Positions 1-46,879 of a stretch of DNA of 46,879 bases are shown in pieces; positions within the stretch are counted from its first letter, which is position 1; each line of letters begins with the position of its first letter. A model generated the notes under the pieces. That model worked only from the letters and a program-made list of their open reading frames with translations. It was not told the DNA's origin and searched no databases. The DNA is from Bacteroidales bacterium (GTDB taxonomy: Bacteria; Bacteroidota; Bacteroidia; Bacteroidales; WCHB1-69). The translations under genes and the position numbers were made by a program. The stretch lies in the NCBI GenBank assembly GCA_017506175.1, contig JAFVNW010000081.1:1-46879 (forward strand), in the 5' to 3' direction.

Positions 1-638
1 GGGATCTGTCGTGTGCGGATGAAATAGTCGGCAATCTGCTGGCGGATGTGCGGCGGGATGAGGTCGCGCCGCTTCTGTTCCTCGCGCCGCCTAGCGACCT
101 TGTTGAAGGGGTTTTCCTTCACCCAGTTGCGGTTGATGAAGTAGTTGAACAGGTTGCGGAAGAACTCCAGGTAGCTGTTGTAGGTCGCTGGGCCGATGTC
201 GGTGCGTGTGCCCAGCTCCTTCATCGCCTTTTCGGCATCTCGGTCGGTGAAGGTCTTGACAGGCATCTGCATCTTCCCGCTCCTGTGCAGGAAGCCATTA
301 AACCATTTGAGATAAGAGTGGTAACTTCTGAAGGTGTCGGGACGGACATTTTTGCCTTTGGTTTCCAGAAATTCCCTGATGCCCTTCTGCATCGAGGTGC
401 CGCTGAAGTAGGCGTCGTTTTCCAGAAACGGGTTCCACCCTTCGTACAGTTTCCGGTTGATTTCGCAGCAAAGTGAGCGTGCGTACCTGTCCCGTTTCTG
501 GCCCCTGCTGACACGGTTCACCTTGATGCGTTTGCGGACCAGCGTTCCGGTCTCAGGGTTGAGGACGTAAAACGCTACATACGAGGATTTTCCGGCATGG
601 TATTCCGCCGGACGGAAGTCTGAAAAAATCGTTGCCAT
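1..638 (-). CDS. Tyrosine recombinase/phage-type integrase, N-terminal part, cut by window edge
   Basis: The minus frame opens with ATG at 638 and has no stop down to position 1, giving 212 residues. Residues 1-40 (AEYHAGKSSYVAFYVLNPE, then basic KRIKVNRV) look like the arm-type DNA-binding domain of Bacteroidetes integrases. Residues of about 100-200 (TFRSYHSYLKWFNGFL, YNSYLEFFRNLFNYF) look like the core-binding SAM-like domain. The catalytic domain with the R-K-H-R-H-Y set would lie outside the window, so activity cannot be judged. The gene points out of the window, away from the Rhs cassettes. A triple TGTCCCG repeat lies 35-63 bp upstream of its start. It is probably the integrase of a genomic island or integrative element. 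Confidence 0.85.
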   Translation of the reverse strand, partial: MATIFSDFRPAEYHAGKSSYVAFYVLNPETGTLVRKRIKVNRVSRGQKRDRYARSLCCEINRKLYEGWNPFLENDAYFSGTSMQKGIREFLETKGKNVRPDTFRSYHSYLKWFNGFLHRSGKMQMPVKTFTDRDAEKAMKELGTRTDIGPATYNSYLEFFRNLFNYFINRNWVKENPFNKVARRREEQKRRDLIPPHIRQQIADYFIRTRQI

Positions 639-672
639 AAATGCTCTTTTTTTTATAAAAATGAAAATTTGT

Positions 673-701
673 TGTCCCGTTTTTGTCCCGATTCTGTCCC
701 G
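673..701. repeat. Three direct TGTCCCG repeats at 11-bp spacing upstream of the integrase
   Basis: TGTCCCG occurs at 673-679, 684-690 and 695-701, exactly 11 bp apart, so all copies face the same side of the helix. The array lies just upstream of the integrase start at 638. Candidate roles are integrase arm-type sites, an autoregulatory operator or part of an attachment site. The repeat is seen directly; the role is inferred. Confidence 0.75.
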
Positions 702-810
702 CCTTGTTCTTGAAGAATGGACTTAAAACATTGAAAATTACGTTATTATCGTTTGTTTGATTGAATGGAAGTGCCCCAAAACCCGTATGCAAACATAACC
801 AAAAGTTTTG

Positions 811-818
811 TACATTTG
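811..818 (+). promoter_or_regulatory. Putative promoter -7 box for Rhs cassette A
   Basis: TACATTTG matches the Bacteroidetes -7 consensus TAnnTTTG. It lies 18 bp before the ATG at 837 and is preceded by AGTTTTGT, as is the box before cassette B. No clear -33 TTTG was found at the usual distance. Confidence 0.4.
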
Positions 819-836
819 GCGGCTCAAATTTGTTTT

Positions 837-1640
837 ATGAAAAATTGTTGGAACCCATCGTCCATGACGGCCATAACAGGGCCGTGTACGCGGCACTACC
901 ACCCCACGCTCTCCATCTGGCTCAGCGTGGACCCGCTGGCGGACAAGTACCCCGGAGTGAGTCCGTACACGTATTGTGGGAATAATCCGGTTATGTTGAA
1001 AGACCCGGATGGGAGGGAGATAGAAGTAGAAGCAAATAAAGATGGAACCTATACCATAGTAGGAGGCCATTGTAACAATGACAAGAATATATACATCATC
1101 ACAAACGGCGAAAGAACGGGTGTTTTAGGGCAAATGCTAACAAAATATTCATTTTTTGATGAGGATAATAACGTTGTGTTAGGAACCATAATAAATCCAA
1201 AAGACAATTCGGGAAAAAGTTTTTTGATGGATATAAAAAACGACAGACCGATGTTAATAACATACATCATAAATGCAACCGGTGGGGGAAAATATAATTT
1301 TAAAAATAAAGGTATAGATGGAAGAGGAAAGCAATCACTCTCACAATATCATTTACGAGGAATGCCCTTAAATGGTGTCGCTGGTGTAGGTAAGGGCAAT
1401 GTTTATGGGACTGCCCGAGATGTTGGCAACTATGCAGCTGGATTTGTGGCTTCAGCAGCTGGGTTAGACTGGGATGAGGCTCGTTTGGGATTTGATCTAT
1501 ATGAATGCTTGACACGAAGAGAATTCCGACAAGAATGTATGGCGTCACAATCAGCTCAACGTATTGGATATTCTGTTGGTGCATCTGAACGATGGCAATG
1601 GAAATTATATAACAAAATACAATCATGGTTCGATTTTTAA
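837..1640 (+). CDS. Truncated Rhs protein, cassette A: short Rhs core plus unrecognised C-terminal toxin-like domain
   Basis: Residues 19-59 are the end of an Rhs-associated core (RHYHPTLSIWLSVDP, ADKYPGVSPY, NNPV, DPDG). The YD-repeat shell that normally precedes it is missing. The DPDG motif marks the usual switch to a variable C-terminal domain, here about 205 residues. That domain begins with a stretch rich in charged and beta-prone residues (DGTYTIVGG) and ends with GTARDVGNYAAGFVA and QSAQRIGYSVG. I recall similar tails in Bacteroidetes polymorphic toxins, perhaps the type 44 group, but cannot name an activity. ATG 837 was chosen because a -7 box lies at 811-818; an in-frame ATG at 765 would add 24 residues. 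The lipoprotein gene at 1625 starts inside the end of this gene, which suggests a toxin-immunity pair. Without its shell this may be a silent tip cassette rather than a delivered toxin. Confidence 0.7.
   Translation: MKNCWNPSSMTAITGPCTRHYHPTLSIWLSVDPLADKYPGVSPYTYCGNNPVMLKDPDGREIEVEANKDGTYTIVGGHCNNDKNIYIITNGERTGVLGQMLTKYSFFDEDNNVVLGTIINPKDNSGKSFLMDIKNDRPMLITYIINATGGGKYNFKNKGIDGRGKQSLSQYHLRGMPLNGVAGVGKGNVYGTARDVGNYAAGFVASAAGLDWDEARLGFDLYECLTRREFRQECMASQSAQRIGYSVGASERWQWKLYNKIQSWFDF
891..1013 (+). repeat. Rhs core repeat, copy 1 (123 bp)
   Basis: This block aligns without gaps to 2263-2385, with about 13 differences counted by eye, most of them in the last 45 bp. Similarity starts abruptly at CGGCACTACC and ends at GATGGGA, the PDG codons. 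Sequence upstream is unrelated in the two copies. Confidence 0.85.
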
Positions 1641-2077
1641 CGATCTCTTATACGATAGTGGTGGTGGTCACAATGCTTATTGGGTGTAAAAAGAGTTATC
1701 AAGATTCTGCTGGAAATAGTATGACGATAGTTAAACCCTCTTTCTTCAGTACGTACTATTATCTATATCTCAACAACCATCATGAATATGGTTCCAACAG
1801 AAATGGAGATCCCTTGAAAATTGAAATAGCAGCTGATGTTCGAACTGCATTTACTGATAGCACAATCGTAATATGGATATCAGACAAGCAGAAACTGGAA
1901 TTGCCAAACAACGAGACTCCATCATCGTTTGTATTTTACTATGGGTATGAAGAAGTGGAAGTTTTTAACAAGGAGTATTTTTCACCATCAAACTCCATTT
2001 GGGAATGGGATCTATATGAGGGGATTACCCCTCTTTTTTGGAATCATACAAAATGGGAGCCCTGCGTATCGCCTTAA
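1625..2077 (+). CDS. Small lipoprotein, candidate immunity protein for cassette A
   Basis: This 150-residue protein has a hydrophobic leader and the lipobox LIGC followed by KK, so it should be a lipidated envelope protein. It starts 16 bp inside the end of the toxin-like gene of cassette A, in another frame, implying translational coupling. The mature part (about 130 residues) is rich in Tyr, Ser and Trp and shows no domain I recognise. Position and size are those of an immunity gene. An envelope location would suit a toxin acting in the periplasm or on the envelope, but this is inference. Confidence 0.7.
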   Translation: MVRFLTISYTIVVVVTMLIGCKKSYQDSAGNSMTIVKPSFFSTYYYLYLNNHHEYGSNRNGDPLKIEIAADVRTAFTDSTIVIWISDKQKLELPNNETPSSFVFYYGYEEVEVFNKEYFSPSNSIWEWDLYEGITPLFWNHTKWEPCVSP

Positions 2078-2152
2078 TTGAAATCATTAATGCACTGCAG
2101 CCCCCTACATCATAAAGTCTTTACTTACTGACATGGAATCGACAGTTTTGTG

Positions 2153-2160
2153 TATCTTTG
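2153..2160 (+). promoter_or_regulatory. Putative promoter -7 box for Rhs cassette B
   Basis: TATCTTTG fits TAnnTTTG and lies 51 bp before the ATG at 2212. It is preceded by AGTTTTGTG, similar to the sequence before the cassette A box, so both cassettes may carry related promoters. Confidence 0.45.
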
Positions 2161-2211
2161 CTCCATCCATCACCAAACCAATAAACGCATAACCAATCAA
2201 CAATCCGCCCC

Positions 2212-3051
2212 ATGCCCCACCACCTTTCCACTTTCAGTTCTCAATTTTCACCTCCCCCGGCACGGCACTACCACCCCACCCTCTCCATCTGGCTCAGCGT
2301 GGATCCGATGGCGGACAAGTACCCCGGAGTGAGTCCGTACGTGTATTGTGCCAACAATCCGGTGAGGTTGGTGGACCCGGATGGGAAGACAGTAGTGCCA
2401 AATGATGATGATGCTAAACAATTGTATAGTGAATACAAATCAGAGGTTCACAAACGCTTGAATAATGCAAGAGAATCATTGTCTAATTTACAGCAAAAAA
2501 AATTAGAGGGCAATAAAATTAGTGATAGGAAAATTAGAGCGGCACAGAGTGCGGTCAATCAATATCAAACCATTGCAGATGAATTAGAAAAGATGGAAAC
2601 ATCCCAAATTGTTTTTAAAATATATACCCATACCACGGGACCTTCAGTCACTGCATACGGTTCTACAACGTATAATGTTGCAACAGGAGAAGTCAACATT
2701 AATGTGGGAGATGAAAAAAAACAAGTTGTGGATGGGTGGGTCGCTACCATTAGCAGAATTATGATTATAGCACATGAACTCAAGCACGGATTTCAGTACT
2801 TAAAACGTGAGATTGATTTTAATCAAGATGGAACCCAGGGGGGATACCTCTATGATTATACCGATGAGCAAGCTGCGATACGCCGAGGAGCAATGTTTGC
2901 ATTTGGAACCACTATCAATATCAATGCATTTGAAAGAGCATATGGGTTAGGTGCACTTCAAGATCGCAAGGATCCTCGTTCCTATGAATCTTTAACACCA
3001 ATGCAAAAAGAATCATACGATGCACAAAAAGCACATGGAATATATCATTAA
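2212..3051 (+). CDS. Truncated Rhs protein, cassette B: short Rhs core plus HExxH metallopeptidase-like domain
   Basis: This 279-residue protein starts with a 17-residue leader of no clear origin. The Rhs core follows (RHYHPTLSIWLSVDP, ADKYPGVSPYVYC, NNPV, DPDG), almost the same at DNA level as cassette A. After DPDG comes a helical, charged stretch with many Lys, Glu and Gln (residues of about 65-125). A zinc-peptidase-like motif, IAHELKHGFQYL, lies near residues 185-196. Downstream is DYTDEQAAIRRGAMF, whose acidic residues could supply a third metal ligand. I recall the same pairing, HELKH plus a DE-A-RG segment, in C-terminal domains of other Bacteroidetes Rhs proteins. It is probably a metallopeptidase toxin tip. 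The lipoprotein gene at 3035 overlaps its end. The long Rhs shell is absent, so delivery on its own is doubtful. Confidence 0.75.
   Translation: MPHHLSTFSSQFSPPPARHYHPTLSIWLSVDPMADKYPGVSPYVYCANNPVRLVDPDGKTVVPNDDDAKQLYSEYKSEVHKRLNNARESLSNLQQKKLEGNKISDRKIRAAQSAVNQYQTIADELEKMETSQIVFKIYTHTTGPSVTAYGSTTYNVATGEVNINVGDEKKQVVDGWVATISRIMIIAHELKHGFQYLKREIDFNQDGTQGGYLYDYTDEQAAIRRGAMFAFGTTININAFERAYGLGALQDRKDPRSYESLTPMQKESYDAQKAHGIYH
2263..2385 (+). repeat. Rhs core repeat, copy 2 (123 bp)
   Basis: Second copy of the block at 891-1013, with the same left breakpoint at CGGCACTACC and the same end at the PDG codons. The first 80 bp or so are nearly identical to copy 1, which suggests recent duplication or gene conversion. 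Confidence 0.85.
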
Positions 3052-3691
3052 AGTCAATAATCTGACATGCTTGATTATAGCCATCTTGCTCTCATCCTGC
3101 AAGATGTACTCCTATGAGAATATCTGCGGCGAATATGTCATGGATTTTTCTAATATTTTTTTTGAATCAAAGTGGACTATAAATCTTCATGATTCTGGTG
3201 ATTTTGTATTGACAGAGCCCGGAATCGGCTTACTGGGGCCAGACACGCTCTCTGGGGAATACACCATAGTCGGCAACAAGATGATATTGAATTTTGGCAA
3301 TGCCAATCGGTATCAATACAAGCCAGAGCTTGGGGACACCATAACTATACTCCATTTTTATAATAAAAAAACAACCGCCCCGCAAGTATGTGCCATTGAC
3401 ATATACAAACAATTTGGGGAGTGGAATTTTACAACCCACGTTGCAGCCGAAACAGACACCGTTATAGGTCTTTTTGATAGCATTGTATGCTCTACATTTC
3501 TGACCGATACAATAGTCGTCTATCCTCAACACATCGGGTGTGAGATCAGCATCTACCTGTTTAAAGATGATATTCCCGTCAGTGCCCCATATTGGGTGCT
3601 TCCCCAATGGCGGATTTGCTCACAGAATAAACTTTGTGACCCCAATAGATTATTCGTGAAAGCAAAACGGAATATATACAAAAGAAAGTAA
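3035..3691 (+). CDS. Lipoprotein, candidate immunity protein for cassette B
   Basis: From ATG 3035 this is a 218-residue protein with a hydrophobic leader and the lipobox LSSC followed by K. An ATG at 3020 is in the same frame, but the later one gives a better signal peptide. It starts inside the end of the metallopeptidase-like gene, so the two are probably translationally coupled. The mature protein is beta-rich, with several short extended segments (GEYVMDFS, SGEYTIVGNKMILNF) that recall small lipocalin-like or DUF lipoproteins, but I cannot assign a family. It is a candidate immunity factor guarding the envelope against the upstream toxin; the role is inferred from position alone. Confidence 0.7.
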   Translation: MEYIIKVNNLTCLIIAILLSSCKMYSYENICGEYVMDFSNIFFESKWTINLHDSGDFVLTEPGIGLLGPDTLSGEYTIVGNKMILNFGNANRYQYKPELGDTITILHFYNKKTTAPQVCAIDIYKQFGEWNFTTHVAAETDTVIGLFDSIVCSTFLTDTIVVYPQHIGCEISIYLFKDDIPVSAPYWVLPQWRICSQNKLCDPNRLFVKAKRNIYKRK

Positions 3692-3734
3692 TCGCAAATC
3701 CATGTCACCAGTGACTGTAAACCATCACTGCCCT

Positions 3735-3760
3735 CCAAGGATAACAACCAAGGATAACAA
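3735..3760. repeat. Tandem duplication of a 13-bp unit
   Basis: CCAAGGATAACAA is repeated exactly, at 3735-3747 and 3748-3760, in the gap between the cassette B genes and the next lipoprotein. No function is apparent; it may be a slippage product. Confidence 0.7.
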
Positions 3761-3808
3761 CCGAAAGAGCCTTGTCAAGGTAGCAATTCACAAAACGCAT
3801 ATAAACTG

Positions 3809-3838
3809 TTGAAAACAAGAAAATAATAGGTAACTTTG
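3809..3838 (+). promoter_or_regulatory. Putative promoter before the lipoprotein at 3916
   Basis: TTG at 3809-3811 and TAACTTTG at 3831-3838 are separated by 19 bp, a good fit to the Bacteroidetes -33/-7 arrangement. A 7-bp stem with loop CGCA (3852-3869, CCAGCTT paired with AGGCTGG) would lie in the 5' leader. Confidence 0.5.
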
Positions 3839-3915
3839 CAGCGTCAACTTTCCAGCTTCGCAAGGCTGGGGCGTTGGCGAGAAAAAGAGTAAAAACAGAA
3901 GTCAACTGTATTATT

Positions 3916-4392
3916 ATGGGCAGGGGGAACTTAATCTTAATTAAAAGGGGCCATTTTATAATCCTCATAGCTGCTATTCTGATATGCGCTTGCGGAAGGC
4001 TTTTTGGAGTTCTGGATTTGGGAGACGGTTTTTATGTTTTCGAAGGAGAGTGCCCCGAGGACAGAATCATTATTTATAATAATCAAGACAAGATGGCAGC
4101 CAATATAGCAAGCGGAGAAATCATGATCCCCTCTTATGACTATTGGAGGTCAGATTCAATGGATAGTCCCTATGTCCGTGATGTCAAATACAATTCTCGA
4201 TGGGTTTTGGCTACAGTGATGCATAAAGACACCCTGACATATTGGATTTTGGACAAAGAAAAGCCCTTGCAGGAATGTGTTGCGGGGCCACTAACCAAGA
4301 AAGAGTATCATCGGTTGCTTCATTATTCCGAAATTGATGAGGATAGTGGATTTCATATAATCCGTACGTGTATTGTGGGAACAATCCGGTAG
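3916..4392 (+). CDS. Lipoprotein whose 3' end reads into an Rhs core remnant
   Basis: From ATG 3916 this is a 158-residue protein with a hydrophobic segment and a loose lipobox (ICAC). A TTG start at 3874 is possible but would put 14 extra residues before the signal. The mature part has a small-lipoprotein look (VLDLGDGFYVF, WVLATVMHKDTLTYWILDK) that reminds me of DUF3997-type proteins, at low confidence. The last 10 or so residues (RTCIVGTIR) are read from Rhs core DNA in the wrong frame, so the native C-terminus has been lost at a recombination joint near 4361. It may originally have been the immunity gene of a lost cassette. Confidence 0.65.
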   Translation: MGRGNLILIKRGHFIILIAAILICACGRLFGVLDLGDGFYVFEGECPEDRIIIYNNQDKMAANIASGEIMIPSYDYWRSDSMDSPYVRDVKYNSRWVLATVMHKDTLTYWILDKEKPLQECVAGPLTKKEYHRLLHYSEIDEDSGFHIIRTCIVGTIR

Positions 4393-4484
4393 TGTTGAAG
4401 GACCCGAATGGGATGTGGGGGGCTGAAATAAATGAAGATGGTACTTGTGTGATGTTCAGATTTATAATCTCAGATAACGCATGA
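4362..4484 (+). pseudogene. Rhs core remnant C with a very short tail
   Basis: In the frame ending with TGA at 4482-4484, this piece encodes PYVYCGNNPVVLKDPNG, the last part of the Rhs core. A tail of about 23 residues (MWGAEINEDGTCVMFRF and a few more) follows. There is no start codon in a sensible place, and the left end joins directly to the lipoprotein gene. The TGA overlaps the ATG of the next gene at 4481, so the normal toxin-to-downstream-gene coupling is kept although the toxin is mostly deleted. Confidence 0.75.
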
Positions 4485-4948
4485 ATAAACAACAAGTATT
4501 TGGCATCGTTATTTCCTTTTTCATTACGTGTTGCGTTCCTGTTTGTGCACAAAGCATCGTTTTTGAAACAGAAATCGATTATAACAAGATGTATTTCAGG
4601 GAATTGGAAGACACTTTCCGCATCAATATTTATTGGGAAATAGGGACGGTGTCGTTATCAGAACAGTCAAAAAGTGAAATTGATAGTTTGATAAGGTATT
4701 TCAATTCCTTTGACACGTCTGTCCCTATTGATATTTGCTATTGGGATTATGATTGTATACAGAGTTCTGCAACGCTATATAGAAAAAGAGGTTATTATTT
4801 ATTTGATTACCTGAAAGAAAGGCTGAATTATTCCAATATGCGTGTGTATTATAGCAGTGTGGATTGTGAGAGATGGGAAGAAGAGCATGCACTCCCTCTA
4901 TGTAGAATGTTGTCTTTTAAAATTCAAAGGAACAACGAGCAGGAATGA
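4481..4948 (+). CDS. Small secreted protein with a degenerate OmpA-like C-terminal region
   Basis: This 155-residue protein has a type I signal peptide ending near VCAQS (residues 1-25). The middle and end follow the order of an OmpA-type peptidoglycan-binding domain. A segment like LSEQSKSEIDSLIRYF matches the first helix, then a beta strand (VPIDICYWDYD), a helix ending RGYYLFDYLKERL, and a strand (NMRVYYSSVDCE). The canonical Asp and Arg that hold diaminopimelate are not evident, so ligand binding may be lost or changed. Its ATG overlaps the stop of Rhs remnant C. It is possibly an immunity gene that outlived its toxin. The OmpA resemblance is by eye. Confidence 0.6.
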   Translation: MNKQQVFGIVISFFITCCVPVCAQSIVFETEIDYNKMYFRELEDTFRINIYWEIGTVSLSEQSKSEIDSLIRYFNSFDTSVPIDICYWDYDCIQSSATLYRKRGYYLFDYLKERLNYSNMRVYYSSVDCERWEEEHALPLCRMLSFKIQRNNEQE

Positions 4949-5027
4949 TGATGGTTCGTCTTTGAATGCATCTTCCACAACTCAAAAATTGTACCTTTTC
5001 CCCGCCAAACCCTAACGGGAAATTTAT

Positions 5028-5105
5028 CGGAATCATCCCTTTACCTCTTGTAAAAATCGAAACCTGTGATTATGAATACGACAAGATTAAAGGGGGATGA
5101 TTCCG
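5028..5105. repeat. Imperfect inverted repeat, arms of about 24 bp
   Basis: The left arm at 5028-5051 (starting CGGAATCATCCC) pairs with the right arm at 5081-5105 (ending GGGATGATTCCG). The outer 12 bp pair perfectly and the inner parts pair with a few mismatches. The loop is about 29 bp. It lies between two small envelope genes, just before the promoter at 5112-5144. It could be a long hairpin terminator or attenuator, or the ends of a small decayed mobile element. Confidence 0.7.
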
Positions 5106-5111
5106 TTGATT

Positions 5112-5144
5112 TTTGCTTTGACATTTGAAAAAATCTTACTTTTG
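5112..5144 (+). promoter_or_regulatory. Putative promoter for the lipoprotein at 5178
   Basis: TTTG at 5112-5115 and TACTTTTG at 5137-5144 are separated by 21 bp, which fits the Bacteroidetes -33/-7 pattern. The ATG lies 33 bp downstream. This gene therefore seems to have its own promoter. Confidence 0.55.
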
Positions 5145-5177
5145 CGGAAGAAGATAATAGGATGATATATTTTTATT

Positions 5178-5684
5178 ATGTATAAAAGAATCTTTGATAT
5201 TGGCCGAAAGTGCATGATTTTATGCGTTTTATTTTGTTCATGCTGTGAAATGAATAAGCAAGACGCAGCCCAAGTGCTCCAGCCAGACACAAATATGGTT
5301 TCCAATGAGAAAGACAGTGTCTGTATAGCAGATGAATTGTATCATTTTATCCTGTCGCGAAAGCCACTACTTACCAATTGGGACAGCAGTGAGAACAAGC
5401 GTGGCATTATGCTTTCTTTTGATATATCATCCGATGGAGACACTACCTTTGAAATCACCGCGACGTATCGAAACGAAGAATTGCATGATTTTACGGGGGT
5501 GGCCTTCTATGATGATTTTTTCGTCATTATCCTTGATAAAAACAATCTGGGATCAAAATATTACAATGCCAAATTGCTCAATCATCCCCAAAACTTCGAA
5601 GAGAATAATCAGCGGATGGGAATTGTGACATGTGGAATCGTCAGAAACGGGCATCTTTTTGAAGACAATAGGGATTTAGAATAA
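5178..5684 (+). CDS. Small lipoprotein of unknown function
   Basis: This 168-residue protein has a short basic N-terminus and a Cys-rich hydrophobic segment ending LFCSCCEMN, a loose lipobox. The mature part shows alternating polar and hydrophobic strands (GIMLSFDISSDGDTTFEITATY) and a segment like FFVIILDKNNLGSKYYNA; I know no family for it. It has its own promoter and stands after the decayed Rhs cassette C. Together with the four small envelope proteins before it, it looks like another orphan immunity-type gene, but nothing in the protein itself proves this. Confidence 0.6.
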   Translation: MYKRIFDIGRKCMILCVLFCSCCEMNKQDAAQVLQPDTNMVSNEKDSVCIADELYHFILSRKPLLTNWDSSENKRGIMLSFDISSDGDTTFEITATYRNEELHDFTGVAFYDDFFVIILDKNNLGSKYYNAKLLNHPQNFEENNQRMGIVTCGIVRNGHLFEDNRDLE

Positions 5685-5752
5685 AATCAATATGGGCAAA
5701 TGGTACTTTTTTGCATCGTCCTCAGTAGCTATGCCAATTCGGGAAATGAATT

Positions 5753-5788
5753 CAAAAAAAATCACTCACAAAAAAATTGTAAGTGATT
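5753..5788 (-). terminator. Intrinsic terminator of tRNA-Met
   Basis: On the minus strand, AATCACTTACA (5788-5778) pairs with TGTGAGTGATT (5770-5760), with one G-U pair, and is followed by a T run (5760-5753). It lies 12 bp after the tRNA 3' end. Confidence 0.8.
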
Positions 5789-5799
5789 GAATGTCTGTG

Positions 5800-5873
5800 T
5801 GGTCCCACTCGGGCTCGAACCAAGGACCCGCTGATTATGAGTCAGCTGCTCTAACCGACTGAGCTATGGGACC
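5800..5873 (-). tRNA. tRNA-Met (anticodon CAT)
   Basis: The minus strand folds into a full cloverleaf of 74 nt. The acceptor stem is GGTCCCA/TGGGACC, the D arm GCTCAGTCGGTTAGAGC, the anticodon arm GCTGA-CTCATAA-TCAGC and the T loop TTCGAGC. The discriminator is A and CCA is not encoded. Anticodon CAT could mean elongator Met or a lysidine-modified Ile2; the lack of an unpaired first acceptor position argues against the initiator. I prefer elongator Met. Its 3' end faces the accessory region, the usual side for tRNA-directed integration. Confidence 0.92.
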
Positions 5874-5893
5874 CTCATCCAGAAATGAGGCTG

Positions 5894-5901
5894 CAAAAAT
5901 A
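5894..5901 (-). promoter_or_regulatory. Putative -7 box for tRNA-Met
   Basis: The minus strand reads TATTTTTG, a match to TAnnTTTG, 20 bp before the tRNA 5' end. Confidence 0.5.
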
Positions 5902-6055
5902 CAACTTTTTCCGTTTCCAAAAGTTCCCTTTCTCCCTTTTGCAAAATAATTTTTTTTATTCCCCGTTATATTTCTTACGCAGTAAACCGAATCTTGGTGA
6001 ACTTTGGTCCGGACCGCTATCTGTTCACAGATCATCGTTCACTAATCACTGAACC

Positions 6056-6943
6056 ATGAACGATTTCTACATTCGCCAGTTCAAACAATACATTCTCCTT
6101 GAGAAGTCCCTTTCTGCCAAAACCGCAGAGGCGTATCTGCATGACGTGCAGTTGCTTAATGACTTTCTCGAGGGCACGGATTTCAAGGATGTGACGACGG
6201 ATGACCTGCATCGGTTCATCATCGCGTTGCAGCAGGACAAGCATGTGGAGGCTACTTCGCAAGCGCGCATCATCGCGGGCGTGCGTGCCTTCTTCCGCTT
6301 CCTTGTCATCGAGCAGGTGATTGCGGCCAATCCTGCGTTGCTTGTCGATGCGCCCAAGTTGGGCAAGCATCTCCCCACCGTCCTCACCATCCCCGAAGTG
6401 GAGTCTATCCTCAATGCGGTGGATCTCAGCGACCCGGAAGGGCATCGCAATCGAGCCATGCTGGAGGTGATGTATGGCTGCGGCTTGCGCGTGAGCGAAC
6501 TGGTCAACCTGCGCTTGTCGTGGCTGCATTTCGATGAGGACTATGTGCGTGTCATCGGCAAGGGCGACAAAGAGCGCATCGTGCCCATCGGCCACACGGC
6601 CAAGAAATTCGTGCTCCTCTACACCGAGGGCGCACGTCTGCACGTCAAAATCCAAAAGGGCTGCGAGGACATCGTCTTCCTCAACCGGCGGGGCGCGCAG
6701 CTTTCACGCCAGATGGCCTTCCTGTTGGTCAAAAAATATGCGGAACTCGCGGGAATCACCAAGGAAATCAGCCCGCACACCTTCCGCCACTCCTTCGCCA
6801 CCCACCTTATTGAGGGGGGCGCCGACCTGCGCGCCGTGCAGGAAATGCTCGGCCACGCAAGCATCACCACGACCGAAATCTACACACACCTCGACCGCGA
6901 CTACATTCAAAGCAATATCGCGCTCTTCCACCCGAGATACTGA
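6056..6943 (+). CDS. xerD: Site-specific tyrosine recombinase XerD
   Basis: XerD works with a partner recombinase at dif to resolve chromosome dimers at cell division. The 295-residue length is normal for the family. The N-terminal SAM-like core-binding domain covers residues of about 1-90 (IRQFKQYILLEKSLSAKTA). The catalytic domain holds R145 (GCGLRVSEL), K169 (GKGDKERIVPIG), H241 and R244 (HTFRHSFATHL), H267 (LGHASI) and the nucleophile Y276 (TTEIYTHLD). It ends HPRY, as Xer proteins of this phylum often do. It is a housekeeping gene and its base use differs from the island on its left. A perfect 10-bp palindrome, GGTCCGGACC, lies at 6006-6015, 40 bp upstream. No clear -7 box was seen. Confidence 0.92.
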   Translation: MNDFYIRQFKQYILLEKSLSAKTAEAYLHDVQLLNDFLEGTDFKDVTTDDLHRFIIALQQDKHVEATSQARIIAGVRAFFRFLVIEQVIAANPALLVDAPKLGKHLPTVLTIPEVESILNAVDLSDPEGHRNRAMLEVMYGCGLRVSELVNLRLSWLHFDEDYVRVIGKGDKERIVPIGHTAKKFVLLYTEGARLHVKIQKGCEDIVFLNRRGAQLSRQMAFLLVKKYAELAGITKEISPHTFRHSFATHLIEGGADLRAVQEMLGHASITTTEIYTHLDRDYIQSNIALFHPRY

Positions 6944-6944
6944 T

Positions 6945-6986
6945 AAGTTGAAAATTGAAAGTTGAGAATTGAGAGTTGAGAATTGA
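6945..6986. repeat. Three tandem 14-bp units of the type AAGTTGAGAATTGA
   Basis: The units at 6945-6958, 6959-6972 and 6973-6986 differ at one or two positions. The array fills most of the gap between xerD and the next gene. A related stretch in inverse orientation lies in the leader of Rhs cassette B (about 2231-2250). Confidence 0.75.
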
Positions 6987-7002
6987 AAATTACATTGATA
7001 AA

Positions 7003-7788
7003 ATGATGAAAAAGATAGAAATAGCCATCCTTTGTTTGTTCAGCTTCTTTTTATTGCAGATGCTTGATGTCCAAGCGCAAACCCCGTTGAAAAAGGCGGT
7101 TGCGGGACAGACCTTCCAAGTGCCGTGCGAGCGCATTGACTCGTTGGTGAGCCTTGCGCGGACGAAGAACGGCTGCCACTATAAGCATGCGGGTTCTGGA
7201 CCGAACGTGTTCGATTGCTCCGGCTTCACGATGTGGGTGTATAAACAATTCGGCGTCTCGTTGCCGCACGGCTCCGTCACGCAATATACGCTCGGCAAGA
7301 AGGTCAGTAAGGCGGATTTGCGTCCAGGCGACCTTGTCTTTTTCTATCGCAGTCGTTGTGTCGGGCACGTCGGGCTGGTGGTTTCCGTGGATTCGGTGAA
7401 AGGCGCGACCTATATTCACGCCTCCACCTACAAAACGGGGGTCCGTTATAACCAACTTAACTCCTCAAAATCGTTTGTGGGGGCGCGCCGCATCTTCGAG
7501 TGTGAGGAAATGCCGCAAAACAGCCCTGTAGTTGCCGACAGCGCAAAGGTTGCGGAGATCTCTGTCGCTGACACCACTCAGAGTAGTCCCGCCGTTGCAC
7601 CGGCTCCCGCTCCCCAGCCGGCTCCGAAACCGCAGCCGTCTTATTTTTACCATAAAGTGAAAAAAGGGGAGACGTTGTCGCATTTGGCGCGCCGCTATCA
7701 TACTACCGTCGCCAAAATCCAAAAGTGGAATCGCTTGAAGTCTCCCGACTACATTCGTGAAGGTCAGCGGCTGAAAATCTACAGGTGA
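7003..7788 (+). CDS. NlpC/P60 cell-wall peptidase with C-terminal LysM
   Basis: This is a secreted peptidoglycan endopeptidase of 261 residues. A signal peptide (MMKKIEIAILCLF to about VQAQ) leads into an NlpC/P60 domain. The catalytic Cys is C72 in NVFDCSGFTMWVY, the His lies in GHVGLVVS, and the third polar residue is probably in YIHAST. A linker rich in Pro and Ala (PAVAPAPAPQPAPKP) joins it to one LysM domain near the end (KKGETLSHLARRYHTTV, REGQRLKIYR), which would bind the glycan strands. ATG 7003 was chosen because earlier in-frame codons lie in the repeat array and do not give a signal peptide. It probably cleaves stem peptides during growth. The neighbours xerD and yqeY are housekeeping genes. 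Confidence 0.88.
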   Translation: MMKKIEIAILCLFSFFLLQMLDVQAQTPLKKAVAGQTFQVPCERIDSLVSLARTKNGCHYKHAGSGPNVFDCSGFTMWVYKQFGVSLPHGSVTQYTLGKKVSKADLRPGDLVFFYRSRCVGHVGLVVSVDSVKGATYIHASTYKTGVRYNQLNSSKSFVGARRIFECEEMPQNSPVVADSAKVAEISVADTTQSSPAVAPAPAPQPAPKPQPSYFYHKVKKGETLSHLARRYHTTVAKIQKWNRLKSPDYIREGQRLKIYR

Positions 7789-7854
7789 TGCAAGATTTTT
7801 ATCTGCTATCCAGAAAATGCCCTGAATGCGGTTCGTTATTCCCCAAATTATCCG

Positions 7855-7862
7855 TATTTTTG
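7855..7862 (+). promoter_or_regulatory. Putative -7 box for the YqeY-like gene
   Basis: TATTTTTG fits TAnnTTTG and lies 23 bp before the ATG at 7886. Confidence 0.5.
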
Positions 7863-7885
7863 CGCGTTCTTAAAACATTATTGCT

Positions 7886-8332
7886 ATGAGTTTAGAAGAA
7901 AAAGTTATGGCGGGTATCAAAGCTGCGATGCTGGCTAAAGACCAACGTGCGCTGGAGGCCCTGCGCGCCGTCAAGGCAGAGATTTTGTTGTTAAAAACGG
8001 CGAAGGATGCCAAACCGATTACGGAGGATGTGGAGCTCAAACTTCTACAGCGTTTGGCGAAACAGCGTCAGGAAGCTGCCGACATCTATAAAAACAGCGG
8101 TCGTGAGGACCTCGCCGCCGAAGAGCTCGCCCAATTGAAAGTCATCACGCAATTCCTTCCTGCCCAGATGTCGGAGGAGGAAATCACCGCCGCCCTCAAA
8201 CAACTGATTGCCGACAATAATATTTCGGGCATCAAGGAGATGGGCAAACTGATGGGACTGGCTTCCAAGCAGTTCGCCGGCAAAGCCGACAACAAGCTGG
8301 TATCCCAGATAGTGAAGCAGCTGCTCTCGTAA
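7886..8332 (+). CDS. GatB/YqeY domain protein
   Basis: This 148-residue cytoplasmic protein is a full-length YqeY-type protein. It has an N-terminal helical part (SLEEKVMAGIKAAMLAKDQ, ALEALRAVKAEILLLK) and a C-terminal part like the tail of GatB (LPAQMSEEEITAALKQLI, MGKLMGLASKQFAGKAD, LVSQIVKQLL). The GatB tail binds tRNA in amidotransferases. The exact role of free-standing YqeY is not settled. It is followed at 21 bp by the DUF389 gene, and the two probably share a transcript. Confidence 0.9.
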   Translation: MSLEEKVMAGIKAAMLAKDQRALEALRAVKAEILLLKTAKDAKPITEDVELKLLQRLAKQRQEAADIYKNSGREDLAAEELAQLKVITQFLPAQMSEEEITAALKQLIADNNISGIKEMGKLMGLASKQFAGKADNKLVSQIVKQLLS

Positions 8333-8353
8333 ATGCTTAATATTTTGCGTTAA

Positions 8354-9766
8354 ATGGAAGACAATATCGATAAAACGGGAAGCCCCGAAAGTAAAAACCG
8401 CACTTTCAAGGACCTTCTGCAATTGGCATGGCGCTACCTTGTGTCGTTGGTTCGCATCCAGGAAGACACGGACATCGAGGCGACAATTGCGAATATCAAC
8501 AAGGGGGTTAACTTTAGAGGAGTCAATGCCTGGGTTCTTTGCTTTGCCATCGTCATCGCCTCTGTCGGCTTGAATGTCAATTCCACGGCAGTCATCATCG
8601 GCGCGATGTTGATTTCTCCGCTGATGGGGCCCATCAATGGCTTGGGGCTGGCGGTAGGAATTTACGACTGGGATTTGCTGAAGAGGTCGCTGCGCAATTT
8701 GGGCGCGATGGTGCTCATCAGCTTGTGCGCCTCCACGCTCTATTTTCTGCTCTCTCCGTTGGGCGATGCGCAGTCGGAGCTGCTGGCTCGAACTCGTCCT
8801 ACTATTTTTGACGTGTTGATTGCCACTTTCGGTGGTCTGGCGGGCATCGTGGCCTCATCCCGAAAAGAGCAGCCGGCCCCAGTCATTGCCGGCGTCGCCA
8901 TCGCCACCGCTTTGATGCCGCCCCTATGCACCGCTGGCTTCGGGCTCGCCACCCTGCAATTCAAGTACTTCATCGGCGCCTTCTACCTCTTTTTCATCAA
9001 CTCTTTCTTCATTGCCCTCTCCACCTTTGTCATCGTTCGCTACCTTCACTTTCCCAAGCACAGCTTTGTTGATAAACACCGTGAAAAGGTAGTGAAACGT
9101 TCCATCATTGTCATTGCCATCCTTGTGCTGGTTCCTAGTTGCATCACCGCCATCAGCGTGGTTCGCGAAAGCTATTTCAACTCGCATGTGAACAAGTTCC
9201 TCACCGATATTCGAAGCGAAAACCTGCTTAAAAATGCGCAAATTGTCAGCTATGAGATAATGTATGACCGAGACAACCCCACTCTTGAATTGTCGGTGTT
9301 GGGCGATGAGGTCACGCAGGCGCAAATCGACACGCTCCACACCATTATGCGCAAGGAATACGGACTGAACACCACCGAATTGAAAATCCGACAGGGCAGT
9401 TTCTTTAATGCAAATAATCAGGCGCAGATTCTGGAAAATCTCGTTAGAAGTAAGGATGAGGAAATAGGAATCAAAGACGCCGCTATCGCTCAACTCACGG
9501 ATTCTATTAGAGGCCTGCAAACCGGTCATCGTCTTTTCGCCGATAAAACCCAACTGATTGGCGAGAAGTATAAGGACGATATTGCCTCTATTTCAATCGT
9601 GGATGTCCCTTATTTCAATCCGTCTGATGGTTCCAGCCAAAAAATTCCGACGATTTACATCGTATGGAAAGATTCTGCCCCTCATCGCGACATTGTCCTG
9701 TCTGAACTGAATAAATGGGCCCCCGCGTTGCTTGGCGTTCAAAATGTTCAAATCGTCACTATGTAG
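8354..9766 (+). CDS. DUF389 integral membrane protein
   Basis: This 470-residue protein has a cytoplasmic N-terminal segment, then a membrane block of about residues 55-270 with several helices. It includes the conserved DUF389 stretch NSTAVIIGAMLISPLMGPI and the later APVIAGVAIATALMPPLC. A soluble C-terminal part of about 190 residues follows, with a likely short coiled coil near DEEIGIKDAAIAQLTDSI. The family is of unknown function; the membrane topology is clear, but a substrate cannot be stated. Its stop is 11 bp from the stop of the convergent asd gene. Confidence 0.88.
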   Translation: MEDNIDKTGSPESKNRTFKDLLQLAWRYLVSLVRIQEDTDIEATIANINKGVNFRGVNAWVLCFAIVIASVGLNVNSTAVIIGAMLISPLMGPINGLGLAVGIYDWDLLKRSLRNLGAMVLISLCASTLYFLLSPLGDAQSELLARTRPTIFDVLIATFGGLAGIVASSRKEQPAPVIAGVAIATALMPPLCTAGFGLATLQFKYFIGAFYLFFINSFFIALSTFVIVRYLHFPKHSFVDKHREKVVKRSIIVIAILVLVPSCITAISVVRESYFNSHVNKFLTDIRSENLLKNAQIVSYEIMYDRDNPTLELSVLGDEVTQAQIDTLHTIMRKEYGLNTTELKIRQGSFFNANNQAQILENLVRSKDEEIGIKDAAIAQLTDSIRGLQTGHRLFADKTQLIGEKYKDDIASISIVDVPYFNPSDGSSQKIPTIYIVWKDSAPHRDIVLSELNKWAPALLGVQNVQIVTM

Positions 9767-9777
9767 GGAGTGGGGAG

Positions 9778-10773
9778 TTAATTTTTTTCCCCTCGCTTTT
9801 CAATCAATTTCTGCATAATCTGTATGGCGTTCGTGGCAGCGCCTTTGCGCAAATTGTCAGCCACAATCCATAGATTCAATGACTTGGGCTGCGATTCGTC
9901 GCGGCGGATGCGCCCAACGAAGACCTCGTCCTTGTCCTTGGCAAAGCGCGGCATTGGGTATTCGTTTTGGTCGGGATTGTCCATGACAACCACGCCTGGC
10001 ATTTCGCTAAGCAGCCGGCGTATATCCGCCATATCAAACTCATTCTCGAATTCCACGTTCACGGCTTCTGAATGACCACCGAAAACAGGTACGCGCGCAA
10101 CAGTAGCGGTGATTTTTATCTTGTTGTCGGATAATATCTTACGTGTTTCGTTCACCAGTTTCATCTCTTCGGTGGTATAGCCGCTGGGCTCGAAAGTGCC
10201 GCCGTGAGGCAGTACATTCAGGTCTATTTCGTAGGGATAGGCCTTCTCGCAGGGCTCTCCAGCGCGTTCGCTGTTTAATTGCGTGACCGCCTTCACGCCC
10301 GTGCCCGTTACCGACTGGTAGGTGGCGATGACTAAACGGTGAATCGTATATTTCCAATGCAGAGGTGCCAGTGCAAGTACCATTTGGATGGTGGAACAGT
10401 TTGGGTTGGCGATGATGCGGTCGTCGGCTTTCACTGCATCAATGTTGATTTCGGGCACAACTAACGGAATATGCTCGTAGCTGCGCCAGGCGGAGGAGTT
10501 GTCAATAACGGTCGTGCCCACTGCAGCGAATTGCGGGGCATAAGTCAGCGATGCACTGCTACCTGCGGAGAAAATCGCGAACTGCGGTTTTGCTGCAATC
10601 GCATCCTCCACCGAAACCACCTTGACCTGACGACCAGCAAACGTAATCTCTTTGCCAACCGACCGTACTGAAGCTGCCGGAATCAATTCGCAATCCTGAA
10701 AACCTCTCTCTTCCAATACTTTAAGCATAACGCTGCCCACTAAACCAGTGGCTCCGACTAATGCAATTCTCAT
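9778..10773 (-). CDS. asd: Aspartate-semialdehyde dehydrogenase
   Basis: This enzyme reduces aspartyl phosphate to aspartate semialdehyde with NADPH, the branch point to lysine, diaminopimelate, threonine and methionine. It is a cytoplasmic protein of 331 residues, the normal length. An NADP-binding loop lies at the start (MRIALVGATGLVGSVMLKVL). The catalytic Cys is C126 in NPNCSTIQMVLAL. The segment TYQSVTGTG and the His in VPVFGGHSEAVNVEF are also typical. Its product feeds the DapD step encoded at 40734. It has its own divergent promoter, back to back with that of the gene at 10886. Confidence 0.95.
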   Translation of the reverse strand: MRIALVGATGLVGSVMLKVLEERGFQDCELIPAASVRSVGKEITFAGRQVKVVSVEDAIAAKPQFAIFSAGSSASLTYAPQFAAVGTTVIDNSSAWRSYEHIPLVVPEINIDAVKADDRIIANPNCSTIQMVLALAPLHWKYTIHRLVIATYQSVTGTGVKAVTQLNSERAGEPCEKAYPYEIDLNVLPHGGTFEPSGYTTEEMKLVNETRKILSDNKIKITATVARVPVFGGHSEAVNVEFENEFDMADIRRLLSEMPGVVVMDNPDQNEYPMPRFAKDKDEVFVGRIRRDESQPKSLNLWIVADNLRKGAATNAIQIMQKLIEKRGEKN

Positions 10774-10823
10774 ATCAAATGTTATTAATTGTTAATTATT
10801 TTTAAGTCAACTGAAAAACTCTG

Positions 10824-10841
10824 CAAATATACATACTTTTG
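10824..10841. promoter_or_regulatory. Divergent promoter pair, asd (minus) and lamin-tail gene (plus)
   Basis: Positions 10824-10831 read TATATTTG on the minus strand. Positions 10834-10841 read TACTTTTG on the plus strand. The two -7 boxes are only 2 bp apart, so each promoter's -33 region would lie over the start region of the other. Confidence 0.6.
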
Positions 10842-10885
10842 TGCGTTGATTTTGATGAAAATAATCTCTTAAACTAAATTTTCTT

Positions 10886-13501
10886 ATGAAAAAACTCATC
10901 TTGCTCATTGTCAGCTTGTTGGCTGTATTCCCAATCTACTTGTTTCCCCAGATTTCCGACGATTTTTCCGATGGTGACTTCATTGAAAATCCCGCTTGGA
11001 GTGGCGATGATTCCCTCTTTGTCGTGAATGAACAGCAGCAGTTGCAATTGCAGGCCTCTGCAGCTGGTAATGCCGCTTTGGTTTTGCCCAATAGTATTGA
11101 GGAGAGTGAGATGGAATGGCGTTTCCGCATCCGTCTGGCTTTCTCGCCTTCAGATAATAATTACGCTCGCGTTTTCTTGATGGCTGATTCAACCGATTTG
11201 CGCGCACCCACGCTCTCCGGCTTTTTCCTTCAGTTCGGTGAAGCCGGTAGCAATGATGTGATTGAATTATTCCATTTGTCTGAAAATCAAAAAAATACAG
11301 TGTGTCGCGGGCGTGCATCCGTCAGTTCCTCTTTTACATATAATATAAAGGTGAATAAAAATGCGCAGAATCATTGGCAACTTTGGGTCGATTCACGCTC
11401 TTCGGGCATCTATTCCCTGGATGCCGAGGGCGATTGCCTATCGGTTGCGCAGCCCGTTTCCAATCGGGCCTTCGGGTTCTACTGCGTCTTCACCTCTGGA
11501 AACCGCAATAGGTTTTATCTGGACGATGTCTATATAGGACCGCCCATTGTGGACACAATACCGCCAATTTTACTGTCTGTGGAAACCGATTTGTTGGCGC
11601 CCAATCAGCTGCTGCTGACTTTTTCGGAGCCGCTTACCGACTTGAGTGCTCTGAGTGAACAAAATTATCATATCCGAGAGACGGGCGATTTCGCAGGTTT
11701 GTGCGAGTTCGAAGGAGAAGGACAGAGGTCGGTGCGGCTTTTCTTTTCTGAGGATTTTCAGCAAAGAAGAATGTATCATCTTGAGATTTACGGAGTTAGG
11801 GACCTGTCTGGGAATCAGATTAGAGTGGTGGAACATGAATTTGTCTTTTACAAATTGCAACGCAATGAAGTGCTGATAACTGAAGTCATGGCAGACCCTT
11901 CTCCGCCGGTTGGCTTGCCTGAGTGTGAGTATCTAGAGATTTATAATTCTTTGCCGTTTCCCATTTGTCTGAAGAACTGGAAGCTGCAGCTGAATTCCAC
12001 AATGAAGTACTTGCCTGAGATACTTCTGCCAGCCACTGGCTATGGTTTGCTGACAACGGAATCGTCAGCGCCGCTTTTGGCTGATTATGGGAACGTTATT
12101 GCTTTGCCCTCTTTTTCGATTTCGGATGAGGAACAGATAATTACGCTTTTGGATGAAAAGGGTGAGGTCATGTTTTATCTGTCCTATCAGAAAAGTTGGC
12201 ACCGAAATGCCTTGAAGCGGGGTGGGGGATGGGCGTTGGAGATACTGGATATGCATAATCCCTGTGGGGGAAAAGATAATTGGGACTCATCGGTGGATGC
12301 CCGTGGAGGAACTCCAAGCGAGGCGAATTCGGTTTCTTCCGACAATCCGGATGTCTTGAATCCTGTTTTGGTTAAAGTTGTCGTGACGGACTCTATCCAT
12401 CTTCGTGTATTCTTTTCGGAGCCGATGGTTGTGGATACGCAGATACTGAAGGAAGGGCTTATTTTGGACCACGGACTATCGGTGGTGGCTGCTATCGTTG
12501 TTGCTCCAGCATTTTGTATGGCGGAGCTGACGTTGTCGGAACCGCTTTCCCCCGCTGTGATTTACACCCTTACGTTGAATGGAGTAGTGTGCGACTGCGT
12601 CGGCAATCCTGCACCGACAGGCACATTTCTCACTTTCGGTCTGCCATCCCGCCCATTTTTCAACGATTTGAAAATCAACGAGGTTCTTTCCAATCCTATG
12701 GGGGATACAGATGGCGATTTTGTGGAAATATATAATGTTTCCGATAAAATCATTGATTTGGGGAACGTGATGATGGGAACGGGAAATGGTGACCTTCCGG
12801 ATAATGCGCTGCCAGTTATTGCGGATGGTTTTCAGTTGTTTCCTCATCAGTATGCTGCCATTTGCAAGAATCGAGCGTTGACATTGTCGCAATACGTTGT
12901 GCCAAATCCTGCGGCGTTGCTCGAAAATTCCAAGTTGCCTGCCCTGCCGAACGATGCGGGTTGCATACATCTACTGACGCAGGATTTTTCGCCCATTGAT
13001 CGCTTCGCGTACGATATTTCCATGCATTGCAGTTCGCTTAGTTCCACCGATGGTGTTTCTTTGGAGAGAATTCATCCGGATGGAGTTACGCAGGATGAGA
13101 TGAATTGGACCTCCGCAGCCGAGAGTTACGGTTGGGCAACGCCTGGCTATCGGAACTCGCAATTCTCCGAAATCGCTGTTGATGAGAATGCAATTCAGGT
13201 TATTCCAGCTCTCTTTTCTCCCGATGGGGACGGCTACAATGATTTCGCTGAGGTCGTCTGCAATCTCCAAGAAAGCGAATATCGGATTACTGTTGTGATT
13301 TACAATAGCAATGGGTTGAAGGTTAAGCAGTTGGCAAATAATGAAGTGGCGGCTTACGAAGTCCGTTACCGTTGGGATGGACAGACGGAGGACCGTCGTC
13401 CCGCCTTGAATGGATTGTATGTCGTCCAAATCCAGATTTGGAAAGCAGATGGTAAAACCAAACGCTATCGGCGTTCGGTTGCATTGACAAGGAAATCATG
13501 A
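10886..13501 (+). CDS. Large secreted protein with lamin-tail domains and a FlgD-like C-terminal domain
   Basis: This 871-residue protein has a signal peptide (MKKLILLIVSLLAVFPIYL). Residues of about 25-215 look like a jelly-roll lectin-type domain. Two Ig-like bacterial segments (PPILLSVETDLLAPNQLLL near 227; VLVKVVVTDSIHLRVFFSE near 495) each precede a lamin-tail domain. Those start at NEVLITEVMADPSPPVGLPE and FNDLKINEVLSNPMGDTDGD, with the typical E-YLEIYN and DFVEIYN motifs. The last 85 residues (ALFSPDGDGYNDFAEV, YNSNGLKVKQL, NGLYVVQIQIW) form a FlgD-like or gliding-associated C-terminal domain of the kind that can act as a T9SS signal. It is probably exported by the T9SS and surface-attached; its ligand is unknown. 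Confidence 0.82.
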   Translation: MKKLILLIVSLLAVFPIYLFPQISDDFSDGDFIENPAWSGDDSLFVVNEQQQLQLQASAAGNAALVLPNSIEESEMEWRFRIRLAFSPSDNNYARVFLMADSTDLRAPTLSGFFLQFGEAGSNDVIELFHLSENQKNTVCRGRASVSSSFTYNIKVNKNAQNHWQLWVDSRSSGIYSLDAEGDCLSVAQPVSNRAFGFYCVFTSGNRNRFYLDDVYIGPPIVDTIPPILLSVETDLLAPNQLLLTFSEPLTDLSALSEQNYHIRETGDFAGLCEFEGEGQRSVRLFFSEDFQQRRMYHLEIYGVRDLSGNQIRVVEHEFVFYKLQRNEVLITEVMADPSPPVGLPECEYLEIYNSLPFPICLKNWKLQLNSTMKYLPEILLPATGYGLLTTESSAPLLADYGNVIALPSFSISDEEQIITLLDEKGEVMFYLSYQKSWHRNALKRGGGWALEILDMHNPCGGKDNWDSSVDARGGTPSEANSVSSDNPDVLNPVLVKVVVTDSIHLRVFFSEPMVVDTQILKEGLILDHGLSVVAAIVVAPAFCMAELTLSEPLSPAVIYTLTLNGVVCDCVGNPAPTGTFLTFGLPSRPFFNDLKINEVLSNPMGDTDGDFVEIYNVSDKIIDLGNVMMGTGNGDLPDNALPVIADGFQLFPHQYAAICKNRALTLSQYVVPNPAALLENSKLPALPNDAGCIHLLTQDFSPIDRFAYDISMHCSSLSSTDGVSLERIHPDGVTQDEMNWTSAAESYGWATPGYRNSQFSEIAVDENAIQVIPALFSPDGDGYNDFAEVVCNLQESEYRITVVIYNSNGLKVKQLANNEVAAYEVRYRWDGQTEDRRPALNGLYVVQIQIWKADGKTKRYRRSVALTRKS

Positions 13502-13532
13502 AATTGCTGTTGGGAGCGGCGTTTGCATCCAC

Positions 13533-13565
13533 AAAAAAAGGCTGACGCAAGCGCCAGCCTTTTAG
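13533..13565. terminator. Bidirectional intrinsic terminator
   Basis: AAAAGGCTG (13536-13544) pairs with CAGCCTTTT (13555-13563) around a short GC-rich loop. A-rich and T-rich flanks let it serve both the gene ending at 13501 and the convergent gene ending at 13582. Confidence 0.85.
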
Positions 13566-13581
13566 TATTGCGGTGGAAGAA

Positions 13582-15273
13582 CTATTTCTTGGTGATTTTG
13601 TGGTTGGAAACGCCCTTGTCGGTGGTTACGCGCAGAATGTACATTCCATCGGCGAGGTTTTGGATGGAGATGCAGTCGGTATTGCCGGCAACACTAACTC
13701 TTTGACCCTGCAGGTTGTAGATTTCGATGCTTTGGATGTTGGCTTCGGAGTTGATGTACAACATATCGGTAGCGGGGTTCGGGTAGATAGTGGTGTGGGT
13801 GAGGTCGGTTTCGTCAACACCAACTGTCAGGTCGGAAATCTTCAAGGACTCGGCATTGAGGACGGCGCGGTCGTTGACGTTGCTGCCGTGGTTGTTGACG
13901 AAGGCAATGAGTGTCAGGTTCTCGGGAACCCAGGCGGTATTAAGCGTATAAGTATAAGTTTTGGAGTAGGAAGATCCAGGGGTGGGAGTTACCACGTTGG
14001 CGTCTCCCCATACATTGCTGATGGCGTGGCGCATAACCTCGTTATGGGTGTAGGTGCCGGTGTAACCGGCTTGTGAACCTTGAAGACCATCTTCCATGAT
14101 GTAAAGGGAGAGGCGGAGGTTCTGCTCAAGTACTTCACCTACCACCTCGCCAGAAACAGTAACATTGATGGTGTGGGCAGTCGGATCGTAGGTACCGTCG
14201 ATGTTAACGGTTACGAAAGACGGGGTGTTCAGACGTTGGTCCATCAGGGTAGTAGTGTACGAGTTGCTGCTGGAGGGGAAGAAAACCGGGCCAGGATCGC
14301 TGGTGATATGGGCGCGGTCAAGCATAATGGCGGGAGCGTATGTGGAACCACCATCGTTGTAGAATGCGAGAAGGGTGTTGTCTTCGGAGCAAGTGAAGTT
14401 GTCGGTGTAGTAGCCGGAATGGTGAACCAAGTGGATGATATTCGGACGGGTGCTCAGCCAATTGTTGATATTGTTGTGAGCGGCCGGGCAGTTACCGCAT
14501 TGGGCAGTGGAGAAGTGTTCCAACAGGACTTTGCGCGGAACGGAAGTCTCATTCACGATGATTTCGATGCTGGCCGTGTTGTCGGCGACATCATCTTCGT
14601 TGGAATTGGGCATGCTGACCTCCACATTGATGGTGTGATGTCCGGTTGAGGTGAATGTGTAAGGAACGTTGTGGGTGAATGTGTGGGTGTTGAATGGCGC
14701 AACGTTGCAGCTAGCAGCATAGTCGGCACTCCATTCTCCACCGTCAACTTGGTATCTCACCGTGTATGATGTAAGGTTCACGGCACCGTTGTTGGTGACT
14801 TTGCCTTTGATGGACACGGATTGGTTCATGAGTGGATACGTGTTGATGTCCAAACTTGTTAGGGCAATCTCGTTTTGTACGCAGCTGCCTGTCGTCGGGT
14901 TGATGTAGTTGGAAGCACTTGAACTCGTAAAGTTGTTGTTGGTAACCACTACAGTGCCATCGTACGAAATCGTGTAATAGCCGTTGCCGTAGTTGCCGTG
15001 AATGCCATCACCGTATTGGTCGTTAATGGTGAATACATAGCAACCTGTGCCGTCCACATTGATGGGGGCGATGGTTTGCAGTTGTGTAGTATTCGAACTC
15101 AAATCGCTATATGGTCCGCCTTGAGCAAGCGTGGTATTGGTGGAAATGTCCTTGACATTCCAAGTTGTTTCTGAGCCGTAGCGATCCGTGTAGAGCGTAA
15201 TCTCAATCGTGTGCTGGGCCATCAGCATTCCGCAAAAGAACATTGCGAAAAGAGAAAATAAAAGTTTTTTCAT
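13582..15273 (-). CDS. Omp28-like secreted protein with type A T9SS sorting domain
   Basis: This 563-residue protein has a signal peptide (MKKLLFSLFAMFFCGMLMAQ). Beta-rich segments of about 230 residues follow, including a CARDB-like part (QSVSIKGKVTNNGAVNLTSY). An Omp28-type region starts near VPRKVLLEHFSTAQCGNCPA; its Cys-x-x-Cys and the later PAIMLDRA recall a thioredoxin-like fold. The last 75 residues are a type A sorting domain (YPNPATDMLYI, IEIYNLQGQRV, ADGMYILRV, ending KITKK). PorU should remove that tail at the surface. The true function is unknown, but Omp28 proteins are outer-membrane or surface adhesin-like proteins. Confidence 0.85.
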   Translation of the reverse strand: MKKLLFSLFAMFFCGMLMAQHTIEITLYTDRYGSETTWNVKDISTNTTLAQGGPYSDLSSNTTQLQTIAPINVDGTGCYVFTINDQYGDGIHGNYGNGYYTISYDGTVVVTNNNFTSSSASNYINPTTGSCVQNEIALTSLDINTYPLMNQSVSIKGKVTNNGAVNLTSYTVRYQVDGGEWSADYAASCNVAPFNTHTFTHNVPYTFTSTGHHTINVEVSMPNSNEDDVADNTASIEIIVNETSVPRKVLLEHFSTAQCGNCPAAHNNINNWLSTRPNIIHLVHHSGYYTDNFTCSEDNTLLAFYNDGGSTYAPAIMLDRAHITSDPGPVFFPSSSNSYTTTLMDQRLNTPSFVTVNIDGTYDPTAHTINVTVSGEVVGEVLEQNLRLSLYIMEDGLQGSQAGYTGTYTHNEVMRHAISNVWGDANVVTPTPGSSYSKTYTYTLNTAWVPENLTLIAFVNNHGSNVNDRAVLNAESLKISDLTVGVDETDLTHTTIYPNPATDMLYINSEANIQSIEIYNLQGQRVSVAGNTDCISIQNLADGMYILRVTTDKGVSNHKITKK

Positions 15274-15323
15274 AAATTTGTTGTTTAAAATTGGTTAATA
15301 AATATGTTGCAATTTTGAAGGTG

Positions 15324-15331
15324 CAAATATA
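15324..15331 (-). promoter_or_regulatory. Putative -7 box for the Omp28-like gene
   Basis: The minus strand reads TATATTTG, 50 bp before the ATG at 15273. Confidence 0.5.
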
Positions 15332-15403
15332 TAAAATCAATTTGTATATTTTTATTAATAATGACTTTTTTTTTGTCAATATTCAAAAAAATCAAAAAAT
15401 CAA

Positions 15404-15482
15404 ATCCGACTTGTTCGGATGCGAAAAAAAATGTCAATCCGAGTGAGTTAAATTTGAAAATATTTGACAATCCGATTGAGTT
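15404..15482. promoter_or_regulatory. Candidate operator cluster, ATCCGA motifs
   Basis: An inverted repeat ATCCGA-CTTGT-TCGGAT lies at 15404-15420. Direct repeats CAATCCGAGTGAGTT (15435-15449) and CAATCCGATTGAGTT (15468-15482) differ at one base and are 33 bp apart, about three helix turns. The second copy lies between the -33 and -7 boxes of the speA promoter. The cluster may bind a repressor or activator of the decarboxylase gene. Confidence 0.55.
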
Positions 15483-15496
15483 TTATTGTAATTTTG
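15463..15496 (+). promoter_or_regulatory. Putative promoter for the decarboxylase gene
   Basis: TTTG at 15463-15466 and TAATTTTG at 15489-15496 are 22 bp apart, and the ATG at 15525 follows 28 bp later. Confidence 0.6.
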
Positions 15497-15524
15497 CCGC
15501 CCGTTATTTTAATGTTATAAAACG

Positions 15525-16952
15525 ATGAGAACGAAGTATATTGATTTAATATCGCAGACATACGATTTTCCCCAGGAGGAGTTCAAGGTTGAGGAAAACA
15601 ACCTTTATTTCAACGATGTTCCATTGATGGATATTATCAAGCAATACGGAACGCCGTTGAAAATCACGTATTTACCTCGTATTTCACAAAATATCCAAAG
15701 AGCCCGCCGTTGGTTCAATGTGGCTATCGCTAAAGCGGATTACCAAGGTGAGTATCATTACTGCTATTGCACTAAAAGTTCCCACTTCGAGTTCGTCATG
15801 TCGGAAGTGCTTAAAAATGATGTCCATCTCGAAACCTCTTCAGCTTTTGACATCAATCTGGTTGAAGTCCTGGAAGAGGAAGGCATCTTCGACAAAGAAA
15901 ACTATATCATCTGCAACGGCTTCAAAAAACAGCAGTACATTGACAATATTGCCATGATTCTCAGCAAAGGGTATATCAATACGATTACAGTACTTGATAA
16001 TATCCATGAGTTGGAGATGCTGGATGAGGCCGTCAATACCAAATGCAAAATCGGTATCCGCATTGCCGCGGAAGAGGAACCCCGCTTCGAGTTCTATACC
16101 TCGCGTCTGGGTATCCGTTACAACGACATCATCCCTTTTTATGAGAAGAAAATCAAAACAAACCCGAAGTTTGAACTGAAGATGCTCCACTTCTTCATCA
16201 ATACGGGGATCAACGACACCGCCTACTATTGGAATGAATTGGCGAAGTGCGTCAATATTTATTGCGATTTGAAAAAGATCTGCCCTGAGCTGGATTCCCT
16301 CAACATAGGCGGCGGATTTCCCATCAAGAACTCCCTTTCCTTTGATTATGATTATGAGTATATGGCAGAGGAAATCGTTTCTCAAATCAAGCAGATCTGT
16401 AATAGGGAAGGGGTGCAGGAACCCAATATTTTCACCGAATTCGGATCTTTCACCGTGGGCGAGGCCAGTGCGGTTCTCTTCTCTATTCTCCAGCAGAAAC
16501 GCCAGAACGACAGGGAGTTATGGGATATGATTGACAGCTCCTTCCTCACTACGCTGCCCGATACGTGGGCGATCAACCAGCAGTTCATCATACTTGCCGT
16601 CAATAATTGGGACAAGGAATACGAGCGCGTTTTTTTGGGCGGACTGACCTGTGACAGCAAGGATTACTACAACTCGGAGGCCTCACTGAATGCGGTCTTC
16701 CTGCCTCGTATTCAAGCGTGTACGCCCACACAGCAGAAGAGCGACTACGCCGAGGAGGAGCCTCAGTATATCGGGCTGTTCTGTACCGGTGCCTACCAGG
16801 AGTCCGTCGGCGGCTACGGCGGTGTGCAACATTGTCTCACGCCCGCCCCGAAACATATCATCATCTATCGTGATGAGGATAATGAACTCTGCACCAAGCT
16901 CTTTGCCAAGGAGCAGAGTTACAAGTCCATGCTGAAGATTTTGGGGTACTAA
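15525..16952 (+). CDS. speA: PLP-dependent decarboxylase, probable arginine decarboxylase (short Bacteroidetes type)
   Basis: This 475-residue enzyme has the alanine-racemase-like fold III barrel followed by a beta domain. The PLP lysine is in YCYCTKSSHFEF. HLETSSAFDINLVE and FYTSRLGIRY are typical of the family. A Gly-rich phosphate-binding turn is in LNIGGGFPIKNSL, and TCDSKDYY carries the Cys-Asp pair that meets the active site across the dimer. I recall close relatives in Bacteroidetes labelled arginine decarboxylase, shorter than the 600-plus residues of the proteobacterial enzyme. It would make agmatine for polyamine synthesis; other basic amino acids cannot be excluded. A cluster of ATCCGA motifs before it suggests regulated transcription. 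Confidence 0.82.
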   Translation: MRTKYIDLISQTYDFPQEEFKVEENNLYFNDVPLMDIIKQYGTPLKITYLPRISQNIQRARRWFNVAIAKADYQGEYHYCYCTKSSHFEFVMSEVLKNDVHLETSSAFDINLVEVLEEEGIFDKENYIICNGFKKQQYIDNIAMILSKGYINTITVLDNIHELEMLDEAVNTKCKIGIRIAAEEEPRFEFYTSRLGIRYNDIIPFYEKKIKTNPKFELKMLHFFINTGINDTAYYWNELAKCVNIYCDLKKICPELDSLNIGGGFPIKNSLSFDYDYEYMAEEIVSQIKQICNREGVQEPNIFTEFGSFTVGEASAVLFSILQQKRQNDRELWDMIDSSFLTTLPDTWAINQQFIILAVNNWDKEYERVFLGGLTCDSKDYYNSEASLNAVFLPRIQACTPTQQKSDYAEEEPQYIGLFCTGAYQESVGGYGGVQHCLTPAPKHIIIYRDEDNELCTKLFAKEQSYKSMLKILGY

Positions 16953-17030
16953 TTATAATTAACAGTGAACTGAAACGATGAGATCAAGTTTTATTTTAGT
17001 TTTCAGACCACAGATTACAAACCGCTAACA

Positions 17031-18941
17031 ATGAACTACTTGTCTGTTGAAAAGGTTTCCAAGACTTACGGTGAGAAATTGCTGTTCAAGGATATAACGT
17101 TCGGTTTGGAAAAGGGGCAGAAATCGGCGCTCATCGCCAAAAATGGAACGGGAAAATCCACCCTGCTGAACATCATCGCTGGTCTTGAGACTGCGGATTC
17201 TGGGCAGGTGGTCCTTCGCAATGACATTACGGTTTCCTATCTTCCACAAATTGATGACTTTTCCGATGACGTTTCCGTCCTCGATGCTCTTTTTGATGCG
17301 CAAACCCCAGTTGTGCAAGCAGTCAAGGAGTACGAATCCTGCGTGATACTATTGGAACAGGCGCAGGCAGATCGCCAGAAAACAACGGATTTGGAGAATC
17401 GCCTCCACCGCGCCATTGAAAATATGGACCGCCTACAAGCGTGGGATTATGAAAGTAAAATCAAAGAGATTCTCTCAAAATTCGGTATCCACGACGTGTT
17501 CAAGTCAATCGGAACGCTTTCTGGCGGCCAACGCAAGAAGACTGCATTGGCCAAAACCCTCATCGCCGAAACCGATTTGCTGATTTTGGACGAGCCGACC
17601 AACCACCTCGACATCGAAATGATTGAGTGGATGGAGAACTACCTCTCCCATGCCAATGTCACCCTGCTGATGGTGACGCACGACCGCTTTTTTCTGGATC
17701 AGGTGTGCAATGATATCCTGGAGTTGGAAAATGGGAATATCTACCACTACAAAGGGAAGTATGACTATTATTTGGAGAAGAAGGCGGAGCGCATCAGCAA
17801 TGAAAATGCAGAATATGCTAAATTGAAATCGTTGTATTACAAGGAGTTGGAATGGGTACACACCTCTCCGCAAGCGCGAACCAGCAAAGCAAAAGCTCGC
17901 ATTCAGGCATTTGAAGGCTTGAAGGAGGCTGTTTCGCAGAAAGTGGAGAAACAAGCCGACTCTTTTCATGTTGAACCCGAAAGGTTGGGTAATAAAATTT
18001 TGGAAATCAACAACTTGGATTTTTCATACGGCGATAAAGTTCTCTTGGATGACTTTTCCTATATTTTTAAAAAGGGAGAGAAATGCGGCGTTGTCGGTAA
18101 AAACGGGACGGGTAAATCCACCTTCTTGAAACTGATTATGGGCGAGTTGAAACCCAATGCGGGCAAAATCGTTGCGGGACAGACCATCCAGTTCGGCTAT
18201 TTTTCCCAGGAGGGAATGCAGGTTAAAGGAAACAAGCGGATTATTGATATAGTAAAAGAGTACGCCGAGGTGATTCGGATGGAGTCTGGAAACTTCATCG
18301 GGGCTTCCCAGTTCCTGAATCATTTCGGATTCAAGTATGAGCAACAATATACTTACTTTGAGGATTTGAGCGGCGGTGAAAAGCGCAAGTTGCATCTTTT
18401 GATTACCTTGATGCGCAATCCCAATTTCTTGATTCTGGATGAGCCGACCAACGATTTCGATATCGACACGCTCAACAAATTGGAGGATTTGCTTTATCAT
18501 TTCAAGGGATGTCTGCTCATTGTTTCCCATGACCGCTGGTTCATGAACAAGCTGGTTGACCACATTTTCGTTTTCAATGGAAATGGGAAAATCAAGGATT
18601 TTTACGGCAATTACACGGATTACAAACTTGCGCACGACAAAGAGGTTCGTATAGAAAAAAAAGCGGAGAAGTTGCAAAGGTCAGCCGAGCTGAAGGAGCC
18701 GGTTGGCGGGAAGAGACCCAAATCCAATAAACTTACATTCAAGGAAAAGAAGGAGTTTGATTCGCTTGAATTTGAAATAGATCAATTGGAAACCGAAAAG
18801 AAAGATTTGACGGAAAAGTTGAATGCGGGTGTGGGGAGCCCTGTTGATTTTGCGAATTGGAGTCGACGCTACCAGGAGGTAGATGCCGCTTTGGATGAGA
18901 AATCGATGCGTTGGCTTGAACTGAGCGAAAAAGAACAGTAG
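17031..18941 (+). CDS. ABC-F family ATPase
   Basis: This 636-residue cytoplasmic protein has two ABC domains and no membrane segment, the ABC-F layout. The first domain has Walker A AKNGTGKSTLLN, signature LSGGQRKKTALAKTL and Walker B LLILDEPTNHLD. The second has GKNGTGKSTFLK, LSGGEKRKLHLL and FLILDEPTNDFD. A linker of about 80 residues rich in Lys and Glu lies between them (KAKARIQAFEGLKEAV), and a C-terminal coiled coil follows (FKEKKEFDSLEFEIDQLETE). ABC-F proteins act on ribosomes, as translation factors or in antibiotic protection; the subgroup here looks like the Uup type, which has a C-terminal coiled coil. The gene converges with ispF, 32 bp apart. Confidence 0.9.
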   Translation: MNYLSVEKVSKTYGEKLLFKDITFGLEKGQKSALIAKNGTGKSTLLNIIAGLETADSGQVVLRNDITVSYLPQIDDFSDDVSVLDALFDAQTPVVQAVKEYESCVILLEQAQADRQKTTDLENRLHRAIENMDRLQAWDYESKIKEILSKFGIHDVFKSIGTLSGGQRKKTALAKTLIAETDLLILDEPTNHLDIEMIEWMENYLSHANVTLLMVTHDRFFLDQVCNDILELENGNIYHYKGKYDYYLEKKAERISNENAEYAKLKSLYYKELEWVHTSPQARTSKAKARIQAFEGLKEAVSQKVEKQADSFHVEPERLGNKILEINNLDFSYGDKVLLDDFSYIFKKGEKCGVVGKNGTGKSTFLKLIMGELKPNAGKIVAGQTIQFGYFSQEGMQVKGNKRIIDIVKEYAEVIRMESGNFIGASQFLNHFGFKYEQQYTYFEDLSGGEKRKLHLLITLMRNPNFLILDEPTNDFDIDTLNKLEDLLYHFKGCLLIVSHDRWFMNKLVDHIFVFNGNGKIKDFYGNYTDYKLAHDKEVRIEKKAEKLQRSAELKEPVGGKRPKSNKLTFKEKKEFDSLEFEIDQLETEKKDLTEKLNAGVGSPVDFANWSRRYQEVDAALDEKSMRWLELSEKEQ

Positions 18942-18973
18942 ATATGCCGCATGTCGTGTCTCTATAATGTTAT

Positions 18974-19456
18974 TCAGTGGTTTCGTATTAACGTGACTGC
19001 CGCTAACGCTGCGACGCCCTCTCCGCGACCGAGGAATCCCATCTTCTCATTGGTCTTCGCCTTGACGGAAATTGCGGCGGGAGAAATTCTTAAAATCTCT
19101 GCCAATTTATTTTTAATCAATGGTTTATAGTTGGCAAGTTTCGGACGTTCCAAAATGATGGTAAGGTCTATATTGTTGATTCCCCAACCCTCTTCGTGAA
19201 GAATGTCCACCGTTTTGGCAAGCAGAAGAGTACTGTCAATTCCTTTGAACTTCAAGTCGTTGTCGGGAAAATGCGTTCCGATGTCTTCCAGTCCTGCGGC
19301 ACCGAAGAGTGCATCACAAAGCGCATGGATCAGCGCATCGCCGTCGGAATGCGCCACGCATCCCTTTTCGGATTCAATATCCACGCCGCCCAAACGGAAC
19401 TTCAAGCCCGTTTCCAAACGATGGGAGTCGTAACCGAATCCTACTCTGAAATCCAT
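18974..19456 (-). CDS. ispF: 2-C-methyl-D-erythritol 2,4-cyclodiphosphate synthase
   Basis: This enzyme forms the cyclic diphosphate of methylerythritol in the non-mevalonate isoprenoid pathway. It is a 160-residue protein with the usual length and motifs: GFGYDSHRL at the start with the metal-binding Asp and His, LGGVDI, HSDGDALIHALCDALFGA (metal-binding His) and KAKTNEKMGFLGRGEGVA near the end. It functions as a trimer. It is the last gene of the porU-porV-ispF run, 8 bp after porV, so it is probably co-transcribed with the secretion genes although its job is unrelated. Confidence 0.95.
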   Translation of the reverse strand: MDFRVGFGYDSHRLETGLKFRLGGVDIESEKGCVAHSDGDALIHALCDALFGAAGLEDIGTHFPDNDLKFKGIDSTLLLAKTVDILHEEGWGINNIDLTIILERPKLANYKPLIKNKLAEILRISPAAISVKAKTNEKMGFLGRGEGVAALAAVTLIRNH

Positions 19457-19464
19457 CTGAAGGA

Positions 19465-20748
19465 TTATTTCGCGTTCAGTCTGCCCTGCGTTCTGATGCT
19501 TTCCTTGTTGAAGGATTCGATGTCGAATGACAAGGTGAAACGCAATGTGTTTTCAAGTGGGTGGTGTTGGTCAACTGTAAACAGGTAAGCCAAATCCAGT
19601 CCGAAAATACTGTAGTGGATGCCTGCGCCGATGGTGATGAACTGACGGTTTCCCTTGGTAGGATGCTCGAAGAAGTAGCCGGCTCTTACAAACAGCAAAT
19701 CACGGTAGCAGTATTCCAATCCTACCGACCAGTTCACTTCGCGGAATTCCTCCAATGAGCGCCCGTAGAATGTCCCGGTTTCCGAATCAAAGTAGCCCGG
19801 AGCATCCGCGAAAGATTGGAAAATGCCTTGTGCTACTGATACGTTGGGGTTCTTTCCTGAAATGATGATCGGCTCACCAGCAGCATCATATTGCATACGT
19901 CCCAAAGAGTCTTGTTGGTATTGCGGATTGGTCGGAACCAGCAACTTGTTGCATTCCACGCCGAACATCAAGCTGTGGTATTCGCTGAAATTAATCGTAT
20001 AGCTTACACCTAACTTCAAGTTTGTGGGGAGGAAGTCGCGGCGAAGAGTTCCCGATGAATAGGACATCTTATTGCCGATGTTGGAAATATTCAAGCCTGC
20101 ACGCAACGTGCTGTTTTCCAAGCCTTTGATTTTGAAGTCCTGTTGGTAGAAGAGGGAAATGTCTGCGGCTCCGGCCAAACCGGCATTGGTTTCCTGCCCT
20201 TCAACATATTGTCCGGCAGTCAGATTTGAATAGATAAAGCGCGGGGTGATGGCAATAGAGAGTTCGTCAATCAGTTTGCGGCTATATCCCAAATCGATTG
20301 CAAACTCGTTCGGTTTCTGGTCGCCCATCGGTTCGCCATTCACATCGGTGAAGGAGATGTCTCCCAGTGAGAAATAGCGCAATGAGAAAGAGAGGGCGTC
20401 GTTGTCGGTCACTTTGAAATAGGTGGAGAGATAAAGCAGGTTGATGTCGTTGACTAATTTGCGCAGCCAGGGGCTGTAAGAAACGGAGATGCCGAATTTG
20501 TTCTTGCTAAAAACATATTTGGAGGGGTTGTGGTGTTGTGAATTGACATCGGCGGAAGTGGCCACGCCCATATCACCCATTGAACCCGAACGGGAATCTG
20601 GAGCTACCAACAGAAATGGTACAGCCGTGGTGATTGTGTTTAATGAGTTCTGTCCAAGATAGTTATATCCGGTGTGATTCACACTTTGCGCATGAATAGC
20701 AGTGCTACAAAGAATTAACACGGAAAGGATTCCTAAGATTTTCTTCAT
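19465..20748 (-). CDS. porV: Type IX secretion outer membrane protein PorV
   Basis: This 427-residue beta-barrel protein of the FadL-like type belongs to the T9SS. A signal peptide (MKKILGILSVLILCSTAIHAQ) precedes TAVPFLLVAPDSRSGSMGDMGVA, a segment conserved in PorV/LptO proteins. Alternating strands (FGISVSYSPWLRKLV, ISLFYQQDFKIKG) run to the C-terminus. PorV is known to shuttle cargo from the translocon to PorU, and both form the attachment complex. The gene order porU-porV is as in Flavobacterium. It lies 67 bp after porU and 8 bp before ispF. Confidence 0.92.
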   Translation of the reverse strand: MKKILGILSVLILCSTAIHAQSVNHTGYNYLGQNSLNTITTAVPFLLVAPDSRSGSMGDMGVATSADVNSQHHNPSKYVFSKNKFGISVSYSPWLRKLVNDINLLYLSTYFKVTDNDALSFSLRYFSLGDISFTDVNGEPMGDQKPNEFAIDLGYSRKLIDELSIAITPRFIYSNLTAGQYVEGQETNAGLAGAADISLFYQQDFKIKGLENSTLRAGLNISNIGNKMSYSSGTLRRDFLPTNLKLGVSYTINFSEYHSLMFGVECNKLLVPTNPQYQQDSLGRMQYDAAGEPIIISGKNPNVSVAQGIFQSFADAPGYFDSETGTFYGRSLEEFREVNWSVGLEYCYRDLLFVRAGYFFEHPTKGNRQFITIGAGIHYSIFGLDLAYLFTVDQHHPLENTLRFTLSFDIESFNKESIRTQGRLNAK

Positions 20749-20815
20749 TATTATAATGTTGCTTTTAGAAAATATTGTTTCAAAATCAAGGTAACGAAAA
20801 AAGTTTCCTCTTATT

Positions 20816-23800
20816 TTATAGGATGACGATTTTTTCGATTTTTTCTGCCTGTGTACCGTCGGCGGCTTTCACTCGTAGCCGGTAGAGATAGGTTCCTCTT
20901 CCGATTTTGTCGCCAAAGTCGTCGCGACCGTCCCATGGAATCGGGTCGCTGCGGAATCCGTCCGTCGCCTGCGTTCCCTCAATCGTTTTCACCACTTTCC
21001 CTGAAATGGTGTAGATGGTGATGAGCACGTCCAAAACGGCACCCGGCTGGTTGTGTTCAAAATAGAAGTCGGTGTGTGTGGTGAACGGATTTGGATAGTT
21101 GAGAACGTGGTCGATGGTCAACCCTTCGTCGGAAACGACATTGAATTCGATTTCCTGCTCGGAAGGGTTGTTGAGGATGTCCCATGCGCGAACCTTCAGT
21201 TTGTGTGTGCCAATGGCAAGCTTTTCGTAGGGATAGCGCACCACTCCGCAGTTGAAACTGTCGCGTACCGCTTCGTAATAGTTGTTCAGCACGACCTGCC
21301 CGTCATTGTCCATAATGGCCACGAGGTCGTGTCCAATGCCGTTGCCCGTGGTGTTGATCCCGTATTCGTCCTTCAATTTGACAAGCAGGGTAGGGGAGGT
21401 GTTGACCGTTCCACCATTGACGAATTTTTCGTCATTCATAAATAACTCTATTTCAGGGCCTTTGTTGTCCGAAATGCTGTCAGTACCCATGCCGCCAATG
21501 ATAATGTCATGGTTGTTGCCCGTTGCTTCCGCATTGTTGCTATAGGCGTAATAGCTGATTTTGCCAGGTCCGCAAGCGTAGTTGATGTCTTTGGGCAGAA
21601 TGAAGGAAAAGCTGAAATTCCCGTTCCGAACCGTCACATTGCCCTTGAACAGGATGTTTTTCTGGACCTCGAATTCAAAATAATTGCTGGCAGCATCATT
21701 CTGTAAGGTGTTCTGTGTCTGTTTCTTGTCGTAAATCGAAGGATAGAGGGCACCGGAGAAGTCGTTGAGCCGGTTCCCGTTTCGGTCCTCAATATGTCCG
21801 GCAATGGTCACATGAGAAAGGGCTTTCAGCGTGTCGGTGAAGTTCCCCGCGGCAATTCCGTTAATGCTGTCGGTGACCACAACGCAGGAGGGGATGGCTA
21901 ACCGCATGGCGGGATCGCCCATGACGTAAATCATGTTCAAGGAGCTGTTGGCGCCGCCGGAAGCGTTTTTCGCGATTCGGTTGATTTCGCCGATGGTCAT
22001 CGGGCGACCGTTGATTTCATCGAAGATTCGGGCATAGATGTGGTTCCCGTATGTGTGATTCGAGCCTGTAAATGCAACGCGCGAAGTGGTGATGAGCGCG
22101 GAGGCCCCCCCCTTGGCGTTGAGAAATACTAATTCAGCCGGCGAAATCAACGCCCTGTCGTACCAGCCGAACTCGCAGGTTAATGTGATCATCCACGGCT
22201 GGTTGTAGCGGTTCGCCCATTTGTTGATGTCAGTGAGCTCCAAGATTCGCTCCGTCGCCCATCCGTTTTTGCCGCCATGCCCAATATAGTTGAATAGCAG
22301 GCACCCTTTGTTCATCCGATTGTTGATGGCCGCCGTCACTTCAGGGTAACGTGCCGAAGAGGAGTAGGTCACTTGTTGGTAGGCATCCAAATAGATTTTG
22401 TCGAGATTGATGTTCGGATTGTTCTGTTCGGCAGCTCTCGCCATTGCATCCGCGGTATTGATGTGCGTGTTGTGATCCTCGTCGTCGGCGACGAATGTCG
22501 CGATATTTTTCCAATCACCAAAGTTGCAATTCTGCGTGTTCGCGCCGAGAATCTCTTTGGCGCCGTAGTTGATGGTCTTATCGACGGCGATTTGTGCCTG
22601 CGCCAAAGTCGTTACGGGAAAGCGTCCCACGCTGATGTCGATGGTGCCGACGCAATTCTCACCTTCTCCTTCGTCCAATAGCCCGAAAAAGTCGTCATTG
22701 GAACGGAAATGGTCCTCGTTAATGGCCGAGTTGGCCTCGTAGTTGGGAACATACAGGGGGCAGCTCCCTTCGATTCCACGGAAATCGTAGGACGGCCGGC
22801 CGAAAAGCAGCAGGTAGCTGGGATAAATGCCGTTTGATTTGTCGTAGATCATTCGCATGTAGTCGCGTATCGCGCACACATCCTGACTACCGCTTGAAAA
22901 TTCGTTGTAGATCTGTTGCGGAGTGACCACTTTGACCGATAGTCCGTCGTTTTCGCGGTGGAAGTTGGCAAGGCGTTCGGCCTGTGAGCTGAAATCGGGA
23001 TGGGTGACGATGACCATGTCCACCTGGCTGGTGCCGTGCAGGTTCTGATTGGCAACGCTTCCGATGGTCTGCACAGCGTAGCATTGGTCGTCGGAAAATG
23101 CCGCGAAATGGCGGAGCGTGTCTGTGGGTACGGTAAATGTGAAGTCCGTTCCTGCCAATGTCCCGGCTAACGCATGGGTGGTGGTCAGGTCGGTGATATC
23201 CCAAACTTTCATTGCGGAGGAGGCGTTGCTGATGTTGAATCGCGTAATCGCATTATTCCCAACAGTCTGCGGATTGCAGAACTGGATTTGTCCATTGCGC
23301 ATCCTCAGATTGAAGTTCCCTTGCCATTCGATGTAGTCCAAATAACCGACCGATGAGGAAGTCGGTTTGCTGTAAGTCAAGGTGACGGTGGGAGTAGCGG
23401 TGGACGAGCTGAAGGAGAAATCCTGTTCGGCCTGTTCCGCCAAGTTGCCGGAAACAATGATGTTGATGTTCAAACTTCCGATTGTGGCGCCATTCACATT
23501 GACTGAAAAATTAGAAGGACGCAGCGAATTGGCGGCCGCGCGCAACGTGAGGCGTGCTGGAGAGATCGGAACATCTGGCAACGACAAAGTGTAGGTATAA
23601 CTGGTGGTAGCATCGTACTGATCGCCCAGCCATGTGCGCCCCCCTTCTCCGATATTCCGGGCGTCTACCTCGTAAATCCCATAATATATATATGTATGGG
23701 CAGTTGAGGTGGGCGAGAGTGTACTGTGATCTACCGTCTCAATCCGGCGTTTCGCCCCGATACCGGCATCCACATTGATGAAATAGTATGCTAAGTTACT

Positions 23801-24631
23801 GTAAATGTTGAAGTTATGATTGAATTTCTGAGAGTACTCATCGTAATTCCAACTGACAGGGCCTTTCGCATAGAAAAGGAAATAGTCACCGTCATTGAAG
23901 ATTCCATCGCCGCCATCATGCATTTCGAGGGGGAGTTCTTGCACATCGTCATAGCGGAAGGCTGAATTCGCTTCGGGAAGCATCCCGCCCCCATTACCGA
24001 AAATGGCAATCTGGGCAGAGGGAAGTCCGTTCATTGGGATCCCCAAGTTGGACAAATCCGCGTAGGTGACCTTGTGTATTCCTGATTTGTCTGTCGCAAT
24101 CTGATACCAGTTCCCGCTTTGAAAGATGGAATTGGCAGCGTATGATTTGCTGGCGGCAGCGCCCTTGTCTGCTTTTCCCTTTATTGAAATGGATGCGCTG
24201 ACAAGCTTTTCGTAGCTGTTTCCGTTTTTACGGATGGGGATGAACATCAGGGTCGTGTATGGTCTCTTCTTGTCGATGACAGTCTGAGCCACAACATGGA
24301 TTGATGTGGATTGAAAAGAGCTTGGAATCAGGAGCATCTCTTCATCCGTCATTTTTTCATATTGCTCATTGAAAATGCGAACCTCGTAGTCCTTGTATTG
24401 CGCGTTGGCAGGAATCCTTTCAAAATAGGCCGGCAGCGTCTCGAATTCGGGGGAGGACACCGCGCCGGAAAAATAGAGCAACGACGTCTTTTCATCATCA
24501 TTCTGTTGATAAACCAACGGTTTCTGCCACGGGATAATAATGTTTTTTGTGGTGTTTTGTGATTGAATATCAAAGAGTTGTATATTTATCAGCAAAAAAA
24601 TCAAAAAAATGACCAAAGATTTGTGCTTCAT
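20816..24631 (-). CDS. porU: Type IX secretion sortase PorU (gingipain-like C25 peptidase)
   Basis: PorU removes the C-terminal sorting domain of T9SS cargo and attaches the cargo to a surface lipopolysaccharide. The 1271-residue protein has a signal peptide (MKHKSLVIFLIFLLINIQLF), an N-terminal region of about 500 residues and a C25 peptidase domain from about residue 560. The catalytic His is H785 in NYIGHGG and the Cys is C819 in TLTCEFG. NMIYVMGDPAMRLAIP marks the end of that domain. An Ig-like part and a C-terminal domain of about 85 residues follow (LNYPNPFTTHTDF, PWDGRDDFGDKIGRGTYLYR), which PorU is known to keep. Its promoter faces away from that of the porP-like gene. Confidence 0.93.
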   Translation of the reverse strand: MKHKSLVIFLIFLLINIQLFDIQSQNTTKNIIIPWQKPLVYQQNDDEKTSLLYFSGAVSSPEFETLPAYFERIPANAQYKDYEVRIFNEQYEKMTDEEMLLIPSSFQSTSIHVVAQTVIDKKRPYTTLMFIPIRKNGNSYEKLVSASISIKGKADKGAAASKSYAANSIFQSGNWYQIATDKSGIHKVTYADLSNLGIPMNGLPSAQIAIFGNGGGMLPEANSAFRYDDVQELPLEMHDGGDGIFNDGDYFLFYAKGPVSWNYDEYSQKFNHNFNIYSNLAYYFINVDAGIGAKRRIETVDHSTLSPTSTAHTYIYYGIYEVDARNIGEGGRTWLGDQYDATTSYTYTLSLPDVPISPARLTLRAAANSLRPSNFSVNVNGATIGSLNINIIVSGNLAEQAEQDFSFSSSTATPTVTLTYSKPTSSSVGYLDYIEWQGNFNLRMRNGQIQFCNPQTVGNNAITRFNISNASSAMKVWDITDLTTTHALAGTLAGTDFTFTVPTDTLRHFAAFSDDQCYAVQTIGSVANQNLHGTSQVDMVIVTHPDFSSQAERLANFHRENDGLSVKVVTPQQIYNEFSSGSQDVCAIRDYMRMIYDKSNGIYPSYLLLFGRPSYDFRGIEGSCPLYVPNYEANSAINEDHFRSNDDFFGLLDEGEGENCVGTIDISVGRFPVTTLAQAQIAVDKTINYGAKEILGANTQNCNFGDWKNIATFVADDEDHNTHINTADAMARAAEQNNPNINLDKIYLDAYQQVTYSSSARYPEVTAAINNRMNKGCLLFNYIGHGGKNGWATERILELTDINKWANRYNQPWMITLTCEFGWYDRALISPAELVFLNAKGGASALITTSRVAFTGSNHTYGNHIYARIFDEINGRPMTIGEINRIAKNASGGANSSLNMIYVMGDPAMRLAIPSCVVVTDSINGIAAGNFTDTLKALSHVTIAGHIEDRNGNRLNDFSGALYPSIYDKKQTQNTLQNDAASNYFEFEVQKNILFKGNVTVRNGNFSFSFILPKDINYACGPGKISYYAYSNNAEATGNNHDIIIGGMGTDSISDNKGPEIELFMNDEKFVNGGTVNTSPTLLVKLKDEYGINTTGNGIGHDLVAIMDNDGQVVLNNYYEAVRDSFNCGVVRYPYEKLAIGTHKLKVRAWDILNNPSEQEIEFNVVSDEGLTIDHVLNYPNPFTTHTDFYFEHNQPGAVLDVLITIYTISGKVVKTIEGTQATDGFRSDPIPWDGRDDFGDKIGRGTYLYRLRVKAADGTQAEKIEKIVIL

Positions 24632-24681
24632 GTTGCGTTTTGAAGTGTTAAAAAAGTTAACCGACCAAATAAACGAACTAT

Positions 24682-24689
24682 CAAATATA
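24682..24689 (-). promoter_or_regulatory. Putative -7 box for the porU-porV-ispF operon
   Basis: The minus strand reads TATATTTG, 50 bp before the porU ATG at 24631. Confidence 0.5.
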
Positions 24690-24757
24690 AAATTGCAAAA
24701 AGTGGAAAATGTTGATAACTTTTTAAAAAAAATCGCGTAAGTACCGTTTATAAATAG

Positions 24758-24765
24758 TATTTTTG
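24758..24765 (+). promoter_or_regulatory. Putative -7 box for the porP/sprF-gldJ pair
   Basis: TATTTTTG lies 45 bp before the ATG at 24811. Together with the minus box at 24682-24689 it makes this gap a divergent T9SS promoter region. Confidence 0.5.
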
Positions 24766-24810
24766 CAGGTTTTTGAGAGTATTGCTAATTGTAAAATAAA
24801 ACGAAAATAT

Positions 24811-25800
24811 ATGAATAAGAAGATCTTTTGCATTTGGGGACTGCTGCTTCTGATGATCGGGAGTATGAAGGTTTCGGCGCAGGATCCGCATTTCTCGCAG
24901 TTTTTCGCCAATCCGTTATACTTGAATCCGGCCTTTGCAGGCACCAATGTCTGCCCTCGTCTCACGGCTCATTTCCGCGACCAATGGCCTAACATTCACG
25001 GTACCTACATCTCCTATTCCGCTTCTTATGACCAGCATTTCGACAAGATCGCCGGAGGTATCGGCGTTTTGTTCCTGGGGGACCATCAGGGGCAGGGTGT
25101 GATAAACACCTACGCGGCCAGTTTCATCTACTCCTATAAGCTGAAAATCTCCCGTAAATTCAATATGCGCTTCGCCTTGCAGGCCACTTTCCAGCAAAAG
25201 AGCCTCAATTGGGACAAACTCACCTTTGGCGATATGATTGACCCCAAGTACGGTTTCGTGTACCAGACCAATGAAACCGCTCCCGACAAACAATCCAAAG
25301 CCATCGCCGACTTCTCGGCAGGCTTCATCGGTTATACCAAAAACCTCTATTTCGGTCTGGCCGTCAACCACGTGACCCGCCCATACGAGGGATTCATCTC
25401 CGTCACCCGCCTGCCCGTCAAATGGACCGCACACTTCGGAGGCTATTTCGATTTGAAACGCAGAAGCCGCAAAAGCCGCTCCTTCGGCGATATCTCCATC
25501 AGCCCGAATATCATCTACCAACATCAGATGGAATTTCACCAGCTGAATTACGGTATGTATTTGAACTACTATCCCTTTGTGCTCGGCGTGTGGTATCGCC
25601 AGAGCTTCAGAAATCCCGATGCCGTCATCTTTATGTTCGGTCTGCAGCACGAGAGAATCCGCGTGGCCTACTCCTACGACCTTACTGTCTCCAAGTTGGC
25701 CAACCTCTCCGGCGGCTCCCACGAGGTTTCCGTTCAGTTCATGTTCCCGTGTCCCGAAAAACGTGTGGTTAAAAAGGATTTGAACTGCCCGACTTTCTAA
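24811..25800 (+). CDS. PorP/SprF family T9SS outer membrane protein
   Basis: This 329-residue beta-barrel protein has a signal peptide (MNKKIFCIWGLLLLMIGSMK to about SAQ). The family opening DPHFSQFFANPLYLNPAFAG follows. Later strands include GGIGVLFLGDHQGQG, GLAVNHVTRPYEGF and the terminal PCPEKRVV. PorP/SprF proteins anchor T9SS modules at the outer membrane; SprF helps export of the SprB adhesin in Flavobacterium, and PorP belongs to the core of Porphyromonas. Genomes usually have several paralogues, so a specific name is not given. The ATG at 24811 sits after the promoter box and gives a clean signal peptide. It is followed at 60 bp by the gldJ-like gene and probably shares its transcript. 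Confidence 0.88.
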   Translation: MNKKIFCIWGLLLLMIGSMKVSAQDPHFSQFFANPLYLNPAFAGTNVCPRLTAHFRDQWPNIHGTYISYSASYDQHFDKIAGGIGVLFLGDHQGQGVINTYAASFIYSYKLKISRKFNMRFALQATFQQKSLNWDKLTFGDMIDPKYGFVYQTNETAPDKQSKAIADFSAGFIGYTKNLYFGLAVNHVTRPYEGFISVTRLPVKWTAHFGGYFDLKRRSRKSRSFGDISISPNIIYQHQMEFHQLNYGMYLNYYPFVLGVWYRQSFRNPDAVIFMFGLQHERIRVAYSYDLTVSKLANLSGGSHEVSVQFMFPCPEKRVVKKDLNCPTF

Positions 25801-25860
25801 TTCCATTCAAAAATAAAATCCAGAAAAAATCGTTAACCAAGAATAAATATCAATTGAAAA

Positions 25861-27360
25861 ATGAATAAAATAACGAAAATTTCAGGTTTAGTGCTGTTGG
25901 TCGTAATGGCTTTGTTATTCAATTCTTGTAAAAAAGAATATTCCCATACCACTGGTTGGGAGTACAACAATGCCGAAAATGGCGGCTTCGAAGTGTTCCC
26001 CTTCGTTGAACAAGAAACCGGCCCCGGACTGATTCTTGTGGAAGGCGGTACGTTTACCTTCGGTAGAATGGAGCAGGACGTGATGTTCGATTGGGGCAAC
26101 AACCCCCACCGTGTCACCATCTCCTCTTTCTACATGGATGAAACCGAAATCAGCAACCTCGACTATCGTGAATACCTCTATTGGTTGGAAAGAGTCTTCG
26201 TGCCCGCCGACCTGAAGGAGGTTTACGACCGCGCCTGCCCTGATGAAAACGTGTGGCGCGAAAAACTGACCTACGCAGAACCTCAGGTTGAATATTATTT
26301 CCGCTATCCCGCCTACAATCATTATCCTGTTGTCGGTGTGAGCTGGCTGCAGGCCACCAACTACGCCGCTTGGCGTACCGACCGCGTGAATGAGCAGATC
26401 CTTGTGGATATGGGCTTCATCGACTGGAACCCCGATCCGTCACCGGAACTCTACTTCACCACCGACGCCTACCTGACTTACGAAACCTATGAAATGGAGA
26501 CCGACAACCGCCTCCAGAATATCTCCACTGGCGATTATCGTAATGTGAAAATGGAAGACGGTATTCTCTTGCCGAAGTACAGACTTCCAACCGAGGCTGA
26601 ATGGGAATACGCTGCTTATGCTTTGATTGGCAACACTTTGAACGAGCGTGTCCTTGAAAGAAAGCTCTATCCTTGGAACGGTCACTATACCCGTACGGAT
26701 GACAAGCATTACTATGGCGACTTTGTAGCCAACACCCGCCGTGGCCGTGGCGACCTTATGGGTGTTGCCGGTTACCTCAACGATGCCTCCGATATTCCAG
26801 CCCCCGTCAACTCCTACTGGCCCAACGATTACGGCTTGTACAACATGGGCGGCAACGTCGCCGAATGGGTGATGGACGTTTATCGTCAGACTTCACACGA
26901 CGAGGTTTATGAATTCAATCCGTTCCGTGGCAACTACTACGAAGAAAAGAAGAGACTGGAAGACGGTACCGTGGAAGACCGCGACAGCATCGGCCAAATT
27001 CCGATGGTTCCCGTTTCCGACTTCAAGAACGACCGTAGAAGAAACTATCGCCAAGCCGACAACATCAACTACCTCGATGGCGACTGGGCTTCCCAAATTG
27101 AAATGGACGTCTGGAAGAACAACTCTTCAGATGCTACCGAAAAAATGTATCCGAAGGATCTCGTGAATCCTTACGGCTACTCTTTGGTGGGCGACCACAC
27201 GCGCGTCTATAAGGGTGGCTCATGGATCGACCCGCAATACTATGCCGCTCCCGGCCAAAGACGTTATATGGAAGAGGACGAGTCTGCAAAGAACCTTGGC
27301 TTCCGTTGTGCAATGGCCCGTTTGGGAACACCTTCTGGCGGCGGCGTCACCAGAGATTAG
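25861..27360 (+). CDS. gldJ: GldJ-like T9SS lipoprotein (SUMF1/FGE-fold)
   Basis: This 499-residue lipoprotein has the lipobox FNSC (C23), then HTTGWEYNNAENGGFEVF and EQETGPGLILVEGGTFTFG. The formylglycine-generating-enzyme-like domain fills the rest: YMDETEISNLDYREYLYW, YPVVGVSWLQATNYAAW, LPTEAEWEYAA, NMGGNVAEWVMDVYR and GFRCAMARLG. The TTGW-NGGF opening and the R-VF step are closer to GldJ of Flavobacterium than to GldK/PorK, which I recall starting the domain differently. In Flavobacterium gldJ also lies beside porU and porV, in keeping with this call. GldJ stabilises GldK and is needed for secretion and gliding. No gldL, gldM or gldN follows. A SUMF1 catalytic role is not expected. Confidence 0.8.
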   Translation: MNKITKISGLVLLVVMALLFNSCKKEYSHTTGWEYNNAENGGFEVFPFVEQETGPGLILVEGGTFTFGRMEQDVMFDWGNNPHRVTISSFYMDETEISNLDYREYLYWLERVFVPADLKEVYDRACPDENVWREKLTYAEPQVEYYFRYPAYNHYPVVGVSWLQATNYAAWRTDRVNEQILVDMGFIDWNPDPSPELYFTTDAYLTYETYEMETDNRLQNISTGDYRNVKMEDGILLPKYRLPTEAEWEYAAYALIGNTLNERVLERKLYPWNGHYTRTDDKHYYGDFVANTRRGRGDLMGVAGYLNDASDIPAPVNSYWPNDYGLYNMGGNVAEWVMDVYRQTSHDEVYEFNPFRGNYYEEKKRLEDGTVEDRDSIGQIPMVPVSDFKNDRRRNYRQADNINYLDGDWASQIEMDVWKNNSSDATEKMYPKDLVNPYGYSLVGDHTRVYKGGSWIDPQYYAAPGQRRYMEEDESAKNLGFRCAMARLGTPSGGGVTRD

Positions 27361-27380
27361 TTTCAAACCAAAAGTATAAT

Positions 27381-27412
27381 AAAGGAGGAGGCGGTTCGTT
27401 TCCTCCTTTTTT
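27381..27412 (+). terminator. Intrinsic terminator after gldJ
   Basis: AAAGGAGGA (27381-27389) pairs with TCCTCCTTT (27401-27409), followed by more T. It closes the porP/sprF-gldJ unit. Confidence 0.85.
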
Positions 27413-27464
27413 GTGGCATGTTCCCCAAAAAAGTACGTATAAACAAACCAACGATTCAACAAAC

Positions 27465-28430
27465 ATGATAGTAATTACAGGCGCTGCGGGTTTCATTGGC
27501 AGCTGTATGGCGCAGAAGTGCAACGAAGAGGGATTGACCGAACTCATTCTTGTGGATGATTTTACCAAACTTCAGAAAAAACAGAATTGGGAGCACAAGA
27601 AATGTCTCGATAAGATTCAGCGCGATGATTTTTTCGAGTGGGCGGAAAAAAACGCCAACGACATCGACTGTATTATTCATCTTGGTGCTCGTACCGATAC
27701 CACCGAAACGGATTACTCGGTTTTTGAAAAACTGAATGTCTCTTATACGCAGAGGATGTGGAGCTTCGCCACCCAATATCGCATTCCTTTGTTATATGCT
27801 TCATCTGCAGCCACTTACGGTGCTGGCGAATTGGGCTATCTCGACGATGAATCCATTATCCCACGTTTGCAGCCGCTGAATGCCTACGGGAAATCCAAGA
27901 ATGAGGTCGATAAGTGGATCCTGAAGCAGGCAAAAACCCCGCCGTTGTGGGCCGGGTTCAAGTTCTTCAATGTCTATGGCCCGAATGAGTATCATAAAGG
28001 AAGAATGGCCTCCGTCATTTTCCATTCCTTCAATCAGATTAATGAAACTGGAAAAGTGAAACTCTTCCGTTCGCACCGCCCTGATTATCAGGATGGCTGG
28101 CAACTCCGTGATTTTGTTTATGTGAAGGATGTGGTGGAAGTGTTGTACTGGTTCTGCCGCCACTCGCATTTCAACGGGATCTTCAATCTTGGCACGGGCA
28201 GGGCCCGCTCTTTCTGGGATTTGGCCTCCGCCACATTTGCCGCCATGAGCCGCAAAACCAACATCGAATTCGTTGATATTCCTCAAGATATCAGGGATAA
28301 ATATCAATATTTCACCGAGGCGAATGAGGAAAAACTGTATTCAGCGGGCTGTCAACATGACTTCTTCTCGCTGGAAGATGGTGTAACTGATTATGTATCA
28401 AACTATTTGATAAAGAAATCAATTTATTGA
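27465..28430 (+). CDS. hldD: ADP-L-glycero-D-manno-heptose 6-epimerase
   Basis: This enzyme makes ADP-L-glycero-beta-D-manno-heptose, the heptose donor for the lipopolysaccharide inner core. It is a 321-residue extended SDR protein. The NAD(P)-binding loop is in ITGAAGFIGSCMA at the very start, followed by the Asp pair in LVDDFTKL. Y141 and K145 form the YxxxK pair (AYGKSKNEVDKW). FFNVYGPNEYHKGRMASV is strongly typical of HldD, and RDFVYVKDVV is the usual SDR end motif. ATG 27465 was chosen because it begins exactly at the Rossmann strand; the frame is open upstream but has no fitting start. It follows the gldJ terminator, so it is a separate unit. Confidence 0.92.
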   Translation: MIVITGAAGFIGSCMAQKCNEEGLTELILVDDFTKLQKKQNWEHKKCLDKIQRDDFFEWAEKNANDIDCIIHLGARTDTTETDYSVFEKLNVSYTQRMWSFATQYRIPLLYASSAATYGAGELGYLDDESIIPRLQPLNAYGKSKNEVDKWILKQAKTPPLWAGFKFFNVYGPNEYHKGRMASVIFHSFNQINETGKVKLFRSHRPDYQDGWQLRDFVYVKDVVEVLYWFCRHSHFNGIFNLGTGRARSFWDLASATFAAMSRKTNIEFVDIPQDIRDKYQYFTEANEEKLYSAGCQHDFFSLEDGVTDYVSNYLIKKSIY

Positions 28431-28482
28431 TTTTTTTTTACAAAAAAACATTAAAAAATCTGAGCAGTTACAGAAATATTTA

Positions 28483-28490
28483 TATTTTTG
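28483..28490 (+). promoter_or_regulatory. Putative -7 box for recQ
   Basis: TATTTTTG, 81 bp before the recQ ATG at 28572; a leader of about 75 nt is implied. Confidence 0.4.
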
Positions 28491-28571
28491 TAACTCAATA
28501 AAGCTGGCTGCTGATGGCCTCCATCGGTGGTTCCGTTTTGCTGATAATGTTATTGTTTGAAAATCAATTCT

Positions 28572-30770
28572 ATGAAAAATTACTCGGAGAAGGAAATCTT
28601 TAAGATGCTCAAGAAGTTTTTCGGCTTCAGTCAGTTCAAAGGGAATCAGTTGGATATCATCAAGGCATTGCTGGCAGGCAAGGATTGCTTTGTCATCATG
28701 CCGACTGGCGGAGGAAAGTCGATGTGTTACCAACTTCCCGCGCTGATGTGCGAGGGCACCGCAATCATCATTTCCCCATTAATCGCGCTGATGAAGAATC
28801 AGGTGGATGCCATTCGCACCTATAGTACCGAATCCGGCATCGCCCATTTTCTCAATTCCTCACTGAATAAGGCTGAAATCACCGCTGTGCGCGAGGATTT
28901 ATTGAACGGTAAGACAAAATTGCTGTATGTCGCCCCCGAATCTTTGAATAAAGAGGAGAATGTGGAACTCTTCAAGTCGGTCAACATCTCCTTTTATGCA
29001 ATTGACGAGGCGCACTGTATTTCGGAGTGGGGGCACGACTTCCGTCCCGAATACCGCAACATCCGCACGATTATCGATAAAATAGGGAAGAAGGTTCCGG
29101 TGATTGCACTTACTGCCACGGCCACACCGAAGGTTAAGAACGATATTCTCAAGAATCTCGATATGGAAAAGGCCGAGATATTCATCTCCTCTTTTAACCG
29201 GCCCAATCTTTATTACGAGATTCGTGAAAAGACGAAAGATATTGACAAAGAGATCGTTAAGTTCATCAAAGACCATTCAGGCAAGTCGGGGATCGTTTAT
29301 TGCCTCAGTAGGAAGAAGGTGGAGGATTTCGCGCAGTTCCTCCAGGTAAATAAAATCAAGGCTTTGCCATACCATGCGGGTTTGGATTCGGCTACGCGCG
29401 TGGCCAATCAGGATGCGTTCCTGATGGAAGAGTGCGATGTGATCGTCGCGACCATCGCCTTCGGAATGGGCATCGACAAGCCGGACGTGCGCTTTGTCAT
29501 CCATTACGATATGCCCAAGAGCCTGGAAGGTTATTACCAGGAAACAGGGCGCGCCGGACGTGACGACGGCGAAGGAATTTGCATCGCGTTTTACGATTAC
29601 AAGGATTTATACAAATTAGAGAAATTAGGTAACAAAAAAAATAATGTTTCTGAGCAGGAAATTGTCAAGCAATTGCTGGCAGAAACCGCGGCCTATGCCG
29701 AGTCCACCAGTTGCCGACGCAAGCACCTTCTGCACTATTTCGGCGAGGAATATACCGAGGAGAACTGCAATAACTGCGACAACTGCCTGCATCCGAGACC
29801 CAAGATGAACGCACAAGAACAAATTCAGCTGGCCATTGAGGTGATTTTGGCCGTAAAACAGCAGTTTAAGGAGGACTATATTATTGATGTTCTGAGGGGG
29901 ACCAAGACGACCTCCATCACGAAATACAAGCATAACAAGTTGAAGCAGTTTGGCGAGGGGGAAGACTATGATGAGAAATTCTGGTCGAATGTGATTCGTC
30001 TGGCCATTTTCGATGGTTTGATTGTCAAGGATGTGGAGAATTATGGTCTGTTGAAGGTCACCGAAAAGGGGGATCGCTACATGCGCAATCCGTACAGCAT
30101 AATGATTGCCAAACCGGTAACGGAAGATGCCGATGAGGAGGAGGATGTGGAAATGGCGCCTACTTCAGGGGAGGCCATCGATACGGTGCTTTTCTCTCTT
30201 CTGAAGGATTTGCGCAAGAGCATTGCTCTGCGCGAGGATATTCCGCCGTTCGTCATTTTCCAGGATCCTTCCTTGGAAGACATGTGTACACAGTACCCGA
30301 TTACGATTGAAGAGATGTCGCATGTAAGCGGTGTCGGTGCCGGCAAGGCCCAGAAGTACGGCAAACCCTTCGTGGAACTTATTAAGAAGTATGTGGAGGA
30401 CAATGAAATAGAGCGTCCGCAGGATTTCGTCGCCTATTCCGTCCCCAACAAATCGAAGAACAAACTCTTTATCATCCAGGATGTTGACCGTCAGATCAGT
30501 TTTGAAGACATCGCCAGTGCCAAAGGTCTGGAGATGGACGAACTCCTGTCGGAGATGGAGAGCATTGTCAGCTCAGGTACCCGCTTGAATATTAACTATT
30601 ACATCGAGCTCAACATCGACCCTGACCATCAGGAGGAAATTCTCGACTATTTCAGGAGCGCGGAGTCGGATTCGGTGGAGGATGCATTGGAAGAACTAGG
30701 CGAAGACGAGTTCACCCTTGAGGAAATCCGCATTATGAAGATAAAATTCATGTCGGAAATGGGCAATTGA
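28572..30770 (+). CDS. recQ: ATP-dependent DNA helicase RecQ
   Basis: RecQ unwinds DNA 3' to 5' in recombination and stalled-fork repair. The 732-residue protein has Walker A PTGGGKS (residues 44-50), DEAH box at 145-148 (AIDEAHCISEWGHDFRPEYR), GIVYCLSRKKVE and the HAGL motif, and QETGRAGRDD. The zinc-binding segment follows (CRRKHLLHYFG, NCNNCDNC, four Cys present). A winged-helix domain and an HRDC domain (GVGAGKAQKYGKPFVELI) come next. The last 100 residues form an extra C-terminal part, as in Bacteroidetes RecQ. ATG 28572 gives the usual N-terminus. A strong terminator separates it from gyrB. Confidence 0.94.
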   Translation: MKNYSEKEIFKMLKKFFGFSQFKGNQLDIIKALLAGKDCFVIMPTGGGKSMCYQLPALMCEGTAIIISPLIALMKNQVDAIRTYSTESGIAHFLNSSLNKAEITAVREDLLNGKTKLLYVAPESLNKEENVELFKSVNISFYAIDEAHCISEWGHDFRPEYRNIRTIIDKIGKKVPVIALTATATPKVKNDILKNLDMEKAEIFISSFNRPNLYYEIREKTKDIDKEIVKFIKDHSGKSGIVYCLSRKKVEDFAQFLQVNKIKALPYHAGLDSATRVANQDAFLMEECDVIVATIAFGMGIDKPDVRFVIHYDMPKSLEGYYQETGRAGRDDGEGICIAFYDYKDLYKLEKLGNKKNNVSEQEIVKQLLAETAAYAESTSCRRKHLLHYFGEEYTEENCNNCDNCLHPRPKMNAQEQIQLAIEVILAVKQQFKEDYIIDVLRGTKTTSITKYKHNKLKQFGEGEDYDEKFWSNVIRLAIFDGLIVKDVENYGLLKVTEKGDRYMRNPYSIMIAKPVTEDADEEEDVEMAPTSGEAIDTVLFSLLKDLRKSIALREDIPPFVIFQDPSLEDMCTQYPITIEEMSHVSGVGAGKAQKYGKPFVELIKKYVEDNEIERPQDFVAYSVPNKSKNKLFIIQDVDRQISFEDIASAKGLEMDELLSEMESIVSSGTRLNINYYIELNIDPDHQEEILDYFRSAESDSVEDALEELGEDEFTLEEIRIMKIKFMSEMGN

Positions 30771-30790
30771 AAATGCCATTTCCCCTGCTT

Positions 30791-30840
30791 AAAAAATCTC
30801 ATATTTTTGCTGAAAAGAAGGCGAAAATATGAGATTTTTT
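30791..30840. terminator. Long stem-loop terminator between recQ and gyrB
   Basis: Two arms of 20 bp (30791-30810 and 30821-30840), starting AAAAAATCTCAT and ending ATGAGATTTTTT, pair with one mismatch around a 10-bp loop. The T run at the end suits recQ termination. Confidence 0.85.
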
Positions 30841-30843
30841 TAC

Positions 30844-30851
30844 TATATTTG
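30844..30851 (+). promoter_or_regulatory. Putative -7 box for gyrB
   Basis: TATATTTG starts 3 bp after the recQ terminator and lies 32 bp before the gyrB ATG, so the T-rich terminator arm overlaps the upstream promoter region. Confidence 0.55.
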
Positions 30852-30883
30852 CATTGTATTATTTGAAAACTATATTCTTGATT

Positions 30884-32860
30884 ATGAGTGAGTTAGAAGA
30901 GGCAAAAAAGCAAAGTGAAGAGTACAATGCGGGTAACATTCAAGTGCTGGAGGGACTGGAGGCGGTGCGCAAACGCCCGGCAATGTACATCGGCGATGTC
31001 AGTGAGCGCGGATTCCATCATTTGGTATATGAAGTGGTCGATAATTCCATCGACGAGGCGCTGGCCGGTTACTGCAATGACATCAAGGTTACAATTGGAG
31101 AAGACGATTCCATCACGGTCTTGGATAACGGCCGCGGCATCCCTACCGATATGCACGAAAAGGAACACCGCTCCGCTTTGGAGGTGGTGCTGACTGTCCT
31201 GCACGCCGGTGGCAAGTTCAACAAAGACTCCTATAAGGTCTCCGGCGGTCTGCATGGCGTAGGCGTCTCCTGCGTGAACGCACTGTCCAAGCACCTTCAG
31301 GCCGATATCTTCCGAAATGGAATCCACTATCGTCAGGAATACGCCTACGGCAAGCCGCTTTATCCCGTGAAAGAGGTCGGCAAGACCGATTATCGCGGTA
31401 CCCAGATCTCCTTCCTCCCCGATGATTCCATCTTTACTGTCAAGGTGTATAACTACGACACCTTGGCAAGTCGTCTGAAGGAGCTGGCATTCCTCAACAA
31501 GGGCATCCGGCTGACCCTTACCGATCGCCGCGAACAAGACGAGAATGGCCAGTTCAAAAGCGAAACCTTCTATTCGGAAGAGGGTTTGAAGGATTTCATC
31601 AAGTTCCTCGACAGCGGCCGCGAGAAAATCATGGAGGAGCCGATTTACATCGAGAGCTCCAAGAGCGGTATCCCGATCGAGGTGGTGATGGAATACAACA
31701 CTGCATTTACCGAAAATATCCATTCCTATGTCAACAATATCAATACGATAGAGGGCGGTACACACCTCACCGGTTTCCGTCGCGCACTGACGAGCACGCT
31801 GAAGAAGTACGCGGTGGATTCCAAGATGTTGGACAAATTGGAGAAACAGAAAATCGAGATTTCCGGCGACGATTTCAGGGAAGGTCTTACCGCCATCATT
31901 TCAGTGAAAGTGGCGGAACCCCAGTTTGAGGGGCAGACCAAGACCAAGTTGGGCAACAGCGAGGTTGAAGGTCTGGTCAGCAAGACCGTCAGCGAGATGC
32001 TTTCCTATTACTTGGAAGAGCATCCGAACGATGCGCGTCGCATTGTGGACAAGGTGGTGTTGGCCGCACAGGCGCGCCACGCCGCACGCCGCGCCCGCGA
32101 ACTGGTTCAACGCAAGTCGGCGTTCAGCGGAGGCGGACTCCCTGGTAAATTGTCGGACTGCTCGTCCAAGAATGCTGAAGAGTGCGAATTGTTCCTCGTG
32201 GAGGGTGATTCCGCCGGCGGTACGGCCAAACAGGGCCGCGACAGCCACTTCCAAGCCATCCTCCCGCTGCGCGGCAAGATCCTGAATGTGGAAAAGGCCA
32301 TGCAGCACAGAATCCTCGAAAGCCAGGAAATTAAGAACATCTATACTGCTTTGGGCGTCACAATCGGAACCGATGACGATTCCAAGGCGCTGAATATGGA
32401 GAAGTTGCGTTACCATAAGGTGATTATCATGACCGATGCCGATGTGGATGGCAGCCACATCGCAACGCTGATCCTGACCTTCTTCTTCCGCCACATGCGC
32501 GAATTGATAGAGGGCGGACATGTTTATCTGGCCACCCCGCCACTCTACCTTGTCAAAAAGGGCAGTCAGGAACGCTATGCATGGTCCGACGAAGAGCGCG
32601 ACTCGATTACTGCGGAGTTCACTGCCAACGGAACCAATATGGGCGGCCTGCACGTACAGCGCTACAAAGGTTTGGGTGAAATGAACGCCGAACAGCTGGA
32701 ATCCACTACGATGGATCCGGCAAGACGGACTTTGCGCCAGGTGACCATCGAAAACGCGATGGAAGCCGACTATATCTTTTCAATGCTGATGGGCGATGAG
32801 GTCCCGCCGCGCCGCGAGTTCATTGAAAAGAATGCTAAATATGCAAATGTTGATATCTAA
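30884..32860 (+). CDS. gyrB: DNA gyrase subunit B
   Basis: GyrB is the ATPase subunit of gyrase, which introduces negative supercoils. The 658-residue protein has the GHKL ATPase motifs (YEVVDNSIDEALAG, VLDNGRGIPTDMH, VSGGLHGVGVSCVNALS). The transducer domain (THLTGFRRALT) and TOPRIM domain (ECELFLVEGDSAGGTAKQGR, TDADVDGSHIATL) follow, with the C-terminal tail QRYKGLGEMNAEQL. Its length matches the short form without the proteobacterial insert. ATG 30884 fits the conserved start (YNAGNIQVLEGLEAVRKRP) and the promoter at 30844. TopoIV ParE is the alternative; the 'QLPLRGKILNVEKA'-type sequence (ILPLRGKILNVEKA) and motif set favour GyrB. Confidence 0.93.
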   Translation: MSELEEAKKQSEEYNAGNIQVLEGLEAVRKRPAMYIGDVSERGFHHLVYEVVDNSIDEALAGYCNDIKVTIGEDDSITVLDNGRGIPTDMHEKEHRSALEVVLTVLHAGGKFNKDSYKVSGGLHGVGVSCVNALSKHLQADIFRNGIHYRQEYAYGKPLYPVKEVGKTDYRGTQISFLPDDSIFTVKVYNYDTLASRLKELAFLNKGIRLTLTDRREQDENGQFKSETFYSEEGLKDFIKFLDSGREKIMEEPIYIESSKSGIPIEVVMEYNTAFTENIHSYVNNINTIEGGTHLTGFRRALTSTLKKYAVDSKMLDKLEKQKIEISGDDFREGLTAIISVKVAEPQFEGQTKTKLGNSEVEGLVSKTVSEMLSYYLEEHPNDARRIVDKVVLAAQARHAARRARELVQRKSAFSGGGLPGKLSDCSSKNAEECELFLVEGDSAGGTAKQGRDSHFQAILPLRGKILNVEKAMQHRILESQEIKNIYTALGVTIGTDDDSKALNMEKLRYHKVIIMTDADVDGSHIATLILTFFFRHMRELIEGGHVYLATPPLYLVKKGSQERYAWSDEERDSITAEFTANGTNMGGLHVQRYKGLGEMNAEQLESTTMDPARRTLRQVTIENAMEADYIFSMLMGDEVPPRREFIEKNAKYANVDI

Positions 32861-32871
32861 AATTTAATCAC

Positions 32872-33582
32872 ATGCCTGAAAATCAATCCCTTGAGTCAAT
32901 GTCTGCAAGTCAGCAGCCATGTGTAGCATTGAAAAATGTAGATGTTTTTCAGAAGAAAATACTGATTCTCTCCAAAGTCAATATCACTATTCATACGGGT
33001 GAATTTGTATATTTGATCGGAAAAACGGGGGCGGGCAAATCTTCCATCTTGAAACTGCTTTTCGCGGATGTACCTGCAGTAGGGGAGAGCGCGCATTGCG
33101 TCGGTTTCGATTTGAAAACCATCAAGGCGCGAGAGATCCCTTATCTACGCCGTAAAATGGGTATTGTCTTCCAGGATTACCAGTTGCTGGCCGATAAGAC
33201 CATTGCCGAAAACCTGATTTCGGCAATGAAGGCGACAGGCTGGAAGGACAACAAGGCAATTCAGAGCCGTTTGCAGGAAGTGTTGAAGCTCGTTGGTTTG
33301 CAGACGAAGGATTTCAAATATCCGCATCAGCTTTCGGGTGGCGAGCAACAGCGTGTCTGTATCGCGCGTGCCTTGGTGAACCAGCCGGAAATCATCCTGG
33401 CCGATGAACCGACTGGCAACTTGGACCCCATCACGGCCGAAGAGATTTTCCAATTGCTCCATGAAATAAACAAGTCGGGCACAACTGTGCTGATGTCAAC
33501 GCATAACTTCCAGATGATCAATAAGTTCCCATCGCGCACGATTTGTATTGAAGATGGAAAAATCATCGATTCCGGTTTGTAG
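32872..33582 (+). CDS. FtsE-like ABC transporter ATP-binding protein
   Basis: This 236-residue ABC ATPase has Walker [15 protein letters not shown], the Q-loop in [15 protein letters not shown], signature [15 protein letters not shown], Walker [14 protein letters not shown] and the H-loop in [11 protein letters not shown]. The pattern NLD-P and the [14 protein letters not shown] segment match FtsE. FtsE works with the membrane protein FtsX to activate cell-wall hydrolases at division. No ftsX is next to it; a family 2 glycosyltransferase starts 2 bp after its stop. The first 18 or so residues are an extra polar N-terminus. It lies 11 bp after gyrB and may be co-transcribed with it. Confidence 0.85.
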
Positions 33583-33584
33583 TC

Positions 33585-34481
33585 ATGCTCTCCATCTGCA
33601 TCGCTATCCACAATTGGAATGTCGGTCAGTTGGTGAACGACCTGGCCGCTCAAGCGACGCGGTTGGGTGTGCCATACGAAATCCTGCTGCTGGACGATGC
33701 CTCCGATGAGCATTTCCGCATTGAAAACCAGCCCCTTTCGCAAATTCCGTTTACCACTTATTCCCTAAGCGAGAAAAATCTCGGCCGCTCTGCGGTCCGC
33801 AATGCGCTCGCACATTGGGCCAAGTACCCCTATCTGTTGTTTATGGACTGTGACACAGCGGTTTGCGACGACAATTATCTGCAAAATTATCTGGATGCAT
33901 TGCCTGCGCAAGTGGTTGTGGGGGGATATAGTTATCCTTCCCAGAGTCCTGAACAGCCGTATGTCCTGCGTTGGAAGTATGGTAGAACTCGCGAAATCAA
34001 GTCGGCAGCGGTGCGTAGCCAACATGCAAACTGTTCCTTTTCCACGTTTAATTTTTTGATTGATAAAAGCATTTTCCAAAAAGTCCGCTTTGATGAGGAA
34101 TTACAAGGCTATGGACATGAAGATACCCTCTTCGGCCTTGATTTACAACGGAATGGAATAACAGTCACCCATATCGACAATGCACTGATGCATTGTGTGC
34201 GTTGCGAAAATGATGTTTATCTGAGGCAGATTGAAAACTCCATTGACAATCTGATCCACCTTTGCAAGAATTATCCCTATAAGCAAATTCTGATTGAAAA
34301 TATTTCATTATTAAGAACTTATAATAAAATCCAACACTCTTTCACTGAAAAATGCTTTCGGAAATTCTATTCGCTTTTTTCTAATAGAATCCTCCGCAAC
34401 CTCCATTCGCTCAATCCCAACATCCGTTTCTTGGACTATTTCAAATTGAATTATTTATGCAGTAAAAATATTGATTTATGA
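33585..34481 (+). CDS. Glycosyltransferase family 2
   Basis: This 298-residue enzyme has a GT-A fold. The nucleotide-sugar strand [19 protein letters not shown] begins the protein; EILLLDDAS holds the first Asp pair, and LFMDCDTAV carries the DxD-type metal site. [17 protein letters not shown] has the E-D segment that often supplies the catalytic base in GT2 enzymes. The C-terminal 70 residues are basic and rich in aromatic residues, with no clear membrane helix. The substrate is unknown; a surface polysaccharide or glycan role is likely. Its TGA overlaps the ATG of the protease gene that follows. Confidence 0.85.
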
Positions 34482-36355
34482 AGAAGAAAATTTTATTTCT
34501 GATTTCTTTTATATTGATAATCAGTGGTTTGAATGCGCAAGACTTATATCGAGCCCGGCAGGATGGACATGTGGATAGCGTATATAACGGCACGAACCTG
34601 CCCGATGCTTATCGCGGCGACGGTGTGATTATTGGAGTCACCGACTGGGGATTTGACTACACACATCCGGTATTTTATGATTCTACTTTGACGCATTACC
34701 GTGTGTTACGCGCGTGGGACCAGTACCGTACGGCAGGTCCGGCTCCAGTTGGTTTCAACTATGGCACCGAGCTGGTTGGCCAGGAGCAACTGCTTGCAGC
34801 TCAATGTGATACAGTGAACATTTACGGACACCATTATCATGCGACGCATGTCTCCTCTATTGCGGGCGGCGGCGGTGTAGGCACGCCCTATCGTGGGGTG
34901 GCTCCTGATGCAGAGTTCATTTTCGCCACTTTCCGTCCCGATGAACAGTCGGTGATTGATGCTTTTGAATGGATGTACCAAGTGTCGCAGCAGGAGCAGA
35001 AACGCTTGGTAATCAATATGTCATGGGGGTTGTATTGGATGGACAATTTCGACGGGACGGGTCCTGTGGGTCGAAAGATGCAGGAGTTGAGCGACCTTGG
35101 CGTGGTGTTTGTAACCAGCGGAGGCAACAATGGCGATGTGAATTTCCACCTTGGCCACACCTTTTCCGCAGAAAGCGATACTGTATTCACTCGTTATGCT
35201 TTTCCTGGGAATTATGCGAACAATTATTACGGAGGTTCAATCACGATGACCAATTCACCGCACTGCCCGTTCTCAGTAGCCTTCACTTGCTACGACAGTC
35301 AGGCTGGTCAGATGGTTTCCACCCCCTTTTATAGTACTGCGGATGGGGATGCGAGCGATGAGGGGTGCATTTATTTCGGCACCGACTCCATCGTTTATTC
35401 CATCACCCTGCAGCAAAGCGACGAGGAGGGGCGGCCGGAAGCCCGTTTGGTTTTGAAGCGCCCGCATACGATTTCTTCGCTGATGTACTTGACAGTGACA
35501 GCGCAAAACGGTGATTTTCATGCGTGGAATGTGGCCGAACTTACCACGGGGGTTGGTAATTGGGGTGGCGAGTTTACTGGCAGAAACGCACCCAAATGGA
35601 AGGGCGGGGATGTGAATTACGGCTTGGGCACGCCCGCCAGCGTGGACTGTGCCATCACGGTGGCCGCACACGTGTCGCGCTATCAAATGACGGATTCCAC
35701 CATGGGTGGCGGAAACATCTGCACTTTCTCCAGTTATGGTCCCACCATTGACGGACGTGATAAACCCGATGTTTCTGCTCCAGGCCAGAATCTGTGCGCT
35801 GCCGCCTCCAGCTACGCCGACAATGCGCTCGCTTACGACACCTCTGTGGTATTCAACAACAGGACTTACGGATTCACCAAGCTCTCCGGCACCTCAATGT
35901 CCTCGCCGTTCGCCACCGGAGTGGTCGCCTTGTTGTTGCAGGCCAATCCAACCCTTACCCCACAGCAGGTGAAGGAGGTTCTGATTTATTCCGCTACACA
36001 CGACGAATTTACGGAAGCCAGCGGTATGGTCCGCTTCGGACATGGGAAAGTGAACGCCTACCAAGCCATCCTTCGTGCACTTAACTCAGTGGGTTTCAAT
36101 AATTTTGAAAACCACGAGGACATTTATACCGTTTTCCCGAATCCCACTTCTGACAAGATTTTTATCTCCACTCCCAATAGCGATGCCAGTACAACCGCTT
36201 TCTTGTACGATATGAATGGAAGGTTGTTGAGTAAAATTATTGTCAATCAAGGAGTTAATGTGATTGATTTGGGGAATCGTCCGAATGGTTGCTACTTGTT
36301 GAAAATCGTCAATCCCCATTATTCGCAAACAGAAAAAATCATTAAATCCAAATAG
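34478..36355 (+). CDS. S8 (subtilisin-like) serine protease with T9SS sorting domain
   Basis: This 625-residue secreted protease has a signal peptide ([20 protein letters not shown]). The subtilase domain has D56 (GVTDWGFDYTHP), H121 (HYHATHVSSIAGGG) and S473 (SGTSMSSPFATG). The His motif reads HATHV rather than the usual HGTHV. An insertion between the His and Ser segments holds a PA-like or beta-rich part. The last 80 residues (VFPNPTSDKIFIS, FLYDMNGRLLSKI, NGCYLLKIVN, ending KIIKSK) are a type A sorting domain. It would be secreted by the T9SS and freed of this tail by PorU. The gene overlaps the glycosyltransferase by 4 bp, and xseB starts 1 bp after its stop. Confidence 0.88.
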   Translation: MKKKILFLISFILIISGLNAQDLYRARQDGHVDSVYNGTNLPDAYRGDGVIIGVTDWGFDYTHPVFYDSTLTHYRVLRAWDQYRTAGPAPVGFNYGTELVGQEQLLAAQCDTVNIYGHHYHATHVSSIAGGGGVGTPYRGVAPDAEFIFATFRPDEQSVIDAFEWMYQVSQQEQKRLVINMSWGLYWMDNFDGTGPVGRKMQELSDLGVVFVTSGGNNGDVNFHLGHTFSAESDTVFTRYAFPGNYANNYYGGSITMTNSPHCPFSVAFTCYDSQAGQMVSTPFYSTADGDASDEGCIYFGTDSIVYSITLQQSDEEGRPEARLVLKRPHTISSLMYLTVTAQNGDFHAWNVAELTTGVGNWGGEFTGRNAPKWKGGDVNYGLGTPASVDCAITVAAHVSRYQMTDSTMGGGNICTFSSYGPTIDGRDKPDVSAPGQNLCAAASSYADNALAYDTSVVFNNRTYGFTKLSGTSMSSPFATGVVALLLQANPTLTPQQVKEVLIYSATHDEFTEASGMVRFGHGKVNAYQAILRALNSVGFNNFENHEDIYTVFPNPTSDKIFISTPNSDASTTAFLYDMNGRLLSKIIVNQGVNVIDLGNRPNGCYLLKIVNPHYSQTEKIIKSK

Positions 36356-36356
36356 T

Positions 36357-36554
36357 ATGCCAGAATCGAAACTTACTTATACTGATGCGTTTGAAGAATT
36401 GCAGAAAATTGTAAAGAAGATGGAAAATGCGGACATTTCCGTTGACGAACTGACTAAAAATATTGAAAGGGCTTCTGAATTAATCAAAATCTGCAAAGAA
36501 AAATTGAGCAAAACGGAAGCGGAGGTCAATAAAATCATCGGTCAAAACAACTGA
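36357..36554 (+). CDS. xseB: Exodeoxyribonuclease VII small subunit
   Basis: This 65-residue protein matches XseB, the small helical subunit of exonuclease VII, which binds the large XseA subunit and helps degrade single-stranded DNA. The typical helices are LTYTDAFEELQKIVKKMEN, then ISVDELTKNIERASELIKI and CKEKLSKTEAEVNKI. The family is 60-80 residues long. The xseA gene is not in the window. It starts 1 bp after the protease gene and ends 2 bp before the methyltransferase. Confidence 0.9.
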   Translation: MPESKLTYTDAFEELQKIVKKMENADISVDELTKNIERASELIKICKEKLSKTEAEVNKIIGQNN

Positions 36555-36556
36555 TT

Positions 36557-37201
36557 ATGCACGCGGAAATCACTGAGGAGTTGGAAGAGTATTGCGAAGC
36601 GCATTCCACGCCGGAATCGGATTTGCTGTATCGGCTCAATCGAGAGACGAACCTCAAGTGCATCAAGCCGAGAATGATTTCGGGACATCTGCAGGGAAGG
36701 CTGCTTTCGTTCATTTCGCAGATGATGCGTCCGAAGCGCATTCTTGAAATCGGGACATATACCGGTTACGCCACCTTGTGTTTGGCAGAGGGATTGACGG
36801 ATGAGGGGCGGATTGACACCATTGAGATTGATGAGGAATTGGAGGAGATTATCCGAAGATATTTCTCGCAATCTGATTATAAAGAGAAAATCACGCTGCA
36901 TGTCGGGGATGCGTTGCAAGTGTTGAAACAATTGGATGCCACGTGGGATTTGGTTTTTATGGATGCTGAAAAGGACGACTACATTGCCTATTACGAGTTG
37001 GTTATGCCTCGTTTGCGTCAGGGGGGAATTATCTTGGCGGATAATGTGCTATGGAGCGGGAAAGTGATTCAGACGGTGAAGACGGGCGACAAAGAGACGC
37101 GTGCATTGATGAAATTTAATGACTATGTACTTGCAGATGAACGAGTTAAGAATTTTTTGCTCCCATTTCGTGATGGGATCATGGTAATTGAAAAATTGTA
37201 A
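36557..37201 (+). CDS. SAM-dependent O-methyltransferase
   Basis: This 214-residue class I methyltransferase belongs to the O-methyltransferase 3 (catechol-type) family. The SAM-binding loop [19 protein letters not shown], the acidic turn [12 protein letters not shown], the metal-ligand segment [16 protein letters not shown] and [11 protein letters not shown] are all present. These enzymes need a divalent metal, and act on catechols or small phenolics in the cytoplasm. In bacteria some act on tRNA (TrmR), with similar motifs, so an RNA substrate is possible, particularly with trmD next door. The first 50 residues are the usual helical lid. trmD starts 1 bp after its stop. Confidence 0.88.
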
Positions 37202-37202
37202 T

Positions 37203-37874
37203 ATGCGCATTGATGTTTTGACTTTGTTTCCAGAAATGTTCGAAGGCGTCTTTTCGCAGTCGATTTTGAAGCGTGCTCAAAACAAGGGGCATCTTGAATT
37301 ATTCACCCACAACATCCGAGATTATTCCAAGGACAAACATCATCGGGTGGATGACTATCCTTTTGGTGGTGGTCCTGGAATGGTGATGATGGTGGAACCC
37401 ATAGCCGACTGCATTAACGACTTGAAATCGCAGCGTCATTACGATGCGGTGATTTTCACTGCGCCCGATGGACAGACGTTTAACCAATCGAAAGCAAATC
37501 AACTCTCTTTGTATCAGAATATGATCATACTTTGTGGGCATTATAAGGGGGTGGATGAGCGGGTGCGAGAGTTGTTTGTGACGGAGGAAATCAGCATTGG
37601 CGATTATGTGCTATCGGGAGGTGAGATTGCTGCGATGGCGATTGTGGATGCGGTGGCGCGTGTCATTCCCGGTGTCTTGAACGATGAGACTTCGGCTTTG
37701 TCGGACTCGTTCCAGGATGGTCTTCTTTCCGCACCGGTCTATACCCGTCCTGCCAACTATCAGGGACATTGCGTCCCCGATGTTCTTCTCTCTGGAAATG
37801 AACGTCTTATCAATGATTGGAAGTTGGAAAAGCAGCTGGAAAGAACCAAAGCGCGGCGACCTGACCTTCTTTAA
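37203..37874 (+). CDS. trmD: tRNA (guanine-37-N1)-methyltransferase
   Basis: TrmD methylates G37 next to the anticodon of several tRNAs, preventing frameshifts. The 223-residue protein starts [16 protein letters not shown], as usual. The knotted SPOUT core holds [29 protein letters not shown] and the trefoil-knot segment [29 protein letters not shown] is also conserved. ATG 37203 is used because the frame's earlier codons lie in the methyltransferase gene. It is the last gene in the packed run from the ftsE-like gene. Confidence 0.95.
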
Positions 37875-37910
37875 TCCGCAATTTATTATTCTTTTAGACA
37901 AATATTCATC

Positions 37911-38753
37911 ATGAAAAATATCGGCCCTCATGTTAGTGCAAGCGGTGGTGTGGAGAACGCACCAGAAGCAGCCCGTCAATTGGGTGCGACGGCTTTTGCA
38001 CTCTTTACCAAAAACCAACGGCAGTGGGTATCGCCTCCGCTGTCACAAAAAAGCATCGATTTGTTCAAAGAGAGATGTGTAAATTACAGATTCTCAGCTG
38101 ATTACATCCTTCCGCACGACAGTTACCTCATCAACCTCGGACAGCCAGATGATGTGAAGTTGGAGCAGTCGCGTGCCGCCTTTTTGGATGAGATGCAGCG
38201 CTGCGAGCAGTTGGGATTGAAAATGCTGAATTTTCACCCGGGTAGCCATCTGAAGATGATCTCAATTGATGAGTGTCTGGCGAGAATTGCTGAGAGCATT
38301 AATATCGCATTGTCTAAAACGCAAGGTGTGATTGCGGTGATTGAGAACACGGCGGGGCAGGGGAGCAATGTCGGTTTTGAGTTTACCCAAATTGCGCAAA
38401 TTATTGACAAAGTGGAAGATAAGTCGCGTGTGGGTGTCTGTATTGACACTTGCCATACCTATTCGGCAGGCTATGATTTGAAAACAGATGCCGGTTATGA
38501 ATCCACTTGGAGGCAATTTGACGAGATTATCGGGCTGAATTACCTGAAAGCTATTCACTTGAACGATACTAAAAAAGAATTTGCCTCACGTGTTGACCGT
38601 CACGACAGCATAGGCAAGGGCTTTTTGGGAATGGATTTTTTCATCCGCATTATGAAGGATGCCCGTTTTGACCATATCCCCTTCATCTTGGAAACCCCTG
38701 ATGAGTCGTTGTGGGCGGATGAAATTAAATTATTGCAGGAGTTAAGCAAATAA
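37911..38753 (+). CDS. nfo: Deoxyribonuclease IV (endonuclease IV)
   Basis: This 280-residue AP endonuclease cuts DNA 5' to abasic sites in base-excision repair. The TIM-barrel family motifs are seen: [18 protein letters not shown] at the start, [81 protein letters not shown] and FILETPDE. The metal-binding His, Glu and Asp residues fall in these segments, so three-zinc chemistry should be intact. It starts 36 bp after trmD and may be read through from it or from its own promoter. Confidence 0.95.
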
Positions 38754-38763
38754 ACAAAAAACT

Positions 38764-38771
38764 TATATTTG
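38764..38771 (+). promoter_or_regulatory. Putative -7 box for the ClC channel gene
   Basis: TATATTTG lies just after nfo. A TTG codon at 38769 overlaps this box, so translation should start later, at GTG 38793. Confidence 0.5.
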
Positions 38772-38792
38772 CAGTCGAAAATCCTTACCGCT

Positions 38793-40577
38793 GTGAGTTT
38801 GATTCATCATCCTCGTTTCGTCTCTATAAAGAATTGGATTACACATACTTTGGGAAGGAACACCTTGCTTTTCCTGAGTTTCTTTGTCGGTGTGTGCGGT
38901 GCAACGGTGGCTATTGTCGTCAAGAATCTGCTCTATTACACCAATTATCTTTTGTCAACCGCCTTTCCTGAGGCTCAGGTGAACTATTATTACCTTGCTT
39001 TTCCTTTAGTGGGTATTATCCTCACGGTGATCTTTGTCAAATTTGCTGTAAAAGACAATATCAATCACGGGGTTAGCATTGTATTGAATGCCATCAGCAA
39101 TTACAATGGTAAACTTCGCCCTCACAATATATACTCTTCCATGGTGGCCGGTTCCATCACGGTAGGATTTGGTGGTTCTGTCGGTTTGGAGGCTCCGATT
39201 GTGCTGACAGGGTCGGCGGTGGGTTCTAATTTGGCGCGGCTGTTCAACCTGCAGCCGAAGCAGACGATTCTGTTGTTGGCATGCGGGTCTTCCGCTGCCA
39301 TGGCCGCCATCTTCAAGGCCCCTGTCGCGTCCATTGTCTTCGCCATTGAAGTTTTGATGATTGACCTGACCGCTTCCACTGCTGTCCCGCTGCTGATTTC
39401 CGCTGCTACGGGAACCATTCTCTCCCTCCTGTTTCTGGGCGAGGATGTGATGCTCACCAACACGCCGGTCACGCCCTTCCGCCTTCGTAATGTCTGGATA
39501 TACATCGTGCTCGGTATGGCTGCAGGACTTGTATCAGTCTATTTCTTAAGGGCTTCCCGTTTGGTGGATCGCATTTTTTCCAAGTTGAAACGGCAGTGGC
39601 TACGGCTTTTGATTGGCAGTGTTTTGTTAGGCGGGCTGATTTGTATATTCCCTGTTTTTTATGGTGAAGGTTACGAGTCGATCGGTATGCTGACGCGCGG
39701 TGACACCGTCGGATTGTTTAAGAATTCGCCGTTGTTCTCCTTTATGGAAAGCGATTATGAGATTTTCTTTCTTTTTCTCACTGGCATTGTGCTGATTAAG
39801 GTGATTGCGACTGCCATCACTACTGCTTCCGGCGGGGTGGGCGGTGTGTTTGCCCCCTCACTTTTCGTGGGCGCTTTCTTGGGGTTCCTGCTTTCGCAAA
39901 TGCTAAACCACTACTTTGGGCTTTCGTTGCCAGTAACGAACTGCGTGCTGGCGGGTATGGCCGGACTGCTGGCTGGCGTAATGCACGCTCCGCTGACTGG
40001 CATCTTCCTAATTGCTGAATTGACAGCGGGGTACGGACTGCTGATTCCCCTGATGGTAACTTCTCCCATCGCGTATATCACCTCCAGGATTTTTGAAAAG
40101 CATTCCGTTTACACGCGCACTTTGGCTGAAAGAGGCAGGTTGAAAACGCATAACAAGGACAAGTTCGCCGTGCGCAAAATTGATTTTATGAGCCTGTTGG
40201 ATAAAAATGTCAGCACGGTCCCGCTCAGTGCCACTTTGGGGCAGTTTGTGGATGTGATAGCCGAAAGCAAGCGGAATATCTTTGTCGTTTTGGATGACAA
40301 TAAAAAATTTGTGGGGCTTCTTTTGATGGATGACCACCGCGATGTGATTTTCAAGCCGCAGTTGTACGATTCCTATTATGTCCGCGATTTGCTCTATGTG
40401 CCTGACGTAGTGGTATTTGACACGGATACAGCCGAGCAGATGGTGTCGAAATTCCAGCAGACAAAGAACTTTAATCTGCCGGTCATCACGCGCGATGGCA
40501 ATTATCTCGGCTTCTTGTCGCGCGCGCGCGTTTTGGATGTTTATAAAGATGTGATTGCTGAAGAATCTGACGACTGA
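38793..40577 (+). CDS. ClC-type chloride channel or antiporter with two CBS domains
   Basis: From GTG 38793 this is a 594-residue protein. The membrane part (residues of about 20-430) shows ClC motifs: GFGGSVGLEAPIVLTGSAVG with the gating Glu position, GGVGGVFAPSLFVGAFLG, and GLLAGVMHAPLTGIFLIAEL. The cytoplasmic end has two CBS domains: one from about residue 460 and one after LLMDDHRDVIF, each able to bind adenine nucleotides. It moves Cl- across the inner membrane, and may help pH or volume balance. The start was moved from TTG 38769, which sits in the -7 box. Channel versus proton-coupled exchange cannot be decided by eye. Confidence 0.88.
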   Translation: MSLIHHPRFVSIKNWITHTLGRNTLLFLSFFVGVCGATVAIVVKNLLYYTNYLLSTAFPEAQVNYYYLAFPLVGIILTVIFVKFAVKDNINHGVSIVLNAISNYNGKLRPHNIYSSMVAGSITVGFGGSVGLEAPIVLTGSAVGSNLARLFNLQPKQTILLLACGSSAAMAAIFKAPVASIVFAIEVLMIDLTASTAVPLLISAATGTILSLLFLGEDVMLTNTPVTPFRLRNVWIYIVLGMAAGLVSVYFLRASRLVDRIFSKLKRQWLRLLIGSVLLGGLICIFPVFYGEGYESIGMLTRGDTVGLFKNSPLFSFMESDYEIFFLFLTGIVLIKVIATAITTASGGVGGVFAPSLFVGAFLGFLLSQMLNHYFGLSLPVTNCVLAGMAGLLAGVMHAPLTGIFLIAELTAGYGLLIPLMVTSPIAYITSRIFEKHSVYTRTLAERGRLKTHNKDKFAVRKIDFMSLLDKNVSTVPLSATLGQFVDVIAESKRNIFVVLDDNKKFVGLLLMDDHRDVIFKPQLYDSYYVRDLLYVPDVVVFDTDTAEQMVSKFQQTKNFNLPVITRDGNYLGFLSRARVLDVYKDVIAEESDD

Positions 40578-40733
40578 GATTGGGAGTTGAAAATACTCGG
40601 AGTGTAGGTGGAGAATTTCCACTGCTCAAATATTGCAGCAAATTGGTAGTAAACCAGTTGATTTGGAATAGGATGTTTGGCAACGATATTTATTAGAACC
40701 TCATATAACAACATAGATTACAAATTACTGAAA

Positions 40734-41540
40734 ATGAAGCAATTGATTGAAAATGCGTGGGAGAACCACGATTTGTTGGCCAATCCTGTCACGAAGGCGG
40801 CGATTGCCGAACTGATTGATGAATTAGACAAAGGGCAAATCCGTGTGGCTGAGCCAGGTGAGAAAGAATGGCGTGTAAATGAATGGGTTAAGAAGGGTGT
40901 CATTCTTTATTTCCGTATTCAGCCGATGAAGGTGTTGAAATCTGGGATATTTGAATTCCGCGATAAAATCGCCTTGAAATCGGGCTTTGACAATTTGCAG
41001 GTTCGGGTGGTTCCACAGGCCACTGCGCGCTATGGCTCGTATATTGCACCTGGCGTGGTGATGATGCCTTCGTATGTGAATATCGGGGCGTATGTGGACA
41101 GCGGTACAATGGTTGACACGTGGGCGACGGTTGGTTCGTGCGCCCAAATCGGGAAAAATGTGCATTTGAGTGGTGGCGTGGGTATTGGTGGCGTGCTGGA
41201 ACCCGTGCAGGCTTCCCCCGTCATCATCGAGGATGATTGTTTTATCGGTTCGCGCGCCATCATCGTGGAAGGCGCACATATCAAGCGCGGTGCCGTTCTG
41301 GGCGCGAATGTCGTCATCACCCAATCAACCAAAATTATTGATGTTACCGGTCTGCAACCTGTTGAAATGAAAGGTGTTGTGCCTGAAAATTCGATCGTCA
41401 TCCCCGGCAGTTTCACCAAGCATTTCCCCGCCGGCGATTATCAGACCCCTTGCGCATTAATAATTGGCAAGCGCAAAGCATCCACCGATTTGAAGACTAG
41501 TTTGAACGATGCCTTGAGGGATTTTCAGGTGTCTATCTAA
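40734..41540 (+). CDS. dapD: Tetrahydrodipicolinate N-succinyltransferase
   Basis: DapD adds a succinyl group to tetrahydrodipicolinate on the way to diaminopimelate and lysine. The 268-residue protein has a helical N-terminal domain (LIENAWENHDLL, AIAELIDELDKGQIRVAE, WRVNEWVKKGVILYFR). A left-handed beta-helix follows, made of hexapeptide repeats (VMMPSYVNIGAYVDSGTMVDTW, in parts; GVGIGGVLEPVQASPVIIED). The C-terminal segment PGSFTKHFPAGDYQTPCALI is also typical. ATG 40734 gives the normal N-terminus. It acts downstream of Asd at 9778. Confidence 0.95.
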   Translation: MKQLIENAWENHDLLANPVTKAAIAELIDELDKGQIRVAEPGEKEWRVNEWVKKGVILYFRIQPMKVLKSGIFEFRDKIALKSGFDNLQVRVVPQATARYGSYIAPGVVMMPSYVNIGAYVDSGTMVDTWATVGSCAQIGKNVHLSGGVGIGGVLEPVQASPVIIEDDCFIGSRAIIVEGAHIKRGAVLGANVVITQSTKIIDVTGLQPVEMKGVVPENSIVIPGSFTKHFPAGDYQTPCALIIGKRKASTDLKTSLNDALRDFQVSI

Positions 41541-41557
41541 AAGGACATGTTGTGTGT

Positions 41558-41595
41558 AGAGCGGTGCTATGAGGAGAAGCGCATGGCACTGCTCT
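41558..41595. terminator. Stem-loop between convergent dapD and obgE
   Basis: AGAGCGGTGCTATG (41558-41571) pairs with CATGGCACTGCTCT (41582-41595), fully if two G-U pairs are counted, around a 10-nt loop. It overlaps the obgE stop codon by 2 bp. No long T run follows on the plus strand, so its strength is uncertain. Confidence 0.6.
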
Positions 41596-42592
41596 ATAAT
41601 ACTGGGTTCAGCGTCTGCCAGATTAAATCCTTCAGTTGCTGTAGGTTTTTGTGTGCGTGAGAGGAAATGAACAGGGTAGGGGCGGGCAGTTTCAGTTTTT
41701 TCTGAATTTTCTTTATTTCTTCCTCTGGAAGCAAATCGCATTTTGTGATGGCGATAATTTGTTGTTTGTCAACGAGTTCTTCGTTGTAAGAGAGCAACTC
41801 GTTCACCAATATCTTGTATTCCTTGGTGATGTTTTCGCTGATGACGGGAATGAGGAAGAGCAGGATGGCGTTGCGTTCGATGTGGCGGAGGAAGCGGAGT
41901 CCGATGCCTTTGCCTTCGGAGGCACCCTCGATGATGCCTGGAATGTCGGCGATGACAAATGACTGGTAGTCGCGGTAGGCGACCATGCCGAGGTTGGGGA
42001 CAAGCGTGGTGAACGGATAGTCAGCGATTTTGGGTTTGGCATTGGAAAGGACGGAGATGAGGGTCGATTTGCCAGCGTTGGGGAATCCCACCAGGCCGAC
42101 ATCGGCGAGCACTTTCAGTTCGAAGTTAATCCATTGTTCGAAGCCCTCTTCACCAGGTTGTGCGAAGCGTGGCGTTTGGCGCGTGGCGGATTTGAAGTGT
42201 ACGTTGCCTTGTCCGCCGCGCCCACCTTTTAGGATGACGACCTCTTGTCCGTCTTCAAGCACTTCGCCCATGATCTCTCCTGTTTCAGGGTCTTTGGCGA
42301 TAGTTCCGAGGGGCACTTCTATGATGGCACTTTTGCCGTTCTTGCCGAAACAGAGGTTACTGCTGCCGTTGCCTCCGTCTTCGGCGAATATGTGTTTTGT
42401 GTAGCGGAGGTGAAGGAGTGTCCAGAGGTTGCGGTTACCACGCATGATCACGTCTCCGCCCTTGCCGCCGTCACCGCCGTCTGGTCCGGCTTTGGGGTCT
42501 TGTGCAGTGCGTGCGAGATGCGCAGAGCCTGCACCGCCGTTGCCGGAGCGACAAAATATGTTCACGAAGTCGATAAAATTTTCGCTTGCCAT
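41594..42592 (-). CDS. obgE: GTPase ObgE/CgtA
   Basis: ObgE is a GTPase bound to the large ribosomal subunit, involved in ribosome assembly and stress response. The 332-residue protein has the Gly-rich Obg domain at residues 1-160 (RSGNGGAGSAHLAR, GPDGGDGGKGGDVI, KGGRGGQGNVHFKS). The G domain follows: G1 VGFPNAGKSTLIS (about 169-181), the G2 region YPFTTLVPNLG, G3 IADIPGIIEGASEGKG and G4 ITKCDLL. The third (OCT) domain is missing, as in many Bacteroidetes ObgE. It is probably essential. Its 3' end overlaps the hairpin at 41558-41595. Confidence 0.95.
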   Translation of the reverse strand: MASENFIDFVNIFCRSGNGGAGSAHLARTAQDPKAGPDGGDGGKGGDVIMRGNRNLWTLLHLRYTKHIFAEDGGNGSSNLCFGKNGKSAIIEVPLGTIAKDPETGEIMGEVLEDGQEVVILKGGRGGQGNVHFKSATRQTPRFAQPGEEGFEQWINFELKVLADVGLVGFPNAGKSTLISVLSNAKPKIADYPFTTLVPNLGMVAYRDYQSFVIADIPGIIEGASEGKGIGLRFLRHIERNAILLFLIPVISENITKEYKILVNELLSYNEELVDKQQIIAITKCDLLPEEEIKKIQKKLKLPAPTLFISSHAHKNLQQLKDLIWQTLNPVL

Positions 42593-42667
42593 TATGGGTG
42601 AATTTGTTTGCTATGGAAGAATTATGTCAGTGATTGCCAAGTGTTCAACTTCACTTTTAAAACCATA

Positions 42668-42724
42668 AACTAGGAGCTATGATTTAGGAAGTAGCAAATC
42701 TTCCATGCTGGATAGCTCCTAGTT
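42668..42724. repeat. Perfect 12-bp inverted repeat with inner hairpin
   Basis: AACTAGGAGCTA (42668-42679) and TAGCTCCTAGTT (42713-42724) pair perfectly. An inner stem GGAAG/CTTCC lies between them. It stands between mscL and obgE. It may be the mscL terminator or a dispersed intergenic palindrome; copy number in the genome is not visible. Confidence 0.7.
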
Positions 42725-42747
42725 GTTCTTAGTCCTGTCTCCTTTTA

Positions 42748-43191
42748 CTACTTGTTCTTAAGGATGTCGCGGATTTCGGTCAGCAGTTTCTCTTCCTTGG
42801 TCGGTTCCGGTTCCGGAGCGGGGGCTGCGGCTTCTTCCTCTTTCTTCTTGCCCACTCCGTTCTTCAGGCGGTTGATGGCTTTGATAACGAAGAAGATGCA
42901 GAGTGCAACGATGAGGAAGTCAAGGATGACTTGGATGAAGTTGCCATAGTTGAGGGTGATGGCTGCGGCCACCTCGTTGCCGGCTTCATCCAGCTTGGCA
43001 TCCCTCAAAACCACTGACAGGTCTGAAAAGTTCATGTCGCCGACGAGCCAACCAATGGGGGGCATGATGATGTCGTTGACCAATGAGGTGACAATCTTCC
43101 CGAAAGCACCGCCGATAATGATACCGACGGCCATGTCAATCATGTTGCCTTTAACGGCAAAGTCTTTGAATTCTTGAATAAATTTGCTCAT
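42748..43191 (-). CDS. mscL: Large-conductance mechanosensitive channel MscL
   Basis: MscL opens under membrane stretch and saves cells from osmotic shock. The 147-residue protein begins [16 protein letters not shown], as the family does. TM1 is [20 protein letters not shown], with the Gly-rich pore line; the loop carries [13 protein letters not shown]2 ([19 protein letters not shown]) and a charged C-terminal helix follow, with an acidic/Pro-rich linker ([10 protein letters not shown]). ATG 43191 is the start; the frame stays open to 43470 upstream, but that part is not protein-like for MscL. Confidence 0.95.
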
Positions 43192-43224
43192 TTTTATTTG
43201 TTTTAATGTGTTAGATTCTGACTG

Positions 43225-43232
43225 CAAAAGTA
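43225..43232 (-). promoter_or_regulatory. Putative proximal -7 box for mscL
   Basis: The minus strand reads TACTTTTG, 33 bp before the mscL ATG. Confidence 0.55.
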
Positions 43233-43322
43233 CAAAAAAAATGTGAATTTTGAAATCCACAGCAAAAAAGCGTGAGCCCCATCCGTTCCGCATCCGAAGG
43301 CTTTGGCGGCCACCCACGAAAC

Positions 43323-43359
43323 AAAGTGAAACCCACGCCCTTAGCGTGAGCATCACTTT
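43323..43359. other. Compound hairpin in the mscL leader region
   Basis: Outer stem AAAGTGA (43323-43329) with TCACTTT (43353-43359); inner stem CACGC (43334-43338) with GCGTG (43344-43348), loop CCTTA. It would be transcribed from the distal box at 43468. Confidence 0.55.
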
Positions 43360-43467
43360 ACTTTCCGGGTACATAGGAAATTGCCAAATTTTCAGATAGA
43401 AAGCAAAAGCGAATGCTTTATATGAAGGAAAAGAACGATAGGTTGTCTCTACCCTTGTTAATCGCTG

Positions 43468-43475
43468 CAAAAGTA
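43468..43475 (-). promoter_or_regulatory. Second minus-strand -7 box, distal to mscL
   Basis: The minus strand again reads TACTTTTG, preceded on the plus side by GCTGCAAAAGTAC, almost the same as at 43225 (ACTGCAAAAGTAC). A start near 43460 would give a leader of about 270 nt or a short RNA. Confidence 0.45.
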
Positions 43476-43560
43476 CACATTATTTTAGATGTAGTGGGAT
43501 TTTGTAAAAAAATATTTGCTAATTAGTACTGTTTCGATAAAAAACGCATCTGTATAGTTG

Positions 43561-43579
43561 ATCGTTCCAATGTAACGAT
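43561..43579. promoter_or_regulatory. Inverted repeat, candidate operator for the porin operon
   Basis: ATCGTT (43561-43566) and AACGAT (43574-43579) flank CCAATGT, ending 14 bp before the -7 box at 43594. It covers the expected -33 region, a good place for a repressor or activator. Confidence 0.5.
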
Positions 43580-43593
43580 ATCTAAAAATTTCC

Positions 43594-43601
43594 TACCTTT
43601 G
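43594..43601 (+). promoter_or_regulatory. Putative -7 box for the porin operon
   Basis: TACCTTTG, 20 bp before the ATG at 43622. Confidence 0.55.
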
Positions 43602-43621
43602 CAATCCAGAAAAATGAAGGA

Positions 43622-44755
43622 ATGATTTTTTTAAATTGGCTGAAAATAAACAAAATAACTGTATTTCCGCTGTTTGTTTTTGCGGTTTTTACCCTCCATG
43701 AACTTCCGGCGCAGACAGATTCGATTCAAGCTACGCGCGAAAATTCACATACTTTTACCAAACTCTCCATCGAAGTTCGCGCCGACTTCTCCTACGATGC
43801 CAACTACCCCGACAGCGCGGGCGGCTTTGCACATGATTACGGCTTCAACGGCAAGTACTTCAATCTGGCAGTAGGAGGTGAGTTTGGAAAAGGCTTCTCC
43901 TATTTTTTTCGCCAGCGAATCATTGCCAATAAGGGGACTTCCTCCCTGTTCGATAATACCGATTTCCTTTATCTTCAATGGCAAATCAACAACCAGTGGG
44001 CACTCCGCGCTGGCAAGGAGGCTCTGCGTGTAGGAGGTTTCGAGTACGATGCCGCCCCCATTGATGTCCTGTTCTATACTCACTTCTGGGGCACCATCCA
44101 CTGCTTTCAGCTGGCCGCTTCTGTTATCTATACCGACAAGTCGCAGCATAACCAATTCGCCTTCCAAGTAGGCAACTCGCCTTACGTCTATTACGCTGGC
44201 ACGGGCAATGAGTGGAGAAAAGGACTATTGGCCTACAGTCTCTATTGGGCCGGCAGCTATCCCCATTTCACAGCGCTCTATTCCGTCAATATGTTTGAAC
44301 GGAAACGCGGCTGTTTTGTCAACTACATCTCGCTCGGCAATAAAATCCAGTTCGGCAATTTCAGTTGGTACATCGACTATATGAACCGCGCCATCGATTT
44401 CACGCACTTCTTCGCCGATTTCACAGCCGTGAGCCGCATGGATTACTCTTTCAAGGACGTAAACGTCTTTATCAAAGCCGGTTACGACCAGAATATGGCC
44501 GATGAGCCCGGCACGTTGGAACCGAAGGAGATCATGATGGTACCTGGACAGCGCTACCTCTTTTACGGTTTGGGCGTGGAATATCGTCCTGCGAAACATA
44601 AAAATGTTCGTGTTCATGGCTATGTGGCTCATGCTCAAACAATTGACGTGCCAACCAGCGATGTTCTCGGCACCATCAGCGGCAATGTCGGGGTGACTTG
44701 GGATATCGATTTCTTGAAATATTTACGCAAACAGCTCAATCCATCCAATCTATGA
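43622..44755 (+). CDS. Outer-membrane porin-like beta-barrel protein
   Basis: This 377-residue protein has an N-terminal signal region (hydrophobic ITVFPLFVFAVFTL, cleavage perhaps after LPAQ). Many alternating amphipathic strands follow: LSIEVRADFSYDANY, FNLAVGGEFGKGFSYFFRQ, WALRAGKEALRVGGFEYD and others. This is in the style of phosphate-selective or OprO/P-type porins, though the final residue is Leu, not the usual aromatic. It is a predicted passive channel or a receptor; substrate unknown. Its TGA overlaps the ATG of the next gene (ATGA), so the pair is likely co-translated. An inverted repeat at 43561-43579 lies at its promoter. Confidence 0.78.
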   Translation: MIFLNWLKINKITVFPLFVFAVFTLHELPAQTDSIQATRENSHTFTKLSIEVRADFSYDANYPDSAGGFAHDYGFNGKYFNLAVGGEFGKGFSYFFRQRIIANKGTSSLFDNTDFLYLQWQINNQWALRAGKEALRVGGFEYDAAPIDVLFYTHFWGTIHCFQLAASVIYTDKSQHNQFAFQVGNSPYVYYAGTGNEWRKGLLAYSLYWAGSYPHFTALYSVNMFERKRGCFVNYISLGNKIQFGNFSWYIDYMNRAIDFTHFFADFTAVSRMDYSFKDVNVFIKAGYDQNMADEPGTLEPKEIMMVPGQRYLFYGLGVEYRPAKHKNVRVHGYVAHAQTIDVPTSDVLGTISGNVGVTWDIDFLKYLRKQLNPSNL

Positions 44756-45909
44756 AGATGATAGGTTTTCTGAAGAAATTCACCATGAAGAAGGCAGTGG
44801 AAACCACCATTTTCCTCGCCGTCTTTTTCCTCTTTTTTGCAGGCCTGTCCTTTGTGATGACCTTGCCTAAAATGCTCAACACCTTTATGCAGACCGCCTA
44901 CCATCTGTTGATGGAAACCGTGCTGTACATCATGTCGATTACCGTCATGACGGGTGCCATCAGCAAGTTGTTTGTAGAGTTCGGCGTGGTGAGGTTGCTG
45001 GAGAAGCTGCTCCGCCCGTTGATGAAACCGCTGTACAATCTGCCCGGTGTGGCCTCTCTCGGCGCGGTAATGACTTTTTTGAGCGACAATCCCGCCATCA
45101 TCACGTTGTCGCAAGACCGCAATTTCAGCAAGTACTTCAAGCAGTATCAGTTGGTGTCGCTCACCAATTTCGGAACGGCTTTCGGAATGGGCTTGGTGGT
45201 CATCGCCTTTATGGTGGGTCGCGGTTATGGCGAAGGCGCAGTGGTTGGCTTCGTTGGTGCGGTGGTCGGCAGCATTATCTCCACCCGTCTGATGCAGCAT
45301 TTTACCTTGAAGGCCTATCCCGAAATGGATGCGCCGGTTCAGTTTGAGGAGACGCAAAATGCCGAGGATGAGAATGAAGAACCTGTGAAGGTCAACACTT
45401 TCATGCGGGTTTTGAATGCGGTGCTCGACGGCGGCAAGGGCGGCGTGAACATCGGTTTGGCCATCATCCCTGGCGTGCTGGTGATTTCCACTATCGTGAT
45501 GATGCTCACTTTCGGGCCGGCCAACGGCGTGAGCTACGAGGGTGTCGCCTACGAAGGTGTGCCAGTCCTGCCGTGGCTCGCCGACAAAATCGGATTCGTT
45601 TTCGACTGGCTTTTCGGCTTCAAGCATTCTGAATTGATCGCCTTTCCGATGACTGCCTTGGGCGCGGTTGGTGCGGCTCTGGGGCTGGTACCGACCTTCG
45701 ATGCGGCGCATTTGATTGATAACAACTCCATTGCGGTGTTTACCGCGATGGGGATGTGCTGGAGTGGCTACCTCAGCACGCATACGGCCATGCTGGATTC
45801 CATGGGATACCGCAAGCTGATTTCCAAAGCGATCGGCGCACACACGATCGGCGGACTCTGCGCCGGCATTTTCGCTCACTGGCTGTTCGTGCTCGTGGAA
45901 TTGTTGTAA
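44752..45909 (+). CDS. Polytopic membrane protein, nucleoside-recognition-type (CD0519/CD1768-like)
   Basis: This 385-residue inner-membrane protein has a first helix near TTIFLAVFFLFFAGLSFV. Later parts include the conserved-looking block LPGVASLGAVMTFLSDNPAI and LVSLTNFGTAFGMGLVVIAF. A cytoplasmic acidic loop follows (FEETQNAEDENEEP), then more helices. It resembles the CD0519/CD1768 family of membrane proteins with a Gate-type domain. Gate-domain proteins include nucleoside transporters and SpmA/B; a substrate cannot be stated. The start ATG 44752 overlaps the porin stop, so outer- and inner-membrane proteins may serve one uptake or efflux route. Confidence 0.72.
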   Translation: MKMIGFLKKFTMKKAVETTIFLAVFFLFFAGLSFVMTLPKMLNTFMQTAYHLLMETVLYIMSITVMTGAISKLFVEFGVVRLLEKLLRPLMKPLYNLPGVASLGAVMTFLSDNPAIITLSQDRNFSKYFKQYQLVSLTNFGTAFGMGLVVIAFMVGRGYGEGAVVGFVGAVVGSIISTRLMQHFTLKAYPEMDAPVQFEETQNAEDENEEPVKVNTFMRVLNAVLDGGKGGVNIGLAIIPGVLVISTIVMMLTFGPANGVSYEGVAYEGVPVLPWLADKIGFVFDWLFGFKHSELIAFPMTALGAVGAALGLVPTFDAAHLIDNNSIAVFTAMGMCWSGYLSTHTAMLDSMGYRKLISKAIGAHTIGGLCAGIFAHWLFVLVELL

Positions 45910-46039
45910 AGCTTGATGGACGTGAGCTTGGATTTGATACAACTCCCCCTGATTCTTGCTCGTATTTGCCAAGTACCTTCAATGCGGATAAGCGCAATAA
46001 TTTTATCCTCCCCATTGTAGAAGTTAGAGGAGTTTTCTG

Positions 46040-46047
46040 TATTTTTG
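46040..46047 (+). promoter_or_regulatory. Putative -7 box for the MFS transporter
   Basis: TATTTTTG, 19 bp before the ATG at 46067; a TTG at 46015-46017 lies 22 bp upstream of it. Confidence 0.5.
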
Positions 46048-46066
46048 CGGCTCAAAACGTTTTACT

Positions 46067-46879
46067 ATGAAAAAACAAAATGTAATTGTTGCGTTGCTGC
46101 CCGTTTTCTTTGCTTTTTTTGTAATGGGCTTCGTGGATGTGGTTGGAATTGCCACCTCCTACGTGAAAGACGATTTCCAACTTTCGGAAACGATGAGCGG
46201 TTTTTTGCCCTCCATGGTGTTCCTCTGGTTCTTCATTCTGGCGATTCCGTCAGCCTTGCTGATGAACAAAATCGGTCGGAAACGCACCGTCCTGCTCAGT
46301 ATGCTCGTCACCATCATCGGCATGTGCATTCCCTATTTTGCGTATAATCTTGTTACCTGTTGCATTGCTTTCGCTTTGTTGGGGATTGGTAATACCATCT
46401 TGCAGGTCTCTCTCAATCCTTTGGTTTCCAATATGTTGAGTGGAAAATCACTGACAAGTGCCATGACGGGCGGTCAGGTTATCAAGGCGCTGTCCTCTTT
46501 CTGTGGACCGCTGATTGCCGCCTTCTCCGTGGCACAATTGGGTTCGTGGCATCATATTTTCCCCATTTTTGCGGCCGTCACGCTGGTTTCCGGGCTGTGG
46601 CTATTGTTCACACCGGTTGAAAAAGAGGAACTTGGCGACACCTCCTCTTTGAAGGCCTCGTTTTCTGTATTGAAAGATGGGAATATCTTGTTGCTCTTCC
46701 TCGGCATAGTGGCGGTAGTGGGCATCGATGTCGGCATCAACATGGAATCCTCGAAATTATTGATCGAGAGATTGGACTTTACCACAAAACAGGCGGGTTT
46801 TGCGCCGAGCGTCTATTTCTTCTGCCGTACCATCGGTGCATTTGTCGGTACGGCACTTTTGGCAAAAATCAGCACAACC
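46067..46879 (+). CDS. MFS transporter, sugar-type, cut by window edge
   Basis: The frame from ATG 46067 is open to the window end, giving 271 residues. Several transmembrane helices are visible (VIVALLPVFFAFFVMGFVD, FLPSMVFLWFFILAIPSALL, and more). The loop MNKIGRKRTVLLSML has the MFS loop 2-3 signature (G-x-x-x-D/G-R-x-G-R-K like, here KIGRKR). The segment GIGNTILQVSLNPLVSNML recalls the FucP-like sugar:H+ symporters. At least four helices of the usual 12 lie beyond the edge. The substrate is not determined. Confidence 0.85.
   Translation, partial: MKKQNVIVALLPVFFAFFVMGFVDVVGIATSYVKDDFQLSETMSGFLPSMVFLWFFILAIPSALLMNKIGRKRTVLLSMLVTIIGMCIPYFAYNLVTCCIAFALLGIGNTILQVSLNPLVSNMLSGKSLTSAMTGGQVIKALSSFCGPLIAAFSVAQLGSWHHIFPIFAAVTLVSGLWLLFTPVEKEELGDTSSLKASFSVLKDGNILLLFLGIVAVVGIDVGINMESSKLLIERLDFTTKQAGFAPSVYFFCRTIGAFVGTALLAKISTT

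What the first reader, a model, noticed from the sequence alone, without database searches (positions are those of the whole stretch)
837..5684. Array of orphan Rhs tip cassettes, each with its own small envelope protein, between an integrase and a tRNA
Three Rhs core fragments lie in 4.8 kb with no Rhs shell gene in the window. Each keeps only the end of the core plus a different tail, and each is followed by or joined to small lipoprotein or secreted genes. Two cassettes have promoter-like -7 boxes of their own, both preceded by AGTTTTGT. In other bacteria, displaced Rhs tips are kept behind a full rhs gene and swapped into it by recombination in the core. Here all partner genes encode envelope proteins, which would suit toxins that act in the periplasm or on the envelope. 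This would be a tip store with an unusually uniform immunity location.
Basis: partly seen in the sequence, partly recalled or inferred. Interest (0 to 1): 0.82.

Follow-up and report, generated by a model that had tools for sequence, protein, structure and literature searches.

The report
Integrase-headed store of Rhs toxin tips
Uncultured gut Bacteroidales keep spare, ready-to-read toxin tips with their likely antidotes in a row that points away from the gene of the toxin-delivery protein, with a phage-type recombinase gene between the two, which suggests (but does not show) a dedicated way of changing the weapon's payload.

Summary
The Rhs fragments are real: two half-core toxin-tip cassettes (837-1640, 2212-3051) and one frame-broken remnant (4353-4412), with five small envelope-protein genes. 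Shell genes lie elsewhere in the genome. The window shows one end of a conserved locus in related uncultured Bacteroidales: tip cassettes <- leader | tyrosine integrase -> LamG/T9SS-sorted protein -> SpvB-type Rhs shell with a full core. The first stored half-cores are thus inverted relative to the shell's core. In a LamG-anchored survey, every intact integrase with its other side visible faces a partial core (9 of 9); loci without integrase show none (0 of 10 with at least 1.9 kb visible). The integrase's non-Rhs relatives sit 116-137 bp from tRNA 3' ends in 10 of 12; here leader and half-core take the tRNA's place. Leaders carry an in-frame start and often a promoter box. Related tips occur on stored and shell-borne cores, and two close genomes switch sequence where the half-core begins. 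Partner genes look like envelope proteins (70 of 76, home-made rule). The tip-store reading is well supported. That the integrase does the swapping is plausible but unproven; no inverted state was seen.

The parts
3..638 (-). Tyrosine integrase, N-terminal 212 of 376 residues, cut by the contig start; 95% identical to the complete copy on contig C28 of the same genome
   Evidence: Pfam Phage_integrase in the C28 copy
673..702 (.). Three direct repeats TGTCCCG at 11-bp spacing upstream of the integrase; same type and side as in two of its tRNA-adjacent relatives, the GGCGCA type in nine others
787..871 (+). Leader A core: promoter-like TAnnTTTG (811-818), start codon and leader peptide; 5 copies in this genome
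837..1640 (+). Cassette a: leader + Rhs half-core (888-1013) + tail A (1014-1637)
1625..2077 (+). Partner (immunity-like) lipoprotein gene of cassette a
   Evidence: lipobox by a home-made rule; no family match
2153..2160 (+). Promoter-like TATCTTTG of cassette b
   Evidence: set of 57 cassettes against shuffles
2212..3051 (+). Cassette b: leader B (MPHHLS...) + half-core (2257-2385) + tail B (2386-3048, HELKH zinc-peptidase-like motif)
3020..3691 (+). Partner lipoprotein gene of cassette b; tail and partner are found together in G005:C9 (65% and 69% identity)
3874..4392 (+). Lipoprotein-like gene without a toxin partner; its end overlaps the core remnant in another frame
4353..4415 (+). Core remnant c (about 20 residues, 45-aa frame, no start, no toxin tail)
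4481..4948 (+). Secreted-protein gene, orphan immunity-like by position only
5178..5684 (+). Lipoprotein gene, orphan immunity-like by position only; its end also lies beside the same tRNA in G011
5799..5873 (-). tRNA-Met, host neighbour of the array

Best explanation
The window shows the store end of a chromosomal Rhs weapon locus. A conserved run, tyrosine integrase -> LamG/T9SS-sorted protein -> giant SpvB-type Rhs shell with a full core, a tip and a partner gene, is flanked on its integrase side by a divergent array of spare tips. Each spare tip has, as a rule, its own start codon, a short leader peptide, the second half of the Rhs core, the tail and its partner gene; about a third also have a promoter box. 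Shown: this architecture, its recurrence across genera, the in-frame leaders, related tips in stored and shell positions, a sequence switch at the leader/half-core junction between close genomes, and envelope-type partner genes. Inferred: recombination at the shared core puts a stored tip on the shell. Because the first stored half-cores are inverted relative to the shell's core, a reciprocal exchange would invert the integrase-LamG-shell segment and lose neither tip. Also inferred: the integrase, related to tRNA-adjacent phage-type enzymes and with its attachment side now facing the leader and half-core, promotes this exchange or the addition of cassettes at the leader. The tails are probably toxins acting in the periplasm or envelope of target cells.
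For: Complete locus on one contig: L149, half-cores 7276-7461 and 8320-8505 (-), integrase 8801-9922 (+), LamG 10001-11518, shell 11568 on, full core 20079-20315 (+). LamG-anchored survey, 24 loci of this group (4 remote hits of 28 dropped): intact integrase in 10; in the 9 with at least 300 bp visible beyond it, 9 of 9 have a divergent partial core (the tenth has 182 bp visible); integrase remnants, 1 of 3; no integrase, 0 of 10 with at least 1.9 kb visible (an eleventh shows 63 bp). Integrase relatives: of 24 matches in 104 genomes, 12 are Rhs-linked and 12 are not; of the latter, 10 have an ARAGORN tRNA 116-137 bp away, one more shows a tRNA sequence at its contig edge, and none of the 12 has a core in the 7-20 kb fetched. 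Twelve Rhs-linked ones have the half-core 225-333 bp away. Direct repeats between integrase and that side: 11 of 12 non-Rhs, 12 of 12 Rhs-linked examined, two of these only by a loosened pattern. Leader peptide length is constant from ATG to FTFSAKE in 8 of 8 leaders of the second lineage. In-frame ATG in 57 of 62 half-core cassettes; TAnnTTTG within 90 nt in 20 of 57 against a shuffled mean of 3.6, maximum 9 in 500. Related tips shared between full and half positions. L145 and L147 are about 94% identical through LamG, integrase and leader, then switch at the start of the half-core to divergent core alleles and different tips. Leader copy on the second cassette of L160. Partners 70 of 76 envelope-type against 64 of 157 control frames; HExxH in 19 of 79 tips against 0.6 in shuffles.
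Against: No inverted state of the same locus was seen in any two genomes. Full core and inverted half-core of one locus are only 73-85% identical, so exchange within a locus is not recent there. The same sequence switch and shared tips could come from ordinary homologous recombination. Shells persist without integrase (11 of 24 LamG loci), and tip stores exist without one (C33, C73). The integrase tree does not settle one origin for the Rhs-linked group, and one Rhs-linked enzyme (G034:C3) has R where the others have the active-site H. The candidate crossover palindrome in leader A is no better than other local windows. The loci are related and not independent. All data are fragmented MAGs, and in G000 no contig joins the C40 array to a shell. 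Toxin and immunity roles are inferred from position and, for some tips, family matches; most tips matched no family.
Confidence: 0.6

Rival explanations
1. Ordinary C-terminal displacement plus a mobile locus: tips move by RecA-type recombination in the core, and the integrase only moves the whole int-LamG-shell block between chromosomal sites.
For: Tip stores without an integrase in the stretch held are common: C33 and C73 of G000, G012:C12, G001:C14, G083:C30. L145 has other chromosomal neighbours than L147 and L149, which share theirs, although its integrase and LamG are nearly those of L147. Integrases near rhs genes in Snodgrassella were suggested to aid transfer (PMC5727410 passages).
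Against: Does not explain why every intact integrase faces a half-core at a similar distance (9 of 9), or why the switch between L145 and L147 lies at the very start of the half-core. No tRNA was found in the ten Rhs loci with an intact integrase that were scanned.
Confidence: 0.3
2. Self-standing toxin-immunity pairs: the cassettes are kept because they are expressed and addictive or defensive, as for orphan Rhs tips in Salmonella or orphan immunity arrays in Bacteroidales, not as a supply for the shell.
For: In-frame starts and, in 20 of 57, promoter boxes. Salmonella orphan tips are expressed from internal promoters as toxin-antitoxin modules (PMC7043789 passages). The last three partner genes of the window lack tails, and leader A also heads immunity-like genes alone on C33 and C48.
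Against: Partners carry export signals (70 of 76), so they would not neutralise a tip made and kept in the cytoplasm. Related tips occur on full-length shells.
Confidence: 0.3
3. Decaying debris: leftovers of old rearrangements with no present function.
For: Core remnant c, the frameshifted core on C10 and integrase remnants in L151, L152 and L161.
Against: 57 of 62 half-cores keep an in-frame start; leaders are constant in length in 8 of 8 aligned; tail B and its partner stay paired in G005.
Confidence: 0.08

Closest known systems
Rhs orphan tips from C-terminal displacement (Enterobacteria, Snodgrassella)
   Same: Truncated core + toxin + immunity gene, core homology to a full rhs gene, tips re-usable by recombination (PMC5727410 and PMC8125069 passages)
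   Different: Described behind the full gene; L149 has such a row too, but also an inverted, divergent store on the other side, with start and leader, next to an integrase in the shell's operon-like run
SpvB/TcdB-type Rhs next to T9SS sorting-domain genes (Apibacter)
   Same: SpvB shell domain and T9SS-sorted neighbour (PMC8125069 passage)
   Different: No integrase or inverted tip store is mentioned in the passages seen
rAID (recombinase-associated acquired interbacterial defence) of gut Bacteroidales
   Same: Tyrosine recombinase beside an array of small immunity genes (PMC12247911 passages)
   Different: rAID arrays are orphan immunity genes downstream of and co-oriented with the recombinase; here tips with core are divergent from it and a shell follows
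Integrons and Bacteroides DNA-inversion systems (recalled)
   Same: Integrase facing a promoter-bearing leader followed by cassettes; inverted repeats around a constant segment
   Different: No attC-like site or inverted state was shown; the enzyme's relatives are tRNA-adjacent and phage-type
Salmonella orphan rhs expressed as toxin-antitoxin
   Same: Stored tip with its own promoter (PMC7043789 passages)
   Different: There the immunity protein neutralises by direct binding and no export is mentioned in the passages seen; here partners look exported

Membership tests
Rhs orphan-tip store | Partial Rhs core joined to a toxin-like tail | tested here: met
   (two of the three fragments)
Rhs orphan-tip store | Full rhs gene with matching core in the genome | tested here: met
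   Cores on C27, C46, C52 are 83-92% identical to window half-cores over 127-130 nt
Rhs orphan-tip store | Related tips on full-length Rhs elsewhere | tested here: met
Rhs orphan-tip store | Toxicity of tails and protection by partners | not testable with these tools
   none
T6SS-delivered Rhs | T6SS present in the genome | tested here: not met
   No T6SS_VipA match in G000 (91% complete); E. coli control rings; only this one component was sought
SpvB/TcdB-type Rhs with T9SS neighbour | SpvB and TcdB-mid domains in the shell, Por sorting domain next door | tested here: inconclusive
   L060 proteins: SpvB 99.8 bits (cut-off 22) and Por_Secre_tail 29.7 bits (cut-off 27) met; TcdB_toxin_midN 19.1 bits, below its cut-off of 24.8
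rAID | Two or more co-directional orphan immunity genes downstream of the recombinase | tested here: not met
   The array is divergent from the integrase and holds tip tails; homology to the rAID recombinase was not tested
Integron | attI/attC-type sites and cassette insertion by the integrase | tested here: inconclusive
   Leader copies with a common left edge, but no site proven; palindrome weak
Invertible DNA (shufflon-like) | Both orientations found | tested here: inconclusive
   Inverted core pair present; no second orientation found
tRNA-integrating phage element | Integrase beside a tRNA 3' end, phage genes | tested here: not met
   No tRNA in the ten Rhs loci with an intact integrase scanned; the window tRNA is about 5.2 kb from the integrase and a host neighbour

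The most novel reading that the evidence does not exclude
A domesticated phage-type tyrosine integrase, encoded as the first gene of an Rhs weapon operon, has exchanged its tRNA attachment site for a leader/Rhs-core site and works as a payload-changing machine: it adds or exchanges leader-bearing tip-immunity cassettes, and by inversion between the inverted half-core and the shell's core swaps the delivered toxin without losing the old one.
Probability: 0.33. Interest if true: 0.88.

Novelty: new variant of a known kind. Interest (0 to 1): 0.66.

Why it matters
How polymorphic toxins change their tips is usually put down to chance homologous recombination. A conserved recombinase sitting between a delivery shell and an inverted store of translated tips would give that exchange a candidate enzyme and make it testable. 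The nearly uniform envelope-type partners and the peptidase families among the tips also suggest that this SpvB-type route, in a genome without a detected T6SS sheath gene, delivers its payload to the periplasm rather than the cytoplasm.

Tried and rejected
Window tRNA-Met as attachment site: rejected, because the hairpin beside it is conserved in G010:C6, which has a different gene and no core there. A recent copy of the tRNA end elsewhere in the genome: only other tRNA-like matches of 70-83% over longer stretches and short matches were found. A palindromic crossover site in leader A: arms match at 3-8 of 11 positions (6-8 in 10 of 13 leaders), above the background mean of 3.4 (23 of 139 background sites reach 6) but not above the local maximum of 7-8, so not claimed. 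Showing an inversion by finding L145's host neighbours on the far side of the shell in L149: no match. Naming tail A: no Pfam or NCBIfam family; one of the 77 tips scanned, not tail A, matches Ntox44. A single origin of the Rhs-linked integrases: not settled. T6SS delivery: no VipA in the genome. Structure prediction was not run.
Full report
What is in the window. The window is the whole contig C40 of a 2.46-Mb genome in 99 contigs. Named relatives that carry the same locus are uncultured Bacteroidales MAGs, many of them from ruminant or other herbivore gut by their record titles. Two Rhs half-cores (888-1013 and 2257-2385) and one short remnant (4353-4412) lie on the plus strand. Cassette a runs 837-1640 and cassette b 2212-3051. 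The remnant sits in a 45-aa frame without a start and carries no toxin tail. Each cassette overlaps the start of a lipoprotein gene (1625-2077; 3020-3691). Three further small lipoprotein or secreted genes follow (3874-4392, 4481-4948, 5178-5684). The integrase (3-638, minus strand) is cut by the contig start; a complete copy with the same leader and a different array is on contig C28.

The genome has shells. One search found 17 core matches in the genome, 12 of them over the cut-off. Long cores lie on C27, C46, C52 and C35, the first in a 1288-aa frame with RHS repeats. Half-cores lie on C40, C28, C33, C73 and C10. The left edge of most half-cores is sharp and shared within the genus. In a second genus the edge lies about 20 residues further to the left, mostly at model position 13-22.

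The integrase belongs to the shell. On C28, G010:C39, G037:C4 and G034:C3 the integrase is followed by a 478-526-aa protein and then by the shell. The G010 copy of that protein has a T9SS sorting domain, and the G010 shell has SpvB, with a TcdB_toxin_midN match below its cut-off. Anchored on the LamG-like protein, 24 loci of this group were examined: 28 were returned and 4 remote hits dropped. An intact integrase is present in 10. In the 9 of these with at least 300 bp visible beyond it, a partial core points the other way, 9 of 9. Integrase remnants occur in 3, of which 1 has the divergent core. The other 11 have no integrase and no divergent core in the stretch visible, which is 63 bp in one of them and about 2 to 10 kb in the other 10. 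The MAGs are related and three of them contribute two loci each, so the loci are not independent. L149 shows everything on one contig: two half-cores inverted, integrase, LamG, shell, full core with tip; three further core-bearing frames follow the shell in the shell's own direction.

Where the enzyme comes from. In one search the integrase model had 24 matches in 104 genomes of the family; 12 are Rhs-linked and 12 are not. Of those 12, 10 have an ARAGORN tRNA 116-137 bp from the integrase start, one shows a tRNA sequence at its contig edge, one has none found, and none has a core in the stretch fetched. Two of the 12 carry TGTCCCG-type repeats, nine carry GGCGCA-type repeats and one has neither; the Rhs-linked enzymes of the window's genus and G037 have the first type (G037 and G007 only by a loosened pattern) and those of the second lineage have the second. 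In Rhs loci a leader and half-core stand on the side where the tRNA stands in the relatives. The active-site R, K, H and Y columns are the same as in the relatives, except that the enzyme of G034:C3 has R in the place of H. The tree gives two well-supported Rhs-linked groups and does not decide between one origin and two.

The stored tips look like genes. 57 of 62 half-core cassettes have an in-frame ATG upstream of the core. 20 of those 57 have TAnnTTTG within 90 nt of it, against 3.6 on average and at most 9 in 500 shuffles; some of these leaders are close relatives of each other. In the second lineage the leader peptide has the same length in all 8 leaders aligned. In the window's genus, 18 of 30 cassettes not next to an integrase have a leader beginning MP.

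Tips and cassettes move. Among 84 core-bearing stretches (22 full, 62 half, 10 of these next to an integrase), related tips occur in full and half positions: the G006 shell tip matches the C10 orphan at 64%, the L153 shell tip an orphan in G024 at 64%, and weaker pairs (32-37%) link shell tips to leader-position tips. Tail B and its partner gene are found together in G005:C9 (65% and 69%). In searches of 247 genomes tail B had matches in 6 and tail A in 8, own genome included; tail B's relatives include a 699-aa Rhs frame with a nearly full core, and tail A's sit on longer cores in other genomes. L145 and L147 match at about 94% through LamG, integrase and leader and then switch at the beginning of the half-core. 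L147 and L149 share host neighbours while carrying different arrays; L145 has other neighbours in the stretch held. The promoter-start part of leader A occurs five times in G000 (contigs C40, C28, C10, C33, C48). In places without an integrase in the stretch held its left edge falls at window positions 787-793 in five separate loci (C33; C48 and G011; G012 and G001; G006; G004); two weak matches, in G009 and G008, have other edges and were left out, and C10, also without an integrase, keeps a longer leader reaching to about 680. At two syntenic sites (C48 against G011:C166, G012:C12 against G001:C2) the sequence after the leader differs between species. In L160 the second cassette carries a 94%-identical copy of the first cassette's leader over 80 nt. 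These are marks of exchange or addition at the leader, but they do not say which enzyme does it.

Envelope toxins. 70 of 76 partner frames start with a hydrophobic segment, 15 of them with a lipobox, against 64 of 157 control frames, by a home-made rule; 3 further tips had no partner frame. HExxH occurs in 19 of 79 tips, against 0.6 in shuffles. Family scans of 77 of the 79 tips matched Toxin-JAB1 (6), Peptidase_M91 (3), TseH (2), Tox-MPTase2 (2), Peptidase_M10 (2), Ntox44 (1), SprT-like (1) and four others (1 each) in Pfam, and four NCBIfam models, three of them metalloproteases by name and one a type III effector family (2 tips); no nuclease or deaminase family is in the lists, but most tips, both window tails included, matched nothing. 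Zhang et al. describe an immunity lipoprotein (Imm65) as exceptional and tied to Tox-JAB-1 (PMC3482391 passages). The genome has no T6SS_VipA match. A periplasmic site of action is the simplest reading.

What is known. Orphan tips by C-terminal displacement, Rhs-associated integrases in bee symbionts, SpvB/TcdB Rhs beside T9SS genes in Apibacter, recombinases near polyimmunity loci, rAID arrays and promoter-driven orphan tips in Salmonella are all in print (passages seen). In the seven paper searches made no listed title or abstract start described an integrase in the shell's own run with an inverted tip store; most subscription journals are outside that library.

What stays open. No inverted state was seen, cores within a locus differ by 15-27%, the crossover point is not defined, and the role of the integrase rests on position and conservation. 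Ordinary recombination with a mobile shell block remains a serious rival.

Noticed in passing
window 2212-2256 and 6945-6990: The DNA that codes leader B of cassette b resembles, in reverse, an AT-rich repeat downstream of xerD (73% over 33 nt); other cassette leaders (IVHCSLSIVHSP) may also be translated dispersed repeats.
   Followed up: partly
L023 10275-11015 and L064 708-1556: Same chromosomal neighbourhood in G000 and G011, same leader, but different tip after the half-core: a natural tip exchange without an integrase nearby.
   Followed up: partly
L151 about 2589-4483; L155 about 1600-3465; L157 about 1599-3289: Extra coding-like sequence lies between integrase and LamG in several loci and upstream of LamG in loci that lack the integrase; its function was not examined.
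   Followed up: no
L067 453-5489: Two Rhs frames with full cores stand in tandem in G001:C14, each with its own partner gene, followed by half-core cassettes.
   Followed up: no
L028 8020-8090: A further core remnant on C10, running into the start region of another secreted-protein gene.
   Followed up: no
L099, L100, L101: Three nearly identical integrases beside tRNA-Met in three species of the window's genus, with different or phage-like neighbours.
   Followed up: partly
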